From positions 873,477 through 937,476 of the forward strand of contig NZ_BMWT01000002.1 in NCBI RefSeq assembly GCF_014651375.1: 64,000 nucleotides of DNA, written 5' to 3'. The position numbers were made by a program, and so were the translations under genes. The notes beneath the pieces were generated by a model, which saw only the letters and a program-made list of their open reading frames with translations, was not told the DNA's origin and made no database searches. Shown here one piece after another: positions 1 to 64,000 of this stretch. The DNA is from Tateyamaria omphalii. GTDB taxonomy: Bacteria; Pseudomonadota; Alphaproteobacteria; Rhodobacterales; Rhodobacteraceae. The stretch's first letter is position 1, and every line of letters starts with the position of its first letter.

Positions 1-465
1 GGCGGCGACAGCGCTGGCGGGAACGCGGCTGCAATTGTGGCGCAACAGCGCCGATATTCAGAGGTGTCTCCGAAGTACCAGCTTTTGTGGGTGCCCTGGC
101 TCGACATGAGCAAGCAAAGCCGGTCCTATGACCTGTTTGGACACGGTTACTACCTCGAAAAGGCGAAGATGGAGTGGTTCACGGATCACTACCTGCATGA
201 CCCATCCCAAGCGCTGGACCCTTTGGTTTCTCCGCTGCTGGGTGACGTGAGTGGTGTATGTCCTGCCGGTGTGCTTGTCGCCGGGTTTGACCCGCTGCGG
301 GACGAAGGGCGCGCATATGCAAACAAGCTGACAGAAGCGGGCATACCAACCGAGCTGCATGTGTTCGAGGACTTGGTCCACATCTTCATAAATATCGGCG
401 GCCATGTCCCTGCCGCCCGGCGTGCTTTTGATCAGGCAGTGTCAATGCTTAGAGCCAATGTATAG
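1..465 (+). CDS. alpha/beta hydrolase (HSL-type esterase), 3' part only
   Basis: The reading frame is open from base 1, so the gene begins outside the window. The first codons read GGDSAGGN, the nucleophile elbow (GDSAG) of the hormone-sensitive-lipase family of carboxylesterases. The later catalytic residues are also visible: Asp in AGFDPLRDEG and His in EDLVHIF, spaced as usual for the C-terminal third of alpha/beta hydrolase fold-3 enzymes. About 154 residues remain, so roughly half of a normal 300-320 residue enzyme is missing upstream. Ester hydrolysis is well supported; the substrate cannot be told. Confidence 0.88.
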   Translation, partial: GGDSAGGNAAAIVAQQRRYSEVSPKYQLLWVPWLDMSKQSRSYDLFGHGYYLEKAKMEWFTDHYLHDPSQALDPLVSPLLGDVSGVCPAGVLVAGFDPLRDEGRAYANKLTEAGIPTELHVFEDLVHIFINIGGHVPAARRAFDQAVSMLRANV

Positions 466-551
466 CGCCCCAGCCCCGTGTCTGACGGTGGCCACCCGAT
501 GCGTATGGAAAACGGGCGTGGAGGCCTGAAAGGCCATATTCCTTTCGGCAC

Positions 552-689
552 ATGCACTCACGTCACATTTCCTGGACCTGCAAAAACCTTGCGGAGTTGG
601 TCGCAGCGTCGCAAAAACTTGGCCATACTGATATCCTGACCACCCTGCGCAGCTATTGGCAGATTGGCCGCGAGGACCAAAGACCGTGA
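552..689 (+). pseudogene. relic of a tyrosine recombinase C-terminus
   Basis: In this frame the translation contains ELVAASQKLGHTDILTTLRSY followed by a short tail and a stop. It matches the end of phage-type integrases, where the box LGH.D..TT...Y carries the catalytic His and Tyr. Only about 45 residues can be followed and no N-terminal or core domain precedes them, so this is a leftover and not a gene. It lies outside the island repeat at 813-828, so it is probably a trace of another insertion. Nothing else could be recognised in 466-812. Confidence 0.6.
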
Positions 690-812
690 TCACGGGCTAG
701 GAACGGGACGAAGATGAGGATTGATGCTAGGTTTCATCGCCACGCTTACGCAGGAACCGCCTCTGCGTAAACCCGAATTAACAATCAAAATACAGGCATA
801 GGCAGTTTTTGC

Positions 813-828
813 GGCGGAGACGAAGGGA
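813..828. repeat. left attachment repeat of the island
   Basis: Sixteen bases, GGCGGAGACGAAGGGA, are identical to 20133-20148, which is the 3' end (acceptor stem and start of the T arm) of the tRNA-Ser gene. The identity stops at both edges. This is what site-specific integration into a tRNA gene leaves at the far end of an element. Confidence 0.85.
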
Positions 829-894
829 GCACAACAATTTATACATCGCTTTGTTTTATATAATTAAAAATGTAGAAAACTAAACCTATACCAC

Positions 895-915
895 AAAAAG
901 TACCTCGGTGCACTT
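895..915 (-). terminator. probable terminator of the restriction operon
   Basis: Read on the minus strand, an imperfect hairpin (AAGT..ACC, loop GA, GGTACTT) is followed by five T. It overlaps the stop codon of the HNH gene. The stem is short, so this is a moderate call. The 66 bases between it and the repeat at 828 are AT-rich and hold no gene. Confidence 0.4.
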
Positions 916-2002
916 AAGTTGCGTAGTAGACAAAGTTGGCCAGCCAAGCTCTAGCATCCTCACCGACTTCATCATCATCGCAAGCAGAAGCAACCACCTG
1001 AAATGCCTCGGCCTTGAGGAATGAAGCGTCATCGAACCCTTCTTGCAATACGTTCTCAACGTATCGTGGTACCTCTTCCGAAATTTCATCTGGCGGCTTA
1101 TCCCTGACGGCCGGATCTTCTCGAACAAGCCACAAGGCAAAACGTTTTATCCAACCTAAAAAGTCTCGGTCTAAGGTATGCTCGTATCGTAGCTTGACTC
1201 TGTAAATCGCATCCCAGGTATTGGCCTGAAGAGCAGGCTCTCCTTCAAGGCTGACAGACCATCTTGGCATCGTGTATCCACCAACGTCGTTGCCCTCCCC
1301 AAATCTACTTCCGAGCAAACTTACGCGATAAACTGGCCCGCCGTATGGGTCACAACATGATCGACGGTTGCCAGCGTTGTCGTAGAGAACGTCGGCGTCC
1401 TTTTTGTAAAGGGAGTTGCAGGCATGACATGCTGGTGGAAGATTTCTGAAATCCGATGATACGAATGGGTACTTTGAAATCGGCATTAGATGGTCCAGAG
1501 CGTTTCGCTTTAGACCGGCGGGTTGGAAATTCTGCAATCCGCAGAATGGGCACACCTTCACACCACTGTCCTGAATAGCCTTGAAGTGGATATCCCTCAG
1601 TGCAGTACCGTCAACCTTTAGGGATGAAAGCTTGTCAAAGGCATAATCTGCCAAATCCTCTGCTGCTGGCTGGACTTCAGGCGGCAAGGTATCGAGGCTG
1701 CAACAGTGTAGAGTAGTATCACCGTAAACGTTTGGAACATTCGTTTGCTGCAATACCACATCCCGGACCGTTGTTCGCCCGTCTGGTGTTAGATTGGCAT
1801 ACGCTGCCCAGAACGATGTGAGTCTGTTCCTAAGGCCAGTCTGACGACGCAGACTCTCACGTGTGGCACCGGGGAGGCAGTTCGGCCAGGCCAAAGGTGT
1901 CCCGCCCCCGTCAATTGCCGTCATACCATCCACCAAGGAGGCGATGATGTTGTCGTTGAGCCAATTGCAGGCCAAAGCTTCAACAGGATATGTGAAGAGC
2001 AT
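914..2002 (-). CDS. HNH endonuclease, Septu PtuB-like partner of the ATPase
   Basis: This is a 362-residue protein. Near the middle a zinc-ribbon HNH nuclease core is visible: CPFCG, then about 20 residues on LDHLMPISKYP (the D-H pair), then CHACNSLYKKD with the second Cys pair and the Asn. That is the betabetaalpha-metal arrangement of HNH nucleases. Its ATG shares one base with the TAA of the ATPase gene before it (TAATG), so the two are translationally coupled. An ATPase followed by an HNH nuclease is the layout of Septu (PtuA-PtuB) defence. The N-terminal 130 residues are not recognised. DNA or RNA cleavage is inferred from the motif; the target is unknown. Confidence 0.8.
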   Translation of the reverse strand: MLFTYPVEALACNWLNDNIIASLVDGMTAIDGGGTPLAWPNCLPGATRESLRRQTGLRNRLTSFWAAYANLTPDGRTTVRDVVLQQTNVPNVYGDTTLHCCSLDTLPPEVQPAAEDLADYAFDKLSSLKVDGTALRDIHFKAIQDSGVKVCPFCGLQNFQPAGLKRNALDHLMPISKYPFVSSDFRNLPPACHACNSLYKKDADVLYDNAGNRRSCCDPYGGPVYRVSLLGSRFGEGNDVGGYTMPRWSVSLEGEPALQANTWDAIYRVKLRYEHTLDRDFLGWIKRFALWLVREDPAVRDKPPDEISEEVPRYVENVLQEGFDDASFLKAEAFQVVASACDDDEVGEDARAWLANFVYYAT

Positions 2003-3603
2003 TATCCGGCGTTCTTTTTGAGCTTGCGGAGGTGATCCGCCAATAGGGCCTTGCCAGTGGAGGGGCCGAGTTCGTTGAAGCCTGCTTCTACTCTGTCAAC
2101 ATCCTCCGATTTCAAAAGCTCTTCTATTTGCACTTCCGCCATGAACGAGTGCGGTGGACGAATGTCAAAACAGGTTTCGAGAATCCTGTCGAAGGTGGCT
2201 CCAAAAGTCTCAATGGGTGGCTGGATCACATCGACCTTTCCGGTCTCCTGATCCCTCACAAAAATCATAACCTGTTCGCTCGGCATATCGGACGGAACGA
2301 ATGGCGCGTGTGTTGTGAGGAGTACTTCTTGGTTTCCACGATCTCCGGTCATGTCGAGGAGCCGTTGGAAGAACTTCACGCGCCACTTTGGATTGAAGTG
2401 AGACTCCGGTTCGTCCAGCAAGAAGAGCGCATTCGTGTCGCGGACCATGGCGTAGGTCCCGAGGACCAAGGCCTGTTGATGCTCCCCGTCAGACAAAGAA
2501 ACGTAGTCCACTGCCGATGACGACCGGTCTTCAGGCCAGAACTTCACTTCCTCGAACGCAAAGACCATTTGCTCTTGCTGAGGTTGGGGTGGCCTGGATG
2601 CGAAACGCCTATCTTTGATTTCGCGCTTCAACCGTTCTCGTGTCGGCCTAGGGATCGCGAGGTCGTTTAGCAATGCCAGCTTATGAAGCGATTTATAGAG
2701 CGGAAACGCGCCATCCCAGAAGTGCCCAAATGCCTCTCTGGTAGCCTCAGTTATTAAAAAGTCGAAGGTGTAGGACTCCGTCTTTTCGTCAACGCTCCAA
2801 CAGGTAGCAGTCCGCTTCAACCGGTCTATCAGTTCTTCGAGTTCGGCTGTGAGCTGGATGCCCTTGCGCTTGGACTTCGCGGCTTGCTTCTTTGGAGCTT
2901 TTGGAACGGCCGAGTGGGCGAGCCGCACGACACAACGGCATGATGCCAAATCACCCAGACTGGCATGCCGGAGAAGTTCGTCGCGGATATGTTGTGAGCC
3001 TAAGATAAGATTGGAAAAGACAACCTCGAGGTTCGTCGCATAGTCCACGAGCATCAGGCGGTTATCGGGCACAGCTTCATCTGGTTCATCCCCAAGTGCA
3101 GCACGCGCAACGTCATCCGCGTATCCACTCCGGCTTGCCAAGAAAGGAAGGCTGAGCGTTTCGTTGTCGCCTGACGTGTAACCAATGATGGTTGATGGCA
3201 GGTACCTGGCGAACTCGGGCGACCCCGCTATGACAATATCGTCTTCCTCGCGGACAAGCTCGATTGGACCAACCTTGCTGCCCTTTTTGGTACGCACCAA
3301 CCGGACAGTTTCAGCTTCTTTCGTGCCTGTCGGAGCGATCATATACTCCAAGTCGAACAGCACCTCTTCATTCGCGCTGCTGCGCTCTTCCTTGGGGTCA
3401 TGCTCATACCAAGCTGCCTGAAAAATCTCGGCGATCAACTGAAGCAATTGCGATTTACCCGAGCCGTTCGGGCCAATCAGGCAAAGAGGTGCAAGAGGTT
3501 CATTCGTGTTTGCGTCTGCATCCCGTCCGAACCAAATCTCAGCGCCATCAAATAAACCACCGGCGGCGGCTGACTTCTCGATCCTGAGAGCACGAAGCCT
3601 CAT
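2002..3603 (-). CDS. restriction-associated AAA/ABC-type ATPase, Septu PtuA-like
   Basis: This is a 533-residue SMC/ABC-like ATPase (AAA_21 group). Walker A is GPNGSGKSQLLQL near residue 43. The ABC-like signature SLSDGEHQQ lies near residue 370, Walker B LFLLDEPESHFNP near 395, and the switch His is in LLTTHAPF near 430. All ATPase elements look intact. The start ATG overlaps the hsdS stop as ATGA. Such ATPases occur beside type I restriction genes and, with an HNH gene, in Septu systems. It probably senses infection or DNA state and controls the downstream nuclease; that role is inference. Confidence 0.82.
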   Translation of the reverse strand: MRLRALRIEKSAAAGGLFDGAEIWFGRDADANTNEPLAPLCLIGPNGSGKSQLLQLIAEIFQAAWYEHDPKEERSSANEEVLFDLEYMIAPTGTKEAETVRLVRTKKGSKVGPIELVREEDDIVIAGSPEFARYLPSTIIGYTSGDNETLSLPFLASRSGYADDVARAALGDEPDEAVPDNRLMLVDYATNLEVVFSNLILGSQHIRDELLRHASLGDLASCRCVVRLAHSAVPKAPKKQAAKSKRKGIQLTAELEELIDRLKRTATCWSVDEKTESYTFDFLITEATREAFGHFWDGAFPLYKSLHKLALLNDLAIPRPTRERLKREIKDRRFASRPPQPQQEQMVFAFEEVKFWPEDRSSSAVDYVSLSDGEHQQALVLGTYAMVRDTNALFLLDEPESHFNPKWRVKFFQRLLDMTGDRGNQEVLLTTHAPFVPSDMPSEQVMIFVRDQETGKVDVIQPPIETFGATFDRILETCFDIRPPHSFMAEVQIEELLKSEDVDRVEAGFNELGPSTGKALLADHLRKLKKNAG

Positions 3604-5165
3604 TGCGCCATCCGTTTCAGGCGCATGCGTTCTTCGGTCTTGTCAAAGACCTGCACAAGCTGGGGCTTGGTTCCACCAAGCAATTCAAACAGAGCATCGC
3701 GCAGATTATCGGGGGGCATGACAACCCGTTTTGCCAGTTCTTCTGACGTGACGCCGTTTGCGGGCCATTTTGCAATGTCTGCGAGCAATAGGTCTTTGGG
3801 GTCTTTCTTCATGGCAGTAGCTTTCGTGCGTCTTGGGCGCGTTTTCTTGGGTGCGTTGGCGCGGGCTTCGCGGATGCGGTCGAGCAGCATGCTAGCGGGT
3901 TCATCATTCGGGTCTTGCGGAACAAGCTCGCCCGCGAACGCTTTGGCAAGGGTCCGTTCGTCTAGGCGATCTGTGAGTTTCAGGGCCTTCTCAGCTTCGG
4001 CCGCGATGCGGTCGATCTCGGTCAGGGCCGTTTCAATCCGGCGGACGATTTCATCTTGTTCTTCCGGCGGGGGTAATGGGATGGGAAAATTGGCCAGCCC
4101 GCCTTTCCCAATGTGCTGGATGTTTACCCCTTTTGTGTCTTTGACGAAGCCTTCGGAAAGCGCCGTCAACAGAAAGTACCAATAAAGGTATTCAGAGGAG
4201 CAATCACGAGGTTGAACGCGCAAGACGGTATTTTGGAAACAGCAGTTCGGGATTTCGCCGCGCCAGATCGCGGGTTTGCCGACCTCTTTTGCACTGCCGG
4301 AGCCTTCGTTGAGCAACACATCACCAACCTTAAGCTCAAAACGTTTGAAGTCAGCGTCATCAAAATTCATCTCTTTGACGTCAGTCGTGTCCACCCCTGA
4401 CCACGTGATGTTCGCGGACCGAATGTAGGGCCGCATATCCGGGCCTTGATGGTTCTCCGGTGATCTTTGGCGTCCCAGGCCAACCTCTCCGACATCTTTG
4501 ACGTTCTTCCACTCCCAAGAAGCCGGAATTGCCCAAAGATGCTCGGTGGGCTTGGGGTCGGAGCTCGACTTGCCAAAAAGATGTCCCAGTACCGCTAGCT
4601 TCTGCCGCTCTACCAGCTTTGTGATGGCAGTGAGGTGGGTGCGGGCGGTGGTAGTGCGGGCGCTGAGGGTGTCGAGCTTCCTCACAATCCGTTTTTGCTC
4701 AGCCAAGGGCGGGAGAGGTATTGGTCCGCTGAGAACATCATCGTCCCTCACAGCCGGATACATGGTGCCATCTTGAGCTTGTGAAATCTCATCAATGAAC
4801 GCATCGGACACGACCCATCGAAACAGGTAGCCGGGGTCGACGGCCTCATTCGCACGCAAGACGCATATGCCAGTCGATGTAAGCTGACCGTCAAGTTCAG
4901 GTTGAACCTGCGCGACGTTCTTCAGGTAGGTCCGCACTGTCGAAAACAGAACATCGTTGGACTTTACAACCCTGCGAGCCCGAGAAGGCGCTTCCCGTCC
5001 AAGAAACTCCTTTGGGGCGGTAATCTTTTGAACCGAATTATCGATTGCACCAATATCTACGTAAGAGAACAGCTCGTCGGGTGACGCCTTAGGATCGATG
5101 GTCTCATAGTCGTCGACAGCATCTCTGAGCGAAGCTTCGGCCCAACCTTCTGGAAGCTCACTCAT
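3600..5165 (-). CDS. hsdS: type I restriction-modification specificity subunit S
   Basis: This 521-residue subunit provides DNA recognition for the HsdM methyltransferase and the HsdR nuclease. Two target-recognition domains are visible. Each ends in the typical conserved segment (IPLPPLAEQKRIV near residue 175, IPLPPPEEQDEIV near 385) followed by a helical spacer, so the site is expected to be bipartite. The start MSELPEGW was chosen because its ATG overlaps the TGA of the gene before it (ATGA) and matches the usual HsdS N-terminus. After the second spacer there is an extra basic stretch (PKKTRPRRTK) and a winged-helix-like end of about 75 residues, longer than usual for the family. Confidence 0.95.
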   Translation of the reverse strand: MSELPEGWAEASLRDAVDDYETIDPKASPDELFSYVDIGAIDNSVQKITAPKEFLGREAPSRARRVVKSNDVLFSTVRTYLKNVAQVQPELDGQLTSTGICVLRANEAVDPGYLFRWVVSDAFIDEISQAQDGTMYPAVRDDDVLSGPIPLPPLAEQKRIVRKLDTLSARTTTARTHLTAITKLVERQKLAVLGHLFGKSSSDPKPTEHLWAIPASWEWKNVKDVGEVGLGRQRSPENHQGPDMRPYIRSANITWSGVDTTDVKEMNFDDADFKRFELKVGDVLLNEGSGSAKEVGKPAIWRGEIPNCCFQNTVLRVQPRDCSSEYLYWYFLLTALSEGFVKDTKGVNIQHIGKGGLANFPIPLPPPEEQDEIVRRIETALTEIDRIAAEAEKALKLTDRLDERTLAKAFAGELVPQDPNDEPASMLLDRIREARANAPKKTRPRRTKATAMKKDPKDLLLADIAKWPANGVTSEELAKRVVMPPDNLRDALFELLGGTKPQLVQVFDKTEERMRLKRMAQ

Positions 5166-6088
5166 TCTACGGCCTCCTGTCGTGCGGCCTGCGCCTGTTG
5201 CCAGTCGTGGTAGGTCTGCTTTGACCCTTTCACCTTCCACTCAATCCGGCCGTTACTACTGCGATCCAAAACGATAGCTGCGGCGGCCGAAGGGCTCTTA
5301 AAAGACCAGGGTTTGGAAAAACGCAACTTGTCGGAGGCTTGCTCAAACAGCACGCCATCTGCGATCAGTTTCGCCTTCAATTCTGAATAGCTGTGTTGAG
5401 TGTAACCAGTTTCGAGCCGCGCCTCTGACCCCTCCAGCACGATGAACTCGCCGTCTTCCTCCACCGCTGTTGCCTGTACCCCGCTTTTATGACGGATTTC
5501 AAACTGGACATCGCCCCTGGTGCGTTCTTCCACCGGTTTGACCGTTTGCGTAACGGCGCGCGGTTGCGGTTTGAGCATGTCCAGCCCGATTACCGGCAGG
5601 ATGATCCGCAGGTTGGCAAGGAACTGCTCCATGTTCGCCACGTCCGCCTCAGGTAGCCTGCGACGGCTGGTATCGGGCTGTGTCCCATTGTCGAGCGTCA
5701 CGCGCCCGGCTTGTGAGGTCAGCTCGATCAGTCGCGCTTCAAGGTACTCCGCATGGCCCTTCGACAGGTCGTCGTCGCTGGTGGTGACGGTGATCGCCGT
5801 TTCCCAGAAGTCGCGCTTCAGAGCGCTTTGCTTAATCCGTTCGGCCACGGAATTGCCGGAGCCAATGTAGACCCGCGTCGCCCCAGCCTTCTCGGGGTCA
5901 GGGCCAGAGAGGATATAGACACCCGTGCGGTCCACCTCCTCCCGCGCGGTCAGGTCACCAAAGGCGGAGGCTCCGCTGACAAACAGCAGCCCAGTCCAGC
6001 CGTGTATGGTCGCCTTGCGCAGACCAGTCGGTTTACCATCGACAAGGAACAGCTGGATCGTGCGCCCGAATGTATCGCCCGCACTCAT
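5162..6088 (-). CDS. GIY-YIG nuclease-family protein with DUF4357, inside the RM operon
   Basis: This is a 308-residue protein. Around residues 50-80 it has GVYILSG.....RVYIGSGNSVAERI, the GIY and YIG elements with the following Arg of GIY-YIG nucleases. The C-terminus (PSAAAAIVLDRSSNGRIEWK near 265, then YHDW) is a DUF4357 domain. The combination is often encoded in restriction operons. Its ATG overlaps the hsdM stop and its stop overlaps the hsdS start, both as ATGA, so it is made with the methyltransferase subunits. Whether it cuts DNA, regulates the complex or acts as a separate effector is not known. Confidence 0.85.
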   Translation of the reverse strand: MSAGDTFGRTIQLFLVDGKPTGLRKATIHGWTGLLFVSGASAFGDLTAREEVDRTGVYILSGPDPEKAGATRVYIGSGNSVAERIKQSALKRDFWETAITVTTSDDDLSKGHAEYLEARLIELTSQAGRVTLDNGTQPDTSRRRLPEADVANMEQFLANLRIILPVIGLDMLKPQPRAVTQTVKPVEERTRGDVQFEIRHKSGVQATAVEEDGEFIVLEGSEARLETGYTQHSYSELKAKLIADGVLFEQASDKLRFSKPWSFKSPSAAAAIVLDRSSNGRIEWKVKGSKQTYHDWQQAQAARQEAVE

Positions 6089-7560
6089 TCAGCGGCCTCA
6101 GGCTCAGGCGCGTCTTCCAGTTCCTCACTGAGCGCTTCGATTTCGTCTAGCGCCGCGCGCAGGTGACCCATGATTGCCGCCGCGATCTCATCGGGGTCGG
6201 TCATATCATCCTCAGGATCGCCGCTTTCGTCGCGCAGCCATGACCAGTCGAGGTTGTCACCGCGTTCCGCAATCTGCTCGCGCGTTAGCTTGCGCCAGCG
6301 GCCGTCTTCGCCTTGTTCTTCCCGGTCGGATGCGCCCAACGGATCATCGCCGAAGAGTTCCTCGAATTCTTCAAAGTGCTTGTCGGTCAGTGCATTGGTC
6401 TTGCCGAATGACGGCATGTTGGCGCGAAGGTCGTAAAACCAGACTTCCTTGGTCGCCTGCTTTTTATGATCAGCAGGCATGATTTTCTTGGTCTCACGGC
6501 TGAAGAACATGACGTTGGTTTTGACGCCTTGCGCATAGAAAATTCCGGTCGGGAGGCGAAGGATGGTGTGCAGATTGCAGTTCGCCATCAGGAAGCGGCG
6601 CAGCTCGGTACCGACGCCATTTCCAAACAGAATGTTGTCAGGCATGACGATGGCACAGCGCCCGTGCTGTTTCAGGCTGCGAATAGCGTGCTCCAGGAAC
6701 GGCATCGGGCCGACCCGCTCTCCCGCGGTCAGCGTGAAGTCAGGGCGGTTTACGTTGCCCGACATCTTGTTGAATGGTGGATTGGTGAGGATCACGTCAG
6801 CACGGCCCAACTGGGCACCTTGCGGGGCGCAGCTGTCTTCACATCTCACAATGTTTTCAATGCCATGGAGCAACATGTTCATGACACAGAGCCGGTTCGT
6901 ATCTGGCACCCATTCGTGTCCCACAAAGGCTTGGTGCCGTTGAAAGTGTCCCTCCGCATCTGAAAGCTTAAACAGATCGTCTGTCGCATCCTTGATATAC
7001 TGATCCGCCGCAATGAGAAAGCCACCGGTGCCAGCGGCCGGGTCTTGTATGACCTCACCTGGCTTGGGCTTGATCAGGCGAATGATTGAGTCAATCAGCG
7101 CACGTGGTGTGAAGTATTGACCTGCCTTGGATTTCGTCGCTGATGTCGTCTTCTCGAGGAGGCCCTCGTAGAGATCGCCGAGACCATCCTCCCGAGCAGT
7201 GAACCAGTCAAGCTTGTCGATGTTGGTGGTGAGCGTCTTCAAGTCTTTGGGGAGGCGAAGGTGCGTCATCGCATCCGTGAAGATAGCCAGAGTGACAGGG
7301 TCTTTCGTCTTTTTCGGGTTGCCCAATTCAAGCAACATCGACTTGTAGTACTCGAGCTGATCTCCACCTTCCATCTTGGCGAGTTTGCTCCAGCAATGTC
7401 CGTTTGGAAGCCGGTTCTCTTGTCCGGTTTCCTCCAACATCTTTAAGAAGAGGAGGTATGTCAGTTCGTTGACATAGTTGCTGTAAGACACGCCTGCCGA
7501 CTGGAGCGTCTTGCACTCCTTCCATAGCTTGGCGACGATTTCAGCGGTATTTGGATTCAT
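6085..7560 (-). CDS. hsdM: type I restriction-modification methyltransferase subunit M
   Basis: This 491-residue N6-adenine DNA methyltransferase carries an HsdM N-terminal helical domain (NYVNELTYLLFLKMLEE near residue 30) and the SAM-binding motif I DPAAGTGGF near 170. The catalytic NPPF lies near residue 260, preceded by ADVILT. It methylates the host recognition sequence together with HsdS and forms the core of the restriction complex. The Asp/Glu-rich last 70 residues are not recognised. It overlaps hsdR upstream and the GIY-YIG gene downstream, each by ATGA. Confidence 0.97.
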   Translation of the reverse strand: MNPNTAEIVAKLWKECKTLQSAGVSYSNYVNELTYLLFLKMLEETGQENRLPNGHCWSKLAKMEGGDQLEYYKSMLLELGNPKKTKDPVTLAIFTDAMTHLRLPKDLKTLTTNIDKLDWFTAREDGLGDLYEGLLEKTTSATKSKAGQYFTPRALIDSIIRLIKPKPGEVIQDPAAGTGGFLIAADQYIKDATDDLFKLSDAEGHFQRHQAFVGHEWVPDTNRLCVMNMLLHGIENIVRCEDSCAPQGAQLGRADVILTNPPFNKMSGNVNRPDFTLTAGERVGPMPFLEHAIRSLKQHGRCAIVMPDNILFGNGVGTELRRFLMANCNLHTILRLPTGIFYAQGVKTNVMFFSRETKKIMPADHKKQATKEVWFYDLRANMPSFGKTNALTDKHFEEFEELFGDDPLGASDREEQGEDGRWRKLTREQIAERGDNLDWSWLRDESGDPEDDMTDPDEIAAAIMGHLRAALDEIEALSEELEDAPEPEAAE

Positions 7561-10500
7561 GCGCTCGTTTTCCAGAGTTCTTCGTTAAAGTCTGATAAGA
7601 TGGCTTCTAGCTGGCCATTAAAGACCTTGTTGAGCCGGTTGAAGCCTCCTTGGGCTTGAAATGTACCTTGGTCAATCGCTTCGCGATCAACAACGATCTC
7701 TTGCGCGATCTGATCAGCGATCCTCCGAAGCCAAGTCTTCTGTGGCGAGGTCCAGCTGGCCTTCGAGAGGATGGCTTTTGTCGCAGCCTGCACCCTTTCA
7801 TCAAAAGGTATCAAGGGATCGCCGATTGCTGCCTGGCGAATGAACCCGATGATTGAAGCGGCGATGTCTTCATTGGAGGCGTCGGACCATGCTTTTCTTA
7901 GAGATGTCTCGGAGAAGCCCATCTTGTCAAGCTCCAGACGCAAACTGCGAAGCTGGCCACGGGTAAGGTCGCGTGGACGCTGAACAACAACGTTCAGTGC
8001 GGCGATCTGGTTTTGGTTGTTCTTCACATAGGAGGAGAAAGTGTCGAGAAAGTCCTCTGGTTTCGAGTAGTCACCATAGCCGGTCGTGACAGATCTCATT
8101 TCATCTTCGTGTTCCGAGATCGGGATGAGATTTGGACCCGATCCCTCTGGCTTCCAGTCGAGAATTTTGCCGATGCTCGTGTACTTCTTGGCATATTCAG
8201 CAGTCGCTTTGGGGGATGCATTCCGCAAACGATCTCTGAGCTGTTCAGCCGTTTCGCCGGTAGCTTCAGTCAACGCTTCGTTAATCTTGCTTGGCATATT
8301 CCTAAGCTTGCGGTGCAGTTTTGCCAAAATCTGATCTCGGATGAGCTCTTGTTGCTCGGCTTCTTCCACAACCGCCAACTCGTCAAAGAGCTGCTCAAAC
8401 CTCAATGAAGGGTTGCTTGCAACGGGCTTCATTTGGGTCATGTCCTGAAGCGACGCGTATAGATCAACGGCGTCGAAGATCCTAAAGACGTCCTTCCCAA
8501 TTTCATCACACCGCCGAGTGGCGCGCCCAAGCATCTGCTCATAGAGGATGCGACTGTTTACTCGCCGAATGAAAACAAGATTTGTGATCTTTGGAACATC
8601 GATACCAGTGGTCAAAAGATCGACAGTCACGGCTATCTGAGGGAAAGCATCATTCCTAAAGGACCTGATCAGCTTACCGACTTTATCAACACTGCCTGTG
8701 ATCTTGCGAATAGCTGCGTCTTCGATCTCTCCATATTGTGCTGCAAAGGCCTTCTTAAGCTCCGCAACCACAATATCCGCATGGGCGTCAGTCACAGCAA
8801 AAATGAGGGTCTTACCCTCAAGGCTAGGATCAATGTGCTTAGCGAGCTCCTCCGCAACAACACGATTGAAAGGCTTTGTGATGACCTTTCTGTTGAAAGC
8901 CTCTACCTGAAAGCTCAGCTCGTCAGGTGCAGTAGTTTCGTCGATTTCGCCGGTGCTTGCATCAAGAACTTCCATCGCCTCACCAGCCTCAAACTTGATG
9001 CCTGCGGCGCTCAGGGCCGTCTCAAACCTGGTGGGAGGCTCGTGGTCGATAAGCCAGCCATCCACTACTGCCTCACGGTAGGTATAAGTGTAGATTGGCT
9101 CGCCAAAAATCTGAGCCGTATGAAGGGCCGGAGTCGCTGTCAGCCCAATTTTCACTGCGTCAAAGTACTCTAGCACCCTGCGATACTTGGAAACGTAGTC
9201 GTCCTGACTTCTAAAACTAAGCTCCGCATCCGACATCTCACGGTCCAGCAGATAACCTCGATGGCACTCGTCGATAACCATCAAGTCATACTGGCCAATC
9301 GGCGGGACATCGGCGGGTTCATCGTTGTAGAGGACTCGCTTGACCAAGCCCTGAATCGTGCAGATGTGAACGCGGGTTTCAGGGTCCGGCTTAATGTCTT
9401 CTAGCCCCTTGATGCCAAACAACTGACCAAACGTCTTTGGCCCTTCGATGGCCGTGCTCATGAATTCGTCACTGGTTTGTGTACCGAGAGCAGATCGGTC
9501 GACCACGAAGCAAACCCGTCGAAACCGCTTAGTCGACAAGAGGCGGTAAAGCATGGCTATAGCTAGCTTGGTTTTGCCGGTACCAGTCGCCATTGCCACA
9601 AGCATTTCGCGCTGTTCTGTTGAAAGGGTCTCTTCAACTTTCTGAATCGCCGCCTTTTGGTAGGGCCTCAATTGGAAGCCGAAGTCAAAACTACGCGCCT
9701 TGAGTGCTTCTTGCGCCGCTTCTTTCTCGACCTCCATTTGCGAGGCAAGTTCATCAGGCGTGAACCAATCCATTAGAGCACGTCGATGGTTCTGTGCACG
9801 CCTTGCATCTCGGAACCAAATACCGCTCTCGGTCTCGACTTGCTTCAGGTAAGGCCGAGCATTGGTCGCAAATAGAAACGGAACTCGGAAACGTTCATCC
9901 CAAATCTGAGCGCTCCCTTGTGCGCCAAAACCTGCCGAGTATCGCTCAGCTTGGTCAATGGCGGCCGAAACGTTCTTTCTGTAACGCTTGGCCTCCACGA
10001 TGCCGAGGCAAACTTCTCCAACAAAAAGGGCGTAATCGGCTGGTCCGTGCTCCGTCGGCCACTCAGCAATGGCCATGTTGCGGCCTTTGACTGGACGGGT
10101 TCCTTTGGAATGACGGAGCTCGATACTATCGGCTTCCCAACCTCTATCTCTTAGCTGCTGATCAATCAAAGCGCGTGTGGACTGTTCGTCCAGGTCAATC
10201 GCCCCATCAGCAGACATTGACGCTGACAGAAATGCGCTTTGCTCGAGCTTGTCGTCTTTGGAAGCTTTCGAGACGAAGTCGTTCAGATTGGCTTCTGCCT
10301 CTTGGGCCAAAGCCTCCCAAATACGACGCTCTTCTGCCTCGCGATTGGCTCGCTCAGATGCCGTTTCTGCTGCCCTCTGCGCAGCTTGCTCCGCCTCGGC
10401 CGCTTTTTGGGCTGTTGAAATTGCGTCATTACGCTCTGCCCGCAGCCTATCGATCTCATTTCGGAGCTCTACAACCACCTGTTCAGGAGCGGTAGGCGGC

Positions 10501-10910
10501 AAGAAAGGTGGAACTTTGAATGTGCTGTCCCTGGTGGCAGACCTGACATGCCACACCCCGAGCTGTACGCACATTTTGAGCGCTGTTAGTGCCTGCCGAT
10601 GATTTCCTTTGCCTCGGTGAACTGCCTCGTTCCCAAGTTTCCGGATGTGGTGAAGAACATCTAAGACTCGTTCTGGTGCTGCACGTTCGAATTTCAGCGT
10701 GCGCAGTAATTCAGATTGAGACTCCCCGGCTTCAAATTCGATCCCTGCCTTAGCCGCATGACGTTGAGTTAAATGCTCACAGAACTGGCGGAGTTTAATA
10801 ATTGAAGTGCTAGGATCGTCATGGAAGTAGCTCTCAGCGAGGCGGCCCAAATTGACCAATTGCTCGTCAAGAATATCGAGAAATTGAAAATTGCTTTCGG
10901 TTGCATTCAT
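7557..10910 (-). CDS. hsdR: type I restriction endonuclease subunit R
   Basis: This 1117-residue motor and nuclease subunit is the first gene of the operon. The N-terminus resembles DUF4145, followed by an Ala/Glu/Arg-rich coiled coil at about 150-215. The PD-(D/E)XK nuclease follows at about 265-305 (ADYALF, then GIVEAKR). The DEAD-like helicase starts with LRPYQKAAI and Walker A MATGTGKT near 435; Walker B is DECHRG and motif III ATPALHT. The second RecA domain has [12 protein letters not shown], and the end resembles the EcoEI-type R C-terminal domain. All motor and nuclease motifs are intact, so restriction is probably functional. No strong ribosome-binding site precedes the ATG. Confidence 0.96.
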   Translation of the reverse strand: MNATESNFQFLDILDEQLVNLGRLAESYFHDDPSTSIIKLRQFCEHLTQRHAAKAGIEFEAGESQSELLRTLKFERAAPERVLDVLHHIRKLGNEAVHRGKGNHRQALTALKMCVQLGVWHVRSATRDSTFKVPPFLPPTAPEQVVVELRNEIDRLRAERNDAISTAQKAAEAEQAAQRAAETASERANREAEERRIWEALAQEAEANLNDFVSKASKDDKLEQSAFLSASMSADGAIDLDEQSTRALIDQQLRDRGWEADSIELRHSKGTRPVKGRNMAIAEWPTEHGPADYALFVGEVCLGIVEAKRYRKNVSAAIDQAERYSAGFGAQGSAQIWDERFRVPFLFATNARPYLKQVETESGIWFRDARRAQNHRRALMDWFTPDELASQMEVEKEAAQEALKARSFDFGFQLRPYQKAAIQKVEETLSTEQREMLVAMATGTGKTKLAIAMLYRLLSTKRFRRVCFVVDRSALGTQTSDEFMSTAIEGPKTFGQLFGIKGLEDIKPDPETRVHICTIQGLVKRVLYNDEPADVPPIGQYDLMVIDECHRGYLLDREMSDAELSFRSQDDYVSKYRRVLEYFDAVKIGLTATPALHTAQIFGEPIYTYTYREAVVDGWLIDHEPPTRFETALSAAGIKFEAGEAMEVLDASTGEIDETTAPDELSFQVEAFNRKVITKPFNRVVAEELAKHIDPSLEGKTLIFAVTDAHADIVVAELKKAFAAQYGEIEDAAIRKITGSVDKVGKLIRSFRNDAFPQIAVTVDLLTTGIDVPKITNLVFIRRVNSRILYEQMLGRATRRCDEIGKDVFRIFDAVDLYASLQDMTQMKPVASNPSLRFEQLFDELAVVEEAEQQELIRDQILAKLHRKLRNMPSKINEALTEATGETAEQLRDRLRNASPKATAEYAKKYTSIGKILDWKPEGSGPNLIPISEHEDEMRSVTTGYGDYSKPEDFLDTFSSYVKNNQNQIAALNVVVQRPRDLTRGQLRSLRLELDKMGFSETSLRKAWSDASNEDIAASIIGFIRQAAIGDPLIPFDERVQAATKAILSKASWTSPQKTWLRRIADQIAQEIVVDREAIDQGTFQAQGGFNRLNKVFNGQLEAILSDFNEELWKTSA

Positions 10911-10960
10911 TCAAACAGGATTGCTTAAAATCCATTCTGAAACAAGCCAATAGCGTGCGC

Positions 10961-11524
10961 TCAACCTATCTCCACATTGCGCTCCACATCGTCCCAATGC
11001 ATGTTAACCGGAAGCGTCCTAGCTCTTTGCTGAATGTCTTGGATCGTTACAGGAACATATCCCCACACATCTACGCCGACATTCACCGCGTTTCTGCTCC
11101 CCATCCATTGATCGTGGACATGTCCAAAAAGTTGCAACGCACCCTTCCGCGCCCTGTGCCAGGTGATCATCGGATAGTGGCAGAGAACCGAAGGCGCTCC
11201 CTTTCCATCGGAGACTTCGGTGAGTTGGGTCACTGAGGTCCATGGCCACTCCTGGGTCGCCTCGCCATCATGGTTGCCAATAACCAAATGCTGCTCTTTC
11301 CCGGGCAGGCGGGCAAAGAGGTTGGTCAACCATTTACGGTCCTTGGCCTTGGGACCAAACGCGAAGTCGCCGACCACCCACAGGGCGTCATCTGGACCGA
11401 CCATGGACGCCAGATTTTCCATCAACACGGCGTCCATGTGGCTCGCTGACTGGAAAGGGCGATTGCAGTGCTTGATGATGTTGTCGTGACCGAAATGCGT
11501 GTCGGCTGTGTACCAATGTTTCAT
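10961..11524 (-). CDS. calcineurin-like metallophosphoesterase
   Basis: This 187-residue protein has the metal-binding blocks of the superfamily in order: DTHFGHDNI (D-x-H), VVGDFAFG (G-D), IGNHD (G-N-H-D), LCHYP and LFGHVHDQW (G-H-x-H). The size is that of small stand-alone phosphoesterases often found on phages and mobile elements. The substrate cannot be told. Its ATG overlaps the stop of the 65-residue gene before it (ATGA), and it is the last gene of the operon that begins with the ParA-like gene. Confidence 0.9.
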   Translation of the reverse strand: MKHWYTADTHFGHDNIIKHCNRPFQSASHMDAVLMENLASMVGPDDALWVVGDFAFGPKAKDRKWLTNLFARLPGKEQHLVIGNHDGEATQEWPWTSVTQLTEVSDGKGAPSVLCHYPMITWHRARKGALQLFGHVHDQWMGSRNAVNVGVDVWGYVPVTIQDIQQRARTLPVNMHWDDVERNVEIG

Positions 11525-11718
11525 TGCCTGAAATTCCGCGTAGGTGGTGGCCGCACGCCGGGCGGATACACATCTTTCGTGCCATCAGGATGAAGGATGA
11601 TTGTCTGGCCATTTTCCCAATAGATCACCGGAAACCCAGCGGCCAAAGCCTCATCCACTGCTTTAGTTGTCGCTTCCCCCACGATCTTATCCAGTTCGCT
11701 CAGCGTCATCATTCTCAC
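11521..11718 (-). CDS. small protein of unknown function, 65 aa
   Basis: This is a short acidic N-terminal helix (SELDKIVGEATTKAVDEALAAG) followed by a beta-rich, proline-ending tail with WENGQTIILHPDG. No known family was recognised. The GTG start is preferred because AGGGG lies eight bases before it; ATG codons two and three positions later are alternatives. It is coupled to the phosphoesterase by an ATGA overlap, which supports it being a real gene. Confidence 0.65.
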   Translation of the reverse strand: MRMMTLSELDKIVGEATTKAVDEALAAGFPVIYWENGQTIILHPDGTKDVYPPGVRPPPTRNFRQ

Positions 11719-11736
11719 TGTTTTTGCCCCTAGGTC

Positions 11737-12303
11737 TCAAACGTTCTCGGCTTGGGCCGCGACGAGCAAACTGTCGATTTCAGCTTTCAAAGCATCGGTA
11801 CGCTCCCGATAGCCTTTCGCCCAGGCGTTCATCCCGATGAAGGCGGAGACCAGTAACACAACTGCGTAGATCTGGAAGCCTGTTCCTGTGAAGGCGGCAT
11901 CCTGAAGCCCGAACGGCTCAGCCAGGGCTCCCCAGACAAACAACCCTGGCAAAGCCAAGACGATAGCCGCGACGACTGCGCCGCCCAGAATTGAACTAAT
12001 GGATGTGCTGGTCTTCAGTTCCTTTGCATCTTGCACCCAGTTGCTCGTGAAGTTTGCGAATGCAACGGGCCTGCCGGACGTTCGTTTGATCACGACAGCA
12101 ACGTCATGGCCGGGCTGCGCAGCGCCGAATAGGTCGCCAGAGTATCGGTGTTCAGTGCCACCTTCATCGCGGAGCCAGAGTTCCGGCGTCGTGCGGATAT
12201 TGCCGTAGCCAGTTTTTCGATCCACGCGGACGGACTCCATTCGATCCTTGGTCGCGGTGACAGTGCCTCGGACCAAGACAAGCTGTCCTGTTGCGCTGGT
12301 CAT
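11737..12303 (-). CDS. two-helix membrane protein of unknown function
   Basis: This is a 188-residue protein. Residues 1-85 look like a beta-rich domain (LVLVRGTVTATKDR, YGNIRTTPELWLRDEGG, YSGDLFGAAQPGHDVAVV), resembling an OB or SH3-like fold. Two hydrophobic segments follow at about 105-130 and 143-160, then a short helical tail. Its ATG overlaps the ParA-like gene's stop (ATGA). No family was recognised. It may tether the neighbouring ATPase or phosphoesterase to the membrane, but this is only suggested by the operon. Confidence 0.7.
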   Translation of the reverse strand: MTSATGQLVLVRGTVTATKDRMESVRVDRKTGYGNIRTTPELWLRDEGGTEHRYSGDLFGAAQPGHDVAVVIKRTSGRPVAFANFTSNWVQDAKELKTSTSISSILGGAVVAAIVLALPGLFVWGALAEPFGLQDAAFTGTGFQIYAVVLLVSAFIGMNAWAKGYRERTDALKAEIDSLLVAAQAENV

Positions 12304-13100
12304 GTTGGGAGTAGCTCAGCGAGCTTGTGCAACGGCAGAGGGTGGCGTCGTGCCTTCGGGTGTCGAGGACGTAGCTCATAGCCGTCGAGCGCCAGCATAA
12401 CCTCGTTCACAAGCTTTCTGAGCTCGCTTTGCATCGCATAGATTGGACGCAGGCTTGGGATACGCGATGCAAGCGGCTCACCTTGCGGTTCGATAGCGAA
12501 TTTCATGCACATGTGTGGCACGTGTCCGCCTATCGAAATTTCGGAAAGGATTTCGCTTTCTGGCAGCCCATGCTGAAGCAATCGACCGACCGTGAAGGCG
12601 GCAGAAACGGCGCGAGCTTGGCTGTCGTCAAAAGCATGCCCGCAACGCAGGCCGTAGATAGGCGCGCGGACATCAAGCGGGTCCAGTGCGACCGAAATCC
12701 TCTGAGCCGCAAGGGCGTCCATGAAAGGCGAGAGAATTACATCGGCATGGTCGGCTGCCGCCAGATCAAGATCATCAAGGCGCGCGCTGGTATCGATTAG
12801 GACCGGGGATCGCATGAGCGGGCCTTTGTCCGCTTCGGCCTGGATGATACGCGCCAGTTCTTCCCTCGTCGCGGCCTGCCGATATTCGATCTGATCTTCC
12901 TTGACGCCACAGCGCTGCATCATGCGATGCCAAATGCTCAGGGTGGATCCACGACGGCAACCCGCGATTTCACGTGAGGCGTCGATCACCAGAGGTCGAT
13001 AGCTGCCCGTGTCCACGATGGCCGATGCAAGCGCCATGACTGCCGTTGTGCGTCCAGCGCCGCCTTTGGGCGCGAGAAATGTGATGACATGGGGTTTCAT
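12300..13100 (-). CDS. ParA/MinD-like ATPase
   Basis: This 266-residue P-loop ATPase has a deviant Walker A, KGGAGRTT, at residues 12-19 and RPLVIDASREIAGC in the next strand. VLIDTSARLDDLDLAAADHADVILSP has the shape of the Walker B and switch region of ParA proteins. The ATG at 13100 was chosen because MKPHVITFLAPKGGAGRTT is the usual ParA N-terminus. No ParB-like partner or parS repeats were seen; the next genes are a membrane protein, a 65-residue protein and a phosphoesterase. It may serve partition of an excised form or belong to an accessory function of the element. Confidence 0.82.
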   Translation of the reverse strand: MKPHVITFLAPKGGAGRTTAVMALASAIVDTGSYRPLVIDASREIAGCRRGSTLSIWHRMMQRCGVKEDQIEYRQAATREELARIIQAEADKGPLMRSPVLIDTSARLDDLDLAAADHADVILSPFMDALAAQRISVALDPLDVRAPIYGLRCGHAFDDSQARAVSAAFTVGRLLQHGLPESEILSEISIGGHVPHMCMKFAIEPQGEPLASRIPSLRPIYAMQSELRKLVNEVMLALDGYELRPRHPKARRHPLPLHKLAELLPT

Positions 13101-13138
13101 AAGACGAATGTATCTTAAAACAGGTAGAGTTAAAACCG

Positions 13139-13161
13139 ACAAACGGCAGTTTGCTGTTTGT
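13139..13161. promoter_or_regulatory. dyad operator between the ParA-like and XRE genes
   Basis: An almost perfect inverted repeat has arms CAAACGGCA (13140-13148) and TGCTGTTTG (13152-13160) around GTT, with one mismatch and one further matching base on each side. It overlaps the start of the XRE gene. Controller proteins of restriction systems bind such sites to regulate themselves. Between it and the ParA-like gene, TTAAAAC occurs twice, 15 bases apart. Confidence 0.55.
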
Positions 13162-13402
13162 GAAAAGAACGCCAAGAAGTGAACTAAGAGACGTACTTGC
13201 GCGAAACCTTCGTCTTTTTCGAGCCGAGGTCGGATGGTCGCAGGAACGTCTTGCACATGAAGCAGGTCTGAACCGGACTTACTTGAGTGCGGTTGAGCGG
13301 TCAGAACAAAATATCTCAGTGGACAATATTGCTCGGCTGGCGGCCGCAATGAGGGTCGACGCTTGGACGCTATTAAGAGATAAAGACGCGGAAGCAGGCT
13401 AA
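13160..13402 (+). CDS. XRE-family regulator, controller-protein-like
   Basis: This 80-residue protein is almost entirely one Cro/C1 helix-turn-helix: LARNLRLFRAEVGWSQERLAHEAGLNRTYLSAVERSEQNISVDNIARLAAAM. The size and the ERG-like turn are those of the C proteins that time restriction-modification gene expression. The GTG at 13160 is preferred over the TTG at 13151. Neither has a clear ribosome-binding site, so the message may be leaderless. It stands in front of a PD-(D/E)XK-like gene, divergent from the ParA operon, with a dyad at its own start; self-regulation and control of the next two genes are likely. Confidence 0.85.
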   Translation: MKRTPRSELRDVLARNLRLFRAEVGWSQERLAHEAGLNRTYLSAVERSEQNISVDNIARLAAAMRVDAWTLLRDKDAEAG

Positions 13403-13410
13403 GGCACGCA

Positions 13411-13905
13411 ATGTCAAAGTTCGCAAACGTCGAACAACTATCCGTGTCGGATTTGCTGTCACTACACGCGCGCATCAGCGAGAGTCTTCGTGATCGAGGT
13501 GTCGTCCGGAGCGCCAATAATCCAACTGGTGACCTAGCCGAATATCTCTTTTGCAAGGCGTTTGACTGGGAACAAGCACCAAATTCCGAACGCGGCTTTG
13601 ATGCGACCGGTAGGGACGGTTTACGCTTTCAAATCAAAGGTCGACGAATCCACCGCCGGAACAAGTCGCGGCAACTTTCGGCTATCCGCAACCTGCCAAG
13701 CAGACCATTTGACGTTCTCGCAGGTGTACTCTTTGACGATGAATTCAAAATCAGACGCGCTGCACTCATTCCATTTGAAGTTGTCGAGCGTCGTGCAAAG
13801 TACGTCGCCCACACTAACAGCAGCAAATTCATGCTCCAAGACGATGTTTGGGATATTGAAGGTGTGATTGATGCTACCGAGAAGCTGAAGCTAGCGATGC
13901 CCTGA
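13411..13905 (+). CDS. PD-(D/E)XK-like nuclease-fold protein, unknown role
   Basis: This is a 164-residue protein. The pattern GDLAEYLFCKAF (E44), RGFDAT (D64) and RFQIKGRR (Q74-x-K76) fits the restriction-endonuclease fold: helix Glu, strand Asp, then Q-x-K in place of E-x-K. A strand-rich second half follows (FDVLAGVLFDDEFKIRRAALIPFEVV). The motif resembles small DUF6998-type proteins, which are of unknown function. It begins eight bases after the XRE gene, and its TGA shares a base with the ATG of the next gene. Nuclease activity is inferred from the motif and the Gln variant leaves it open. Confidence 0.7.
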   Translation: MSKFANVEQLSVSDLLSLHARISESLRDRGVVRSANNPTGDLAEYLFCKAFDWEQAPNSERGFDATGRDGLRFQIKGRRIHRRNKSRQLSAIRNLPSRPFDVLAGVLFDDEFKIRRAALIPFEVVERRAKYVAHTNSSKFMLQDDVWDIEGVIDATEKLKLAMP

Positions 13906-14792
13906 TGGAAAGAAGATATTTCTGGACGAAAGTATGGGGTGCCCCTGATGTTCCAAAGCATGATGCCTTGGCATTTAATCATGAGAGAACCCGCGATGAT
14001 GTTTTGGCCAACAGCATACCCGGCGATATTGTTGTTTTCCTAACCAGTGACGCAACTGAAGCTGACGCATTGATGCGCGGAAGAGTTGCGGGCGCAGTTG
14101 AGATCGCGGACCCACCTGAGCCGATAATGGTTGAGCCATTGCGCGGAAACAGAAGTCGCCCTGAAGACTTCAGGAGCGACGGGCGTTTTCGATGGCCATT
14201 CGGGATCACTGTATCCCGGACATGGCGAGTGATTGATCAGGAAGCAAATGACGCGCTGGTACCTGACCATGCCTCTAAGGGCATTCAGGGAGCGGCAACG
14301 ATCCACGCAATGCAGCCTCTTGAAATACAACGTTTCCGTCGCTTGCGCGTTGTGGAACAAGTCGATGGCGAAAAAGCAGATCGGCAACCATTCTCCTCGT
14401 CGTTACGACGTCCATGGCGACAAAAAGCAGGACCACGGTCGGGTTCGTTAGTTAATCCCGGTACTCAGCTCTACGTAGCCGTTATTTCCGATGATGCCGG
14501 TATGACGTTCAAGGTGGGTTCTGGCAAAGCCAACGAACGGTTGGCCGAACTCAATCGCTATCGCAGACCCTCACAAGGCGAAGTACTTTGGTCACTATAT
14601 CAGGATTGGGATTTCGCAACGGTCGAAGCAGCACGAACGGCCGAGGATCACTTACTGGGGCGAGCGAAAGAGATGGGTTGGGGGTCCGAGGATCATAGCG
14701 AATTCATAGTTGGTATTGGAATGTCAGAACTGGCTGAGCTGTTTTCAGAAGCCGTTGATCTCGGAGCAACACAGGACGAGGCGAACGCATAA
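13905..14792 (+). CDS. two-domain protein: EVE/PUA-like N-terminus and GIY-YIG/T5orf172-like C-terminus (tentative)
   Basis: This 295-residue protein is not recognised as a whole. Residues 1-115 (RYFWTKVWGAP, SIPGDIVVFLTSD, MRGRVAGAVEIADPP, RWPFGITVSRTWRV) have the strand order of EVE/PUA-like domains, which read modified bases. Residues 185-280 (LYVAVISDD, FKVGSGKANERLAELN, AARTAEDHLLG, SEFIVG) resemble the T5orf172 form of GIY-YIG nucleases: the K-V-G, the Arg and the Glu are present, while the Tyr positions are not clear. Coupling to the PD-(D/E)XK-like gene (TGATG) suggests a joint system, possibly against modified DNA. This is inference; no homologue was identified. Confidence 0.6.
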   Translation: MERRYFWTKVWGAPDVPKHDALAFNHERTRDDVLANSIPGDIVVFLTSDATEADALMRGRVAGAVEIADPPEPIMVEPLRGNRSRPEDFRSDGRFRWPFGITVSRTWRVIDQEANDALVPDHASKGIQGAATIHAMQPLEIQRFRRLRVVEQVDGEKADRQPFSSSLRRPWRQKAGPRSGSLVNPGTQLYVAVISDDAGMTFKVGSGKANERLAELNRYRRPSQGEVLWSLYQDWDFATVEAARTAEDHLLGRAKEMGWGSEDHSEFIVGIGMSELAELFSEAVDLGATQDEANA

Positions 14793-14816
14793 GACACGAC
14801 AGCCACGTGCAAGACT

Positions 14817-16499
14817 TTACGGCTCAAAGGTCTTTCTGGGTTGTGCTTGTCCAACTGGCCGATTTAGCCGCTTTTGATCCGGCTGGCGGATGCTTCGAGG
14901 TTCGCGATGCGGTGCCTCAACTCGCTGCTGCTTTGGACCAAAGCTTCCGTCCAGCGCGCTTGATGCCCGTGATCGTTCAAGGATTTCATCCAGCAGTTCA
15001 ACAGCTCTTGTTGCAATTTCGCCGATGCCAGCACGCAGCTTGTCAAGTCCGATGAGAAATTTGCGCTGGTCTTCCTCAAGAGAGCTTCGCAGCGTTTCAA
15101 TTCGGCTTCCGAGCGCTCCAAAGCGGCTACGGATTGTTCGCAGGTAGCGGTCAACTCTTCTACGCAACCCAACAATTCTTTTTCCAGAGGCGTTAGCATC
15201 TATCGGCTCTCCCTTGGTGATTTCACGCAAACGCTGCCTGACCTTGACCGCAGCGGACATGGCACGACTTCGCTGCCTGGAGGGTGCCGAAACACCTGAC
15301 CAATTCCGCCAAGGCCAGTGGTAACTTCCACCCTCGGCGTTGACGGAACCGAGGTTTGTGGAGGTTGCGATGGAAGGAGCATCAAGGCAATCAGGACGCC
15401 CATGATGCCGCTGATCATGGCTCCGACCATCATTGGAGCCAGCAGCGTCAGTATCCCATCCCTGATCCAACCGATCCGCACTTGCTTCATCAGGTCGGCG
15501 GCCGTTTCTGCTTTTTCTGTCCAGCGTTCGCAGTTCTGGATCTGGAGCAATATCCGCTGGTCCAACGTCGTTGTTAGGGCGTCGATATCTTGAGAGGTTG
15601 TACGCAGCGCGTTTGTCGAAAGCTCTTTGATATCTTTGGTGAAGTTCTCCAGCTCCGAAGCCAGCGAGTCGAGCTGAAGGTCTGCGCTCTCCGCCATCTT
15701 CTGACGCAAGCGCTGCTTCAACTGTTGTTTCGACGGTCCATTTTTCATCGAAAATCGCCCCTTTCAAACGAAACCGCTCCTTGCTTTCAGGGTCAAACGC
15801 AGTGATGTACTTCTTTCCCAGGCGCGGCGTCTCCCAGCCCATCTCGTGCATAGCAACGACCAGCGTAGAACGGTCGACGATCAGGCCTTCTTCGACCAGC
15901 TCGAAGAGCTGTTCATGCAAGCCCTCTCTGGTCTTCGCACGAGTTGGAGCCTCGACTGTGATCTTGGCGTCTTGCTGCCGCTTTGGATCGCGTGGATCGG
16001 CCCAAGAGTGCCTGTGGTTCAGCATATCCGCGAGGGCATCGAACTGCGGTTGGTGTCCCGGCCTCGCTATGTTCATGCTGTTGCCACTCGTGAGCTCTTG
16101 CCTTGGGACAACGAAGTGAAGTTCGACACGATCCATATGGGAGTGAGATACCCACAAGCAGTCAAATTGGTGGTCTTGCAGTCCAGCGAAAGCCAGCTCC
16201 TCAAAGAGCTGCATTACTTCGCGCTGCTGTTGATCAGTTGGAGCGTCTTCGCGTGCAAATGAGACCACACCTGATGTGTAAGTCCATTTATGTCGGCACG
16301 TATCGATGAGATGGATAGTGCGTTCAGGGTCACCGGCTAGAACCTCTGGGCGAGGGGAACGGTTGACCATTTTGGGATAGCCGTCATCACCGTAAATCAC
16401 GTCTCGATTATTGTCGTATGCGACGACCTCGGTTGCGACCAGATATTGAACTGGTCCCGCCCCACCGCCTTTCCCGTTTGAGAAGAAACGGATCATCAT
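14817..16499 (-). CDS. relaxase of the ColE1 MbeA family
   Basis: This is a 560-residue protein. The start MMIRFFSNGKGGGAGPVQYL, then TYTSGVVSFA near residue 76 and LWVSHSHMDRVELHFVVPRQEL near 118, align by eye with MbeA of ColE1. The signature there is His...Glu-Leu-Asn; here it reads His...Glu-Leu-His. The enzyme nicks the transfer origin and pilots the strand in conjugative mobilization. After about residue 280 the sequence turns low-complexity because two other genes (15200-15748 and 14864-15199) use the same DNA in another frame. Its ATG overlaps the mobC stop. Confidence 0.88.
   Translation of the reverse strand: MMIRFFSNGKGGGAGPVQYLVATEVVAYDNNRDVIYGDDGYPKMVNRSPRPEVLAGDPERTIHLIDTCRHKWTYTSGVVSFAREDAPTDQQQREVMQLFEELAFAGLQDHQFDCLWVSHSHMDRVELHFVVPRQELTSGNSMNIARPGHQPQFDALADMLNHRHSWADPRDPKRQQDAKITVEAPTRAKTREGLHEQLFELVEEGLIVDRSTLVVAMHEMGWETPRLGKKYITAFDPESKERFRLKGAIFDEKWTVETTVEAALASEDGGERRPSARLAGFGAGELHQRYQRAFDKRAAYNLSRYRRPNNDVGPADIAPDPELRTLDRKSRNGRRPDEASADRLDQGWDTDAAGSNDGRSHDQRHHGRPDCLDAPSIATSTNLGSVNAEGGSYHWPWRNWSGVSAPSRQRSRAMSAAVKVRQRLREITKGEPIDANASGKRIVGLRRRVDRYLRTIRSRFGALGSRIETLRSSLEEDQRKFLIGLDKLRAGIGEIATRAVELLDEILERSRASSALDGSFGPKQQRVEAPHREPRSIRQPDQKRLNRPVGQAQPRKTFEP
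14864..15199 (-). CDS. MbeD/MobD-like mobilization protein, nested in the relaxase gene
   Basis: This is a 111-residue, almost wholly helical protein. Its start, LTPLEKELLGCVEELTATCE, resembles the MbeD/MobD family (…ELEKQLL.AL..L…). It lies entirely within the relaxase gene in a different frame, and its ATG follows the stop of the mbeB-like gene directly (TAGATG). The nested position is as in ColE1, where mbeD helps entry or mobilization. The position and the family resemblance support each other. Confidence 0.72.
   Translation of the reverse strand: MLTPLEKELLGCVEELTATCEQSVAALERSEAELKRCEALLRKTSANFSSDLTSCVLASAKLQQELLNCWMKSLNDHGHQARWTEALVQSSSELRHRIANLEASASRIKSG
15200..15748 (-). CDS. MbeB-like mobilization protein, nested in the relaxase gene
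   Basis: This 182-residue protein is read in a second frame within the relaxase gene. It has an N-terminal coiled coil (about 5-85: SLASELENFTKDIKELSTN, ERWTEKAETAADLMKQV) and then one or two membrane segments (about 98-125: LLAPMMVGAMISGIMGVLIA). The end is poor in structure. A helical N-terminus followed by a membrane anchor is the build of MbeB of ColE1, which brings the relaxosome to the membrane. A well-formed transmembrane protein in the alternative frame argues that the nested gene is real. Confidence 0.75.
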   Translation of the reverse strand: MKNGPSKQQLKQRLRQKMAESADLQLDSLASELENFTKDIKELSTNALRTTSQDIDALTTTLDQRILLQIQNCERWTEKAETAADLMKQVRIGWIRDGILTLLAPMMVGAMISGIMGVLIALMLLPSQPPQTSVPSTPRVEVTTGLGGIGQVFRHPPGSEVVPCPLRSRSGSVCVKSPRESR

Positions 16500-16951
16500 T
16501 GCGCATCCTCCCGACCACTGATTTCGAGCAGCTCAGCCATTCGACGATCAATTGCGACTAAGGCTGCAATCATCGCAGTTGTTTCCATTTGTCGGATGCT
16601 TGACCGGCGAGATAGCTCCTCCCGCGCTTTGCTGGCAAGTTGCTGGACGTCACGGGTTGTTCGCCCCACGGCGCGTGCGATGTCTGGCTCTATTGTTGGC
16701 ATCGGCTTTCGACGCTTGGCATCCGCCAGCCCAAGCGCCTCGCGCAGCAATTGAGACGCCGACACGCCGGCAGCGTCTGCCTTGGCTTTGATCTCGGCTT
16801 TCTCCGTCTTGGTGCAACGAAGATCGACCTTCTCTGACAGCATTTCTTCATTGGAACCGGTCTTTTCGGTGGGGTTGGTAGGGGAGGCGCGCCTCCCATG
16901 CCTGCCCGCGTCGCCAGACGTGGGTACACTTGCTGTCTTTTCATTACGCAC
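16496..16951 (-). CDS. MobC/MbeC mobilization accessory protein
   Basis: This is a 151-residue protein. The middle part, EKVDLRCTKTEKAEIKAKADAAGVSASQLLREALG, is the ribbon-helix-helix-like core of MbeC/MobC proteins, which open DNA at the transfer origin for the relaxase. Its stop overlaps the relaxase start (ATGA), which is the mbeC-mbeA order of ColE1. GTG is the apparent start, and an ATG inside is possible because the first 35 residues look disordered. It overlaps the preceding HTH gene by eight bases. Confidence 0.85.
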   Translation of the reverse strand: MRNEKTASVPTSGDAGRHGRRASPTNPTEKTGSNEEMLSEKVDLRCTKTEKAEIKAKADAAGVSASQLLREALGLADAKRRKPMPTIEPDIARAVGRTTRDVQQLASKAREELSRRSSIRQMETTAMIAALVAIDRRMAELLEISGREDAQ

Positions 16952-17702
16952 GATGTCGCCCTCTAACTGCTACACCATCGCCAAATTGCCTTTCAAGAAG
17001 CCAACGCGCATAGGCCTCAACCCGAGCGAGCGTCTGTGGGTAACTCGGTACCCACCGATAAGGCCACAACAGCCCCGTTTTCCCACCTTCGGTGACACCC
17101 ATCGCGAGAACTTGGATTGGCGGCAAATTCCACTCGGCCAGCTTCTGATCCCAATCGAAAAGTTCGTCAGTCATGTCTTCAGAAATGAATCTTAAAGACG
17201 TGACTGGATGCGCCGAATTTCGTTGATCTGCATTTCCGTCAGAGTCCTTCTTCTGGTTAGGATTCTGGTTATTATAGAAAGGCTCATCCGTGATCTCTTG
17301 AAAGCCCTTCCTTGATCCTTTGGATGCCGGGGAATGTGCGTCTAAAGGATCGTCGGTGGACTTTTGAGACATCTCGTCATGGCAATCTGGTACCGTCTCC
17401 AGCGTGGTCACTTTTTCTGGCCAGCGAAGCCGGTACTTTGTGAATTGGCCAGTACCTCGGCCATCTGTTCGCTCGAGCCAACCAGCGGTCTCGAGCTCCA
17501 GAATTCCCCTCTTGACGGAAGAGACTGAGTAGCCAGAAACGGTCGCAATTTTCGGGACGGCTGGACACATCAAACCCGTCTTCTTGTTCCGAAAACGGAG
17601 CGCAAGGACGATGCCGATAATCCGAGCACAACTGCTCAGCCGCGCGGTTACTAGCAACGTACTCCAATGAGCGTGATGGGGAGAATTAGACATGCCGAGC
17701 AT
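16944..17702 (-). CDS. helix-turn-helix protein, possibly replication-related
   Basis: This 252-residue protein can also start at 17693 (MSNSPHH). Residues 20-105 carry a winged helix of the HTH_36 type: IGIVLALRFRNKKTGLMCPAVPKIATVSGYSVSSVKRGILELETAGWLER. A Ser/Asn-rich linker follows, and then a C-terminal block with DELFDWDQKLAEWNLPPIQVLAMG and YARWLLERQFG. Such proteins are common on plasmids and integrative elements as replication or regulatory proteins. The sequence does not decide between these. It heads the mob operon, and a dyad (17716-17739) lies just before its start. Confidence 0.65.
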   Translation of the reverse strand: MLGMSNSPHHAHWSTLLVTARLSSCARIIGIVLALRFRNKKTGLMCPAVPKIATVSGYSVSSVKRGILELETAGWLERTDGRGTGQFTKYRLRWPEKVTTLETVPDCHDEMSQKSTDDPLDAHSPASKGSRKGFQEITDEPFYNNQNPNQKKDSDGNADQRNSAHPVTSLRFISEDMTDELFDWDQKLAEWNLPPIQVLAMGVTEGGKTGLLWPYRWVPSYPQTLARVEAYARWLLERQFGDGVAVRGRHRA

Positions 17703-17715
17703 GCATGGCGGCTGA

Positions 17716-17739
17716 TTGTGGCAAACATGCATGCCACAA
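17716..17739. promoter_or_regulatory. perfect dyad before the HTH gene
   Basis: The arms TTGTGGCA (17716-17723) and TGCCACAA (17732-17739) are perfect inverted repeats with an eight-base spacer containing ATGCA. It lies 14 bases upstream of the HTH gene start. It could be an operator for that protein, or part of a transfer or replication origin of the element. Confidence 0.5.
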
Positions 17740-17820
17740 CCGCTCTGGTTTAATGAAGGTCTGCAAGGCAATTCCTCTCTGTTGACCAAAAGCGATTGGT
17801 GCTCCGGGCCGCAATGTCGA

Positions 17821-17849
17821 TTGTACTTCGCGGAGAAATTCGCTATCTT
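17821..17849 (+). promoter_or_regulatory. candidate sigma70-type promoter for a small RNA
   Basis: TTGTAC at 17821-17826 and TATCTT at 17844-17849 are 17 bases apart. The promoter points right, against the flanking minus-strand genes. It is followed within 60 bases by a terminator hairpin. Confidence 0.35.
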
Positions 17850-17854
17850 GCAGT

Positions 17855-17900
17855 GGTCGAGACTACGAGCGAAGCCCTGCGAAAGCGGGGTTTTGTTTTT
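17855..17900 (+). ncRNA. candidate short antisense RNA
   Basis: A transcript starting about six bases after the candidate promoter would be some 45 bases long. It would end at the hairpin CCCTGC-GAAA-GCGGGG (17875-17890) with TTTTGTTTTT behind it. It would be complementary to the leader of the HTH gene. Short counter-transcribed RNAs of this kind control rep genes on plasmids. No sequence match to a known RNA was recognised; the call rests on layout only. Confidence 0.35.
17875..17900 (+). terminator. rho-independent terminator on the plus strand
   Basis: A six-pair stem closed by a GAAA loop is followed by TTTTGTTTTT. There is no annotated plus-strand gene in front of it, which is the main hint of a small RNA here. 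Confidence 0.55.
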
Positions 17901-18106
17901 CAAGCGACCTGGGTGGTCTGCACCGTGTTTTCGTCGATCCAGTCGTTAAGCGCTTCTCCACTGTATTTCACGCACCTGCCCATCTTGATGTAGGCGGGTC
18001 CAAATCGGCGATGTCGCCATTGGGCACGTTTTTCCTTCGAACCAATGACGTCCAGCTCAAGGTCATCATCGTCATACAAATGTTCTGGATCAAAGAACTC
18101 AGCCAC
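17900..18106 (-). CDS. AlpA/excisionase-like DNA-binding protein
   Basis: This is a 68-residue protein. Its second half, RRFGPAYIKMGRCVKYSGEALNDWIDEN, is the MerR-like helix-turn-helix of AlpA and phage excisionase proteins. These often control the integrase of P4-type elements. The GTG start has a strong AAGGAGGGG about five bases before it. It is divergent from an XRE gene, and the two share a 110-base control region. Confidence 0.8.
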   Translation of the reverse strand: MAEFFDPEHLYDDDDLELDVIGSKEKRAQWRHRRFGPAYIKMGRCVKYSGEALNDWIDENTVQTTQVA

Positions 18107-18133
18107 GGCTGCCCCTCCTTAGTTTTGTTTCGC

Positions 18134-18190
18134 TTGCGTAGATTCATACTTGCGCAATCACACTTGTGAATAATAAAATGCAATTGCGTA
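18134..18190. promoter_or_regulatory. shared control region with repeated TTGCGYA
   Basis: TTGCGTA occurs at 18134-18140 and 18184-18190, TTGCGCA at 18150-18156, and a related TTGTGAA at 18164-18170. These sit between the divergent AlpA-like and XRE genes, so they are candidate operator half-sites for one or both regulators. Confidence 0.4.
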
Positions 18191-18216
18191 ATTTATTACT
18201 CAATTCAGGAGCTCAA

Positions 18217-18831
18217 ATGGCTGAATTCTTCTTTGGTGGGCGTACACAGGCGGAGAAAGATGAGAATGCTAGGCTTGAAGAGCTGCATCAGGCAGAAGAT
18301 GACCGGCTGACCCAAGAGCTTATCGATCAAAGCAAGTTCGAACATCGCCTGGCAAGGCTTCGACCTCACCTAGGCTTGGCTCGCATGCGCTCAGAACTCG
18401 GTATTTCGCAAGAGAAGATGGCGCAGATCTGTGGCGTGACCCGACGAACCTACCAATTCTACGAAGGTGGCGAAAAGGCCATTCCAAGCAATGTGTTATG
18501 CAGGCTTGGGGCGACATATGAATTTGACATGCACGAGTTGTTTGCTGGAAAGCCGCATTCCAACAACTTGCATGTCCACGCCAGGACGGCCGAAGTCACT
18601 GCCGCCGTCGTGCTTCACCTCATCGACAAATTCCCACGTATGGAAATGGATGAAATGCAGCGGATCGCTATGGAGTTCGCGAGAACCCATCGGGGTGCTG
18701 GACGGCTTTCGACAGCTGACCTGATCGAGTCGATCCACATTGTGACGGGCGAAAAATACGTGGAGCTTGAGAAATCTTACTTTGAAGTGACTGGCGAACT
18801 CAGCAGCGACTACATGGAAGAAGACACGTAG
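18217..18831 (+). CDS. XRE-family transcriptional regulator of the element
   Basis: This is a 204-residue protein. A charged N-terminal helix (about 10-45) precedes a Cro/C1 helix-turn-helix at about 55-110 (LGLARMRSELGISQEKMAQICGVTRRTYQFYEGGEKAIPSNVLCRL). The C-terminus is not recognised. The ATG at 18217 is chosen because AGGAG lies six bases before it; upstream codons lack a site. It is divergent from the AlpA-like gene, and its 3' end overlaps the convergent integrase gene by 22 bases, so it probably controls excision. Confidence 0.85.
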   Translation: MAEFFFGGRTQAEKDENARLEELHQAEDDRLTQELIDQSKFEHRLARLRPHLGLARMRSELGISQEKMAQICGVTRRTYQFYEGGEKAIPSNVLCRLGATYEFDMHELFAGKPHSNNLHVHARTAEVTAAVVLHLIDKFPRMEMDEMQRIAMEFARTHRGAGRLSTADLIESIHIVTGEKYVELEKSYFEVTGELSSDYMEEDT

Positions 18832-19985
18832 GTGCTCCACTCGGACAAGAGTTTCCGCCGTTTCTCAAGCAAATCGCTTCTGGCGTATGCGCGCTCAACC
18901 TCACTCCCGACCTGATGCGCCAAGCTCATTTCAGCAAGTTCGCGGCTGTAGCCAGGTTGCTCGGTCGCCCAATCCCTAAATGTCGACCGAAAACCGTGAA
19001 CGGTGATGCCCTCAACTTTCATGCGGCGCAGCAACATTAACATGGACATATTGGACATGGGACGATGCCGTTTCTGACCTTCGAAAACGACATCTGATCT
19101 CAAAGCTTTGAGCGGCTCGATTATCGTAAGCATCTCCGCTGTCAGCGGAACACGATGCTCTTGATCTGCCTTCATGCGCTCAGCCGGAACGGTCCAAAGC
19201 TTCTGATCGAAATCAAACTCCTCCCAGCGGGCGTTCAAAACCTCGCTGGTACGGCTCGCCGTCAAACAGGTGAACATCAGCGCTTTTGCCGCCATGGCGT
19301 CTTTCGTTGCAAGCTGTGCGTAGAAGTCGGGAACATCCTTCCAGCTCATCGCCTTGTGGTGCTGCACCTTCTGTTTGACCTGCGGCAGAACGCGCGCGTC
19401 TCGGATCGTTGTCACGGGGTTCTCGCCATCTCTGAAACCTTTGGATTTCGCTACGTCCAGAACAGCTTTGATCCGCTGCGCAAGGCGCTTGGCCGTTTCG
19501 TGTTTCTCGGTCCAAACCGGAAGCAGGACTTGTAACACCTCCGGCTGGCCAACCTCTGAGACAGGGAGCCGTCCGATCTTTGGGAATGCGTACTCGGCAA
19601 GTGTATTGATCCATTGCTGACCGTGCTTCGGATTCTTCCAGGTCGGCAGGCGCTCGATGTGAACTTGTCGCGCGATCTCTTCGAAACATGGGATTTCTTG
19701 CCGTCCATTGTATCTTGGGTTGATGCCTCGCTTCGCCAACCGCCGATATTCCAAGGCGCGGTCACGTGCTTCATTCAGGGTTACGACGTCCGCGCCGCCA
19801 AGTCCGAAGTCGGTCCGCAAGGGCTTGCCTTCACGGTTGCGCTGGCCCTTCACTGTGACACGTACAATCCAGCGCCTCGCGCCGGATGGATCGACCACAA
19901 GGTACAAGCCGCTCCCGTCGCCGTGGCGACCAGGGCCGAGGGTTCGCACCAGATTCTTCGTCAACTTTCCGCTCAGAGCAGCCAT
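18810..19985 (-). CDS. P4-type tyrosine recombinase/integrase
   Basis: This is a 391-residue protein. The N-terminal arm-binding domain (LTKNLVRTLGPGRHGDGSGLYLVVDPSGARRWIVR) is of the DUF4102 type. The catalytic domain shows TASRTSEVLNARW (Arg), HGFRSTFRDWA (His-x-x-Arg) and, near the end, LAHQVGSEVERAYARS with the second His and the Tyr nucleophile. All catalytic residues appear present. It inserts the element at the tRNA-Ser 3' end, whose repeat lies 147 bases upstream of its start. Confidence 0.95.
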   Translation of the reverse strand: MAALSGKLTKNLVRTLGPGRHGDGSGLYLVVDPSGARRWIVRVTVKGQRNREGKPLRTDFGLGGADVVTLNEARDRALEYRRLAKRGINPRYNGRQEIPCFEEIARQVHIERLPTWKNPKHGQQWINTLAEYAFPKIGRLPVSEVGQPEVLQVLLPVWTEKHETAKRLAQRIKAVLDVAKSKGFRDGENPVTTIRDARVLPQVKQKVQHHKAMSWKDVPDFYAQLATKDAMAAKALMFTCLTASRTSEVLNARWEEFDFDQKLWTVPAERMKADQEHRVPLTAEMLTIIEPLKALRSDVVFEGQKRHRPMSNMSMLMLLRRMKVEGITVHGFRSTFRDWATEQPGYSRELAEMSLAHQVGSEVERAYARSDLLEKRRKLLSEWSTYVSSSM

Positions 19986-20131
19986 AAAATACCACGTTTT
20001 CTACCACGCAACGAATAGAAATGAGTCTAATCGAAGAAAACTCAATAGCAACAACCAATGCGTATAAATCAACAAAAACAGCCCCATAGGGGGCCATAAA
20101 GCACCCAACGCAATTGAGTGAAAATGGTGGG

Positions 20132-20221
20132 TGGCGGAGACGAAGGGATTCGAACCCTCGAGACCCTTCCGGGCCTACTCCCTTAGCAGGGGAGCGCCTT
20201 CGACCACTCGGCCACGTCTCC
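20132..20221 (-). tRNA. tRNA-Ser (anticodon GCT)
   Basis: On the minus strand the 90-base sequence begins GGAGACG and ends CGTCTCCGCCA, so the acceptor stem pairs and CCA is encoded. The anticodon stem CTCCC/GGGAG encloses CTGCTAA, giving anticodon GCT. The long variable arm is typical of class II serine tRNAs. The T arm contains GGTTCGAAT. Its 3' end serves as the integration site of the island. Confidence 0.97.
20133..20148. repeat. right attachment repeat, inside the tRNA-Ser 3' end
   Basis: This is the second copy of the 16-base repeat found at 813-828. It covers the 3' acceptor strand and the outer part of the T arm. The tRNA stays complete after integration. Confidence 0.85.
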
Positions 20222-20416
20222 GTTGACCCGTCTATCGTTCCACTCTGGTCAGGGCAAGCAGAAAGCAAAGCGCATTCCAGATCACCGTGCAGATGCAAAT
20301 TGATGCAACATGATGTGCACGAGAGGAAGCGAACAAGAGAATCCTTGCAATGGAACATGATTCAACCCTGAATTGAAAAGCGCCATTTGCGCGACACTTC
20401 AACCCGGGAAAAGACA

Positions 20417-21421
20417 ATGTCAAAACATACAGCGATATCTTGGTTTTTTAACGAGCGCCCTACCGATGTATTTACGACAGAAACCCTCACACTGCGGGAA
20501 CACAAACTGACGGACCTTTTGGAAGGTCAGTTCAAAGTGAAAACACACTACCTTTCCTTAGACGCCACGAACCGAGTTTGGGTCTCGGATTGGGACATTT
20601 ACATGGATCCGGTCCGTCTCGGAGAGCCCATGCGGGGCTTTGTCGTAGGTGAGGTGACAGAAAGCAGGAACGCGAATTTTCCAGTTGGCAGCTTTGCGTC
20701 CGGCATGGCCTCCTGGTCCAATCACGTGATCGGAGACGAGACAACGTTCATGCCATTCCCTGTCCGGGATGATTTGGGGCAGGCCTTTGCCGTGACGAGT
20801 ATTGCAGGGCCCACTGCACATGTTGGTTTGCATCACATTGGCGAGTTGCAGGAAAATGAAACGATTGTGGTCAGTGGTGCCGCAGGTGCAGTCGGATTGA
20901 TGGTCTGTCAGTTGGCAAAGCGAAAGGGATGTCGCGTGATTGGCATTGCTGGCTCTGACGAAAAATGCCGGATGCTCATTGACGACTTCGACATTGACGC
21001 TGCCATCAATTACAAAACGCAGGATGTCACCGAAGCACTGGGCAAGGTCTGTCCGGACGGTATCGATCTGTGCTTCGAAAACGTCGGTGGCGAGATACTT
21101 GATGCGTCGCTCACGCACATGCGTGATTACGGTCGTGTTGTGATTTGCGGCCTGATCTCAAGCTATACGGCGAAAGACCCGGTGCCTGGGCCCTATATGT
21201 TTCGCAACATTATCATGCGCCGCCTGAGCATGCGTGGCTTCGTCATTCTCGACTATATGGACCTGATGCCAAAAGTGATGAATGACCTTGGCGAGTGGGT
21301 GCAAGCAGGCGAGCTTCGACTACCGCTTCATGTGGTGGATGGACTGGAAAACGCAGTGGACGCCGTGAATCTTCTGTATACCGGTGGCAACACAGGCAAA
21401 GTGCTCGTGCGGATGGTGTAA
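20417..21421 (+). CDS. NADP-dependent oxidoreductase, MDR superfamily (CurA/YncB type)
   Basis: This 334-residue medium-chain reductase lacks the catalytic zinc ligands. The nucleotide-binding turn is VVSGAAGAVGLMVCQLAKRKGCRVIGIAGS near residue 150. The N-terminal part (NRVWVSDWDIYMDPVRLGEPMRG) is that of the CurA/leukotriene-B4 dehydrogenase-like group, which reduces double bonds of enones with NADPH. The ATG at 20417 is preferred because the protein then begins as the family does and GGGAAAA precedes it. Its substrate is unknown. Confidence 0.88.
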   Translation: MSKHTAISWFFNERPTDVFTTETLTLREHKLTDLLEGQFKVKTHYLSLDATNRVWVSDWDIYMDPVRLGEPMRGFVVGEVTESRNANFPVGSFASGMASWSNHVIGDETTFMPFPVRDDLGQAFAVTSIAGPTAHVGLHHIGELQENETIVVSGAAGAVGLMVCQLAKRKGCRVIGIAGSDEKCRMLIDDFDIDAAINYKTQDVTEALGKVCPDGIDLCFENVGGEILDASLTHMRDYGRVVICGLISSYTAKDPVPGPYMFRNIIMRRLSMRGFVILDYMDLMPKVMNDLGEWVQAGELRLPLHVVDGLENAVDAVNLLYTGGNTGKVLVRMV

Positions 21422-21457
21422 AAAAACTGGCAGGGCGCGTTGAAACGTTGCGCGCCC
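21421..21457 (-). terminator. terminator of ychF
   Basis: The arms GGGCGCG (21433-21439) and CGCGCCC (21451-21457) form a hairpin right after the ychF stop. On the minus strand a run of T follows a few bases later (A-run at 21420-21426). Confidence 0.55.
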
Positions 21458-21463
21458 GGCTCC

Positions 21464-22558
21464 TTAAGAATGCAGAAAATGCATCACATCACCATCCTTG
21501 ACGACATACCCCTTCCCTTCAGCCCGCATCTTTCCAGCCTCTTTGGCGGCTTGCTCGCCGCCCAATGTCACATAATCGTCGTAAGCAATTGTCTCGGCAC
21601 GAATGAAACCCTTTTCGAAATCGCCATGTATGACCCCAGCAGCCTTTGGCGCAGATGTCCCGGACTTGATCGTCCAGGCACGCGCTTCCTTGGGGCCAAC
21701 GGTAAAGTATGTTTCAAGGTGCAAAAGATCATACCCCGCGCGGATCAACCGATCCAGACCTGGTTCGGACAGGCCCATTTCCTCGAGAAACATACGCGCT
21801 TCCTCGTCCTCAAGTTGGCTGATTTCCTCTTCGATCTGCGCCGAAATTACAACATGGCTGTTGCCCTGGCCAGCTGCCATATCCGCCACCTTGGTGGAAT
21901 GGGCGTTCCCTTCGGCCGCTTCGGCTTCACCAACATTGCAAACGTAAAGAACGGGCTTGCTGGTAAGCAATTGCAGCATGGTCCATGCCCTGACATCTTC
22001 ATCATCGACCTCGACCACGCGGGCTGGTTGACCATCCTCCAACGCAGCAAGCGCAGTCTTCATCAAACGCTCCTGCTGGACGGCTTCCTTGTCACCGCCC
22101 CGGACTTTGCGCACGATATTTTGCAGGCGCTTTTCCAAGCTTTCGATGTCTGCAAGCATCAATTCAGTCTCAATGGTTTCTGCATCGGCAACCGGATCGA
22201 CACGACCATCGACATGGGTCACGTCACCATCTTCGAAACAGCGTAAAACATGAGCGATTGCATCAACCTCGCGAATGTTGGCCAGGAATTGGTTTCCCAA
22301 GCCTTCACCTTTTGATGCGCCTTTGACCAACCCGGCAATATCGACAAAAGTCATTCGGGTCGGAATGATCTGCTTGGATGCAGCGATGGCCGCCAGTCTG
22401 TCTAAGCGCGCGTCAGGTACCGCAACCTCACCCACATTCGGCTCGATTGTGCAAAAGGGAAAATTCGCTGCTTGCGCAACCGCCGTTTTGGTCAACGCGT
22501 TGAACAATGTCGACTTACCCACATTCGGTAAGCCCACGATTCCCATCTTGAAACCCAT
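21464..22558 (-). CDS. ychF: ribosome-associated ATPase YchF
   Basis: This 364-residue Obg-family P-loop protein, which prefers ATP, has the G1 loop [15 protein letters not shown] at residues 8-22. G3 is [20 protein letters not shown] near residue 70, the N-terminal domain has the inserted coiled coil, and the C-terminus is TGS-like ([32 protein letters not shown]). Length and motifs are standard. The protein binds ribosomes and takes part in stress responses. It stands alone. Confidence 0.97.
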
Positions 22559-22746
22559 CTGATCGTCCTTTCAGCCGTTGCGCTGCTTCTAGCAGGACAT
22601 CGAACAGGTGCAAGGAGGTGACAGATGTAGACAAAGCAATCGCTTTTTCTTGAAAGGAATTGAACTTCTACAGTGGCATCCGACATGGTGCGTCGGAATG
22701 GGGCGCGATATAGGCCCCAGTGGGTATTAAGACTTGGGAAGACAAC

Positions 22747-23232
22747 ATGAACCGCATTTGTGTTGCTATAATTGCATTATTTTTCGGAACCGTATCAGCC
22801 TCTGCACAGGAATGGGCAATTGGACTTGGAACGTCGGACTTCGGCGACCAAGGTCAGGACAGTGTCGCAGTTGATCTAGAGTATCGCCACACACCGTTCG
22901 TGGAAAAGCGTGTTCTATCTGTGGCGTGGGGTGCGAACGTTGGTGTCACAGGCGAAGGCGACGTGTTCATTGGCGGGGGGATTTGGTCACGCTGGCAATG
23001 GGACAGTGGTTGGTTCATCGACAACAGCATCATGCCTGGCCTGTACGAAGAAGGCACGGACGGCAACTCCCTTGGATCCGGGTTCGAAATTCGGTCCCTG
23101 CTTGGCGTTGGGTACCAATTCGACAATGGTCACGCGATTTCTGCCGCGATCTCTCACAAATCGAATGCGGGCCTTGCCGATAACAACCCGGGCATGAACG
23201 TCTATTCCCTTAGATATCATTTCAAGTTCTGA
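22747..23232 (+). CDS. PagL-like lipid A deacylase / acyloxyacyl hydrolase
   Basis: This 161-residue protein has a signal peptide ([18 protein letters not shown], cleavage after about residue 20). Short amphipathic strands expected of an eight-stranded outer-membrane barrel follow. The C-terminus [28 protein letters not shown] carries the His and Ser of PagL (H-x-S-N-A-G) and ends in Phe as outer-membrane proteins do. PagL removes the 3-O acyl chain of lipid A. The start follows from the signal peptide. Confidence 0.78.
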
Positions 23233-23288
23233 CGCTTGCCTTTCGTTCACCGCTTTGGCAGGTGAGGCAGGACGGACAGGAGACTGAG

Positions 23289-24083
23289 ATGACAACCCGG
23301 ATCGACGCCAAATTTGCGGCCTTGGCAGCCGAGGGACGCAAGGCGTTCGTGTCTTACATCATGGCAGGGGATCCCGATTACGATACCTCACTCGAAGTGG
23401 TCCAAGGACTGCCCGCCGCTGGTGTTGACATCATCGAGCTTGGCCTACCCTTCACCGACCCAATGGCGGATGGACCTACCATTCAACTCGCTGGGCAACG
23501 GGCACTCGAAGCGGGTATGACACTGGATCGCACACTGGAGCTTGCGCGCAGTTTTCGGGAAACCGATGACACAACTCCAATCGTGCTGATGGGATACTAC
23601 AATCCTATCCACTCCTGCGGTGTCGACACTTTTCTGGCAAAAGCCAAAGACGCCGGGATCGATGGTTTGATTGTCGTCGACCTGCCACCGGAGGAAGACA
23701 GTGAACTGTGCATCCCGGCACAAGAGGCGGGGCTGAACTTCATTCGCCTTGCCACGCCAACGACCGATGACAAGCGTCTGCCAAGGGTGCTGCAGAATAC
23801 ATCCGGCTTCGTCTACTACGTGTCAATAACTGGCATCACCGGCGCCGCCGAGGCGGAAGCAGGCGACGTCGGTCCCGAGGTGGCACGGATCAAGTCAGCA
23901 ACAGACCTGCCGGTGATCGTCGGATTTGGCATCAATACACCACAGAAATCCAAGGCGATCGCGTCCGTTGCGGATGGTGCAGTCGTGGGTTCGGCTATCG
24001 TCAGTCGGATCGCCGCAGGTGACAGCGTCAAAGACGTTCTGGCCTTTGTCAAAACACTTGCGGATGGTGCGCACGCGGCTTGA
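23289..24083 (+). CDS. trpA: tryptophan synthase alpha subunit
   Basis: This 264-residue TIM barrel cleaves indole-3-glycerol phosphate and passes indole to TrpB. The catalytic Glu is in [16 protein letters not shown] near residue 50 and the catalytic Asp in [11 protein letters not shown] near 130. The phosphate site VGFGINTP is near 210. The ATG at 23289 is supported by AGGAG nine bases upstream. It is separate from trpF-trpB, which lie about 13 kb away on the other strand. Confidence 0.97.
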
Positions 24084-24100
24084 TCAAGCCAAAGCTCAAA

Positions 24101-24125
24101 ATTCCCTGTTTGCGGGAATCTTTTT
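24101..24125 (+). terminator. terminator after trpA
   Basis: The stem ATTCCC/GGGAAT with a seven-base loop is followed by C and TTTTT. Confidence 0.65.
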
Positions 24126-24188
24126 CAAATCATTGAGTTATTTGACAGATGTGCCACAGTCACGCGATTGAGTGTACTGCGGTTAAAA

Positions 24189-24626
24189 ATGTCGAACGCC
24201 TTGCAATCCCCTTTTGACGTTTCAGAACATTTGCTTGTACGCACCGGGGATGCGTTGATGTCTGGGGATTTTGACAGTTTTGCGCGTTGCTTCTCGCTCC
24301 CTTACGAATTGGAAACGATCGACGGCAAACGCCAGATAACCACGCGTGAGCAGCTGAAGGTCACTTTCGACGCAGTGCACGGACATCTGATGAAACAACA
24401 GGTGACAATGATGGCCCGCCACTGCGTTTCAGCGAGCTTTCGCAGCGACAACGAAGTTGCAGCAACGCACGAAACCCGTCTTCTGAGCAGGGACATCCTT
24501 GTACAACAACCCTATCCCGCTTTCTCACTCTTGAAACGAGGTACAGATAGGGAATGGCGGATCACCTTCACCTCATATGTCATTGTGGATTCTTCTGATT
24601 TGAACGGCGCGCTTCAGGCAGGTTAG
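24189..24626 (+). CDS. NTF2-like small protein of unknown function
   Basis: This is a 145-residue protein. The pattern of a long first helix ([32 protein letters not shown]), a second helix and three or four strands ending in [11 protein letters not shown] fits the NTF2/SnoaL-like fold. No catalytic residues can be assigned. It is convergent with cmk, overlapping its end by four bases. The ATG giving MSNALQ is preferred to an upstream codon because it matches the start of the fold. Confidence 0.6.
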
Positions 24627-25252
24627 TTCCGATCAAAGCCTTTGCGCCTTTCGACATATGAAATGGCTGTGGCAATGGCCTCTTCAATCGACATTTCAGA
24701 TGTGTCGACAATCTGCGCGCCCTCGGCAGGTCTCATTGGTGCCGCGTCACGCTCACTATCCCGGGTATCCCGAATACGCACATCATCCAACACTTGCTCG
24801 AGCGTCCGATCATCGCCCTTTGCGGACAATTCTCTCCAACGGCGCTCAGCGCGTGTCTCGGCACTTGCGGTCACAAAGAGCTGAACGTCAGCATCCGGAC
24901 AAATTACAGTGCAGATGTCGCGACCATCCAAAACCGCACCGCCCGGGCGACGAGCGAATTCACGTTGAAACTCCAGTAGTGCAGAACGCACCTCCGGAAT
25001 AGCAGCAACACGGCTGGCTGCCTGAGCCACTTCGGCAGTGCGCAAACGGCCGCCTTCCAGAGCTTCCGGTTGCAACGCTTGTGCCGCTTCGATCGGGTTT
25101 GCACCTTCCAAGGCCAACGCACCAACAGCACGGTACAGCAAGCCAGTGTCCAGATGAGCAAATCCGAAATGCTCGGCAATGGCACGACTAATCGTGCCTT
25201 TGCCTGCGGCAGCGGGCCCATCAATCGCAACGGTGAAAGGCGCAGAATGCAT
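24623..25252 (-). CDS. cmk: (d)CMP kinase
   Basis: This 209-residue nucleotide kinase phosphorylates CMP and dCMP. The P-loop is [17 protein letters not shown] at residues 10-26. The NMP-binding region holds [15 protein letters not shown], and [19 protein letters not shown] is the cytidylate-kinase-specific block. It lies three bases after aroA, as part of the aroA-cmk pair typical of alphaproteobacteria. Confidence 0.96.
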
Positions 25253-25255
25253 TGT

Positions 25256-26602
25256 TCAATTGCGACGCAGGTCTGCGCCCAACTTACCCATCAGTGGCTC
25301 AAAAATCGGGAACGATGTTGCAATTGGTCCGCCATCATCCACTGACATTGACCGCTGTGTCGCCATCCCCATGACAAGGAAGGACATGGCGATACGATGA
25401 TCAAGGTGGCTGGCGCAAGTCGCTCCCCCCGTCACGTTCCCATGTCCCAGACCCGTTACAGTCCACCAATCCAGGCCGTCCTCGACGGTCACCCCAGCTG
25501 CCCGCAAACCGGTAGCCATAGCATCAATGCGGTCACTTTCCTTGACGCGCAGTTCTTTCACGCCGGGCATATGCGTCTGCCCCTTGGCAAAAGATGCCAC
25601 GACCGACAAAATCGGGTATTCATCAATCATGCTGGCTGCACGCTCTTCTGGCACTTCGATGCCAGTCAAATCAGGTGAGAAGCGCACGCGGAGATCGGCA
25701 ACCGGCTCTCCCCCCTCTGCTCGTTCGTTCTCATAGGTTAAATCCGCGCCCATCTCTCGCAACGTGGTGAACAGTCCGGCCCTGGTCGGGTTCAGACCAA
25801 TGTTCGGCACCACAACGTCAGACCCGGGCACAATCAGCGCGGCACAGACCGGAAATGCAGCCGAAGAAGGGTCGCGTGGGACCTCAATGTGCAGCGGCTT
25901 CAACTCAGGCTGCCCTGTCAACGTAATGACACGCCCCTCGTCTGTGATCTCAGTGGAAATCTCCGCCCCAAAACCGGCAAGCATCCGTTCGGTGTGGTCG
26001 CGCGTGGCTTCAGCTTCAATCACTACCGTTTGGCCCGGGGCATTCAGGCCAGCCAGCAAAACAGCAGATTTGACCTGTGCCGACGGCATTGGAACGGTGT
26101 ACTCCACCGGCACTGGATCAACCGCACCTACCAGGGTCATTGGCAAGCGGCCTCCTGACCTGCCAACGGCCTTACATCCAAAAAGCGTAAGCGGATCGGT
26201 GACGCGCGCCATAGGACGACCATTCAGGCTCGCATCTCCAGAAAATGTCACCGAAATAGGCGACGTGGCCATCGCGCCCATGATCAAACGCACGCCGGTG
26301 CCTGAATTGCCGCAGTCAATAACTTGATCGGGTTCAGCAAACCCGCCAACGCCCACTCCGTGCACCGACCAGGATCCACTGCCGTGGTTCACAACATCGG
26401 CGCCGAAGGCCTGCATGGCCCGGCCCGTGTCAAGCACATCCTGCCCTTCCAGCAACCCGGTGATCGTGGTCTCACCGACCGCCATGGCGCCAAGGATCAG
26501 AGACCGGTGCGAAATGGACTTGTCTCCGGGCACCTCTGCGGTCCCTGTCAAAGGCCCACAGGCGGAAGAGGTCATAGGAATCGGATCACCGTGGCTGGAC
26601 AT
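25256..26602 (-). CDS. aroA: 3-phosphoshikimate 1-carboxyvinyltransferase (EPSP synthase)
   Basis: This 448-residue shikimate-pathway enzyme joins PEP and shikimate-3-phosphate. Visible are [18 protein letters not shown] with the catalytic Lys near residue 24 and [12 protein letters not shown] near 95. Further on are [13 protein letters not shown] near 245, [21 protein letters not shown] near 350 and DHRIAMSF near 405. It has the Ala-for-Gly changes seen in class II enzymes (NSGTGVRL), though the class cannot be fixed by eye. The 248 bases upstream of it hold no recognisable gene. Confidence 0.97.
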
Positions 26603-26850
26603 GTTTGCGCTCGCATCTTTTCAGTCGGCGCAGACCTACCCCGCCCACGCGAAGCCGTCCAGACCACGCACGCGCTTGTCCCTGGTTCTGGCCCAAAAGA
26701 TCTTCCGTAAACCTTCCGCCGACTTTCTGATGCAACGGTAACAAGGACACAAGGCGCGGACACATCCTGCATCAGCCGCCCAATACCCTTGCGGCTTCCA
26801 CAAAGCAGCCACTCGTGCAAACCACAGCGAATTCCGGCTTCGAGCGCAAC

Positions 26851-27375
26851 CTACCGAACCGTCGACCTGATCTTTTCCATCTCGCATGCAATAGCTCTAG
26901 TACACTCTTCGATGCTGCTGACACTTGTGTCCACGACGAGTCGGTCGGTGCGCCACTGTTCGAACTCACGCTGAGAAACGGCCTGCCAACTAGGGACTGC
27001 AAGTCCCTGAATGTCGCTTTTGCGGGTTTCGACCCGTTGCCGATGGACATCTGTATCTGAACAGACAACTTCGACATTTAGGAGCTGGGACGATGCAGCA
27101 GCAGCGGTTAGCGCCCACAATTCCCTTGTTTTTTCAATTGGATTCACCGTGTCTGCGATTACATCGAAACCGAGTAGGAGGTTATCTTTCGCGACAGAAG
27201 CGATTGCTAAATAGCCGGCATCTTCGGCTGAACGGATATTCAGTACGCTTCTCTGTAGCGCAGCCTCAACAGAGTCCACACGTAGATGCATGGCCTTACT
27301 CTGCGCGGACAAGCTCTGTGAGACCTTTGTTTTACCGACTCCGGGAAGCCCTGAAAGGGAAACGAGTATCGCCAT
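26851..27375 (-). CDS. small P-loop kinase-like protein
   Basis: This is a 174-residue protein. Walker A is LSGLPGVGKTKVSQSL at residues 7-22, followed by LRVDSVEAAL (the D-S of small-molecule kinases) and, near residue 70, GFDVIADTVNP. The shape is that of AAA_33/APS-kinase-like or zeta-toxin-like phosphotransferases. No substrate can be named and no antitoxin-like partner is adjacent. About 230 bases on either side contain no recognisable gene. Confidence 0.72.
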   Translation of the reverse strand: MAILVSLSGLPGVGKTKVSQSLSAQSKAMHLRVDSVEAALQRSVLNIRSAEDAGYLAIASVAKDNLLLGFDVIADTVNPIEKTRELWALTAAAASSQLLNVEVVCSDTDVHRQRVETRKSDIQGLAVPSWQAVSQREFEQWRTDRLVVDTSVSSIEECTRAIACEMEKIRSTVR

Positions 27376-27603
27376 TCAATCAGGATAGGATCAACTCCAT
27401 GCAAACGGCAACTTTGTCCGCATCTTTCCAATTCGCCTGCTCCGCGACAAGGATCTGCAATCGCGAACCTGGTAAGGCGAGTCATGCCTTATAAACCGTC
27501 TTGACGACGGCCACCGGCCACGCGCCTTTTCTCAAACAAGGACATGCGATCAATACTCCAAGCGCAACCTCTGCAAAGGCCGCGGGTCCGAGGGCTAAGC
27601 CGT

Positions 27604-28302
27604 CTAGCCGACCCGCCGGAAGGTCAGGTAGTGAGGCACCCGCCCCTCGCGCAGCGCCTTCTGCTCATAGCGCGTGCTGATCCAGTCGTCCCAAGGCTTA
27701 CGCCAGTCTCCGGGCCGATCCGCCAACCACTCGAACCCCGCTTTCGGCACCTCTTCCAGCGTCTGGCGCACGTAGTCCGGAATATCCGTCGCCACCCGAA
27801 AGATCGCTCCGGGTTTCAAGGCACGGGCCAAAGGCTCCAAATGCTCCTGCGTCACAAACCGACGACGATGGTGGCGTGCCTTCGGCCACGGATCGGGATA
27901 AAGTAAAAAGGCACGTGCAATCGACGCCTCGGGCAGCACGTCCATCAGATCGCGGGCATCGCCCGGATGCACCGCCAGATTGTCCACGCCAGCCCGCCGG
28001 ATCTTGCCCAGCAGCATCGCCACACCATTGATATATGGCTCGGCGCCGATGATCCCCACATCCGGGTTCTCGGCAGCCTGATGCACTAGGTGCTCACCGC
28101 CACCAAAGCCCACCTCAAGCCAAACTGGCTTGCCACCGAACAGCCCCTCCAGATCAAGCGGTGCACGTGCGGGATTGTCCTCCCACGACACAGCGCCCGG
28201 AGACAGGGCGGCAAGGTCCTCGTCCAGATACCGTTTCTGACTGTCTTTCAGGGTCTTGCCCTTCAGACGTCCATAAAAGTTGCGATGTGGGCGTTCTGTC
28301 AT
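27604..28302 (-). CDS. trmB: tRNA (guanine-N7)-methyltransferase
   Basis: This 232-residue enzyme methylates G46 of tRNAs with SAM. It shows LEVGFGGGEHLVHQA (motif I) near residue 60, IGAEPYINGVAMLL near 83 and the TrmB hallmark LLYPDPWPKARHHRRRFV near 130. WISTRYEQKAL lies near the end. The ATG at 28302 was chosen because MTERPHRNFYGRLKGK is the usual start; the upstream codons are Arg- and Gly-rich and atypical. Confidence 0.96.
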   Translation of the reverse strand: MTERPHRNFYGRLKGKTLKDSQKRYLDEDLAALSPGAVSWEDNPARAPLDLEGLFGGKPVWLEVGFGGGEHLVHQAAENPDVGIIGAEPYINGVAMLLGKIRRAGVDNLAVHPGDARDLMDVLPEASIARAFLLYPDPWPKARHHRRRFVTQEHLEPLARALKPGAIFRVATDIPDYVRQTLEEVPKAGFEWLADRPGDWRKPWDDWISTRYEQKALREGRVPHYLTFRRVG

Positions 28303-28374
28303 GGGCGCGCATGTACCGCGCCGCCCGCGCCGGGGCAATGGCGTAAGGCGCAGGTGCCCTGCGCCGCCCCGGTC

Positions 28375-28821
28375 TTAATCCCGTGCGGCGTCCAGATATT
28401 CGCGCAGCGCAGTCAGCACCGGACGAATTTCCACCAATTGGTTGACATCAAACTCTTCCGCAAGTTTCGCAAAATCCGGTCCAAGACCCGCGATCGTCTC
28501 CGCACGCACATCCCGCCCCTTGTCCGTCAGCCAGACCCTCTTTGAGCGCCCATCGTCAGGGTTGGGCCGCGTCTTGACCAGACCGTGCTGTTCAAGCCCC
28601 TTGAGCGTGTGTGTCATCGTTGTCTTGGGCACCTGAAACGCGCGGGCCATCTCCATCGGCGTGCGCCCGTCCGACACGCGGGTCAGATGGTTCAACACCC
28701 CGAAATGCGGTGCAATCAGCCCATCAGGCAACCGCGCCTCCAGAATGGCGCGGCTGAGCTGTTCGATAATGCCGATCTCGTTGAACACTTCGAAAAAGAC
28801 CGACGGGTCACTGTCACGCAT
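28375..28821 (-). CDS. MarR-family transcriptional regulator
   Basis: This is a 148-residue protein with the winged-helix core LIAPHFGVLNHLTRVSDGRTPMEMARAFQVPKTTMTHTLKGLEQHGLVKTRPNPDDGRSKRVWLTDKG at about 38-105, the DxRSKR wing being typical of MarR. It overlaps the nitroreductase gene end by eight bases, so the pair is co-transcribed. The palindromes in front of that gene (29975-30015) are the natural sites for it. The effector is unknown. Confidence 0.92.
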   Translation of the reverse strand: MRDSDPSVFFEVFNEIGIIEQLSRAILEARLPDGLIAPHFGVLNHLTRVSDGRTPMEMARAFQVPKTTMTHTLKGLEQHGLVKTRPNPDDGRSKRVWLTDKGRDVRAETIAGLGPDFAKLAEEFDVNQLVEIRPVLTALREYLDAARD

Positions 28822-29959
28822 GCACGATCTTGCTTTCCAAATCCCAACGCGGGCTCTGCGGCACGGATGCGCCATAGCCCAATCGACCCAACATTTGCAC
28901 GGTTTCGCCCCCCGGCGCCAGCATCCCATGCGCTTCATCGTAAAGGGCCGACATCTCGGGAAATTCCTGCAATGCCTGGCTCATCGGCTGCATTCCCAAC
29001 CCGGCGGCGGTGGTGGCAAGGTTCAGGCGCAGCCAATCACGCCCTGCGATGATCTGATCGGCGCGGGAATTGCCCGGCGTCGTCAGCCAGACATAGGCCA
29101 TGCCGGTCATCGCCGTCGCCGTAACCATCTCTAATCCCTGCTTGTACGACATGCCGTCGCGGTCCATCGCCGCCTCACGGCTGAACAGGCCGGTCAGGCG
29201 CAACGCCTCGAATTGCGGCCCGGAAAAGTCAATGCCGTCGGGGTTTGCATCCACCTCGCGATGCCCGATCCGGAACAGGTCCACGCTTTCCTTGTAAGTG
29301 CGCGGCGTCTCGAACTCGACCTCAAAGGCGCGGGCGGTCAGCAGACGCAGGGCCGCAACGCGGTCGGGATCATGGGTCGCCTCCACACCTGATCCTCGGG
29401 TAACCGGTGTCATGATGTTCTGCAACACGTCCTGCGATACGGGCCGCGCCGTGTCATGGGGTTCTTTCAAAGAGCGGCGGTCCATCACATGAGCAAATAG
29501 GGGTGACGGCTCCGCCGCACCGGGTACAAACCGCGCCACGGCCACCCGGCGACTGTCCAGCGCAGTTGCGTCCTCTCCATCGGGGAACACATCCAGCTCC
29601 ACCCCGATCCCATCCTGCGCCGCGGCCAGCACCAGCAGTTCCAAGAAACAACCCAGCCCCACGACGATCTGACGGCTGAACGGATCGGTATGCGGCAGCA
29701 GCTTGTCCGTATCGACACGCAGTGTGACCTCACCGTCGGTGCGCAGGTCCACCTGCCACGGCTGCCGGTTGTGCGGGTTCGGCGCCAGGATCGCATAAGA
29801 CAACGCCCGCATCCGCGGCTCGGCATAGGAGCCCGCCAGCGACCACGGTTTCAACGCGGTCTGCGGCGTGCGGGTCACGGCAAAAGCCCCTGCACCAGAG
29901 GCGGCAAGGATTGATCCACCTCCGATCAAGGCGAGTGTTTTACGGCGGGATATCGGCAT
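28814..29959 (-). CDS. exported nitroreductase-family protein (Tat signal)
   Basis: This is a 381-residue protein. The N-terminus SRRKTLALIGGGSILAASGAGAFA is a twin-arginine signal, so the folded protein with its flavin is exported. The flavin-binding layout of nitroreductases is seen in ALSYAILAPNPHNRQPWQVDL near residue 50 and DQIIAGRDWLRLNLATTAAGLGMQPMSQALQEFPEM near 305. The start at 29959 has GGAG six bases before it. It is the first gene of a pair with a MarR regulator. The substrate is unknown. Confidence 0.85.
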   Translation of the reverse strand: MPISRRKTLALIGGGSILAASGAGAFAVTRTPQTALKPWSLAGSYAEPRMRALSYAILAPNPHNRQPWQVDLRTDGEVTLRVDTDKLLPHTDPFSRQIVVGLGCFLELLVLAAAQDGIGVELDVFPDGEDATALDSRRVAVARFVPGAAEPSPLFAHVMDRRSLKEPHDTARPVSQDVLQNIMTPVTRGSGVEATHDPDRVAALRLLTARAFEVEFETPRTYKESVDLFRIGHREVDANPDGIDFSGPQFEALRLTGLFSREAAMDRDGMSYKQGLEMVTATAMTGMAYVWLTTPGNSRADQIIAGRDWLRLNLATTAAGLGMQPMSQALQEFPEMSALYDEAHGMLAPGGETVQMLGRLGYGASVPQSPRWDLESKIVHA

Positions 29960-29974
29960 GACGGCCTCCATTGG

Positions 29975-30015
29975 TGCGATTTCGAACTACACAGGCAATA
30001 TAATGCGATATCGCA
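29975..30015. promoter_or_regulatory. probable MarR operator pair
   Basis: The perfect palindrome TGCGATATCGCA lies at 30004-30015. A related half, TGCGATTTCG, lies at 29975-29984, about 30 bases away, in front of the nitroreductase-marR pair. Spacing and symmetry fit a self-regulated MarR promoter. Confidence 0.5.
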
Positions 30016-30117
30016 CCAAACAAGTCCCATTTCGTACCTTATGAGGGAACCAACATCATCACTTGTCTCAAACACCTCAAATTGGTAAGTAAACCTAACC
30101 AATATCGAAGGTTCACC

Positions 30118-31281
30118 ATGCCCGTCATCACCAACGTCGAAGATCTCAAGCGCCTCTACGAACGCCGCGTGCCCCGCATGTTCTACGATTACTGCGAATC
30201 CGGCAGCTGGACCGAACAGACCTTCCGCGACAACTCCTCGGACTTCGATGACATCCGCTTGCGCCAGCGCGTGGCCGTGGACATGTCGGGTCGCTCCACC
30301 AAATCCCAGATGATCGGCCAGGACGTGGCGATGCCGGTGGCGCTTGCCCCCGTCGGCCTCACCGGCATGCAGCACGCGGATGGCGAAATGAAAGCCGCCC
30401 GCGCAGCCGAGAAGTTCGGCGTTCCCTTCACCCTCTCGACCATGTCGATCAACTCGATCGAGGATGTGGCCGGCTTCACAAACGCTCCCTTCTGGTTCCA
30501 GCTGTATACGATGAAGGATCAGGATTATGTCAGTCGCCTGATCCAGCGAGCCAGGGATGCGAACTGTTCGGCCCTTGTCATCACGCTCGACCTGCAAATC
30601 CTCGGACAACGGCACAAGGACCTGAAGAACGGCCTCTCCGCCCCACCCAAGCTGACGGCCAAAACCATCGCGAACCTGATGACCAAGTGGTCGTGGGGGA
30701 TCGAGATGCTGTCCGCCAAGCGTCGCGAGTTCGGCAACATCGTGGGCCACGTCGACGGGATCAGCGATGCGTCCTCGCTGGGCGCATGGACAGCGGAACA
30801 ATTCGACCCCACGCTCGATTGGAACAAGGTCGCCAAGCTGAAAGAGCAATGGGGGGGCAAGGTCATCCTCAAGGGCATCCTTGACGCCGACGACGCCAAG
30901 ATGGCGCTGAAGGTCGGCGCTGACGCCATCATCGTATCAAACCACGGCGGGCGGCAACTCGATGGCGCGCTCAGTTCCATCCGCGCCCTGCCCTCGATCC
31001 TGGATGCGGTTGACGATCAGGTCGAAGTGCATCTCGACAGCGGCATCCGCTCGGGCCAGGACGTGCTCAAGGCGTTGGCGATGGGCGCCAAGGGTACCTA
31101 TATCGGCCGCGCTTTTGTCTATGGTCTGGGCGCCATGGGGCAACAGGGCGTGACCGAAGCGCTGAACGTGATCCACAAGGAACTCGACACGACCATGGCA
31201 CTGTGCGGTGAAACGAACGTGGCCAATCTCGGGCGGCACAACCTGCTGGTACCCGAAGGGTTCGGCGGACGCTGGCAGTAA
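30118..31281 (+). CDS. lldD: FMN-dependent L-lactate dehydrogenase / alpha-hydroxyacid oxidase
   Basis: This is a 387-residue TIM-barrel flavoenzyme. It has VPRMFYDYCESGSW near residue 15, QLYTMKDQDYVSRLIQRA near 130 and the active-site block ADAIIVSNHGGRQLDGALSS near 275 with the catalytic His. The FMN-phosphate block DSGIRSGQDVLKALAMGAKGTYIGR is near 310. Membrane-linked oxidation of L-lactate to pyruvate is the most likely role; glycolate or mandelate oxidases of the same family cannot be excluded. Divergent from the nitroreductase. Confidence 0.9.
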   Translation: MPVITNVEDLKRLYERRVPRMFYDYCESGSWTEQTFRDNSSDFDDIRLRQRVAVDMSGRSTKSQMIGQDVAMPVALAPVGLTGMQHADGEMKAARAAEKFGVPFTLSTMSINSIEDVAGFTNAPFWFQLYTMKDQDYVSRLIQRARDANCSALVITLDLQILGQRHKDLKNGLSAPPKLTAKTIANLMTKWSWGIEMLSAKRREFGNIVGHVDGISDASSLGAWTAEQFDPTLDWNKVAKLKEQWGGKVILKGILDADDAKMALKVGADAIIVSNHGGRQLDGALSSIRALPSILDAVDDQVEVHLDSGIRSGQDVLKALAMGAKGTYIGRAFVYGLGAMGQQGVTEALNVIHKELDTTMALCGETNVANLGRHNLLVPEGFGGRWQ

Positions 31282-31286
31282 GCAGG

Positions 31287-31345
31287 CGATATGGGGGCGC
31301 TGCCCCCGCGCGTGCGCGCTCCCCCGAGGTATTTTCAGCCAGAAG
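31287..31345. repeat. intergenic GC hairpin with CCCCCGAGGTATTTT tail
   Basis: GGGGGC-GCT-GCCCCC (31290-31304) is followed by a GC-rich spacer and CCCCCGAGGTATTTT. A related element stands at 48582-48640. It lies between convergent lldD and the MFS gene, so it may act as a terminator for both. Confidence 0.4.
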
Positions 31346-32507
31346 AAGACATGGACGTGGTGCGCGTCGTCAGCATCCGGTTCCATGCAGGCAGCAGGAT
31401 GGCTGCAACTGCGAACATGATGCCTGCGATGACATAGAAAGACACACGCAGACCAAACCCTTCGGCCACGAAGCCCATGATGACCGGCCCAAGGAAAAAG
31501 GCGGCATAGCCCAGCGCTGCGGCCTGGCTGATCGCCGCCAGACGGTATTTCGGGCGCACGGCTTGCCCCACAAGACCAAGCGCCAATGGGCCGACAACCG
31601 ACACGCCCAAGCCCCCAAGCAGGAAGCCGACATAGGCCGTGCTTAGCCCCGGCGCCATGCCCGCCAGCGCCAGCCCGATCCCTGCGATGCAGGATGCCAG
31701 CATCATGACACGCAAGGGCGGCCAACCTGCGCCGAACACATGTCCACCAAGCCGCCCCACGGCCATACCGACAGCCAGCAATGCAGGCCCCATTGCACCC
31801 TCGGCCGGCCCGCCGCCCAGTGTCCGTTCCACATGCAGGGCTGACCAGCCTTCTGACGCGGCCTCGCCCAGAAACGCGGCCAAAACCACAAGGCCACCGA
31901 CCCAGACAAGGGCTCGGGGCATGCCGGTCGCGTCCTGCGCCTCATCCTCTGTCTGCGTGCGCATCGGCAGGACCATCCATGGGAACAGGACGGCAACAGC
32001 CACTCCCATTGCGGCAAAGACCGCAACCGGGCCAAATCCGCCCTCTCGTGCGGCGCCAACGCCGATAGCCGCCACCGCATAGGCAACCGAGAACAAGCCA
32101 TGGTTCAGGTTCATCAGGCTGCGGCCCGTTTCGGCCTCGGCCTCACTCACCTCAGCATTGGCCAATACGTCCGCAATACCCGACCCGCCAGCAGCAAAGA
32201 AAAGCGCAATACCAATGGCCATAGGCGTATGTGCCGCACCGGCCAAAACGAACCCAGCCACCATGCAAGCCGCGCCTACAATCATCGCCCATCGCCCGAA
32301 CAGACGATAGAACAAGGGGGCCAGCCACATCGCCATCAACGCACCGGTTGACCCAATCAACACCAAGGTGCCCCAGGCCCCATCACCCACGCCCACCTGC
32401 GCCTTAATCACCGGCATCTGCGCCGAAAACGCAGCCCAGCCAAAGCCGACAACCACAAACCCCGCGAGCGCGCGGCGAGAGGCAAAAAGATCGCTCAGTA
32501 TCCGCAT
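31335..32507 (-). CDS. MFS transporter
   Basis: This is a 390-residue membrane protein with about twelve hydrophobic segments, e.g. ALAGFVVVGFGWAAFSAQMPVIKA at the start. The segment FYRLFGRWAMIVGAA between helices 2 and 3 corresponds to the family loop. The sequence resembles the YbjJ-like or fucose-permease-like group. The ATG at 32507 gives the usual short cytoplasmic N-terminus. The transported compound is unknown. Confidence 0.85.
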   Translation of the reverse strand: MRILSDLFASRRALAGFVVVGFGWAAFSAQMPVIKAQVGVGDGAWGTLVLIGSTGALMAMWLAPLFYRLFGRWAMIVGAACMVAGFVLAGAAHTPMAIGIALFFAAGGSGIADVLANAEVSEAEAETGRSLMNLNHGLFSVAYAVAAIGVGAAREGGFGPVAVFAAMGVAVAVLFPWMVLPMRTQTEDEAQDATGMPRALVWVGGLVVLAAFLGEAASEGWSALHVERTLGGGPAEGAMGPALLAVGMAVGRLGGHVFGAGWPPLRVMMLASCIAGIGLALAGMAPGLSTAYVGFLLGGLGVSVVGPLALGLVGQAVRPKYRLAAISQAAALGYAAFFLGPVIMGFVAEGFGLRVSFYVIAGIMFAVAAILLPAWNRMLTTRTTSMSSSG

Positions 32508-32654
32508 GATCAAGCGGTGACACGAGCCACGCGCATCGTCCAGCCCCAACCGCGCATTTTGCATCTTTTCAAGCGACTGGAACCGGTCTAAGAGGCAGCC
32601 TTCACGCGGGGTGACAGCCTTGGAGGCACCCTGCCCTAACTTTGGAGAATACAA

Positions 32655-33299
32655 ATGGCTGGAGAGATTCCTGATCTCGAAGCCCTGGAACGCGCGGGGA
32701 CAGGCAAGGGCGCCGCTCGTCAGGCACGTCGTGCCGGTATGGTTCCGGGGATTGTTTTTGGTGGCGACACAGATCCGCTGCCGATCAATCTGCCCTTCAA
32801 CAAGCTGTTGAAAATGTTGAAAGCTGGTCGCTTTAAGTCGACCCTGTTCAACATGAAAGTCGAAGGCCACGAGGACGTGCGCGTTATCTGCCGCGACGTG
32901 CAGCGCGATGTGGTCAAGGACCTGCCCACACACGTGGACTTCATGCGCCTGCGCCGCACCACCAAGATCAACCTGTTCATCGGTGTTGAAGTGGAAGGCG
33001 AAGATGTTTCGCCCGGCCTGAAAAAGGGCGGCGTGCTGTCCCTGGTCCGCCCCGAGGTGGAACTGGTTGTGACCGCTGGTGACATCCCTGAAAGCATCAG
33101 CATCGACGTCAGCGAAGCCGAAGTTGGCGACAGCATCACCATCTCGTCGGTAACCCTGCCCTCAGGTGCCAAGCCGACCATCGATCGTGACTTCGTGATC
33201 GCGACGATCACCGCGCCATCCGGCCTGCGGTCGTCCGAGAATGAAGAAGGTGGCGAAGGTGAAGCCGAAGAAGCCACCGAAGAGGGTGGTGAAGAATAA
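32655..33299 (+). CDS. rplY: 50S ribosomal protein L25 (Ctc form)
   Basis: This is a 214-residue protein. The N-terminal 5S rRNA-binding domain ([25 protein letters not shown]) and the TL5/CTC C-terminal beta domain ([31 protein letters not shown]) are both present. An acidic Glu-rich tail follows, as is usual in alphaproteobacteria. GGAG stands eight bases before the ATG. A strong terminator follows. Confidence 0.96.
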
Positions 33300-33327
33300 A
33301 ACGTCCCACTACGGACCAGTATTGCAG

Positions 33328-33362
33328 GGGCCGCTCCGGATTGGAGCGGCCCTTTTCTTTTG
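33328..33362 (+). terminator. terminator after rplY
   Basis: The ten-pair stem GGGCCGCTCC/GGAGCGGCCC with a five-base loop is followed by TTTTCTTTT. Confidence 0.85.
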
Positions 33363-33456
33363 CCAGTCGGACACTTGGCCCGTTAACAGGGAATGAACCG
33401 CGTCGCACAAAGGTTAATGCTTTCCAGTACGTTAACGGGTTCGAGACCGGGAATAT

Positions 33457-33559
33457 GTGCAGTTTGACGGCGAAATTGTGCAGTTTGCGGAAACTCCCCC
33501 AAACTCCGACGCACAAGACTGGTCAAAATGCGCCGTTTCCCCGCGAAAATGTGCGGTTT
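33457..33559. repeat. two pairs of a short direct repeat before pth
   Basis: GTGCAGTTT occurs at 33457-33465 and 33478-33486. The related GCGCCGTTT (33530-33538) and GTGCGGTTT (33551-33559) form a second pair. Within each pair the spacing is exactly 21 bases, two helical turns, with GCGAAA between the members. The 366 bases between rplY and pth hold no gene, so this may be a protein-binding array. Confidence 0.45.
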
Positions 33560-33665
33560 TGCCCGTCGCACCGTGGAAGACCCTATCGCAAGGTGCCTTT
33601 ACACTTGGCTGGACCCCCCCTGCCCCCTTCCCTATGCTGCGCTGCAACATCACACGGGGGACGGA

Positions 33666-34349
33666 ATGAAGCTCATCGTCGGACTGGGGAATCCGGGCGC
33701 GAAATACGCCCGCAACCGGCATAATATCGGGTTCATGGTTCTGGACCGGATCGCAGCAGATCACGGCTTTCCCGCGTGGAAATCCAAGCACCAGGGCGTT
33801 GTGTCCGAAGGGCGCTTCGGATCGGATCGGGTGGTTCTTCTGAAACCCGAAACCTACATGAACAAATCGGGTGACAGCGTGGGCGCCGCGATGCGGTTCT
33901 ACAAGCTGGAGCCCGAGGATATCATTGTTTTACATGATGAAATTGACCTTGCGCCCGGCAAGGTGCGCTGGAAAGTTGGCGGTGGTCACGCTGGCCACAA
34001 CGGGCTGCGCTCCCTCCATGCACATATCGGCCCGGACTATGCCCGCGTCCGCCTGGGTGTCGGTCACCCCGGCCACAAGGATGCGGTTCCTGGATACGTA
34101 CTCCGCGACTTCCCCAAAGCTGACGAGGCTTGGTTGGACGACGTGATCCGCGGATGTTCAGACGGCGCGTCACATCTCGCGATCGGGGATGGGTCAAAAT
34201 TCATGAACGCCGTGGCACTCCGCACAGCCCCTCCCCGATCGAGTACGAGCAAAGAAAAACAAAAGAAATCAAATGCATCCGAACAGGAGTCCCAAGACAA
34301 ACCTGACACACGATCTCCCCTGCAAAAACTGATGGACCGCTTTTCATGA
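33666..34349 (+). CDS. pth: peptidyl-tRNA hydrolase
   Basis: This 227-residue enzyme releases stalled peptides from tRNA. It begins MKLIVGLGNPGAKYARNRHNIGFMV with the catalytic His at residue 20. It then shows LKPETYMNKSGDSV, VLHDEIDLAPGKVRWKVGGGHAGHNGLRS and a Ser/Lys-rich tail. The ATG at 33666 matches the family start and has GGGGACGGA before it. Its stop overlaps the next gene's start (ATGA). Confidence 0.97.
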   Translation: MKLIVGLGNPGAKYARNRHNIGFMVLDRIAADHGFPAWKSKHQGVVSEGRFGSDRVVLLKPETYMNKSGDSVGAAMRFYKLEPEDIIVLHDEIDLAPGKVRWKVGGGHAGHNGLRSLHAHIGPDYARVRLGVGHPGHKDAVPGYVLRDFPKADEAWLDDVIRGCSDGASHLAIGDGSKFMNAVALRTAPPRSSTSKEKQKKSNASEQESQDKPDTRSPLQKLMDRFS

Positions 34350-35380
34350 CGCTGACCCAAGCCTTTCTGAACCAGTCTGAAACCTGCACCCGTATGGGCT
34401 CTCCACTCATGGGGCGTGTGTTGAAAATCCTGGCAGATCGGTGGGACGAAACCAGCAAATTGGGTCAGAAAATGGCGGAATATCAAGGGGATACCGGGCC
34501 CGCTGGCCACTCCCTTCCACTGCGGATCGGTGGTGGTTTGCACGCCCTTGTCCTACAGGCCAGGGATCCTGACCTGATCGCTGCCTATCCCCCCAACTAC
34601 ACAGATGATGCAACCCTCGAAAGCGCCGTCATCAAAGCCCTGAAAACAAATGAGGATTTCTTCCTCGATTGGACTGTGAACGCGCCTCAGACAAACGAGG
34701 TTCGGCGCAGTGCCGCATTGATCCCCATGGCTCATGTAGCCACCTCATACTTCGACAGGCCCATTGTGCTGTCCGAGCTGGGGGCCAGCGGCGGCTTGAA
34801 CCTGATGTGGGATCACTTCGCGCTCCGGGCAAACGACACCCACTTTGGCCCGCAAGGCGCTGTTTTAACACTGGAACCTGAGTGGTCGGGCCCAGTTCCA
34901 GCTGGTGGTTCTCCACAGATTGTGGATAGGTCAGGTGTCGATCTCAATCCATTGAATCTACAGGATGAAACAGACACACTGCGCCTGCTGTCCTATCTTT
35001 GGGCAGACCAGCCACATCGTGTGGATCTGACGCGCGCGGCCATGTCTGTCCTGACCGCAAAAGTGGAAAAGGGGGATGCCATCGACTGGCTGGAACAACG
35101 TCTTGCCTCGGCGCCCGAGGGGCACATGCACATGATCCAGCATACTGTGGCTTGGCAATACTTTCCCAAGGAAAAACAAGAGCATGGCACGGCGTTGATC
35201 GAAGCCGCCGGCTCACGTGCAACGCCTGAAACACCTATCGCCTGGGTGCAAATGGAGACGGATGGCGACGCGACCGGTGCCGTTGGTGCTGCCCTGACCT
35301 TGCGCCTATGGCCCGGCGATATCACTTTGCACCTTGGTCGTGCCGATTTTCACGGTCGTTGGATCAACTGGGCCGGCTGA
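34346..35380 (+). CDS. DUF2332 family protein
   Basis: This is a 344-residue protein. The blocks SPLMGRVLKILADRW, LPLRIGGGLHALVL, QTNEVRRSAALIP, VLSELGASGGLNLMWDHF and RLLSYLWADQ are those of DUF2332. This family looks methyltransferase-like (ELGASGGLN resembles a SAM-binding loop) but its function is unknown. It is coupled to pth by an ATGA overlap. Confidence 0.85.
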   Translation: MTLTQAFLNQSETCTRMGSPLMGRVLKILADRWDETSKLGQKMAEYQGDTGPAGHSLPLRIGGGLHALVLQARDPDLIAAYPPNYTDDATLESAVIKALKTNEDFFLDWTVNAPQTNEVRRSAALIPMAHVATSYFDRPIVLSELGASGGLNLMWDHFALRANDTHFGPQGAVLTLEPEWSGPVPAGGSPQIVDRSGVDLNPLNLQDETDTLRLLSYLWADQPHRVDLTRAAMSVLTAKVEKGDAIDWLEQRLASAPEGHMHMIQHTVAWQYFPKEKQEHGTALIEAAGSRATPETPIAWVQMETDGDATGAVGAALTLRLWPGDITLHLGRADFHGRWINWAG

Positions 35381-35443
35381 CGCAGGGGCACAATTGCGCA
35401 AGGATGCACGGCTGTGGATAGTTGGCCGAGGTGGAGGATAAAG

Positions 35444-36610
35444 ATGCGAATTGTTCTAAAATGGATAGTCAGAGTAATTGTTGCGTTGACTATAGCTGCC
35501 ATTCTGGTTGCTTTTTGGAAGCGAGAGGAAGTCACGCGACTGCTCGCCGTCAACTCGCTTTTTGACGAAGATCGGATTGTGTCGAATTTCTCCAACATGG
35601 ACGGCGCGTTTCTCCACAGGGAAATTTCAAAGGGCGATGGGCCAACAAGCCCACTGCCCGATGGCGCAGCCATGAAGATGCCTGCCTCATACGAACCTTG
35701 GGTGATCGACCGGACCGTCACATCGGTACTGGTGCTCAAGGACGGCCAAATCGTGCATGAGGCATATTACCAAGGCACAACAACCGACGATCTCCGCATC
35801 AGTTGGTCTGTCGCCAAAAGCTACCTCTCGGCCCTCTTCGGCATTCTGGTAGAGGAAGGTGCCATCACCTCGTTGGATGACCCGGTCACGGACTACGCTC
35901 CCATGCTCAAAGGCGGAGCGTATGACGGCGCAACGATCTGCAATGTTTTACAAATGACCAGCGGCGTCACGTTTGACGAAGACTATCTGGACTATGACAG
36001 TGACATCAACAGGATGGGTCGTGTTCTTGCCCTTGGCGGCAAGATGGATGACTTTGCAGCCGGGCTGACCGAAACCTTTGTTCAACCGGGTGACACGTGG
36101 CAATACACGTCAATAGATACCCACATTGTTGGCATGGTCGCGCGCGGTGCGACAGGGCGTGATATCCCTGATCTGATGGCAGAAAAGCTGATTGTGCCAC
36201 TCGGGCTCGAGCACTCCCCACTCTACCTGACGGACGGAGTCGGCGTCGCCTTCGTACTTGGGGGTCTGAACATCACCACGCGGGACTATGCCCGTTTTGG
36301 GCAAATGATCCTGCAGGACGGCCGTTGGCAAGGACAACAAATCGTGCCCGCTGACTGGATTGCAGCCTCGACCCAGGCCAGCGCGCCAACTGAACCGGGT
36401 CGCATAGGCTACGGATATCAATGGTGGATCCCCGTTGGTGCCGAAGATGGTCAGTTCATGGGGCGTGGTATCTACGGGCAATACCTCTATATCGATCAGC
36501 AGGCGGGTGTCGTGATCGTCACCACAGCGGCTGACCGCAAGTTTCGTGAAGCAGGTGTAAACGAAGCCAACATCGACATGTTCCGCGAGATCGTGGCGGC
36601 AACGGAGTGA
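35444..36610 (+). CDS. membrane-anchored serine hydrolase, class C beta-lactamase family
   Basis: This is a 388-residue protein. An N-terminal membrane segment (IVLKWIVRVIVALTIAAILVAF) anchors the enzyme outside the cytoplasm. The S-x-x-K motif is WSVAKSYLSALFG near residue 128 and the second motif YTS is in WQYTSIDTHIVG. The sequence resembles 6-aminohexanoate-dimer hydrolases and related esterases more than true beta-lactamases. GGAGG precedes the ATG. The substrate is unknown. Confidence 0.85.
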   Translation: MRIVLKWIVRVIVALTIAAILVAFWKREEVTRLLAVNSLFDEDRIVSNFSNMDGAFLHREISKGDGPTSPLPDGAAMKMPASYEPWVIDRTVTSVLVLKDGQIVHEAYYQGTTTDDLRISWSVAKSYLSALFGILVEEGAITSLDDPVTDYAPMLKGGAYDGATICNVLQMTSGVTFDEDYLDYDSDINRMGRVLALGGKMDDFAAGLTETFVQPGDTWQYTSIDTHIVGMVARGATGRDIPDLMAEKLIVPLGLEHSPLYLTDGVGVAFVLGGLNITTRDYARFGQMILQDGRWQGQQIVPADWIAASTQASAPTEPGRIGYGYQWWIPVGAEDGQFMGRGIYGQYLYIDQQAGVVIVTTAADRKFREAGVNEANIDMFREIVAATE

Positions 36611-36613
36611 GAC

Positions 36614-36982
36614 ATGGAACCGGATGAAAGCGTCAACGTTCTGGGCACTGAACTACAGGTTTGCGGCATAGACCCTGTCACCGGCTTTTTTCGGGACGGA
36701 CACTGCAACACCTGCGCCGCCGACCAAGGCAGCCACACGGTCTGCGCCGTCATGACAGCAGAGTTCCTCGCTTACTCCAAATATGTGGGCAACGACCTGA
36801 GCACCCCGCGGCCTGAATACCGTTTTGCTGGCCTTAAGCCGGGCGACAGTTGGTGCCTGTGCGCCTCCCGCTTCTTGCAAGCCCATGATGAGGGATGCGC
36901 ACCGCAAGTGAATTTGAAGGCGACGCATCAACGCGCCCTCGACGTTGTTTCACTTGAAGTGCTGACCAGCTACGCGGTCTGA
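36614..36982 (+). CDS. DUF2237 family protein
   Basis: This 122-residue Cys-rich protein covers the DUF2237 domain end to end. It has NVLGTELQVCGIDPVTGFFRDGHCNT, then HTVCAVMTAEFLAYSKYVGNDLSTPRPEYRFAGLKPGDSWCLCASR and finally CAPQVNLKATH. The conserved Cys and His residues suggest metal binding, but no function is established. It starts three bases after the serine hydrolase gene. Confidence 0.88.
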   Translation: MEPDESVNVLGTELQVCGIDPVTGFFRDGHCNTCAADQGSHTVCAVMTAEFLAYSKYVGNDLSTPRPEYRFAGLKPGDSWCLCASRFLQAHDEGCAPQVNLKATHQRALDVVSLEVLTSYAV

Positions 36983-36986
36983 GCAA

Positions 36987-38234
36987 TCACTCGACGTTGC
37001 GCCCTTCAGGCCCAGACATGTCAAAGCCCAAGTGGCGTGCGACTGTGAAAATATCCTTATCCCCGCGCCCACACATGTTCATGCAGATGATGTGGTCGGA
37101 CAGAAGCTCCGGCGCGATTTTCATCACATGTGCCAGTGCGTGGCTTGGTTCGAGTGCTGGGATGATCCCTTCTGTCGTACAGCACAGCTGAAATGCTTCC
37201 AGCGCTTCGACATCCGTGATCGACACATATTCTGCCCGCCCAATGTCATGCAGCCATGCGTGTTCTGGCCCAATACCCGGATAATCGAGGCCTGCTGAGA
37301 TCGAGAACCCTTCCAGAATCTGACCATCATCGTCTTGCAACAGGTAGGTACGGTTGCCGTGTAAGACACCGGGGCGTCCGCCGGTCAGTGATGCACAATG
37401 CTCCATTTTGGCATTCACACCCTTGCCACCCGCTTCGACACCGATGATCCCAACCTCTTTTTCATCGAGGAATGGGAAGAACAGCCCCATTGCATTTGAA
37501 CCGCCGCCGATAGCGGCGATGACAGTGTCAGGGAACCGCCCTTCGGCTTCGACCATCTGCTCGCGCACTTCCTTGCCAATAATGCTTTGGAAATCTCGAA
37601 CCATGGCCGGATACGGGTGCGGACCAGCCACCGTTCCAATGCAGTAGAACGTGTCACGTACGTTTGTGACCCAATCGCGCAAGGCGTCGTTCATCGCATC
37701 CTTCAGAGTACCACGGCCCGACGTCACCGGGATTACTTCTGCTCCCAGCAGTTTCATGCGGAACACGTTGGGAGCCTGACGTTCAACGTCATGTGCGCCC
37801 ATGTAGACAACGCATTTCAACCCGAATTTCGCGCACACGGTGGCCGTCGCAACGCCGTGTTGCCCTGCCCCGGTTTCGGCGATGATCCGAGTCTTGCCCA
37901 TACGACGGGCCAGGATGATCTGGCCCAGCACATTGTTGATCTTGTGTGCGCCGGTATGGTTAAGCTCGTCGCGCTTCATGTAAATCTTGGCACCGCCCAA
38001 ATGCTCGGTCAGGCGCTCTGCAAAATAGAGCGGGCTTGGACGGCCAACATAGTGCTTCCACAAATGATCCATCTCGGCCCAGAAGCTGTCATCGGTTTTG
38101 GCCTTCTCGTATTCCTCCTCCAGCGACAGGATCAGCGGCATCAGCGTCTCGGACACGAATCGTCCGCCAAAATCGCCGAAGCGGCCGTTTTCGTCCGGGC
38201 CGGTCATGAAGGAATTGAAAAGATCGTTGGCCAT
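36987..38234 (-). CDS. trpB: tryptophan synthase beta subunit
   Basis: This 415-residue PLP enzyme condenses indole and serine. Visible are [38 protein letters not shown] with the PLP Lys near residue 100 and [14 protein letters not shown]. The PLP-phosphate loop [11 protein letters not shown] is near residue 245. It follows trpF by 57 bases in the same operon; trpA is elsewhere (23289). Confidence 0.97.
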
Positions 38235-38291
38235 CGCACACCTCGTTTGCAGAGCCTTTGACCTAGCGGGGTTAGTGGGCCGGGTAAAGGG

Positions 38292-38939
38292 TCAGCTAAC
38301 AGCGTGTGCCGCGGCCATAAAGTCGCGGATCAGTGCAGAATCCTTTTGCCCCGGCGCAGTTTCGACTGCAGAACTCAAATCAATCTGCCGCGCACCTGTC
38401 GCAGCGACAGCTTGTGCGACATTGTCCCGGGTCAACCCGCCGGCCAACATCCATGGCACAGGCCAGCGCCTCCCTGAGATCAGTCTCCAGTCAAATGTTT
38501 GCCCGTTGCCACCGGGTCGGTCAGCGTCTTTCGGGGCCTTTGTGTCTACCAGGATCTGGTCGGCCACTCGGACGTAAGCGTCGAGGGAAGCCAGATCAGA
38601 TGCATCTGCCACTCCGACCGCCTTCATTACCGGCAAACCATAGCGGTCCTTGATTTGTGTCACGCGCTCAGGAGTCTCGCGGCCATGCAGTTGCAACATG
38701 TCCAACGGAACAGTCTCGATCAGCTCATCCAGAAAGGCATCATGTGGATCGACAACAAGAGCGACCTTGGCAACACCGGGTGGCACATCCAGTGCCAGGG
38801 ATCGGGCCTTTTTAAGGGTCACATTTCGTGGAGACTTGGGAAAAAAGACAAAGCCGATGTAAGTCGCGCCAGCTTCCACGGCGGCAGACACGTGTTCAGG
38901 GCGGCTCAGGCCGCAAATCTTCACAGACAGATCTGACAT
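38292..38939 (-). CDS. trpF: phosphoribosylanthranilate isomerase
   Basis: This is a 215-residue TIM barrel. It begins [13 protein letters not shown] with the catalytic Cys near residue 9. It then shows [40 protein letters not shown] (catalytic Asp) and [13 protein letters not shown]. It is the third step of the tryptophan branch, upstream of trpB. Confidence 0.96.
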
Positions 38940-38948
38940 AAAACAGGC

Positions 38949-39299
38949 TTAGCTGGCTTCATCCAGAAGAGCCAGCACCTCATCTTTGCCTTCATGCTTT
39001 TCTGACTTCAGACGCTTTACTTCGCGTCCCAGCCGGCGAACTTCTCTGGCATTGCGCGAATTCTCTGCACGGACAGCGTGTTCTCGCATCCACTCCCATA
39101 CGAACCCAACCAACAAGCCTGCGACGATGCCGCCGAAAATGACCACGAACAGCGGCAATTCAACGGTTGGGGCAACAGCGAACAGACCAGCAATCTCAGT
39201 CGGCAGCAATTTGAGGGTCACCATACCACGGTTGGCCAGCGCAACGGCAATCAAAGCCACCGCAAAGACGGCAATGCAAGCATAGCGAATGTAACGCAT
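38949..39299 (-). CDS. LapA domain protein (DUF1049)
   Basis: This is a 116-residue protein with two membrane segments (YACIAVFAVALIAVALANRG and PLFVVIFGGIVAGLLVGFVWEW) followed by a basic coiled coil. LapA proteins take part in lipopolysaccharide assembly control. Its ATG shares a base with the ihfB stop (TGATG), so it is translated with ihfB. Confidence 0.88.
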   Translation of the reverse strand: MRYIRYACIAVFAVALIAVALANRGMVTLKLLPTEIAGLFAVAPTVELPLFVVIFGGIVAGLLVGFVWEWMREHAVRAENSRNAREVRRLGREVKRLKSEKHEGKDEVLALLDEAS

Positions 39300-39583
39300 C
39301 AGGCTTTCCCGTTTAGACGATCACGCAGCAGTTTACCCGTCTTGAAAAAAGGCACGTGCTTTTCTTCAACTTCCACGGTTTCTCCGGTGCGTGGGTTCCG
39401 GCCAGTGCGCGCATCTCGTTTCTTAACCGAAAACGCGCCAAAGCCGCGCAACTCAACCCGATCACCGCGCGCCATCGCGTTAGTCACTTCGTCGAATATG
39501 GTATTTACGATCCTCTCCACATCTCGTTGATACAGGTGTGGATTTTCATCCGCGATCTTCTGGATCAGCTCTGATCGGATCAT
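39299..39583 (-). CDS. ihfB: integration host factor beta subunit
   Basis: This 94-residue HU-family protein carries the DNA-binding arm: [45 protein letters not shown]. The Pro at the arm tip is present. The start [30 protein letters not shown] is typical of the beta subunit. With IhfA it bends DNA in recombination, replication and transcription. It follows rpsA, the usual order. Confidence 0.96.
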
Positions 39584-39797
39584 TCTAAATACCTCCCGAG
39601 AGACTCGGTTTTTTATCTCTTAGCGTCCGGTAACTATAGGAACAAACGGGCCTTTCGGGAATAGGCCCATTCTGGGGGAAGCCGCTTTTTTTAGTGCCAG
39701 AACAGGGCCGTGGCACGAAAATCAGCGTCGATCCGCTGCCACGTCCAGCGATGCAGCATTATGCACAGGCAAACCGCCGGATGATTCGACAAAGCAA

Positions 39798-39819
39798 AAG
39801 GGGCCCCGAAGGGCCCCTT
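39798..39819 (-). terminator. terminator after rpsA
   Basis: The nine-pair stem AAGGGGCCC/GGGCCCCTT has a four-base loop. On the minus strand it is followed by TTGCTTTG. It lies about 30 bases after the rpsA stop. Confidence 0.75.
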
Positions 39820-39845
39820 AACACTTGCACCATACAAGCGTATTC

Positions 39846-41522
39846 TTACTCGTCGCCTTTCAGAGCAGCGCCGAGGATGTCGCCCAGCGATGCGCCGCTG
39901 TCGGACGAACCGTATTGTTCCACGGCCTCTTTCTCTTCGGCGATTTCGCGCGCTTTGATCGAAACACCCAAACGGCGTGTCTTGCTATCGATGTTGGTGA
40001 TGCGAACGTCAACCTTGTCACCGACCGAGAAGCGCTCGGGGCGCTGTTCGGCACGGTCACGCGACAGGTCGGAGCGGCGGATGAAGGACTTCATGCCTTC
40101 GTACTCCACTTCGACACCACCGTCTTCGATGGCTGTCACTTCCACTGTCACGATCGAGCCACGCTTCACGCCGCCCACGGCTTCGGCAAACTTGTCGCCG
40201 CCAACCGCCTTGATCGAGAGCGAGATGCGCTCTTTCTCGACGTCAACCTCGGACACAACCGCGTGGACCATGTCGCCCTTGCGGTAATCCTGGATGGCTT
40301 CCTCGCCACGCTGGTCCCAGCTGAGGTCGGACAGGTGCACCATGCCGTCGATGTCGCCTTCGAGGCCAACAAACAGACCGAATTCGGTGATGTTCTTGAC
40401 TTCGCCTTCGACCTCTGTGCCCTCGGGATGCGTTTCTGCAAACACTTCCCATGGGTTGCGCATGGTCTGCTTGAGGCCCAGAGAAACGCGGCGCTTGGAG
40501 CCGTCGATTTCCAGAACCATGACCTCAACCTCCTGCGAGGTGGACACGATTTTGCCGGGGTGCACGTTCTTTTTGGTCCAGGACATTTCGGACACGTGAA
40601 CCAGACCTTCGACGCCAGGCTCCAGCTCGACGAACGCACCGTAGTCGGTGATGTTCGTGACGCGGCCTGTGTGGGTGCTTTCCAGCGGGTACTTGGCGGC
40701 CACCAGATCCCATGGATCTTCCTGCAGCTGCTTCATGCCCAAGGAGATGCGGTGCGTCTCTTTGTTGATCTTGATGACCTGCACCTTGATCGTCTCACCG
40801 ATGGTGAGGATCTCGGACGGGTGGTTCACGCGGCGCCATGCCATGTCTGTGACGTGCAGCAGACCGTCAACGCCGCCCAGATCAACGAACGCGCCGTATT
40901 CGGTGATGTTCTTGACGACACCGTCCACGTTCTGGCCTTCGGTCAGGTTGCCGATGACTTCAGCACGCTGTTCAGCGCGCGATTCTTCGAGGATCGCACG
41001 ACGCGACACAACGATGTTGCCACGGCGACGGTCCATTTTCAGGATCTGGAAGGGCTGCTTCAGACCCATCAGCGGGCCAGCGTCACGCACGGGGCGGACA
41101 TCAACTTGCGAACCGGGCAGGAAGGCCACGGCACCGCCAAGATCGACGGTGAAGCCACCTTTGACGCGGCCAAAGATTGCACCCTCTACACGAGCGTCGT
41201 CGGCATAAGCTTTTTCCAAGCGATCCCAGGCTTCTTCACGGCGGGCCATCTCGCGCGAGATGACTGCTTCGCCACGGGCGTTCTCGGCCGCGCGCAGGTA
41301 AACTTCGACCTCGTCGCCAACAGAGATTTCGGGCGCTTCGCCAGGATTTGCGAATTCTTTGAGCTCGACGCGGCCTTCCATCTTGTAGCCTACGTCGATG
41401 ATGGCTTGGCCTGCCTCGATGGCGAGAACCTTACCTTTGACAACTGACCCCTCTTCGGGTGTGTCCATTTCGAAGCTTTCTTGCAGGAGGGCTTCGAATT
41501 CCTCCATCATTTTATCAGCCAT
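39846..41522 (-). CDS. rpsA: 30S ribosomal protein S1
   Basis: This 558-residue protein has six S1 RNA-binding repeats, e.g. GSVVKGKVLAIEAGQAIIDVGYKMEGRV, GAIFGRVKGGFTVDLGGAVAFLPGS, VDGVVKNITEYGAFVDLGGVDGLLHVTDMAW, and a near copy of the latter at VTNITDYGAFVELEPGVEGLVHVSEMSW. It unfolds mRNA leaders on the 30S subunit. It begins an rpsA-ihfB-lapA-trpF-trpB run on the minus strand. Confidence 0.97.
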   Translation of the reverse strand: MADKMMEEFEALLQESFEMDTPEEGSVVKGKVLAIEAGQAIIDVGYKMEGRVELKEFANPGEAPEISVGDEVEVYLRAAENARGEAVISREMARREEAWDRLEKAYADDARVEGAIFGRVKGGFTVDLGGAVAFLPGSQVDVRPVRDAGPLMGLKQPFQILKMDRRRGNIVVSRRAILEESRAEQRAEVIGNLTEGQNVDGVVKNITEYGAFVDLGGVDGLLHVTDMAWRRVNHPSEILTIGETIKVQVIKINKETHRISLGMKQLQEDPWDLVAAKYPLESTHTGRVTNITDYGAFVELEPGVEGLVHVSEMSWTKKNVHPGKIVSTSQEVEVMVLEIDGSKRRVSLGLKQTMRNPWEVFAETHPEGTEVEGEVKNITEFGLFVGLEGDIDGMVHLSDLSWDQRGEEAIQDYRKGDMVHAVVSEVDVEKERISLSIKAVGGDKFAEAVGGVKRGSIVTVEVTAIEDGGVEVEYEGMKSFIRRSDLSRDRAEQRPERFSVGDKVDVRITNIDSKTRRLGVSIKAREIAEEKEAVEQYGSSDSGASLGDILGAALKGDE

Positions 41523-41963
41523 GTGGCGTCGTTTTCCTAACTATGTTCAGTTTTGCGGGCCGCGCGGTTGTCTCCGCCGGTCTTGTCAAGTTGAGCTATT
41601 GGCCGATACGACACTTTGGAACAAACGAGTTAAGGGCCACCGATGAACCGGGGCCCTGCATTATCTCGTGACTCGTCACGCCGTATCAACGGGCGCGGTA
41701 TAGATCAGCTTTGTCAAAGTGACAAGCCGCATCGCAAGCCTGCCTTTCGAAGGAACTCTATCCCTGTTTTGACACCCACAGGTTCCGGCAAGCCAATCAA
41801 AATTAACACCTATTTAACAAGCAAGAGAGAATTGACAACAAGTTGTTAAAGTCATATTGACTACACTTATGGGTGGCATTGAACTTCGCCCTGCACGGAT
41901 TAAGGGGCAATTTCACCGCGCGCCCCTAGCAAAATTCTCATTTGGACTACCTGGGGGCATGGA
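41523..41963. other. intergenic region between rpsA and a divergent gene
   Basis: No gene was recognised in these 441 bases; short open frames here lack family features. The region should hold the rpsA promoter. At 41837-41847 there is an 11-base palindrome AACAAGTTGTT overlapping a TTGACA (41832-41837), a possible regulated promoter for the plus-strand gene at 41964. No good -10 box was found at the usual distance. Confidence 0.4.
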
Positions 41964-42599
41964 ATGGACTTTTACGAATCCGGTTTCGAACCAGATAACA
42001 ATGACTTTTCAAGCGACTACAGCAGCATCGGGTCTTCCAAGAGCAATTCTTCGACTGCGAGACTAGCCACAATTCACCGAAACAACGTCGTTCCTTTCAA
42101 GCAAGTTGCGAGCCGAGGGTACGAGCCCCAGCGTGCAGGCGCTAAGAGACTAAATGACACACCTGGTCCTGATACCGGCGATGATCTTTGGGCACGCGAT
42201 GTGTTCCTCATTTGCCCAAAAGGATCGATGACACCATCAATGTTGGCCGAGCTGTCTGACAGCATGCAATCACTGACAATACTGAACCAGCAATTGTCAT
42301 CCGCCCTGCAGTTGGCGGCACATTGTGATGGGGCCGAAACACTGCTTGCCGTTGATCTCGATATGATGCCAGATCTTGAGCAGACCATCGCCGGTCTCGC
42401 GAGCCTTCGGGAAACCAATAATACGCTTGCCATTCTGATTATGTCCCGTTCGTTTGTTCAAACGGATTTGCATCCACAGCACTCCTACATAGCAGACGCA
42501 AGCTTGCGATTGCCCGCGACAAAGTACGAGACATCGGTTGCTCTGCACTTTGCCGTGACAAACGCATTCTTCCGGACAACGTATGACAGTGACGCCTAA
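41964..42599 (+). CDS. degenerate receiver-like protein, unknown function
   Basis: This is a 211-residue protein. After a disordered Ser/Asp-rich N-terminus (about 1-70), residues 75-205 have the alternating strand-helix order of CheY-like receivers. The strand LLAVDLDMMP resembles the phospho-acceptor strand and LAILIMSRS the Ser/Thr strand. ASLRLPAT replaces the usual Lys-Pro turn. No output domain is present. The assignment is tentative; it may act as a scaffold or adaptor. No ribosome-binding site stands out. Confidence 0.5.
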   Translation: MDFYESGFEPDNNDFSSDYSSIGSSKSNSSTARLATIHRNNVVPFKQVASRGYEPQRAGAKRLNDTPGPDTGDDLWARDVFLICPKGSMTPSMLAELSDSMQSLTILNQQLSSALQLAAHCDGAETLLAVDLDMMPDLEQTIAGLASLRETNNTLAILIMSRSFVQTDLHPQHSYIADASLRLPATKYETSVALHFAVTNAFFRTTYDSDA

Positions 42600-42718
42600 G
42601 AACCGCGCATGACTGCTAAACGACCGGAGGCGCGATTTGATGCCGATTTTTTGTTGTCGAAATGACTGCACGTTGACTACAACGTTTGAATGCGATGATG
42701 TAATGTTATAGGTGAACC

Positions 42719-43039
42719 GTGGATACAAAGATACTAGGGCAGATTGCGCAATTGCGTTCCCTGCTTGAAGAAATGGAGAAGGATTTCGGCATGCACGAGC
42801 TGTCGCGCAACGAGCGCGACATAGTATTGGCTTTTTGTGCGTGCATAAAAGAGAACGAAGCTGGCGACGAGATGTGTTCGACGGACGTTGTTCGAGCCAA
42901 CCCGATTGTAAAAGAAATTTCGCAGCCAACTTTTCATAGAACTCTCAAACAGTTGATCAAGCGGGGGTTGATCGAGCGTTGTGAGGGATTTCCAATGGGC
43001 CTATATCGGCTCTCTGACCGCGCGTCGGGCCAAATTTAA
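42719..43039 (+). CDS. small winged-helix protein
   Basis: This is a 106-residue protein. After an N-terminal helix, SRNERDIVLAFCACIKENEAG...STDVVRANPIVKEISQPTFHRTLKQLIKRGLIERCEGFPMGLYRL is a winged helix of the MarR-like type with a YxL wing. The start is GTG, with AGGTGA seven bases before it. The neighbours are unknown proteins. DNA binding is likely; the target is unknown. Confidence 0.68.
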   Translation: MDTKILGQIAQLRSLLEEMEKDFGMHELSRNERDIVLAFCACIKENEAGDEMCSTDVVRANPIVKEISQPTFHRTLKQLIKRGLIERCEGFPMGLYRLSDRASGQI

Positions 43040-43069
43040 AGGTCCGACCTCAACAGCAAAGCAAAGTGC

Positions 43070-43663
43070 TTGTCGGACCCCATTCACCAACCCATTCGTC
43101 TCACAAACGATTTTGTCCTAAAGACCGCCTTACACAGCGGCGCCCTCGTCATCGCGTATGTTGTGACATGGGAACTGATCATGCCTGGGCAAAGGCTTTT
43201 TATCGCTATGCTGCCAACGCTGGCGACCTTGTTTTATCTCCCCTTCGGAATAAAAGTCATTTCCGCTTTCTTTGAAGGATGGCGTTCGATCGTTTACATG
43301 ATGCCAGGCATCGTGATCGGCAACATGTATTGGGTCGGCATGCCCTTTGACACGATGTCAACCTACGCAGCGTGGGCTGCCAGCTATGGCACAGCTCCCG
43401 CAATCTTTGCCATGCTGGATTGGACAATCCGCAACGATCGCAGAAATGTCACCGCCGGACAGGCGTGGCGCACGATGATTGTCGGAGGTGCCGCGTCGTC
43501 CGTGATAATCTCGGTGCTGGTGCACATCATCCGGCACCGCAATATCCCGCAGGATGACTTCATCGCAAGCATGTTAAAATACATGGTAGGCGACATGCTT
43601 GGACTTTTGGCCATCCTTGCGCTGCTTATGGGCCTGTTCCGCTACCTGCGAAAAGCACGCTAG
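43070..43663 (+). CDS. integral membrane protein of unknown function (MASE-like)
   Basis: This is a 197-residue protein with about six membrane segments (e.g. SGALVIAYVVTWELIMPG, LFIAMLPTLATLFYLPFGIKVI, GMPFDTMSTYAAWAASYG, TMIVGGAASSVIISVLVHII, LGLLAILALLMGLFRYL). The aromatic-rich layout with FYLPFGIKV resembles MASE1-type sensory membrane domains without an attached output domain. The only start fitting the length is TTG, so the N-terminus is uncertain. Confidence 0.6.
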   Translation: MSDPIHQPIRLTNDFVLKTALHSGALVIAYVVTWELIMPGQRLFIAMLPTLATLFYLPFGIKVISAFFEGWRSIVYMMPGIVIGNMYWVGMPFDTMSTYAAWAASYGTAPAIFAMLDWTIRNDRRNVTAGQAWRTMIVGGAASSVIISVLVHIIRHRNIPQDDFIASMLKYMVGDMLGLLAILALLMGLFRYLRKAR

Positions 43664-43679
43664 CAAAGCGTCCGGAACT

Positions 43680-44279
43680 TCAAATCTCTTCGCCCAACTC
43701 CTGAAGCTCTTTCAAAAGCTCCTGATAGATCCCGTTGCTGTCACCTCCGCCAAACACGGTTGCACCTCCGGAATAGGTCTGACCATAAGTCCGCGCGACA
43801 TTTATTGTTTGTACAAAAGCGGACAACAATTGGTCTTTCTCAAGCGGGCTGAGCGGGTGAATGAACACACCCCACAACCGGCCTTGAGCAACGGCATAAC
43901 GCGCGTCCAGCGCACTGTCGAAATTCGCCTGCATCAAACGCATCAGTTCGTCCGCACTCAAACCTTCTGCCGAACGAATTGGCACCATCGCCCGCATCCG
44001 ATCGGCCACAGGATCAGCAATGACCACGACAGGTATGTCGTCGATACTGAATTGAATGGCATTTCCTGCAGGTTGGGCATCCGGGTCTATGGCGCGAATG
44101 ATCTCAGCCATGCGCATCACGGTCATCGGTGGTTCGAGTGGCGCGCTTGGCAGAGCGTCCGCGTCAGGGAGCGCTTCGGCTTCGGAACCGGTTTGTGGTG
44201 TTGTCTGCGCGTGTGCCACCCCAACGATGGCCACTCCGGCCAGTAAGGCGGCGATGCAAGCCGTACGAAAAAGTCCCAT
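43680..44279 (-). CDS. exported YbjN/CesT-like protein
   Basis: This 199-residue protein has a clear signal peptide (FRTACIAALLAGVAIVGVAHAQ). An Ala/Pro/Glu-rich linker and a compact domain follow (MRMAEIIRAIDPDAQPAGNAIQFSIDDIPVVV, ANFDSALDARYAVAQGRLWGVFIHPLSPL). The order of helices and strands fits the type III chaperone-like/YbjN fold. It ends in a Gly-rich stretch and a helix. Function unknown; probably periplasmic. Confidence 0.6.
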   Translation of the reverse strand: MGLFRTACIAALLAGVAIVGVAHAQTTPQTGSEAEALPDADALPSAPLEPPMTVMRMAEIIRAIDPDAQPAGNAIQFSIDDIPVVVIADPVADRMRAMVPIRSAEGLSADELMRLMQANFDSALDARYAVAQGRLWGVFIHPLSPLEKDQLLSAFVQTINVARTYGQTYSGGATVFGGGDSNGIYQELLKELQELGEEI

Positions 44280-44365
44280 GAGCCAATGCCTTTTATCTGC
44301 GAACAGGTAAAAGCTAGATCAGGCGCAGCTCAAATACCAAGCACCGTTTGGTGATGGATTGAAAC

Positions 44366-44388
44366 AGGCGCAGCTGAACGCTGCGCCT
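44366..44388 (-). terminator. terminator after metK
   Basis: The eight-pair stem AGGCGCAG/CTGCGCCT with a seven-base loop lies about ten bases after the metK stop on the minus strand. The following T-run is weak. Confidence 0.5.
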
Positions 44389-44396
44389 TTAGCGTC

Positions 44397-45578
44397 TCAG
44401 ACTGCTGCCGCCAAAGCATCAGCAAGGTCGGTTCGTTCCCAGCTGAACCCGCCATCCGCATCGGGTGCTCGGCCAAAGTGGCCATAAGCCGCTGTACGCT
44501 GGTAAATGGGTTTGTTCAGCGACAGATGTTCACGAATACCACGAGGTGTCAGATCCATCGTCTGAGCTACCGCAGCCTCGATTGCTGCGTCCGCCACCTT
44601 ACCGGAGCCGAAGGTATCGCAATATATTGACAATGGCTTCGACACACCGATGGCATAGCTCAACTGAATGGTACACTTGTCGGCCAGCCCAGCGGCAACC
44701 ACATTTTTGGCAAGGTAGCGAGCGGCATAGGCTGCCGAACGATCCACCTTGGTCGGATCCTTGCCCGAGAATGCGCCGCCCCCGTGTGGCGCCGCGCCAC
44801 CGTAAGTATCCACGATGATTTTGCGGCCCGTCAGGCCAGCATCGCCATCGGGACCACCAATGACGAACTTACCGGTGGGGTTCACGTGCCACTCGGTTTC
44901 ATTTGTAAGCCAACCGTCCGGCAACACCCCTTCGATATAGGGTGCTACGATAGTACGAATATCTTCGCTGCTCAGGTTTTCGTCCAAGTGCTGCGTCGAC
45001 AGAACCAATGAACTGACCCCAACGGGCTGACCATCACGATAGATCACCGACAGCTGCGACTTGGCGTCGGGGCCTAACGCCGGTTCGGTGCCATCTTTGC
45101 GGACCTCGGCCAAACGGTGGAGGATCGCATGTGCGTACTGGATCGGTGCGGGCATAAGATCAGGTGTTTCATTCGTGGCATAGCCAAACATGATGCCCTG
45201 ATCGCCAGCACCTTCGTCTTTGTCCGCTGCTGCATCTACACCCTGCGCAATGTGCGCAGATTGTTCATGCAGCAGATTTGTCACCTCACAGGTGGCGTGG
45301 TGGAACTTGTCCTGTTCGTAGCCAATGTCCTTGATGCATGCGCGGGCAATCTCATCGATTTTTCCCATGTAGTCATGCAACTTGTCCTGATCGCTCAGCC
45401 CAACTTCACCACCGATAACAACGCGGTTGGTTGTGGCAAACGTCTCGCAGGCAACACGAGCTTCTGGTTCTTCGGCAAGAAATGCGTCCAGCACCGCATC
45501 TGAAATTCGGTCACAGACCTTGTCTGGATGGCCCTCGGAAACGGACTCCGAGGTAAAAGTATAGTTCTGTCGAGACAT
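44397..45578 (-). CDS. metK: S-adenosylmethionine synthetase
   Basis: This 393-residue enzyme makes SAM from methionine and ATP. Visible are [16 protein letters not shown] with the first catalytic His near residue 17, [12 protein letters not shown] near 120 and [19 protein letters not shown] near 265. [18 protein letters not shown] lies near the end. It is preceded by a SAM/SAH-type riboswitch ending at its ribosome-binding site, so SAM lowers its own synthesis. Confidence 0.98.
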
Positions 45579-45628
45579 GAGCGCTCCATTTGGTTAATCC
45601 GCATCACGTCAGGAAGCCGTTGTGATGG
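45579..45628 (-). promoter_or_regulatory. SAM/SAH riboswitch of metK
   Basis: On the minus strand CATCAC pairs with GTGATG around AACGGCTTCCTGAC, followed by GCGGATTAACCAA and ATGGAGCG just before the ATG. This is the order and sequence of the SAM/SAH class: a stem closed by CACAACGGCTTCCTG.CGTG and a pseudoknot strand that contains the GGAG ribosome-binding site. Ligand binding is expected to hide that site. It directly follows the lnt gene. Confidence 0.9.
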
Positions 45629-45640
45629 GTCCCGATGGAC

Positions 45641-47152
45641 TTACGCCCCAAGTACAGGCGCGTCAATGGGCGTATGGCGGGTGCGGAAACGATGCAGCAC
45701 GGAAACGATCAAACCAGCCAAAACCAGCCAAATCCAAGGCAAATCACCCGTTAGACTGTATAGGGTTGGCGCACCCGGTTCAGGCAAGGTCGCATCCAGG
45801 AACCCAGCTTCGTTAAGCGCCAAAGAGGCCGTAACACGTCCCCGCGGATCAATTACGGCAGAGATACCAGTATTTGCCGCTCGGATAAGCGGTAACCCCT
45901 GTTCGATGGCCCGCATCTGCGCCTGCGCCAAGTGTTGTTGTGGCCCTGACCGCACTCCGAACCAGGCATCGTTGGTCAACTGCATCAAAAAGGTCGGGCG
46001 CACCGATGTGCCACCGACATCGTGCGCAAAAACAGCCTCATAACAAATCAGCGGCAGCGCTGCCCCCAAAGGCCCCATATCCATGACAACCGGGCCTGGC
46101 CCACGCCCATACCCGCTGTCAGCTCTGTCAGCCAATGCGCGAATGCCGAGACTTCGAAAGAGGCCTGGCAGCGGCATGTATTCGCCGAATGGCACCAAGT
46201 GATGCTTGTCATACGTCTGCGTGACCTGTGCCGTCGCATCCAACATGACAAGACTATTGTAGTAAACACCGTCGTCACTGCGCTGAATACCAAGAACAAC
46301 CGGCGCGCCCCGTGCGGCTTCGGCTATGACATCAAAGGCCGGTTGCGCGGTTTCGACCAAGTAAGGCAAGGCCGTCTCGGGCCAGACAATCAGGTCCGGC
46401 ACCGATCCAGCAGCAGTATATTCGATCTGACGATTGATAAAGACAGGGATGCGTGCCGGGTCCCACTTTTCATTCTGCGGTGCGTTGGGCTGAACCAATC
46501 GAACCATGTGCTCGGTCAAAGGGGCTTGGCCCCCCGCCGGTGGGATCAAGACAGGCACCAAAGCACCAACCATCAATACCCCCTGCGACCAAAGGCGTTT
46601 GGCAGAAACCACAGCGGCCAAAGCCATTAACAGGGCGAACGTAACACCATGTGGTCCGCCTAAGGCCAAGAGCTGTCCGGCAAGGCTGTCCACTAAGGCT
46701 TGCGGCGGCGTGGCCCAAGGGAAACCCGTGAACAAATATGCCCGCAAGATTTCAGCACCAGTCAGGCTGAACACCAGGATCCAAGCCTGACCGCCGCACC
46801 AATTCGCCAAAGCCAATGCAGCTGACCAGAACAAACCAAGCAAGATTGCCAAAAGAACGAGGGCGAAGGGAGCCATCCAGCCCGTATTGGCCGCATCAAC
46901 TTGAAATGGTTCCGTTATCCAGTTCAGCGTTGCGCCGAAATATCCTACGCCAACGGCCAGGCCTATAGAGGCAGCCTGAAGTGTGCGGCGCACCACTCGT
47001 AGCAGCAGGAACATCGCAATGAGCGGAACAATGATCGCCGGTGCAAAGTTTGCGGGCGCATGAGCCAATGCCCCCACCCCGCCGGCGGCGATCCCCAGCA
47101 GAAACAAAACCCAGTTCGGCCACGCGGACACCTGGGCACGGGATAGGTTCAT
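45641..47152 (-). CDS. lnt: apolipoprotein N-acyltransferase
   Basis: This 503-residue inner-membrane enzyme adds the third acyl chain to lipoproteins. Several N-terminal membrane segments precede a nitrilase domain. The triad is visible: Glu in VWPETALPYL, Lys in YDKHHLVPFGEY and Cys in LICYEAVF. A last membrane helix (LPWIWLVLAGLIVSVLHRF) closes the protein. Its ATG overlaps the stop of the corC-like gene (ATGA). Confidence 0.96.
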   Translation of the reverse strand: MNLSRAQVSAWPNWVLFLLGIAAGGVGALAHAPANFAPAIIVPLIAMFLLLRVVRRTLQAASIGLAVGVGYFGATLNWITEPFQVDAANTGWMAPFALVLLAILLGLFWSAALALANWCGGQAWILVFSLTGAEILRAYLFTGFPWATPPQALVDSLAGQLLALGGPHGVTFALLMALAAVVSAKRLWSQGVLMVGALVPVLIPPAGGQAPLTEHMVRLVQPNAPQNEKWDPARIPVFINRQIEYTAAGSVPDLIVWPETALPYLVETAQPAFDVIAEAARGAPVVLGIQRSDDGVYYNSLVMLDATAQVTQTYDKHHLVPFGEYMPLPGLFRSLGIRALADRADSGYGRGPGPVVMDMGPLGAALPLICYEAVFAHDVGGTSVRPTFLMQLTNDAWFGVRSGPQQHLAQAQMRAIEQGLPLIRAANTGISAVIDPRGRVTASLALNEAGFLDATLPEPGAPTLYSLTGDLPWIWLVLAGLIVSVLHRFRTRHTPIDAPVLGA

Positions 47153-48036
47153 TTGGCAGGCTCCGGCCCCTTCAAGCGCACTCGCATCCGTTTGATGCGG
47201 CGTGGATCGGCGTCAATCACCTCGAATTGCGGACCGTCCGGATGCAATACAACCTCTCCCCTTGCGGGAACACGCCCAGCCAGCATGAAAACCAAACCGC
47301 CCAGAGTGTCGATGTCTTCTTCATCTACATCGTCGTGCGTGGTCAAAGACACACCAATCTCTGCCTCAAACTCCTGCAACGGCGTCTTCGCAAGGGCAAG
47401 ATAACACCCAGACTTTTCACGCGTGAACAAAGCGCCCTCGTCGACGTCATGCTCATCTTCGATTTCGCCGACCACTTGCTCGATCAGATCCTCGATGGTT
47501 ACCAAACCATCGACGCCGCCATACTCATCTATGACAAGCGCCATGTGGCGCCGTTCGGTCTGCATCTTGGTGAGCAGGACACCAATGGTCATCGAAGGCG
47601 GAACAAAGAGCAAAGGTCGCAGGCGCGCGCGGAGGTCATAGTTTGCAGCACCGCCGTTAAAACCATGCTGCAGCGCCACGTCCTTCAAGTGAGCGAAGCC
47701 GATGGGAGTGTCCAGAGTCCCCTCAAACACAGGCAGTCGTGTGTATCCACTGTCCTTGAAAACCTCGACTAATTCATCCAGTGACACGGTATCTGGTACG
47801 GCGGTGATATCAGCCTTTGGCACGGCCACATCTTCTACCCGCAAGCGACGCAGGTTGATCATACCATGAGATTGTGGCCGAGGGGGCGGCACTTCGGACT
47901 TGCTCTGAGTGCTGTCCGACGGGCTGAGCGCGCCAATGACGCGCGCCAGAAATCCACCACTGTTGGAAGGTTCGGTCATGTCAGTATCTGACTGCGCGCG
48001 TTGCGCCGCGTCAGACGATCCGTCGATATCGCCCAT
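47149..48036 (-). CDS. HlyC/CorC-family CBS-domain protein
   Basis: This 295-residue short form lacks the DUF21 membrane domain. It has two CBS domains (about 65-190; [48 protein letters not shown]). A CorC/HlyC C-terminal FAD-like domain follows ([35 protein letters not shown]). It lies between ybeY and lnt, the conserved order phoH-ybeY-corC-lnt. A role in Mg/Co efflux or membrane-protein homeostasis is assumed from the family. Confidence 0.92.
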
Positions 48037-48081
48037 TGGCTCCTATCCAGTTCGTTTGGGCCATGTGGCCCTGAATGCGAC

Positions 48082-48576
48082 CTAATATGGGTCAGACACC
48101 CCCAGTTTGCCAAGTATTTCGACCTCAAGTGTCTCCATGCGCGTGGCATCATGGTCACGGATATGGTCATAGCCAAGCAAATGTAGCGTTCCGTGAACAA
48201 GCAAATGGGTCACATGGTCCGCCAAGGGCTTACTTTGCTCGGCAGCTTCCCGCGCACAAGTGTCATATGCGATTGCGATATCGCCCAGGCTGATCGTACC
48301 GCTCGGGTCGGGCCGTGGCGGTACAGGAGCCGCACCCTCGATTTCCGAAGACAAATCCTCCTCGGGCCAACTTAGTACATTCGTTGGCACGGCCTTGTTG
48401 CGAAAATCGGCATTCAACACCGAGATACGGGCATCGTCACAAGCCAGCACCGACAACTCGGCCCGCATCACATCAAGCGCGGACAAGGTTCCGCAGATCG
48501 CGGTGTCCGCCAGCGCCTCAAGACCCAAATCCTGCCAGCGACTATCTTCGATCAGAATATCTATTTCGTGTGGCAA
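48082..48576 (-). CDS. ybeY: endoribonuclease YbeY
   Basis: This is a 164-residue protein. The zinc site [11 protein letters not shown] (H-x3-H-x5-H) is near residue 130, preceded by [14 protein letters not shown], both hallmarks of the family. It takes part in 16S rRNA 3'-end maturation and ribosome quality control. It follows phoH and precedes the corC-like gene. Confidence 0.96.
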
Positions 48577-48581
48577 CTGTC

Positions 48582-48640
48582 AGTACCGGGGGCCAGCCCC
48601 TCGAACCTCCGAAGTATTTTGGCAAGGCAAAACGGCATCA
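48582..48640. repeat. second copy of the intergenic GGGGGC…GTATTTT element
   Basis: GGGGGCCAGCCCC is followed by CCTCCGAAGTATTTTGGCAAG. The arrangement is like that at 31287-31345. It lies between phoH and ybeY. Similar elements are frequent in this group of bacteria to my knowledge. Confidence 0.35.
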
Positions 48641-49630
48641 AGACGCTTCTGCGTCTGCCTCATAAGCCTCAATGATCGCGGCAACAAGCGGGTGACGCAC
48701 CACGTCCTTGGAAGTGAAATAGTTGAAGCTGATGTTCGGAATGGTCTTGAGCAGTCTTTCAGCGTCAGCCAGACCGGAATCAACACCGCGCGGCAGGTCA
48801 ATTTGGGTCCGATCACCCGTGATCACCATGCGTGATCCTTCGCCAAGACGGGTCAGGAACATTTTCATCTGCATGGTCGTCGCATTCTGTGCCTCGTCCA
48901 GCACGACAAAAGCACGCGACAGTGTCCGTCCGCGCATGAAGGCAAGCGGCGCAATCTCGATCGTCTTTTCTTCTTTCAGTTTGGCAAGCTGTTTGCCCGG
49001 AAGAAAATCATTCAGCGCATCATAGAGCGGCTGCATGTAAGGATCGACTTTCTCTTCCTGAGTGCCCGGCAGAAAGCCCAACCGCTCACCCGCCTCGACC
49101 GCAGGGCGACACAAAATGATCCGGTCCACGTGGCCCGATATGAACATCGACACGCCAACGGCAACAGCAAGGTACGTCTTGCCGGTGCCTGCAGGCCCAA
49201 TGCCAAACGCCATTTCATTTTCGAACAGCGCTTGAACATAGCCCTTTTGCGCATCCGTGCGCGGCTCGACCAGCTTCTTTCGCGTCTTGATCTCAATGCG
49301 GTTGCCAACGGGCATTTCCAACTGATCGCCCTGCCGAGAGCCCGTGCCTTCTTCGGACTGTCCCATACGCAGCTCTCGATCCACATCGGCCGGTTCAACG
49401 TCCTTGCCGGTCTCAAGCCTTAGGTAGAGCGCATTCAAAACATCCGCGGCCCGCGTTTGCGCCCCCTCTTCACCCAAGACCGCCAACACGTTTCCCCGTC
49501 TCACGATCTGCACTTCTAGGGCGGATTCGATGGCCGTCAGATGGCTGTCATAGGGACCACACAGGTCAATCAGCAAACGGTTGTCGGGAAATTCCAGGAC
49601 CATCTCCCGGGGCGGTTGGTCTAGGGTCAA
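48638..49630 (-). CDS. phoH: PhoH-like ATPase
   Basis: This 330-residue protein has an N-terminal KH-like part and a RecA-like PhoH core. Walker A is GIGPAGTGKTYLAVAVG near residue 145 and Walker B FVVLDEAQNATTMQMKMFLTRLGEGS near 240, then TGDRTQIDLP. It is an RNA-linked ATPase of uncertain role, regularly next to ybeY, as here. Confidence 0.95.
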   Translation of the reverse strand: MTLDQPPREMVLEFPDNRLLIDLCGPYDSHLTAIESALEVQIVRRGNVLAVLGEEGAQTRAADVLNALYLRLETGKDVEPADVDRELRMGQSEEGTGSRQGDQLEMPVGNRIEIKTRKKLVEPRTDAQKGYVQALFENEMAFGIGPAGTGKTYLAVAVGVSMFISGHVDRIILCRPAVEAGERLGFLPGTQEEKVDPYMQPLYDALNDFLPGKQLAKLKEEKTIEIAPLAFMRGRTLSRAFVVLDEAQNATTMQMKMFLTRLGEGSRMVITGDRTQIDLPRGVDSGLADAERLLKTIPNISFNYFTSKDVVRHPLVAAIIEAYEADAEAS

Positions 49631-49720
49631 ATGTCACTCCTTGAGTCTGTATTGCCACTAGGGTCGCAAGTTCAGCGTGATGGCGCAACGGGATGTTGGC
49701 CCTTTTTACGCCTCTGAAAC

Positions 49721-49753
49721 AAAAAGGCCGAGGCGTTGCGCACGCCCCGGCCT
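49721..49753 (-). terminator. terminator after the small lipoprotein gene
   Basis: The arms AGGCCGAGGCG (49725-49735) and CGCCCCGGCCT (49743-49753) form a strong hairpin with one mismatch. On the minus strand it ends in TTTTT. Confidence 0.8.
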
Positions 49754-49774
49754 CGAGATTTATGTGCGTCCCAA

Positions 49775-50089
49775 TCAATTGGGGTCATTGATTGTCGAAC
49801 CACCTTTGAAATCACCAACTGTTTGGGTCGGCGGGGCGACTCCAGAACAGACCGGTTTGCCATATTTGTCGAGGCGGGCAGACAGATATCCTTCGATGCC
49901 ATCGTCGATAATCCAATGATCGCAGCCATTCGGATCCACCCAGATGCCGGCTTGCAGTTGGCTCAGGCTCTTTCGATCTGTTCCGCGATCAATAGACTTG
50001 TCAGGTGACAGGCCGTCGCCCAATCCGTCCGCACAGGCGGCGAGGAAAAGACCGGACACGGCAAGCGGGACGAGTTTCAACTTGGTCAT
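49775..50089 (-). CDS. small lipoprotein sharing a domain with its neighbour
   Basis: This 104-residue protein has a lipoprotein signal (LVPLAVSGLFLAACADG, lipobox LAAC, Cys near residue 20). Residues 47-80, AGIWVDPNGCDHWIIDDGIEGYL, nearly repeat the segment PGIWVDPDGCEHWVMDDGAEGYM of the OmpA-family protein encoded just upstream. Expected anchored to a membrane. No function is known. The ATG at 50089 follows from the signal peptide. Confidence 0.8.
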   Translation of the reverse strand: MTKLKLVPLAVSGLFLAACADGLGDGLSPDKSIDRGTDRKSLSQLQAGIWVDPNGCDHWIIDDGIEGYLSARLDKYGKPVCSGVAPPTQTVGDFKGGSTINDPN

Positions 50090-50099
50090 GGTGCGTCCC

Positions 50100-50696
50100 C
50101 TATTGAATGCAAATGATTTCGACACGACGGTTGGCTGCCATGCCCTTCGCCGTATTGTTGGGCTGTGCAGGCAAGCGTTCACCATAGCCGCGCACATCCG
50201 CAATACGTGCACCTGACTGTTGCGCAATGGCTGCTACAGCATTGGCTCGATTGAGCGACAGGCGCAGGTTGTATGCATCGCTGGCACGGCTGTCGGTATG
50301 CCCGGTGATGATAAAGGCTTGCGCTGTCGATCCCTGGAAAAACTGCGCAAGGCGATCACGCCCCGCCTTGTGGATACGGAAACTGTCAGTTTTAAAAAAC
50401 TGATCTGTATTCATCACGCCGCACAGGTTTCCGCGTCGGCAAACCGGTATGCCCTTCCGATTGACGTGCGGGGTCATGTAACCCTCGGCCCCGTCGTCCA
50501 TGACCCAATGCTCACAGCCATCCGGATCCACCCAGATGCCCGGAATATATTGCCCTCTGTCACGCCCTTCTTGCGACCGCGTTTGACCAAAAGCCTGCGC
50601 AGACACATCGGCAGCCATCAGTGATGTCAGCACCACCGCGGTGGCAGCCGCAGTAGCGAAAAGCTTACCAACTGTTTTCGAAAAATTTTTCGTCAC
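50100..50696 (-). CDS. OmpA-family protein
   Basis: This is a 198-residue protein. After a signal peptide (FATAAATAVVLTSLMAADVSAQ) come the segment GIWVDPDGCEHWVMDDGAEGYM at about 52-75 and an OmpA-like peptidoglycan-binding domain (about 100-198). The latter has FFKTDSFRIHKAG, FIITGHTDSRASDAYNLRLSLNRANAVA and VRGYGERLPAQPNNTAKGMAANRRVEI. It likely ties the envelope to the cell wall. Ten bases separate it from the lipoprotein gene. Confidence 0.9.
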   Translation of the reverse strand: MTKNFSKTVGKLFATAAATAVVLTSLMAADVSAQAFGQTRSQEGRDRGQYIPGIWVDPDGCEHWVMDDGAEGYMTPHVNRKGIPVCRRGNLCGVMNTDQFFKTDSFRIHKAGRDRLAQFFQGSTAQAFIITGHTDSRASDAYNLRLSLNRANAVAAIAQQSGARIADVRGYGERLPAQPNNTAKGMAANRRVEIICIQ

Positions 50697-50894
50697 AGTC
50701 CTGTCCCTTTTTGTTGGTCCCCCGCAAGGATCAGAAACATGTCTGGAACAAGCTGACCCTCGCTACTCTGATGGAAAGGGTAGGCAATTATTGATACTCT
50801 GTGAACCCGTATTTAACCACATATTGTGTCAGAAACGGCCGCGGTTACAATTGAGCCGGGTAATTTGTGCACAAATTCCCGGCAAAGCCTCAGA

Positions 50895-52217
50895 TCAGTC
50901 GATAACACCGGCCAGCGAGTTTGCCGCGGCCTCAACGATTCTCACGCGCGCGATCTCACCCACTTGCACATTTGCATTCGCGACATGGACCGCGTGCAAA
51001 TAGTCACTTTTGCCGCCCATCTGCCCAGACAACCGACCCGGCTTTTCGAACAACACGTTCACAGTCCGCCCCACCATACCATCCTGTATGGTTCTTTGCT
51101 GGCGCGTGATGAGAGCTTGCAGCCGTTGCAGGCGATCATCTGCTTGTTCAGGGGCGACTTGCGGTCGTTCTGCCGCAGGTGTTCCGGGCCGGGTCGAATA
51201 CTTGAAACTATACGCGTAGCCGTAATTCACCTCTTCCACCAAATCGAGGGTGGCCTGGAAGTCATCTTCGGTTTCTTCCGGGAAACCCACGATGAAATCA
51301 CCCGACATCAGGATGTCTGGCCGGGCTTCACGGATACGTTCGACCAATCGCAAATAGCTATCTGCAGTGTGGTTGCGATTCATCCGCTTGAGGATCCGAT
51401 CGCTGCCGGATTGCACAGGCAAATGCAGGTAGGGCATCAGCTTGGAACAAGTCCCGTGGGCCTCAATCAGGTCATCTGTCATGTCGTTAGGGTGGCTTGT
51501 GGTGAAACGGATGCGCTCCAAACCGTCCACCTTGTCGAGATCCCAGATCAGCTTGGCCAACGTATAATCGGATCCTTCGGGGCCAGCACCATGGTACGCA
51601 TTTACGTTCTGTCCCAGCAATGTGATCTCGCGCACGCCACGCTCAACCAGATCGCGCGCTTCGGTCAGGATTCGATCCACCGGGCGGCTCACCTCTGCTC
51701 CACGCGTGTAGGGCACCACACAGAAAGCACAAAACTTGTCGCATCCTTCCTGCACAGTCAGAAATGCGGTTGGGCCGCGCTGAGCCTTTGGACGGCTCTT
51801 GAGTTTTTCAAACTTGTCCTCTTCCGGGAAATCCGTATCGAGTGCTTTTTCCCCAGCTTGCGTCTTTGCTTCCATCTCGGGCAACCGATGGTAGCTTTGC
51901 GGCCCAACGACCAAATCAACAAGGGGCTGCCGTCGCATGATCTCTTGCCCCTCGGCCTGCGCAACACAACCTGCCACACCGATCTTGAGGTCCGGTTTTT
52001 CCGCCTTCAGACCTTTGAATCGCCCCAGTTCGGAATAGACTTTTTCCGCAGCTTTCTCTCGAATATGACAGGTGTTCAGCAGGATCATGTCTGCATCATC
52101 GGGTGTTTGCGTTTCGACATAACCCTGCCCGCCGAGCGCCTCGGCCATCCGTTCACTGTCATAGACATTCATCTGGCAGCCATAGGTCTTGATAAAGAGC
52201 TTCTTCGGCGTCGTCAT
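50895..52217 (-). CDS. miaB: tRNA-2-methylthio-N6-dimethylallyladenosine synthase
   Basis: This 440-residue radical-SAM methylthiotransferase modifies A37 of tRNAs. The N-terminal cluster domain starts [23 protein letters not shown], with [20 protein letters not shown] and [10 protein letters not shown]. The radical-SAM motif [15 protein letters not shown] is near 150, and a C-terminal TRAM domain ends the protein ([21 protein letters not shown]). The ATG at 52217 is the usual start; an upstream extension lacks conservation. Confidence 0.97.
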
Positions 52218-52344
52218 GGGCTTCAATCCCGGATCATGCGGATGGAATGCGGGCTGTACCAGCCTGCCAGACATCTTGCAATGCGGCGCGGATTAACCGA
52301 AATTTGACGCCAATAGCGCCACAAGACGCCAACCGGGGCACAGA

Positions 52345-53211
52345 ATGCAATTCGACAGTTTAAACAGCTTCATTCGTGACAAGGACGCCGTTCCGCAAAA
52401 GGGACCCATTGCCATAGTGCTGATTGAGGACGATGTCGAAGTGGACACGACCCTGCGACACCATCAGCAAGCCGGTTTCAAGCAAGTGATCGCGTTCATG
52501 CCAAAACGGTTCAAACTGGCCCGCGACCTTTCAGAGACGTTGATACGCATCGATTTTGACACCTCGGCTCCAGATGCGCTTGAGACGGCCGTGAACGGGG
52601 TCATTGGTATCGTGCCTTCCGGCACGTGGATGTACTATTGCTACAACGCAGAATTTCTATTCCACCCGTTCTGCGAAACCAGGTCAGTCGGAGAAATGCT
52701 GACTTTTCACACCGAAGAACGCCGCGATGCAATGCTGACTTACGTGGTTGACCTGTACGCCGATGATCTTTGGTCTTGCCCCGACGCCGTTTCGCTGGAC
52801 CGCGCGCATCTGGATCGATCAGGGTATTATGCCCTCGCCCGCCCGGGTGAAAACGGGCATCCGAAAGAACGTCAGTTGAATTTCTACGGTGGTCTGCGCT
52901 GGAGATTTGAAGAGCATGTGCCCGAAGCGCGGCGCAAGATCGACCGTATTTCACTTTTTAAAACCAAACCTGGCCTGAAACTGCGGAACGACCACACGTT
53001 CAACGACGAGGAATACAACACCTACGCCTGTGAATGGCATCACAACCTGACCGCAGCGATCTGTTCGTTCAGAACCGCCAAGGCGTTGAAGTTGAACCCC
53101 GGCAGCACGTACGACATCGAGACATTCAAGTGGCACAACTCGGCTCCCTTCGAATGGCACTCGCGGCAATTGCTGGACCTTGGGTTGATGGAACCTGGAC
53201 AGTGGTTCTGA
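52345..53211 (+). CDS. glycosyltransferase-like protein (GT2-related), unknown role
   Basis: This is a 288-residue protein. The N-terminal part (PIAIVLIEDDVEVDTTLRHHQQAGFKQVIAFMP) resembles the nucleotide-sugar-binding start of the Glyco_tranf_2_4 group. The centre has FYGGLRWRFEEHVPE, and near the end come FNDEEYNTYACEWHHNLTAAICSFRTAKAL and FKWHNSAPFEWHSRQLLDLGLMEPGQWF. No D-x-D motif is clear beyond EDD. Function uncertain. Confidence 0.6.
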   Translation: MQFDSLNSFIRDKDAVPQKGPIAIVLIEDDVEVDTTLRHHQQAGFKQVIAFMPKRFKLARDLSETLIRIDFDTSAPDALETAVNGVIGIVPSGTWMYYCYNAEFLFHPFCETRSVGEMLTFHTEERRDAMLTYVVDLYADDLWSCPDAVSLDRAHLDRSGYYALARPGENGHPKERQLNFYGGLRWRFEEHVPEARRKIDRISLFKTKPGLKLRNDHTFNDEEYNTYACEWHHNLTAAICSFRTAKALKLNPGSTYDIETFKWHNSAPFEWHSRQLLDLGLMEPGQWF

Positions 53212-53508
53212 GCATCGCAGAGGTTGCCCACAGGTATCCACTCTATTTATTAAATTTATTAAATATTGCCTCCAAGCACCGGCTGGGCCCTTCGCTGTGC
53301 TCAAGCCATTTCAAATGGAGCTGCGCCGGTTTGCGATGATCCCGGCGTTGGAGCGCGTGTGTCACGTTCGTTGGTTACCCACCGCTGTGGCGGTGCAACA
53401 GCACTGAATCCGGCGCGGCCCGAACAGCTTCTTCAACCATCAAGACAACGTCGCACTGACGGCTCCAGCACTCTTGTACCCTCGTCCCGTGCAACCCATG
53501 GTGCGTAG

Positions 53509-54795
53509 ATGGAGTCGGATATCGAATTTTCATTCCAGAACCTGACACCCGCTGCAAAGCGGCACATCCGGCTGTTCCAGCTTCATCAATTCCTCGACCG
53601 GTTTGCGATGGGACTGACCGTGTCCGTGGTTGCATTGGCGTTGGTCGACCGTGGCATGGATCTGTTCCAGATTTCGCTGTTGTTCGGTGCCTATTCCGTC
53701 ACGACGCTGACCATGGAATTACCTTTTGGAGGGCTGGCAGACAACATCGGGCGCAAGCCAGTCTTTCTGGCGGCGACCGTTGCCAGCCTGACTTCACTCG
53801 CCCTGTTTCTGTCATCAAGCGACTTTTACGTTCTGGCCCTTTCCTTTGCCTTTATTGGCTTCGGGCGCGCGCTACGCTCAGGCACGTTGGATGCGTGGTT
53901 CATCGAGCATTTCAAAGCCAAGGCGCAGAATGTGGACGTGCAACCGGCCCTTGCAAAAGCGCAATGGGCCAACGGTATGGGTTTGGCATTCGGAGCGATC
54001 GTTGGCAGTTGGTTGCCAGACGCCTTCGGTGCCATCGCGGTCCAATATGGATATAGCGCCTATGATGTCGCCTACGCGGCCAGTTTTGCGATGATGACTG
54101 CAGTTTTGATTTATACCCACTTTGCCATAGTCGAAGAACCACGGCCGCTGCATCCAAAAGCGCTTGTTCAGGGGTTTGCAAACGTACCGTTTGTTGTCCG
54201 CGACGCCGGTGTGCTCGCGCTGAGACACCCCACCCTTTCCCTGCTTCTGGCGGCCTTGACGCTTTTGCTTATGGCGACGAACCCGGTCGAAGTGCTTTGG
54301 CCCACCCACGTCAAACCAATGCTGGAAGAGGGTTATGCCAACACCGTGATTGGCCTGTTGACCGCAGCCTGTTTTTTCTCGATCGCCATTGGCGCGTCAC
54401 TGTCGCCGCATATCAACCGCGTTTTCAGGCGTCAGAATGCAATGACACTTACAGTTGCTGTGGGATGCATTGCTGTATTGCAAAGTGCATTGGCTTTGCA
54501 GGGCGGTGTGGTGGGTTTTGTTATTGTCCTGATCGTCTATTTTGTGGCCCTGGGGGTTGGGGAAACACCTGCCAGCAGTATTCTGCATTCCAGTGTGGAG
54601 AACCATCAACGGTCAACCATGTTGTCGCTGCGTTCGTTGGTGCAACAATTGGGGGCAACCATTGGTCTGATCCTTGTTGGCGCTATCGCCGAAGGATATT
54701 CGACCCCAATTGGCTGGATGGTTGGCACATTATTCACTTTTGGCGCTGTGCTTCTGACAAGCCTTTTGGCTAGAAGACCAAATAACAGCTTATAG
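53509..54795 (+). CDS. MFS transporter
   Basis: This 428-residue protein has about twelve membrane helices. The family loop GGLADNIGRKPVFLAATVASL lies between helices 2 and 3 near residue 75. The first part (LFQLHQFLDRFAMGLTVSVVALALVDRGMDLFQISLLFGAYSVTT) is usual for drug-efflux-like members. The substrate is unknown. The 297 bases upstream are AT-rich in part (repeated TTTATTAAA at about 53245-53262) and hold no recognisable gene. Confidence 0.88.
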   Translation: MESDIEFSFQNLTPAAKRHIRLFQLHQFLDRFAMGLTVSVVALALVDRGMDLFQISLLFGAYSVTTLTMELPFGGLADNIGRKPVFLAATVASLTSLALFLSSSDFYVLALSFAFIGFGRALRSGTLDAWFIEHFKAKAQNVDVQPALAKAQWANGMGLAFGAIVGSWLPDAFGAIAVQYGYSAYDVAYAASFAMMTAVLIYTHFAIVEEPRPLHPKALVQGFANVPFVVRDAGVLALRHPTLSLLLAALTLLLMATNPVEVLWPTHVKPMLEEGYANTVIGLLTAACFFSIAIGASLSPHINRVFRRQNAMTLTVAVGCIAVLQSALALQGGVVGFVIVLIVYFVALGVGETPASSILHSSVENHQRSTMLSLRSLVQQLGATIGLILVGAIAEGYSTPIGWMVGTLFTFGAVLLTSLLARRPNNSL

Positions 54796-54868
54796 CAGCA
54801 AGTGACAGGTTACACTAGGTAAGCCTTCAGCGCTGGAGTGTGTTGCACCCTCGTGCTCTGTATGGAAA

Positions 54869-55288
54869 TCAGTCTTTGCGGCGCAAGCGGATAACAACGT
54901 CCACAGACGCAATTTCCGCCCCTTCAGGCGCGTCAGGCAGTTGCGCGATCACCAGCTGATCCGACGGCGCATCGGTCAGTTTCGCTTCATCTTCCCAAAA
55001 AAAGTGTGGGTGATCATGGGTGTTCGTATCAAAGTAGCTTTTTGAGCCATCGACCGTCACTTCCTGCATCAGCCCAGCGTCACAGAACGCACGCAAAGTG
55101 TTGTACACAGTGGCAAGGGACACAGCTTCGCCTTGATCCTTGGCTGCTTCAAACAGGCTCTCCGCCGTCACGTGGCGATGTTGACCATCACCAATCAACA
55201 GCGCGGCAAGCGTCACGCGTTGCCGAGTCGGGCGTAAACCGGCCCCTGCAAGCCATTCGCTTCCCACTTTGTGCTGCGTTTCGATCAT
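54869..55288 (-). CDS. irr: iron response regulator Irr (Fur family)
   Basis: This is a 139-residue protein. The winged helix LRPTRQRVTLAALLIGDGQHRHVTAESLFEAAKDQGEAVSLATVYNTLRAFCDAGL is Fur-like. The segment NTHDHPHFFWEDEAKLTD has the H-x-H region of Irr, and the sequence lacks the CxxC pairs of Fur. Irr senses haem and represses or activates iron genes. The position next to fabA matches alphaproteobacterial irr. Confidence 0.88.
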   Translation of the reverse strand: MIETQHKVGSEWLAGAGLRPTRQRVTLAALLIGDGQHRHVTAESLFEAAKDQGEAVSLATVYNTLRAFCDAGLMQEVTVDGSKSYFDTNTHDHPHFFWEDEAKLTDAPSDQLVIAQLPDAPEGAEIASVDVVIRLRRKD

Positions 55289-55300
55289 GCGATCCTCTTA

Positions 55301-55322
55301 CCCTTATACCACTTATAAAGGG
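55301..55322. promoter_or_regulatory. AT-rich inverted repeat upstream of irr
   Basis: CCCTTATA and TATAAAGGG flank CCACT. The arms match except for one extra base. It lies 13 bases before the irr ATG, where a self-regulating site or the promoter would be. Weak call. Confidence 0.3.
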
Positions 55323-55361
55323 CCATCGTTCTGCAATTCAATCGCAAAAGGGGTTAGGGCA

Positions 55362-56147
55362 TTATGCCACACGCCCGAAAAAGCCCATCTGCTCCTCTTC
55401 GGAAAAGGACCGGCCGGGAGTGTCATAGTGTGACAGCACCGCGACAATCCGGGACGTTCCGGGGCCAACAGTCGACACGCGGTGCGCGGTGTTGACCCCC
55501 AGAAACACGTTCAGCGTGCCTGCGTTCTGGGTGAGCTGGGTTGGGGTGATGCGACCAGCCAGAAGATCGGCGATGCCCGCATGATTTGGGTCGTCGTCGC
55601 TGCGCAGGTCCTTGGCGTATTCAAAAAACCCGCCTTGGGTTGCCTCCTGCAACAAGAGCGTCGTAGTGAAAATCGAACGGTCAAAATGCCAGTTCAGCGC
55701 CTCGCCCGGCCGGTACTCCAGCACGTTCAGTCCCGCCAGCGCGTCATCCATCGTGTACAATTGTGGTTTGCCCATGACAGCCGACAGAAAGGCCGCGAAG
55801 GCGGGCCATTGGTAGATGTCATCAAGCGCCGTGCCTCGCATCTGGTCATGGCACAACGTGTGGTTGGCCGTCTCAACCTTGGTCAGGGCTGGGTCGTCCG
55901 CGGAAAGCCCGTCAACCGCATCTTTGAAGTAGATGTTGTGCCAGCGACTGTGGTGAAAGCTTTCGACCCGCATCCGCGGGTGTACGTGGTCGAGGACAGA
56001 GGCCAATGCCCCCGGTTGCATGAAACCGGGGAGGTTAAACAGACCTTCGCGCGCCAGCCCGGCCTTTGCATGGGCAACCAGTGCGTCCCATTCCGGAGTA
56101 TTCGGGCGATGAAGCGGATAGCGGTCGAGATCGATGATGTCTTTCAT
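55362..56147 (-). CDS. 2-oxoglutarate/Fe(II) oxygenase-like protein
   Basis: This is a 261-residue protein. The iron ligands are visible as ALNWHFDRSIFTTTLLLQ (H-x-D near residue 170) and NTAHRVSTVGPGTSRIVAVL (second His near 228, Arg for 2-oxoglutarate). The N-terminal part (LFNLPGFMQPGALASVLDHV) fits dioxygenases of the phytanoyl or ArpA-like group. The ATG at 56147 gives MKDIIDLDRYPLHRP. The substrate is unknown. It lies between irr and fabA. Confidence 0.82.
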   Translation of the reverse strand: MKDIIDLDRYPLHRPNTPEWDALVAHAKAGLAREGLFNLPGFMQPGALASVLDHVHPRMRVESFHHSRWHNIYFKDAVDGLSADDPALTKVETANHTLCHDQMRGTALDDIYQWPAFAAFLSAVMGKPQLYTMDDALAGLNVLEYRPGEALNWHFDRSIFTTTLLLQEATQGGFFEYAKDLRSDDDPNHAGIADLLAGRITPTQLTQNAGTLNVFLGVNTAHRVSTVGPGTSRIVAVLSHYDTPGRSFSEEEQMGFFGRVA

Positions 56148-56270
56148 TGTTTGACCCTGCCTCACATCCAATAACCAGACAAGTCGCCGCTCTTGCGCCC
56201 TTTGCCCAGCCGGTGCTAGACGAACCGGACCCCATAACGGGACCAGACCCGCGACAAAGAAGAGGCCCGA

Positions 56271-56780
56271 ATGGCAGACTACCCCACCAGCTTCGACAAG
56301 GACGATTTGTTGAAATGCGCACGCGGAGAGCTGTTCGGCCCCGGCAATGCGCAACTGCCCGCGCCCCCCATGCTGATGATGGACCGGATCACGGATGTGT
56401 CTTCCGATGGCGGCGCACATGGCAAGGGGCACATCGTTGCCGAATTCGATATTGCGCCAGATCTTTGGTTCTTTGACTGTCATTTCCCCGGCAACCCGAT
56501 CATGCCCGGCTGTCTGGGTCTGGATGGTCTGTGGCAGTTGACCGGCTTTAATCTGGGCTGGCGCGGCTGGCAGGGGCGCGGCATGGCCGTGGGCGTGGGC
56601 GAGGTCAGGCTGACGGGCATGGTCCGCCCGGACCGCAAGATGCTGACCTACAAGATCGACTTCAAAAAGGCGATCCAGACCCGTCGCCTGACCATGGGTG
56701 TTGCAGATGGCATCGTCGAGGCCGACGGCGAAATGATCTATGATGTCAAAGACATGAGGGTCGTTTTGAGCGAAAGCTGA
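56271..56780 (+). CDS. fabA: 3-hydroxydecanoyl-ACP dehydratase/isomerase
   Basis: This is a 169-residue enzyme. The active site is [25 protein letters not shown] with the catalytic His near residue 70 and Asp near 84. It introduces the cis double bond of unsaturated fatty acids with FabB. GAGGCC precedes the ATG by few bases. A GNAT gene is inserted between it and fabB. Confidence 0.98.
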
Positions 56781-56787
56781 TCGCATC

Positions 56788-57294
56788 ATGCCAGCAACCC
56801 AACTCAAGACGGAGCGGTTGGCACTTGATTCCCTGACTGTTGATGACAGCGCGTTTGTGAAGCGACTGGTTCAGAACTTGCGTGTCCGCGCCTATCTGGG
56901 AGGTGTTGTCTCGGCAGACCAGCTTGACGGCATTGTTGACAAATATCTCGAATTGCAACGTGACGGACATGTCTGGATTGCCAGATTTAGTGAAAACATC
57001 TCCATTGGATTGATCTTTGTGACCCCGCACCATAACGGGGTGGCGCCAGAATTGTCATTCCAGTTCGATCCCCGTTACTGGGGACATGGGCTTGCATATG
57101 AAGCCTGTCAACGTGTGCTGACCCACTGCGAAAACGATCAGGACTTACGATCCATTGTGGCAGAAACGCAGGAACGCAACGCGCCGGCCCGACGTCTTTT
57201 GCACCGCCTTGGCTTTCAAGAAGTCACGCGACTGCACAGATTTGGCGCCGATCAAGTCGTTTTTTCACTCGATCTGAACACGAACCGCAATTGA
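56788..57294 (+). CDS. GNAT-family N-acetyltransferase
   Basis: This is a 168-residue protein. It starts LKTERLALDSLTVDDSAFVKRLVQN like the RimJ/RimL group. It has LSFQFDPRYWGHGLAYEACQRVLTHC (acetyl-CoA loop, with the pattern partly changed) and VAETQERNAPARRLLHRLGFQEV. The acceptor is unknown. It lies eight bases after fabA. Confidence 0.88.
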   Translation: MPATQLKTERLALDSLTVDDSAFVKRLVQNLRVRAYLGGVVSADQLDGIVDKYLELQRDGHVWIARFSENISIGLIFVTPHHNGVAPELSFQFDPRYWGHGLAYEACQRVLTHCENDQDLRSIVAETQERNAPARRLLHRLGFQEVTRLHRFGADQVVFSLDLNTNRN

Positions 57295-57370
57295 CTTGCG
57301 AAGCAAGGCGGTTGCGCCCACCTGCCCCCCCGTCCTACATACCCCCTGACTAGAACGAAGGAGTACGCGC

Positions 57371-58600
57371 ATGCGACGCGTCGTGGTGACGGGACTTGGG
57401 ATTGTCTCATCCATCGGAAACAACACCGATGAGGTGCTGGCGTCACTCAAAGCGGGCCGTTCGGGAATCGAAGCCAGCGAAGAGATGGCGGAACATGGCT
57501 TTCGCAGCCAGATCGCCGGAACGCTGAAACTTGACATAAAAGAACATGTGGAAAAGCGCACCCTTCGGTTCATGGGGCCGGGCGCTGCCTACGCCCATAT
57601 TGCGATGACCCAAGCCATTGCAGATGCGGGGCTCGAAGAAAGCGACATCGTGAACCCGCGAACCGGTTTGGTTGCCGGGTCCGGTGGTCCATCGACATCC
57701 GCCATGCTTACGGCGCATCAGACGGTGCTGAAGACGGGCGCCACGAAGCGCATTGGTCCATTTGCCGTACCCAAATGCATGTCCTCGACAATCAGCGCAA
57801 ACCTGGCGACGGGTTTTAAGATCAAGGGCATCAACTATTCCATCACCAGTGCGTGCTCGACGTCGCTGCATTGTATCGGCAATGCGGCTGAACAGATCAT
57901 GCTGGGCAAGCAGGATGTAATGTTTGCCGGTGGCGCCGAAGAATTGGATTGGACTCTATCCTGTCTTTTCGACGCGATGGGCGCGATGTCATCGAAATAC
58001 AACGACACCCCTGCCCGGGCGAGCCGCGCCTTTGACGCTGATCGCGATGGGTTCGTCATCTCGGGCGGCGGCGGGATGGTCGTGCTGGAAGAGTTGGAGC
58101 GCGCCCGCGCGCGTGGTGCGAAAATCTATGCCGAAGTGACCGGGTATGCAGCGACGTCCGACGGCCATGACATGGTGGCCCCATCTGGCGAAGGTGGGGA
58201 ACGGGCCATGCGCGCCGCGTTGGAGACACTGCCGCAAGACCGCTCAGTCAGCTACATCAATGCGCACGGCACATCGACACCTGTTGGCGACGTGGGCGAG
58301 ATCGAGGCCGTACGCCGCGTCTTTGGCGAGGGCATCACGCCGCCTGTCAGCTCAACCAAGTCCATGACTGGTCACGCACAAGGTGCTGCTGGCGCGCTCG
58401 AAGCCATCTTCAGCTTGTTGATGCTCGACAATGATTTCATCACGCCTTCGATTAACGTCGAAACACTTGATCCGGGGCTGAATGCATCCGAGATCGCGAC
58501 CGAAATGCACCCGGATGTGGGCCTTGACTCGGTGATGACCAATTCTTTTGGCTTCGGTGGCACCAACGGATCGATGATCCTCTCAAAATTTCACGGGTAA
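57371..58600 (+). CDS. fabB: 3-oxoacyl-ACP synthase I
   Basis: This is a 409-residue condensing enzyme. It has the nucleophile Cys in SITSACSTSLHCIG near residue 163 and the His pair in INAHGTSTPVGD near 298 and KSMTGHAQGAAG near 333. The start MRRVVVTGLGIVSSIGNNTDEVLASLK is standard. AAGGAG stands eight bases before the ATG. With FabA it makes unsaturated fatty acids. Confidence 0.98.
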   Translation: MRRVVVTGLGIVSSIGNNTDEVLASLKAGRSGIEASEEMAEHGFRSQIAGTLKLDIKEHVEKRTLRFMGPGAAYAHIAMTQAIADAGLEESDIVNPRTGLVAGSGGPSTSAMLTAHQTVLKTGATKRIGPFAVPKCMSSTISANLATGFKIKGINYSITSACSTSLHCIGNAAEQIMLGKQDVMFAGGAEELDWTLSCLFDAMGAMSSKYNDTPARASRAFDADRDGFVISGGGGMVVLEELERARARGAKIYAEVTGYAATSDGHDMVAPSGEGGERAMRAALETLPQDRSVSYINAHGTSTPVGDVGEIEAVRRVFGEGITPPVSSTKSMTGHAQGAAGALEAIFSLLMLDNDFITPSINVETLDPGLNASEIATEMHPDVGLDSVMTNSFGFGGTNGSMILSKFHG

Positions 58601-58608
58601 AAATCAAT

Positions 58609-59400
58609 ATGACGGGATTGCTTGAGGGAAAACGCGGCCTTGTGATGGGCGTGGCGAACGATCGGTCCATTGCTTGGGGCATTGCCAAGGCAATGCACGA
58701 GGCCGGTGCCGAACTGGCGTTCAGCTATCAAGGTGAAGCATTTGGCAAGCGGCTTGAACCGCTGGCAGCAAGCGTTGGCTCGGATTTCATGGTTGACGTT
58801 GATGTAACGGATGACGCGTCGCTGGACGCAGCGTTCGAAGCCTTGGAAGCCCGCTGGCCGACAATCGATTTTGTCGTTCACGCAATCGCATATTCAGACA
58901 AATCCGAACTGACCGGCCGTTTCCTGAACACCAGCCGCGCCAACTTTAAGCACTCGATGGATATCTCGGCCTACTCCTTCATCGAAGTCGCACGCCGCGC
59001 ACATCCAATGATGATCGAGAACGGCGGCACGCTGCTCACTTTGACCTATCAGGGATCAAACCGGGTTGTGCCGAACTATAACGTGATGGGTGTCGCCAAG
59101 GCCGCTTTGGAGTCCGCGACACGCTACCTTGCCAACGATCTGGGTCCCGAAGGAATCCGCGTAAACGCCATTTCACCCGGTCCAATGAAAACGCTGGCCG
59201 GTTCAGCTATTGCCGGCGCACGCAAAACCTACAAACACACGGATCAGAACGCTCCCATGCGTTCGAACGCCACGCTGGATGCCGTGGGCGGAACGGCCGT
59301 TTACCTGTGCTCTGACGCCGGGGCCTGCACCACAGGCGAGATCATCCGCGTCGATGGCGGGTTCCACGTTCTGGGCATGCCACAGCCGGATCACCTGTAA
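58609..59400 (+). CDS. fabI: enoyl-ACP reductase (NADH)
   Basis: This is a 263-residue short-chain reductase. It shows RGLVMGVANDRSIAWGIAKAM at the start, VVHAIAYSDKSELTGRF near 90 and the catalytic Tyr and Lys in YNVMGVAKAALES near 157-164. GPMKTLAGSAIAGARK lies near 195. It carries out the last step of the elongation cycle. Eight bases after fabB, same operon. Confidence 0.97.
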   Translation: MTGLLEGKRGLVMGVANDRSIAWGIAKAMHEAGAELAFSYQGEAFGKRLEPLAASVGSDFMVDVDVTDDASLDAAFEALEARWPTIDFVVHAIAYSDKSELTGRFLNTSRANFKHSMDISAYSFIEVARRAHPMMIENGGTLLTLTYQGSNRVVPNYNVMGVAKAALESATRYLANDLGPEGIRVNAISPGPMKTLAGSAIAGARKTYKHTDQNAPMRSNATLDAVGGTAVYLCSDAGACTTGEIIRVDGGFHVLGMPQPDHL

Positions 59401-59528
59401 CTGCCGGCACATCTCGCAGTAGCGGTTGACACGCATCCTTGCCTTTCTACCGTGTGGAGTCACTTTGCCGGGCGTGCGTGGTTGACAAGGACGTATTCCC
59501 TTGAACCGTTTACGTTTGCAAGCAGTGT

Positions 59529-60182
59529 CTACTTACCGTCCGACTGCAATTCCGCGGGACTTTCCAACAACAGAAGTCGAACACCCACGGCGACAATGAG
59601 AAAACCGGCCGCCCTTTCCAACATGATCCGGATGCGATGCGACTTGCGCAACAATGCGCCAATCGCACCGGAGGATGCCGCCAAGCCCATCTCCACCAAA
59701 AGCGCGACGGCACGCATCACCAGTCCGAAGATCAGGAATTGTAGGCCTACTGAGCCTGCCTCTGGATCGACGAATTGCGGCAGGAACGCCAGCATGAAGA
59801 CATGGCTCTTGGGATTGACAAGGCTTGCGGTGAACCCCTCCCTCATCGCGATAACTGGTGACACTGGCCTACTGCCTTCGGAAGGACCAAAAACCGTTCC
59901 AAACAGCATGCTAAGCCCGCGCCAGATGAGATAAACACCACCCGCATAGCGGATCACATCGAAGGCGAGCGGATTGTTGGCGACAACAGTCGCCAGGCCA
60001 AGGGCGAGAAGAGGAACCTGCACAGCACCTGCAAGGAAAAAGCCCAGCGCTGTGTAGGCAGCCGCACTGCGTCCTTGCGACAGCCCGCGACCTACGATGA
60101 GGAACAGATCAGGCCCCGGGGTCAAGGCCAGCAGCACAACTGCGAGCGAGAAGGCAAAAAGGGTCAGTGGATCAATCAGCAT
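59529..60182 (-). CDS. LysE-family amino-acid exporter
   Basis: This is a 217-residue membrane protein with about six helices. The family start is ALTPGPDLFLIVGRGLSQGRSAAAYTALGFFLAG near residue 18 (P-G-P motif), and FTASLVNPKSHVFMLAFLPQFVD lies near 115. It is most like RhtB-type threonine or homoserine exporters; the substrate is not fixed. Confidence 0.9.
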   Translation of the reverse strand: MLIDPLTLFAFSLAVVLLALTPGPDLFLIVGRGLSQGRSAAAYTALGFFLAGAVQVPLLALGLATVVANNPLAFDVIRYAGGVYLIWRGLSMLFGTVFGPSEGSRPVSPVIAMREGFTASLVNPKSHVFMLAFLPQFVDPEAGSVGLQFLIFGLVMRAVALLVEMGLAASSGAIGALLRKSHRIRIMLERAAGFLIVAVGVRLLLLESPAELQSDGK

Positions 60183-60371
60183 ATGGCCATGCTAGCCTAA
60201 TCTCGGTGACTTGTTCCAGTACGTGAAACTCGGGCTGAATGCCCCGATTGCATGATCCCGCAGCGCAGGAAGTTGGCGGCGACGTGACACATTAATGCTT
60301 TTCTAACCGAAATCAGCAAAAACTTGGCAAAGCGCCCAAAATTCGCCCCTATGGCAAGTTATCATTGATTC

Positions 60372-60731
60372 ATGGCACGAGATCAGATCGAAAACGCACG
60401 GGTTCTGGAACGACGCGCCGCTCGCACGCGGCGTTCCAAGTGGTTGGGCCGTTTGTTGTTTTCACTGACCGGCATGGGCCTTCTTCTGGCACTACGGATG
60501 AATCCGGGGATCTTGGAAGACGTCGTGGCAATGGCCCATGACGTACCCCCGCGTGCAGAATCATCAACTTTCGAAAAGCCGGCAGATGTACATGTCCGGC
60601 AAATGCCGAAGGATGTCGTGCCCGTGCGCCGGGGCGGCACATTGCCACGAACCACATCCATCAGTGACAACACCCAACAACAGGCAGCTACGATTGCAAA
60701 TGCACTACATGGTCCGGCATCGGATCGTTGA
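60372..60731 (+). CDS. single-pass membrane protein of unknown function
   Basis: This is a 119-residue protein. A basic N-terminus (RVLERRAARTRRSKWLG) precedes one membrane helix (LLFSLTGMGLLLALRMN at about 28-45). The rest looks unstructured (Pro, Arg and Thr rich). No family was recognised. The 189 bases before it hold no gene. Confidence 0.5.
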   Translation: MARDQIENARVLERRAARTRRSKWLGRLLFSLTGMGLLLALRMNPGILEDVVAMAHDVPPRAESSTFEKPADVHVRQMPKDVVPVRRGGTLPRTTSISDNTQQQAATIANALHGPASDR

Positions 60732-60776
60732 TGGGACGGTGGGTGGGGCGTCGTTGCGCGGCAGCAGCAACGCGCG

Positions 60777-61211
60777 TCAGCCAGCGTTGATGGCAACCAC
60801 TTCAAAATCAAAGGTCAGGTCTTTACCAGCCAGCGGGTGGTTGGCGTCCAGCATGACCTCGTCATCACCCACGTCGACAACAGTCACAGGCATCGGTTGG
60901 CCCTGAGGTGTCTGCATCTGCAGTTGCAGACCAACCTCAAGCGGGATTTCATCCGGGATCGCATCACGCGGCACGCCCTGCCGCAAAGCCGGGTTGATCG
61001 GGCCATAGGCTTGATCACAAGGAATATTGACCTTTTTCTTCTCACCCTCGGTCATGCCCGGGAGGGCGACATCAAGCCCCGGAATGATCTGACCGGACCC
61101 AACTACAAACTCAAGCGGGTCGCGCCCGTCCGAGCTGTCAAAGACGGTGCCATCCAGCAAAGTCCCGGTATAGTGGATGCGCACGGTATCGCCGTCCTTG
61201 ATCGCGGTCAT
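60777..61211 (-). CDS. FKBP-type peptidyl-prolyl isomerase (SlyD-like)
   Basis: This is a 144-residue protein. It has DTVRIHYTGTLLDGTVFDSSDGRDPLEFVVGSGQIIPGLDVALPGMTEGEKK at 8-60. The SlyD-type inserted flap follows (IPCDQAYGPINPALRQGVPRDAIPDEIPLEVGL), then HPLAGKDLTFDFEVV at the end. It lacks the His-rich metal tail of SlyD. Probably a cytoplasmic folding helper. The ATG at 61211 has GGGAG-like bases (GGGAGATGG) in front of it. Confidence 0.9.
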   Translation of the reverse strand: MTAIKDGDTVRIHYTGTLLDGTVFDSSDGRDPLEFVVGSGQIIPGLDVALPGMTEGEKKKVNIPCDQAYGPINPALRQGVPRDAIPDEIPLEVGLQLQMQTPQGQPMPVTVVDVGDDEVMLDANHPLAGKDLTFDFEVVAINAG

Positions 61212-61345
61212 GGTCCATCTCCCAACATGTCTGTCTCTTTGACAGATGGCACACACTGCCTGTCCATGGCAGTAGGGTAAACCCCACCTCGCCCCTTTTC
61301 GTTCGTGTGCCTCCGTGCCAGTCTGTGCACAAAGGAGTGCCACCA

Positions 61346-62032
61346 TTGCCCATCACGACATGTATTTTTGACGCCTACGGCACGCTTTTTGATGTTGCGG
61401 CAGCCGCGCGCATTGCCGCAGCAGAGCCGACCTATCCACAATTGGCAGACACATGGCCTGCGGTGGCCGAACACTGGCGGCAGAAACAACTGCAATACAC
61501 ATGGCTTCGCGCCATCACCAATGCGCACACTGACTTCTGGCAGGTCACACGAGAAGGACTTGATTGGGCACTGGAGCGCAACGGCCTTGCAGGCGACGCA
61601 GCCCTACGCGAGCGTCTACTGGCGCTTTACTGGGAATTGCAGGCCTATCCTGAAGTGCCCGCAATGCTGCATGCCTTGAAGGATGCCGGAATGAACACTG
61701 CCATTCTGTCGAACGGGTCGCCGGATATGCTGAACGGGGCTGTTCAGTCGGCCGGGATTGATGATGTGCTGGACGATTGCCTGTCCGTGGAAAGTGTCGG
61801 CATCTTCAAACCCGACAGTCGGGTCTATGACCTTGTCGGCCAACGTTTTGGATGTGCCGCGAACGAAGTGCTCTTTGTGTCCTCAAACGGATGGGACGCC
61901 GCAGGCGCGTCCGGCTACGGATTCACGACGGCTTGGGTGAATCGCGCAGGTGAGCCCTTGGACCGCCTGCCATGGGTGCCGCAGCATGTATTGACCGACC
62001 TGACCGGCATTCTGGAGCTAGCCCGAGCATGA
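61346..62032 (+). CDS. haloacid dehalogenase, type II
   Basis: This is a 228-residue HAD hydrolase. It begins ITTCIFDAYGTLFDV with the nucleophile Asp near residue 9. It then has LSNGSPDMLNGAV near 113, SVGIFKPDSRVYDLV near 145 and FVSSNGWDAAGASGYGFTTAWVNR near 170. These fit L-2-haloacid dehalogenases. The TTG start is set by AGGAG eight bases before it. Its stop overlaps the next start (ATGA). Confidence 0.9.
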   Translation: MPITTCIFDAYGTLFDVAAAARIAAAEPTYPQLADTWPAVAEHWRQKQLQYTWLRAITNAHTDFWQVTREGLDWALERNGLAGDAALRERLLALYWELQAYPEVPAMLHALKDAGMNTAILSNGSPDMLNGAVQSAGIDDVLDDCLSVESVGIFKPDSRVYDLVGQRFGCAANEVLFVSSNGWDAAGASGYGFTTAWVNRAGEPLDRLPWVPQHVLTDLTGILELARA

Positions 62033-62847
62033 GCACATTTCAGACGTCGGATGGCCTGTCTCTGTACTTCGAAGATCATGGTGAAGGGCTGCCGCTGCTG
62101 TGCCTGCCCGGCCTGACCCGCACCACACAGGACTTCCAGTACATCACGCCGCATCTTCCGCCCTGTCGCCTGATCAAGCTGGACTATCGCGGACGTGGGC
62201 AATCACAATGGGATGAGAACTGGCAGAACTATACTCTACCGGTCGAGATACGCGATGTGATGGAATTGATGGATCATCTGTCGCTGTCTGCAGTCGCAGT
62301 TCTTGGCACGTCACGCGGTGGGCTGAATGCCATGGCACTAGCGGCCACTGCACCGGATCGCCTACTCGGAGCGGTCCTGAATGACGTCGGACCAGAGCTG
62401 GACCCGGCAGGTCTGGCCGGCATCATGACCTATCTGGGGCACCGTCCCGCCGTGCACAGCATGGCCAAAGCCGCTGCCGCGTTGCCTCATGTTCTTAAAG
62501 GGTTCGAGGGCGTTCCAGCAGAGCGCTGGATGCAGGAAGCACACACGCACTTTGTCGAAACGAAAGACGGCCTCGACATCACTTATGATCCACGCCTGCG
62601 CGATGCGGTCGAAGCAGGTGAAGAGATGCCGGACCTGTGGCCCTTCTTTGACGCGTTGGCGGGCAAGCCTCTGGCCCTGATCCGCGGAGCAGGATCTGAC
62701 TTGTTGAGCGCGGAAACGGCGCGGAAAATGCAAGATCGTCGTCCTGACATGATCTTTGCAGAGGTCCCGGGACGTGGCCATGTGCCGTTTTTGGATGAAC
62801 CTGAAGCCTTGGCAGCAATACGAGCATGGATGGAGAAGTTGGTTTGA
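62029..62847 (+). CDS. alpha/beta hydrolase
   Basis: This is a 272-residue hydrolase. It has LLCLPGLTRTTQDFQ (oxyanion region), LDYRGRGQSQW, the nucleophile elbow VLGTSRGGLNAM (G-x-S-x-G near residue 96) and the His in VPGRGHVPFLDEPEA near 247. The role is unknown. It is coupled to the HAD gene upstream and the dehydratase gene downstream by overlaps. Confidence 0.9.
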   Translation: MSTFQTSDGLSLYFEDHGEGLPLLCLPGLTRTTQDFQYITPHLPPCRLIKLDYRGRGQSQWDENWQNYTLPVEIRDVMELMDHLSLSAVAVLGTSRGGLNAMALAATAPDRLLGAVLNDVGPELDPAGLAGIMTYLGHRPAVHSMAKAAAALPHVLKGFEGVPAERWMQEAHTHFVETKDGLDITYDPRLRDAVEAGEEMPDLWPFFDALAGKPLALIRGAGSDLLSAETARKMQDRRPDMIFAEVPGRGHVPFLDEPEALAAIRAWMEKLV

Positions 62848-63815
62848 ATATTGAAATGATCCGCGCAGCGGCCGCTCGGCTGAAGGGGCATGCACGCAGG
62901 ACCCCATTTCTCAATTCCCCCTTCATCGATGAAATCGCGGGCCGTCGTGTCTGGATCAAACCAGAGTGCTTGCAACATACCGGCAGCTTCAAGTTCCGTG
63001 GGGCATGGTCCGCCCTATCCGCCTTGGACGAGGCGACACGGGCCGCAGGTGTCATCGCCTTTTCAAGTGGCAATCATGCGCAAGGCGTCGCACTTGCGGC
63101 TCAGATGCACGGCGTGCCGTCCGTCATCGTTATGCCCAGCGATGCACCCGTACTGAAGATCGCCAACACCAAGGCGCTTGGCGCCGAGGTTGTGCTTTAC
63201 GAGCGTGGGTCGGGTGATCGTGACGTGATTGGTGCGCAACTGGCCAAGGAACGCGGTTTGACACTCGTCAAACCTTTCGATGAACCGCAAGTGATTGCGG
63301 GCCAAGGGACAACCGGTCTTGAGATCGCGGAACAGGCGGCGGCTGTCGGGGTAACGGCAGCAGACGTAATCGTCTGCTGTGGCGGCGGTGGATTCACCAG
63401 CGGCATTGCCCTTGCGCTTGAGGCAGAGGCCCCCGGTTTGCGTGTGCGTCCGGCTGAACCGGAAGGGTTCGACGACGTTGCCCGGTCTCTGCGCTCGGGC
63501 CAGATTGAACGGAACACAGCGGTATCGGGCAACATCTGTGATGCCATCATCACGCCTCAGCCCGGCCACCTGACCTTTCCAATCATAAAGCGTTTGTGCG
63601 GCCCCGGCCTTACGGTCAGCGAGGACGAGGCTCTGCATGCTGTTGCACAGGCGTTTCTGCGCCTGAAGGTCGTTGCTGAACCCGGCGGCGCCGTGGCCCT
63701 TGCTGCCGCCTTGTGTCGGCAGGATCAGATAGACGGGGACGACGTGATCGTCACCATTTCGGGCGGGAACGTGGACCCTGACCTATTTGAACGCGCATTG
63801 GACACACTTTCATGA
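62844..63815 (+). CDS. threonine/serine dehydratase-like PLP enzyme
   Basis: This is a 323-residue enzyme of the fold-II PLP family. It shows QHTGSFKFRGAWSAL with the PLP Lys near residue 51 and FSSGNHAQGVALAAQMHG near 78. The phosphate loop CCGGGGFTSGIAL is near 175, and EPGGAVALAAAL lies near the end. Deamination of Thr or Ser or racemisation of Ser are possible. TTG at 62844 overlaps the previous stop with GGAGAAG before it; an ATG 18 bases upstream is the alternative. Confidence 0.85.
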   Translation: MNIEMIRAAAARLKGHARRTPFLNSPFIDEIAGRRVWIKPECLQHTGSFKFRGAWSALSALDEATRAAGVIAFSSGNHAQGVALAAQMHGVPSVIVMPSDAPVLKIANTKALGAEVVLYERGSGDRDVIGAQLAKERGLTLVKPFDEPQVIAGQGTTGLEIAEQAAAVGVTAADVIVCCGGGGFTSGIALALEAEAPGLRVRPAEPEGFDDVARSLRSGQIERNTAVSGNICDAIITPQPGHLTFPIIKRLCGPGLTVSEDEALHAVAQAFLRLKVVAEPGGAVALAAALCRQDQIDGDDVIVTISGGNVDPDLFERALDTLS

Positions 63816-64000
63816 CCGAATTCACCATCGCCAGTTTCAACGTCAAAAACCTGATCGGGCCGGATCAGGAATACTATCGCTTCCAGCAATACACACCTGA
63901 GGAATACGCCTGGAAAGTTGATTGGTTGTCCGAGCAGGTCCAAACCATGGATGCTGACATCATCGGCTTTCAGGAGATTTTTGAGGAAAGCGCACTGCAA
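63812..64000 (+). CDS. endonuclease/exonuclease/phosphatase-family protein, 5' part only
   Basis: Sixty-three codons are visible before the window ends. They start with FTIASFNVKNLIGPDQEYY and reach ADIIGFQEIFEE. The S-F-N-V-x-N and D-x-I-G-F-Q-E-I blocks hold the metal-binding Asn and Glu of the exonuclease III/DNase I-like fold. Its ATG overlaps the dehydratase stop (ATGA). The remaining domain lies outside. Confidence 0.8.
   Translation, partial: MTEFTIASFNVKNLIGPDQEYYRFQQYTPEEYAWKVDWLSEQVQTMDADIIGFQEIFEESALQ

Follow-up and report, generated by a model that had tools for sequence, protein, structure and literature searches.

Three adjacent genes in the window, the whole 64-kb stretch of DNA that was analysed, appear to form a methyltransferase-free, modification-dependent restriction cassette with two complementary nucleases, carried on a tRNA-Ser integrative island; we hold this reading to be probable, with modest confidence. 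The genes code for a controller-like XRE regulator (P1), a nuclease of the BisI family (P2) and a putative modification-dependent nuclease with EVE-like and GIY-YIG-like parts (P3). A modification-dependent restriction unit had been one suggestion of an earlier, sequence-only reading of this DNA, and it is now the best one.

Three tandem open reading frames occupy 13151-13402, 13411-13905 and 13905-14792 on the plus strand. The first is open from TTG 13151, but GTG 13160 is preferred as the start of P1 (13160-13402). At the start of this gene lies a dyad, ACAAACGGCA-GTT-TGCTGTTTGT (13139-13161, 10-bp arms, one mismatch), a candidate operator whose left end, 13139, is not a start codon. P2 and P3 overlap in a TGATG motif (13903-13907, plus strand), composed of TGA 13903-13905 and ATG 13905-13907, which suggests their co-expression. 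The compact unit described earlier, with a dyad at its first gene and TGATG between the last two, is thus entirely present in the sequence. The same holds for the element said to carry it: a 16-bp repeat, an exact match to the tRNA-Ser 3' end, is found at 813-828 and again at 20133-20148 within the 3' end of tRNA-Ser (20132-20221), and the right copy adjoins an integrase-like ORF (18810-19985, minus strand), named from reading its sequence. Location of the cassette on a tRNA-Ser integrative island is therefore supported. The window also contains a type I operon, of which HsdM at 6085-7560 is a part. Divergent from the cassette is a ParA-like gene (12300-13100, minus strand; Pfam matches below cut-off), which forms a gene pair with 11737-12303. 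The same pair exists on a Roseinatronobacter plasmid (locus L014), with 37% identity over 145 columns (1.5e-14) for the ParA-like protein and 27% (3.2e-13) for its partner, and there it is divergent from XRE, HNH-like and BisI genes.

P2 (164 amino acids, 13411-13905, plus strand) was taken by the sequence-only reading for a PD-(D/E)XK restriction nuclease of an unrecognised kind. The fold assignment was right, the lack of recognition was not: P2 matches the PADLOC model mREase_II with an E-value of 1.7e-62 and, in the PDB, Eco15I_Ntd (1.3e-29) and NhoI (9.6e-22), with similarity to the BisI family along its whole length. A new PD-(D/E)XK family can be ruled out by these matches. Residues were matched by means of the printed alignment and counting. 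The catalytic residues E44, D64 and Q74-I75-K76, found just where they had been placed from the letters, align with Glu50, Asp and QVK of NhoI. H134-T135 conforms to the internal-methyl motif (H/R)(V/I/T/M) and is aligned to His139-Val140 of NhoI; the pocket residues R93, R78, Q88 and S90 line up with NhoI Arg101, Arg84, Gln96 and Ser98, and N36 is also among the residues marked. Membership of P2 in the BisI family of 5mC/5hmC-dependent nucleases is thereby shown at the level of sequence, and from it P2 is predicted to cut modified GCNGC; activity and exact specificity are what the family relationship implies.

None of P1, P2 and P3 matched a methyltransferase model in Pfam. A type II restriction-modification system was accordingly rejected, as the unit is devoid of a cognate methyltransferase. 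The host genome contains no PF00145 gene at an E-value of 0.001. This fits self-compatibility of the cassette but is no evidence for it, because PF00145 is present in 69 of 148 relatives and in 4 of the 9 other genomes that have a P2 match.

P1 matches HTH_3 in Pfam (7.3e-12), and its top PADLOC match is Control_protein (2e-17). Similarity to the controller proteins C.BclI (2.1e-12) and C.AhdI (1.3e-8) bears out its earlier description as a controller-like XRE protein, yet both are outscored in the PDB by a general transcriptional regulator, 3vk0 (9.9e-19). The dyad at 13139-13161 is the sole one of its kind in 13080-13420, and dinucleotide shuffling of 13100-13180 yielded a comparable one in 6 of 1000 trials; despite this, its role as operator is suggestive rather than compelling, because 38 such dyads occur in the whole window. 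The proposal of timing by a controller protein stands as far as P1 is controller-like, and falls in its restriction-modification sense with the absence of a cognate methyltransferase from the unit. In such a cassette, the role of P1 would have to be the limitation of self-damage.

Placement of an XRE gene next to nucleases also calls to mind a toxin-antitoxin-like unit, with P1 as an antitoxin-type XRE protein and P2 and P3 as nucleases directed against the host, and two BisI homologues (L134 and L137) directly follow a HipA-domain gene, identified by Pfam at L137. Such a unit is nevertheless very improbable: P2 retains the methyl-reading pockets of BisI enzymes, the host lacks a PF00145 gene, and P1 scores 61 bits with the PADLOC control-protein model against 31 bits with the Y4mF antitoxin model, two values that come from different libraries.

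P3 (295 amino acids, 13905-14792, plus strand) itself matched no model of Pfam (E up to 1), NCBIfam or PADLOC, and its domains emerge from the family alignment and profile. Residues 185-270 (14457-14714, plus strand) correspond to a GIY-YIG domain resembling T5orf172 and MUG113, both of which we take to be GIY-YIG families. Among 24 family members, T5orf172 was detected in 19 (Pfam, E up to 1; best 8.1e-8) and MUG113 in 12 at the same threshold; relatives L034 and L031 passed the Pfam cut-off for T5orf172 in a scan of 8 proteins, and the isolated C-terminal half of P3 matched it weakly (0.18). The top PDB matches of the family profile were 1zg2 (0.0042) and 1ywl (0.0083), presumably GIY-YIG proteins. 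Y190, K203, G205, R212 and E247 are invariant across the 24 members (alignment A9), and Y190, K203, R212 and E247 resemble Y63, K73, R84 and E149 of Hpy188I, an enzyme in which we know of no reader domain; this correspondence is an unaligned motif match. Structure models of P3 were too poor for any inference to be drawn, with a mean pLDDT of 35 from the single sequence and 40 from a three-row model, and a PDB fold search with the latter gave no match at an E-value of 0.001. A GIY-YIG domain in P3 is supported at the family level.

The N-terminal part of P3 (residues 1-150, 13905-14354, plus strand) is a candidate EVE/PUA-like reader. Six of the 24 members, P3 not among them, match EVE in Pfam (E up to 1; best 3.6e-4). 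The best N-terminal PDB match of the P3 profile is 1wmm (UPF0310), yet with an E-value of 1.8. Alignment of the family N-terminus to EVE by hhalign gave a probability of 8.5%, compared with 0.05-0.31% in controls; 7 of 12 picked ORFs were used here, the 5 antisense ORFs being left out. G40 and W107 are invariant in this part and D41 and R105 nearly so (alignment A9). An EVE-like domain is weakly supported by these data, and the earlier notion of an EVE-like and GIY-YIG-like third protein is borne out at the family level only, through relatives and profile.

Among 390 genomes of the order, 26 contain members of the P3 family, the genome under study included. The surroundings of these members are rich in restriction genes, including those of type I, EcoRII/Dcm/Vsr and Mrr. 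One HsdS model was matched by 8 of 125 neighbouring proteins and by 0 of 77 control proteins, and 299 PADLOC families were matched near the P3 family against 20 in controls, which also match the defence models PglX, BrxF, MTase_II and mREase_IV. The genes of two close relatives (66% and 65% identity) accompany those of a C5-cytosine methyltransferase and EcoRII, so the P3 clade probably spares plain 5mC in some contexts; its target is more likely to lie in a different cytosine modification or a different sequence context.

No match of P3 to plasmids was obtained at 1e-5. When the E-value was raised to 10, nine plasmid records were matched, five of which (two Sinorhizobium, Thioclava, Xanthobacter and Ancylobacter) are taken as P3 relatives. 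Matches to phages were limited to three records at chance level. Searches of viral contigs with P3, its relative from L034, P2 and alignments A4, A5, A6 and A7 found no relatives, and alignment A3 matched four loci, two of them at full length.

Recurrence of the P3 family beside type I, EcoRII, Mrr and, here, BisI genes is what a portable add-on would produce. P3 might then be an accessory of restriction enzymes, with an EVE-like part that would detect modified phage DNA and a GIY-YIG part that would nick or process DNA to help the neighbouring enzyme. The consulted part of Bell et al. (PMC7641849) offers a parallel, as stand-alone EVE proteins next to type I systems are proposed there to let these systems target modified DNA. 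We consider this role unlikely, since the nuclease-type residues of P3 are invariant and no restriction gene was seen on reading the few kb around relatives L032, L068, L069 and L029. Somewhat broader is the tentative idea, which we still rate as less probable than its opposite, that the fusion of an EVE-like reader to a GIY-YIG nuclease makes the P3 family a portable anti-modification module, attached to type I, EcoRII/Dcm/Vsr, Mrr, BisI and probably IIG operons. Its task would be to stop phages that escape the neighbouring enzyme by base modification, and its association with BisI would create a two-reader cassette, sensing 5mC in duplex and another base in flipped form.

Whether P2 and P3 are partners is a separate matter. 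The sequence-only reading had named missing conservation of the pair beyond this locus as grounds for giving up its proposal, and the pair was indeed absent from everything else that was searched; the three-gene combination, found nowhere else in the search, was rejected as a conserved unit. None of the 25 BisI loci inspected has a P3-family gene. These loci comprise 9 + 2 taken from genomes and 14 of the 120 plasmid records, and the flanks covered about 3-5 kb wherever the record extended that far. BLAST with P2 over the picked, non-overlapping ORFs of 36 P3-family loci returned a single match, a DUF6998 protein. Of the four relatives closest to P3, two (L029 and L069) have no P2 match nearby.

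P2 may thus be a self-sufficient BisI enzyme behind which a separate defence gene landed by chance. Besides the absence of P3-family genes from the 25 loci, this is what one would expect from P3 relatives adjoining many other genes and from the many BisI homologues that, by reading and uncounted, have no obvious partner. An XRE gene, a companion and a BisI gene do recur in L014, and by reading likewise in L095, which argues for partnership; the companion in L014 is not a P3-like but another protein, which matches HNH weakly, and this argues against it. The TGATG overlap points to co-expression of P2 and P3. A DUF6998 gene, moreover, lies directly upstream of the P3-family gene at at least 2 of 33 loci (L076 and L080), and a match to DUF6998 is likewise seen in the Eco15I-like protein at L017; the gene at L076 was spotted by eye before its confirmation by Pfam, so DUF6998 may be missed elsewhere. 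On balance, a chance neighbourhood is rather unlikely.

In the preferred reading of a cassette with two complementary nucleases, P2 would act like NhoI and Eco15I: as a homodimer it would recognise 5mC or 5hmC within double-stranded GCNGC with no base flipping, and would cut inside this site. P3 would be produced together with P2, the overlap of their genes making translational coupling plausible. Most likely, its EVE-like domain would flip a modified base in order to read it, and its GIY-YIG domain would cut nearby. Between them, the two enzymes would deal with a wider range of modified phage DNA than a single one, and P1 may bind the dyad at its own start and thus hold both nucleases low. 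If P2 and P3 do act together, sensors of modification that read the duplex and that flip bases would be united in one operon, and the cassette would offer a practical setting in which to test EVE–GIY-YIG proteins, predicted in 2020. The occurrence of a single gene family next to restriction operons of several classes would also show how bacteria patch restriction against modified phages.

Several known systems share features with this cassette. The BisI family (BisI, NhoI and Eco15I; type IIM/IV) resembles P2 in full length, PD-QxK active site and methyl pocket. The methyl motif is HT in P2 and HV in NhoI and Eco15I; further differences are the XRE gene preceding P2 and the second candidate nuclease gene overlapping it. 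The BisI gene itself adjoins an inactive C5 methyltransferase gene, as stated in the accessible portion of PMC4926085, and Eco15I has an extra C-terminal HNH domain (PMC8281217). Controller-regulated type II restriction-modification systems share a C.BclI/C.AhdI-like regulator ahead of the nuclease gene, and differ from the unit described here, which contains no methyltransferase. In the part of its text available to us, R.Hpy188I is a GIY-YIG enzyme with a Y-K-R-E type active site, where Lys replaces the second Tyr (PMC2630997), and a further partial source gives it as a type II enzyme of TCNGA (PMC4081073); the active-site type is common to Hpy188I and P3. EVE-HNH (VcaM4I) and SRA-HNH (TagI) proteins combine a reader of the PUA superfamily with a nuclease, according to excerpts of PMC12707154 (compare also PMC7897488 and PMC6212794). 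P3 follows the same logic of reader and nuclease, but its nuclease is GIY-YIG-like, not HNH. No characterised EVE–GIY-YIG protein was found in the literature searched. The closest counterparts of P3 are the EVE–GIY-YIG fusions listed in 2020 with predicted modification-dependent nucleases, as far as the consulted part of Bell et al. (PMC7641849) goes: P3 is likened to them by domain make-up, although its EVE match is very weak, and shares with them the GIY-YIG part, a candidate EVE-like part in the same protein and the defence surroundings.

The three-gene unit at 13139-14792 of the window is most likely a methyltransferase-free restriction cassette directed against modified DNA. In the proposed mechanism, P2, the 164-residue product of the second gene, would cut modified GCNGC, its predicted target. 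P3, the 295-residue product of the third gene and putative partner of P2, would flip out and read a modified base and cut nearby, and P1, encoded by the first gene, would restrain expression. The sequence data establish the P2 family, the overlap of the second and third genes and, for the P3 family, nuclease-type residues and neighbourhoods rich in restriction genes; the activities, target bases, partnership and regulation are inferred. ORF calling places all three genes on the forward strand: P1 at 13151/13160-13402, P2 at 13411-13905 and P3 at 13905-14792. The start codon of P3 overlaps the stop codon of P2 (TGATG). The start of P1 is overlain by a dyad at 13139-13161, with 10-bp arms and one mismatch; such a dyad appears in 6 of 1000 shuffles of 13100-13180 and 38 times across the whole window.

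The unit is part of an integrative island (813-20148), bounded at 813 and 20133 by identical 16-bp sequences that repeat the 3' end of tRNA-Ser. The island also contains an integrase-like ORF (18810-19985, named by sequence reading), a type I restriction-modification system (HsdS 3600-5240, HsdM 6085-7560, HsdR 7557-10910) and an ATPase with HNH-like partner, the ATPase matching PtuA (1.8e-41). A relaxase-like gene is found at 14817-16499, its Pfam match below cut-off. Between HsdM and HsdS lies a DUF4357 protein (5162-6088; 1.7e-14), which matches PADLOC candidate PDC-S14 (1.4e-116) and begins, by reading, in a GIY-YIG-like manner. A small metallophosphatase-like gene follows HsdR at 7557-11524, as it does at 5659-9693 of L034, a locus with a P3 homologue directly upstream of HsdR (gene names in L034 by reading). 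A ParA-like gene and its partner are divergent from the XRE/BisI cassette both here (11737-13100) and in a Roseinatronobacter plasmid (L014, 1430-2787).

The second protein, described in the sequence-only reading as PD-(D/E)XK-like, is by its sequence a BisI-family enzyme. Its residues 6-163 are matched by the PADLOC model of type II methyl-directed enzymes (1.7e-62), and the PDB sequence search returned Eco15I (1.3e-29) and NhoI (9.6e-22). Counting along the printed HMMER alignment places catalytic residues at E44, D64, Q74 and K76 and methyl-reading residues at N36, R78, Q88, S90, R93 and H134-T135, with roles assigned from the BisI-family structural paper (PMC11347163). In the relative Pam7902I, whose residues were related to P2 by motif, cutting is lost with changes of E39, D59 and K74 and merely weakened with change of Q72, according to PMC8281217 (2021). 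P1 is an XRE protein (HTH_3, 7.3e-12), and the earlier label "controller-like" seems fair: in PADLOC it scores highest against a control protein (2e-17), and C.BclI (2.1e-12) and C.AhdI (1.3e-8) are among its structural matches, headed by the general regulator 3vk0 (9.9e-19).

P3 alone has no match in Pfam (E up to 1), NCBIfam or PADLOC; T5orf172 reaches only E 0.18 against its C-terminal half. Used as a single query at E up to 0.01, it matched 8 of 148 relatives' genomes, and a nine-row profile at 1e-10 gave 27 matches spread over 26 of 390 genomes from the order; both counts include the window's own genome. In an alignment of 24 members selected from those gathered, Y190, K203, G205, R212, A243, E247 and E266 (numbered as in P3) are invariant in the C-terminal half, E266 becoming nearly invariant when 23 members are realigned; G40 and W107 are invariant in the N-terminal half. 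With E up to 1, T5orf172 matches 19 of these 24 members (best 8.1e-8) and MUG113 12 (best 3.6e-7), both of which we take to be GIY-YIG families, and EVE matches six (best 3.6e-4). Of eight scanned proteins, two (from L034 and L031) score above the curated cut-off for T5orf172. Against solved structures, the family profile scores best with 1zg2 (0.0042) and 1ywl (0.0083), presumably GIY-YIG proteins; its best N-terminal match is 1wmm (E 1.8), presumably an EVE protein. Structure prediction yielded no usable model. Profile-profile comparison with relatives' EVE proteins gave 8.5% (controls 0.05-0.31%), which leans towards an EVE-like N-terminal part. P3-like N-terminal parts also occur in proteins of 554 (L033, 2877-4541; C-terminus HNH-like by reading) and 559 residues (L089, 3350-5029), the matches ending near residue 155 of query or profile.

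Restriction genes are abundant around P3 relatives. From 36 gathered loci, the gene picker put a P3-family gene in 34, the exceptions being L028, where one is annotated, and L035; removal of the near-copy L027 left 33. HsdM, HsdS or HsdR are nearby in L025, L030, L034, L070, L071, L074, L075 and L089 (by reading; L025 supported), Mrr enzymes in L079 (supported) and, by likeness, L077 and L078, and a Mrr_cat enzyme immediately upstream in L026. At 1e-10, 299 PADLOC families were matched among 125 neighbour proteins versus 20 among 77 proteins from 20 control regions chosen by the analyst in the same genomes; some defence genes were present in these controls too, the PglX, BrxF, MTase_II and mREase_IV models each matching one protein. 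One HsdS model matched eight neighbours and no control. This comparison gives a direction, not a ratio, because loci are not independent (L083, L084, L085 and L087 are close kin) and the per-family figures cover the first 25 families listed. In three loci (L032, L068, L101) the gene stands, by reading, between or beside phage-structural-looking genes. P3 relatives 66% and 65% identical to P3 share operons (L072 and L073) with a C5-cytosine methyltransferase (1.3e-81), Vsr (5.9e-32) and EcoRII (3.2e-66; Pfam for L072 only). Since these cells should make C5-methylcytosine, the operons argue against indiscriminate attack on simple 5mC by the clade.

Conserved co-occurrence of the three genes, for which a search had been suggested, was not found: the exact trio is confined to the window's genome among the genomes, plasmid records and loci searched. 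Searches with P2 gave matches in 9 of 385 class genomes, 4 of 148 relatives' genomes and 120 of 72,556 plasmid records (in 30 of these records a single place reaches coverage of 80% or more); the matches in G203 and G436 are weak and contain stops. P3 matches occur in two class genomes, the second N-terminal only, and both proteins only in the window's own genome in either set. Among 25 P2-homologue loci (11 from genomes, 14 of the 120 plasmid records), none has a P3-family gene and one, an E. coli plasmid (L017), has a P1-like protein by BLAST. XRE-like genes are, by annotation or reading, upstream of the P2 homologue in L014, L095 and L099. L014 is telling: XRE, a 247-residue protein (HNH match below cut-off, 0.0031) and a BisI gene sharing 70% identity with P2 stand opposite a divergent ParA-like pair related to that of the window, so the layout is alike and the companion different. 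In two Mesorhizobium plasmids (L134, L137) an annotated HipA-domain gene ends on the base immediately preceding the start of a BisI homologue. Conversely, P2 matched one of the 36 P3-family loci by BLAST (L080, 2.3e-6). A DUF6998 gene is directly upstream of the P3-family gene in L080 and L076 (3.2e-48, 2.3e-46), and DUF6998 also matches the L017 protein (3.1e-9), which by reading resembles the Eco15I chain, and, below cut-off, P2 (7.1e-4). A loose pairing of BisI-like nuclease and P3-family protein therefore recurs; the exact pair was not seen.

Our literature search, covering mainly papers outside subscription, found no description of BisI combined with a controller protein or an EVE/T5orf172/GIY-YIG protein, and the available portions of PMC12707154, PMC4926085 and PMC4081073 likewise describe no such combination. 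For EVE, T5orf172 and restriction together the search returned only work on algal viruses. BisI itself is already characterised, and EVE–GIY-YIG fusions are listed among predicted modification-dependent nucleases in a 2020 paper (PMC7641849). Hpy188I, as presented in PMC2630997, has lysine at the second motif position and tyrosine, arginine and glutamate elsewhere, the same arrangement as in P3.
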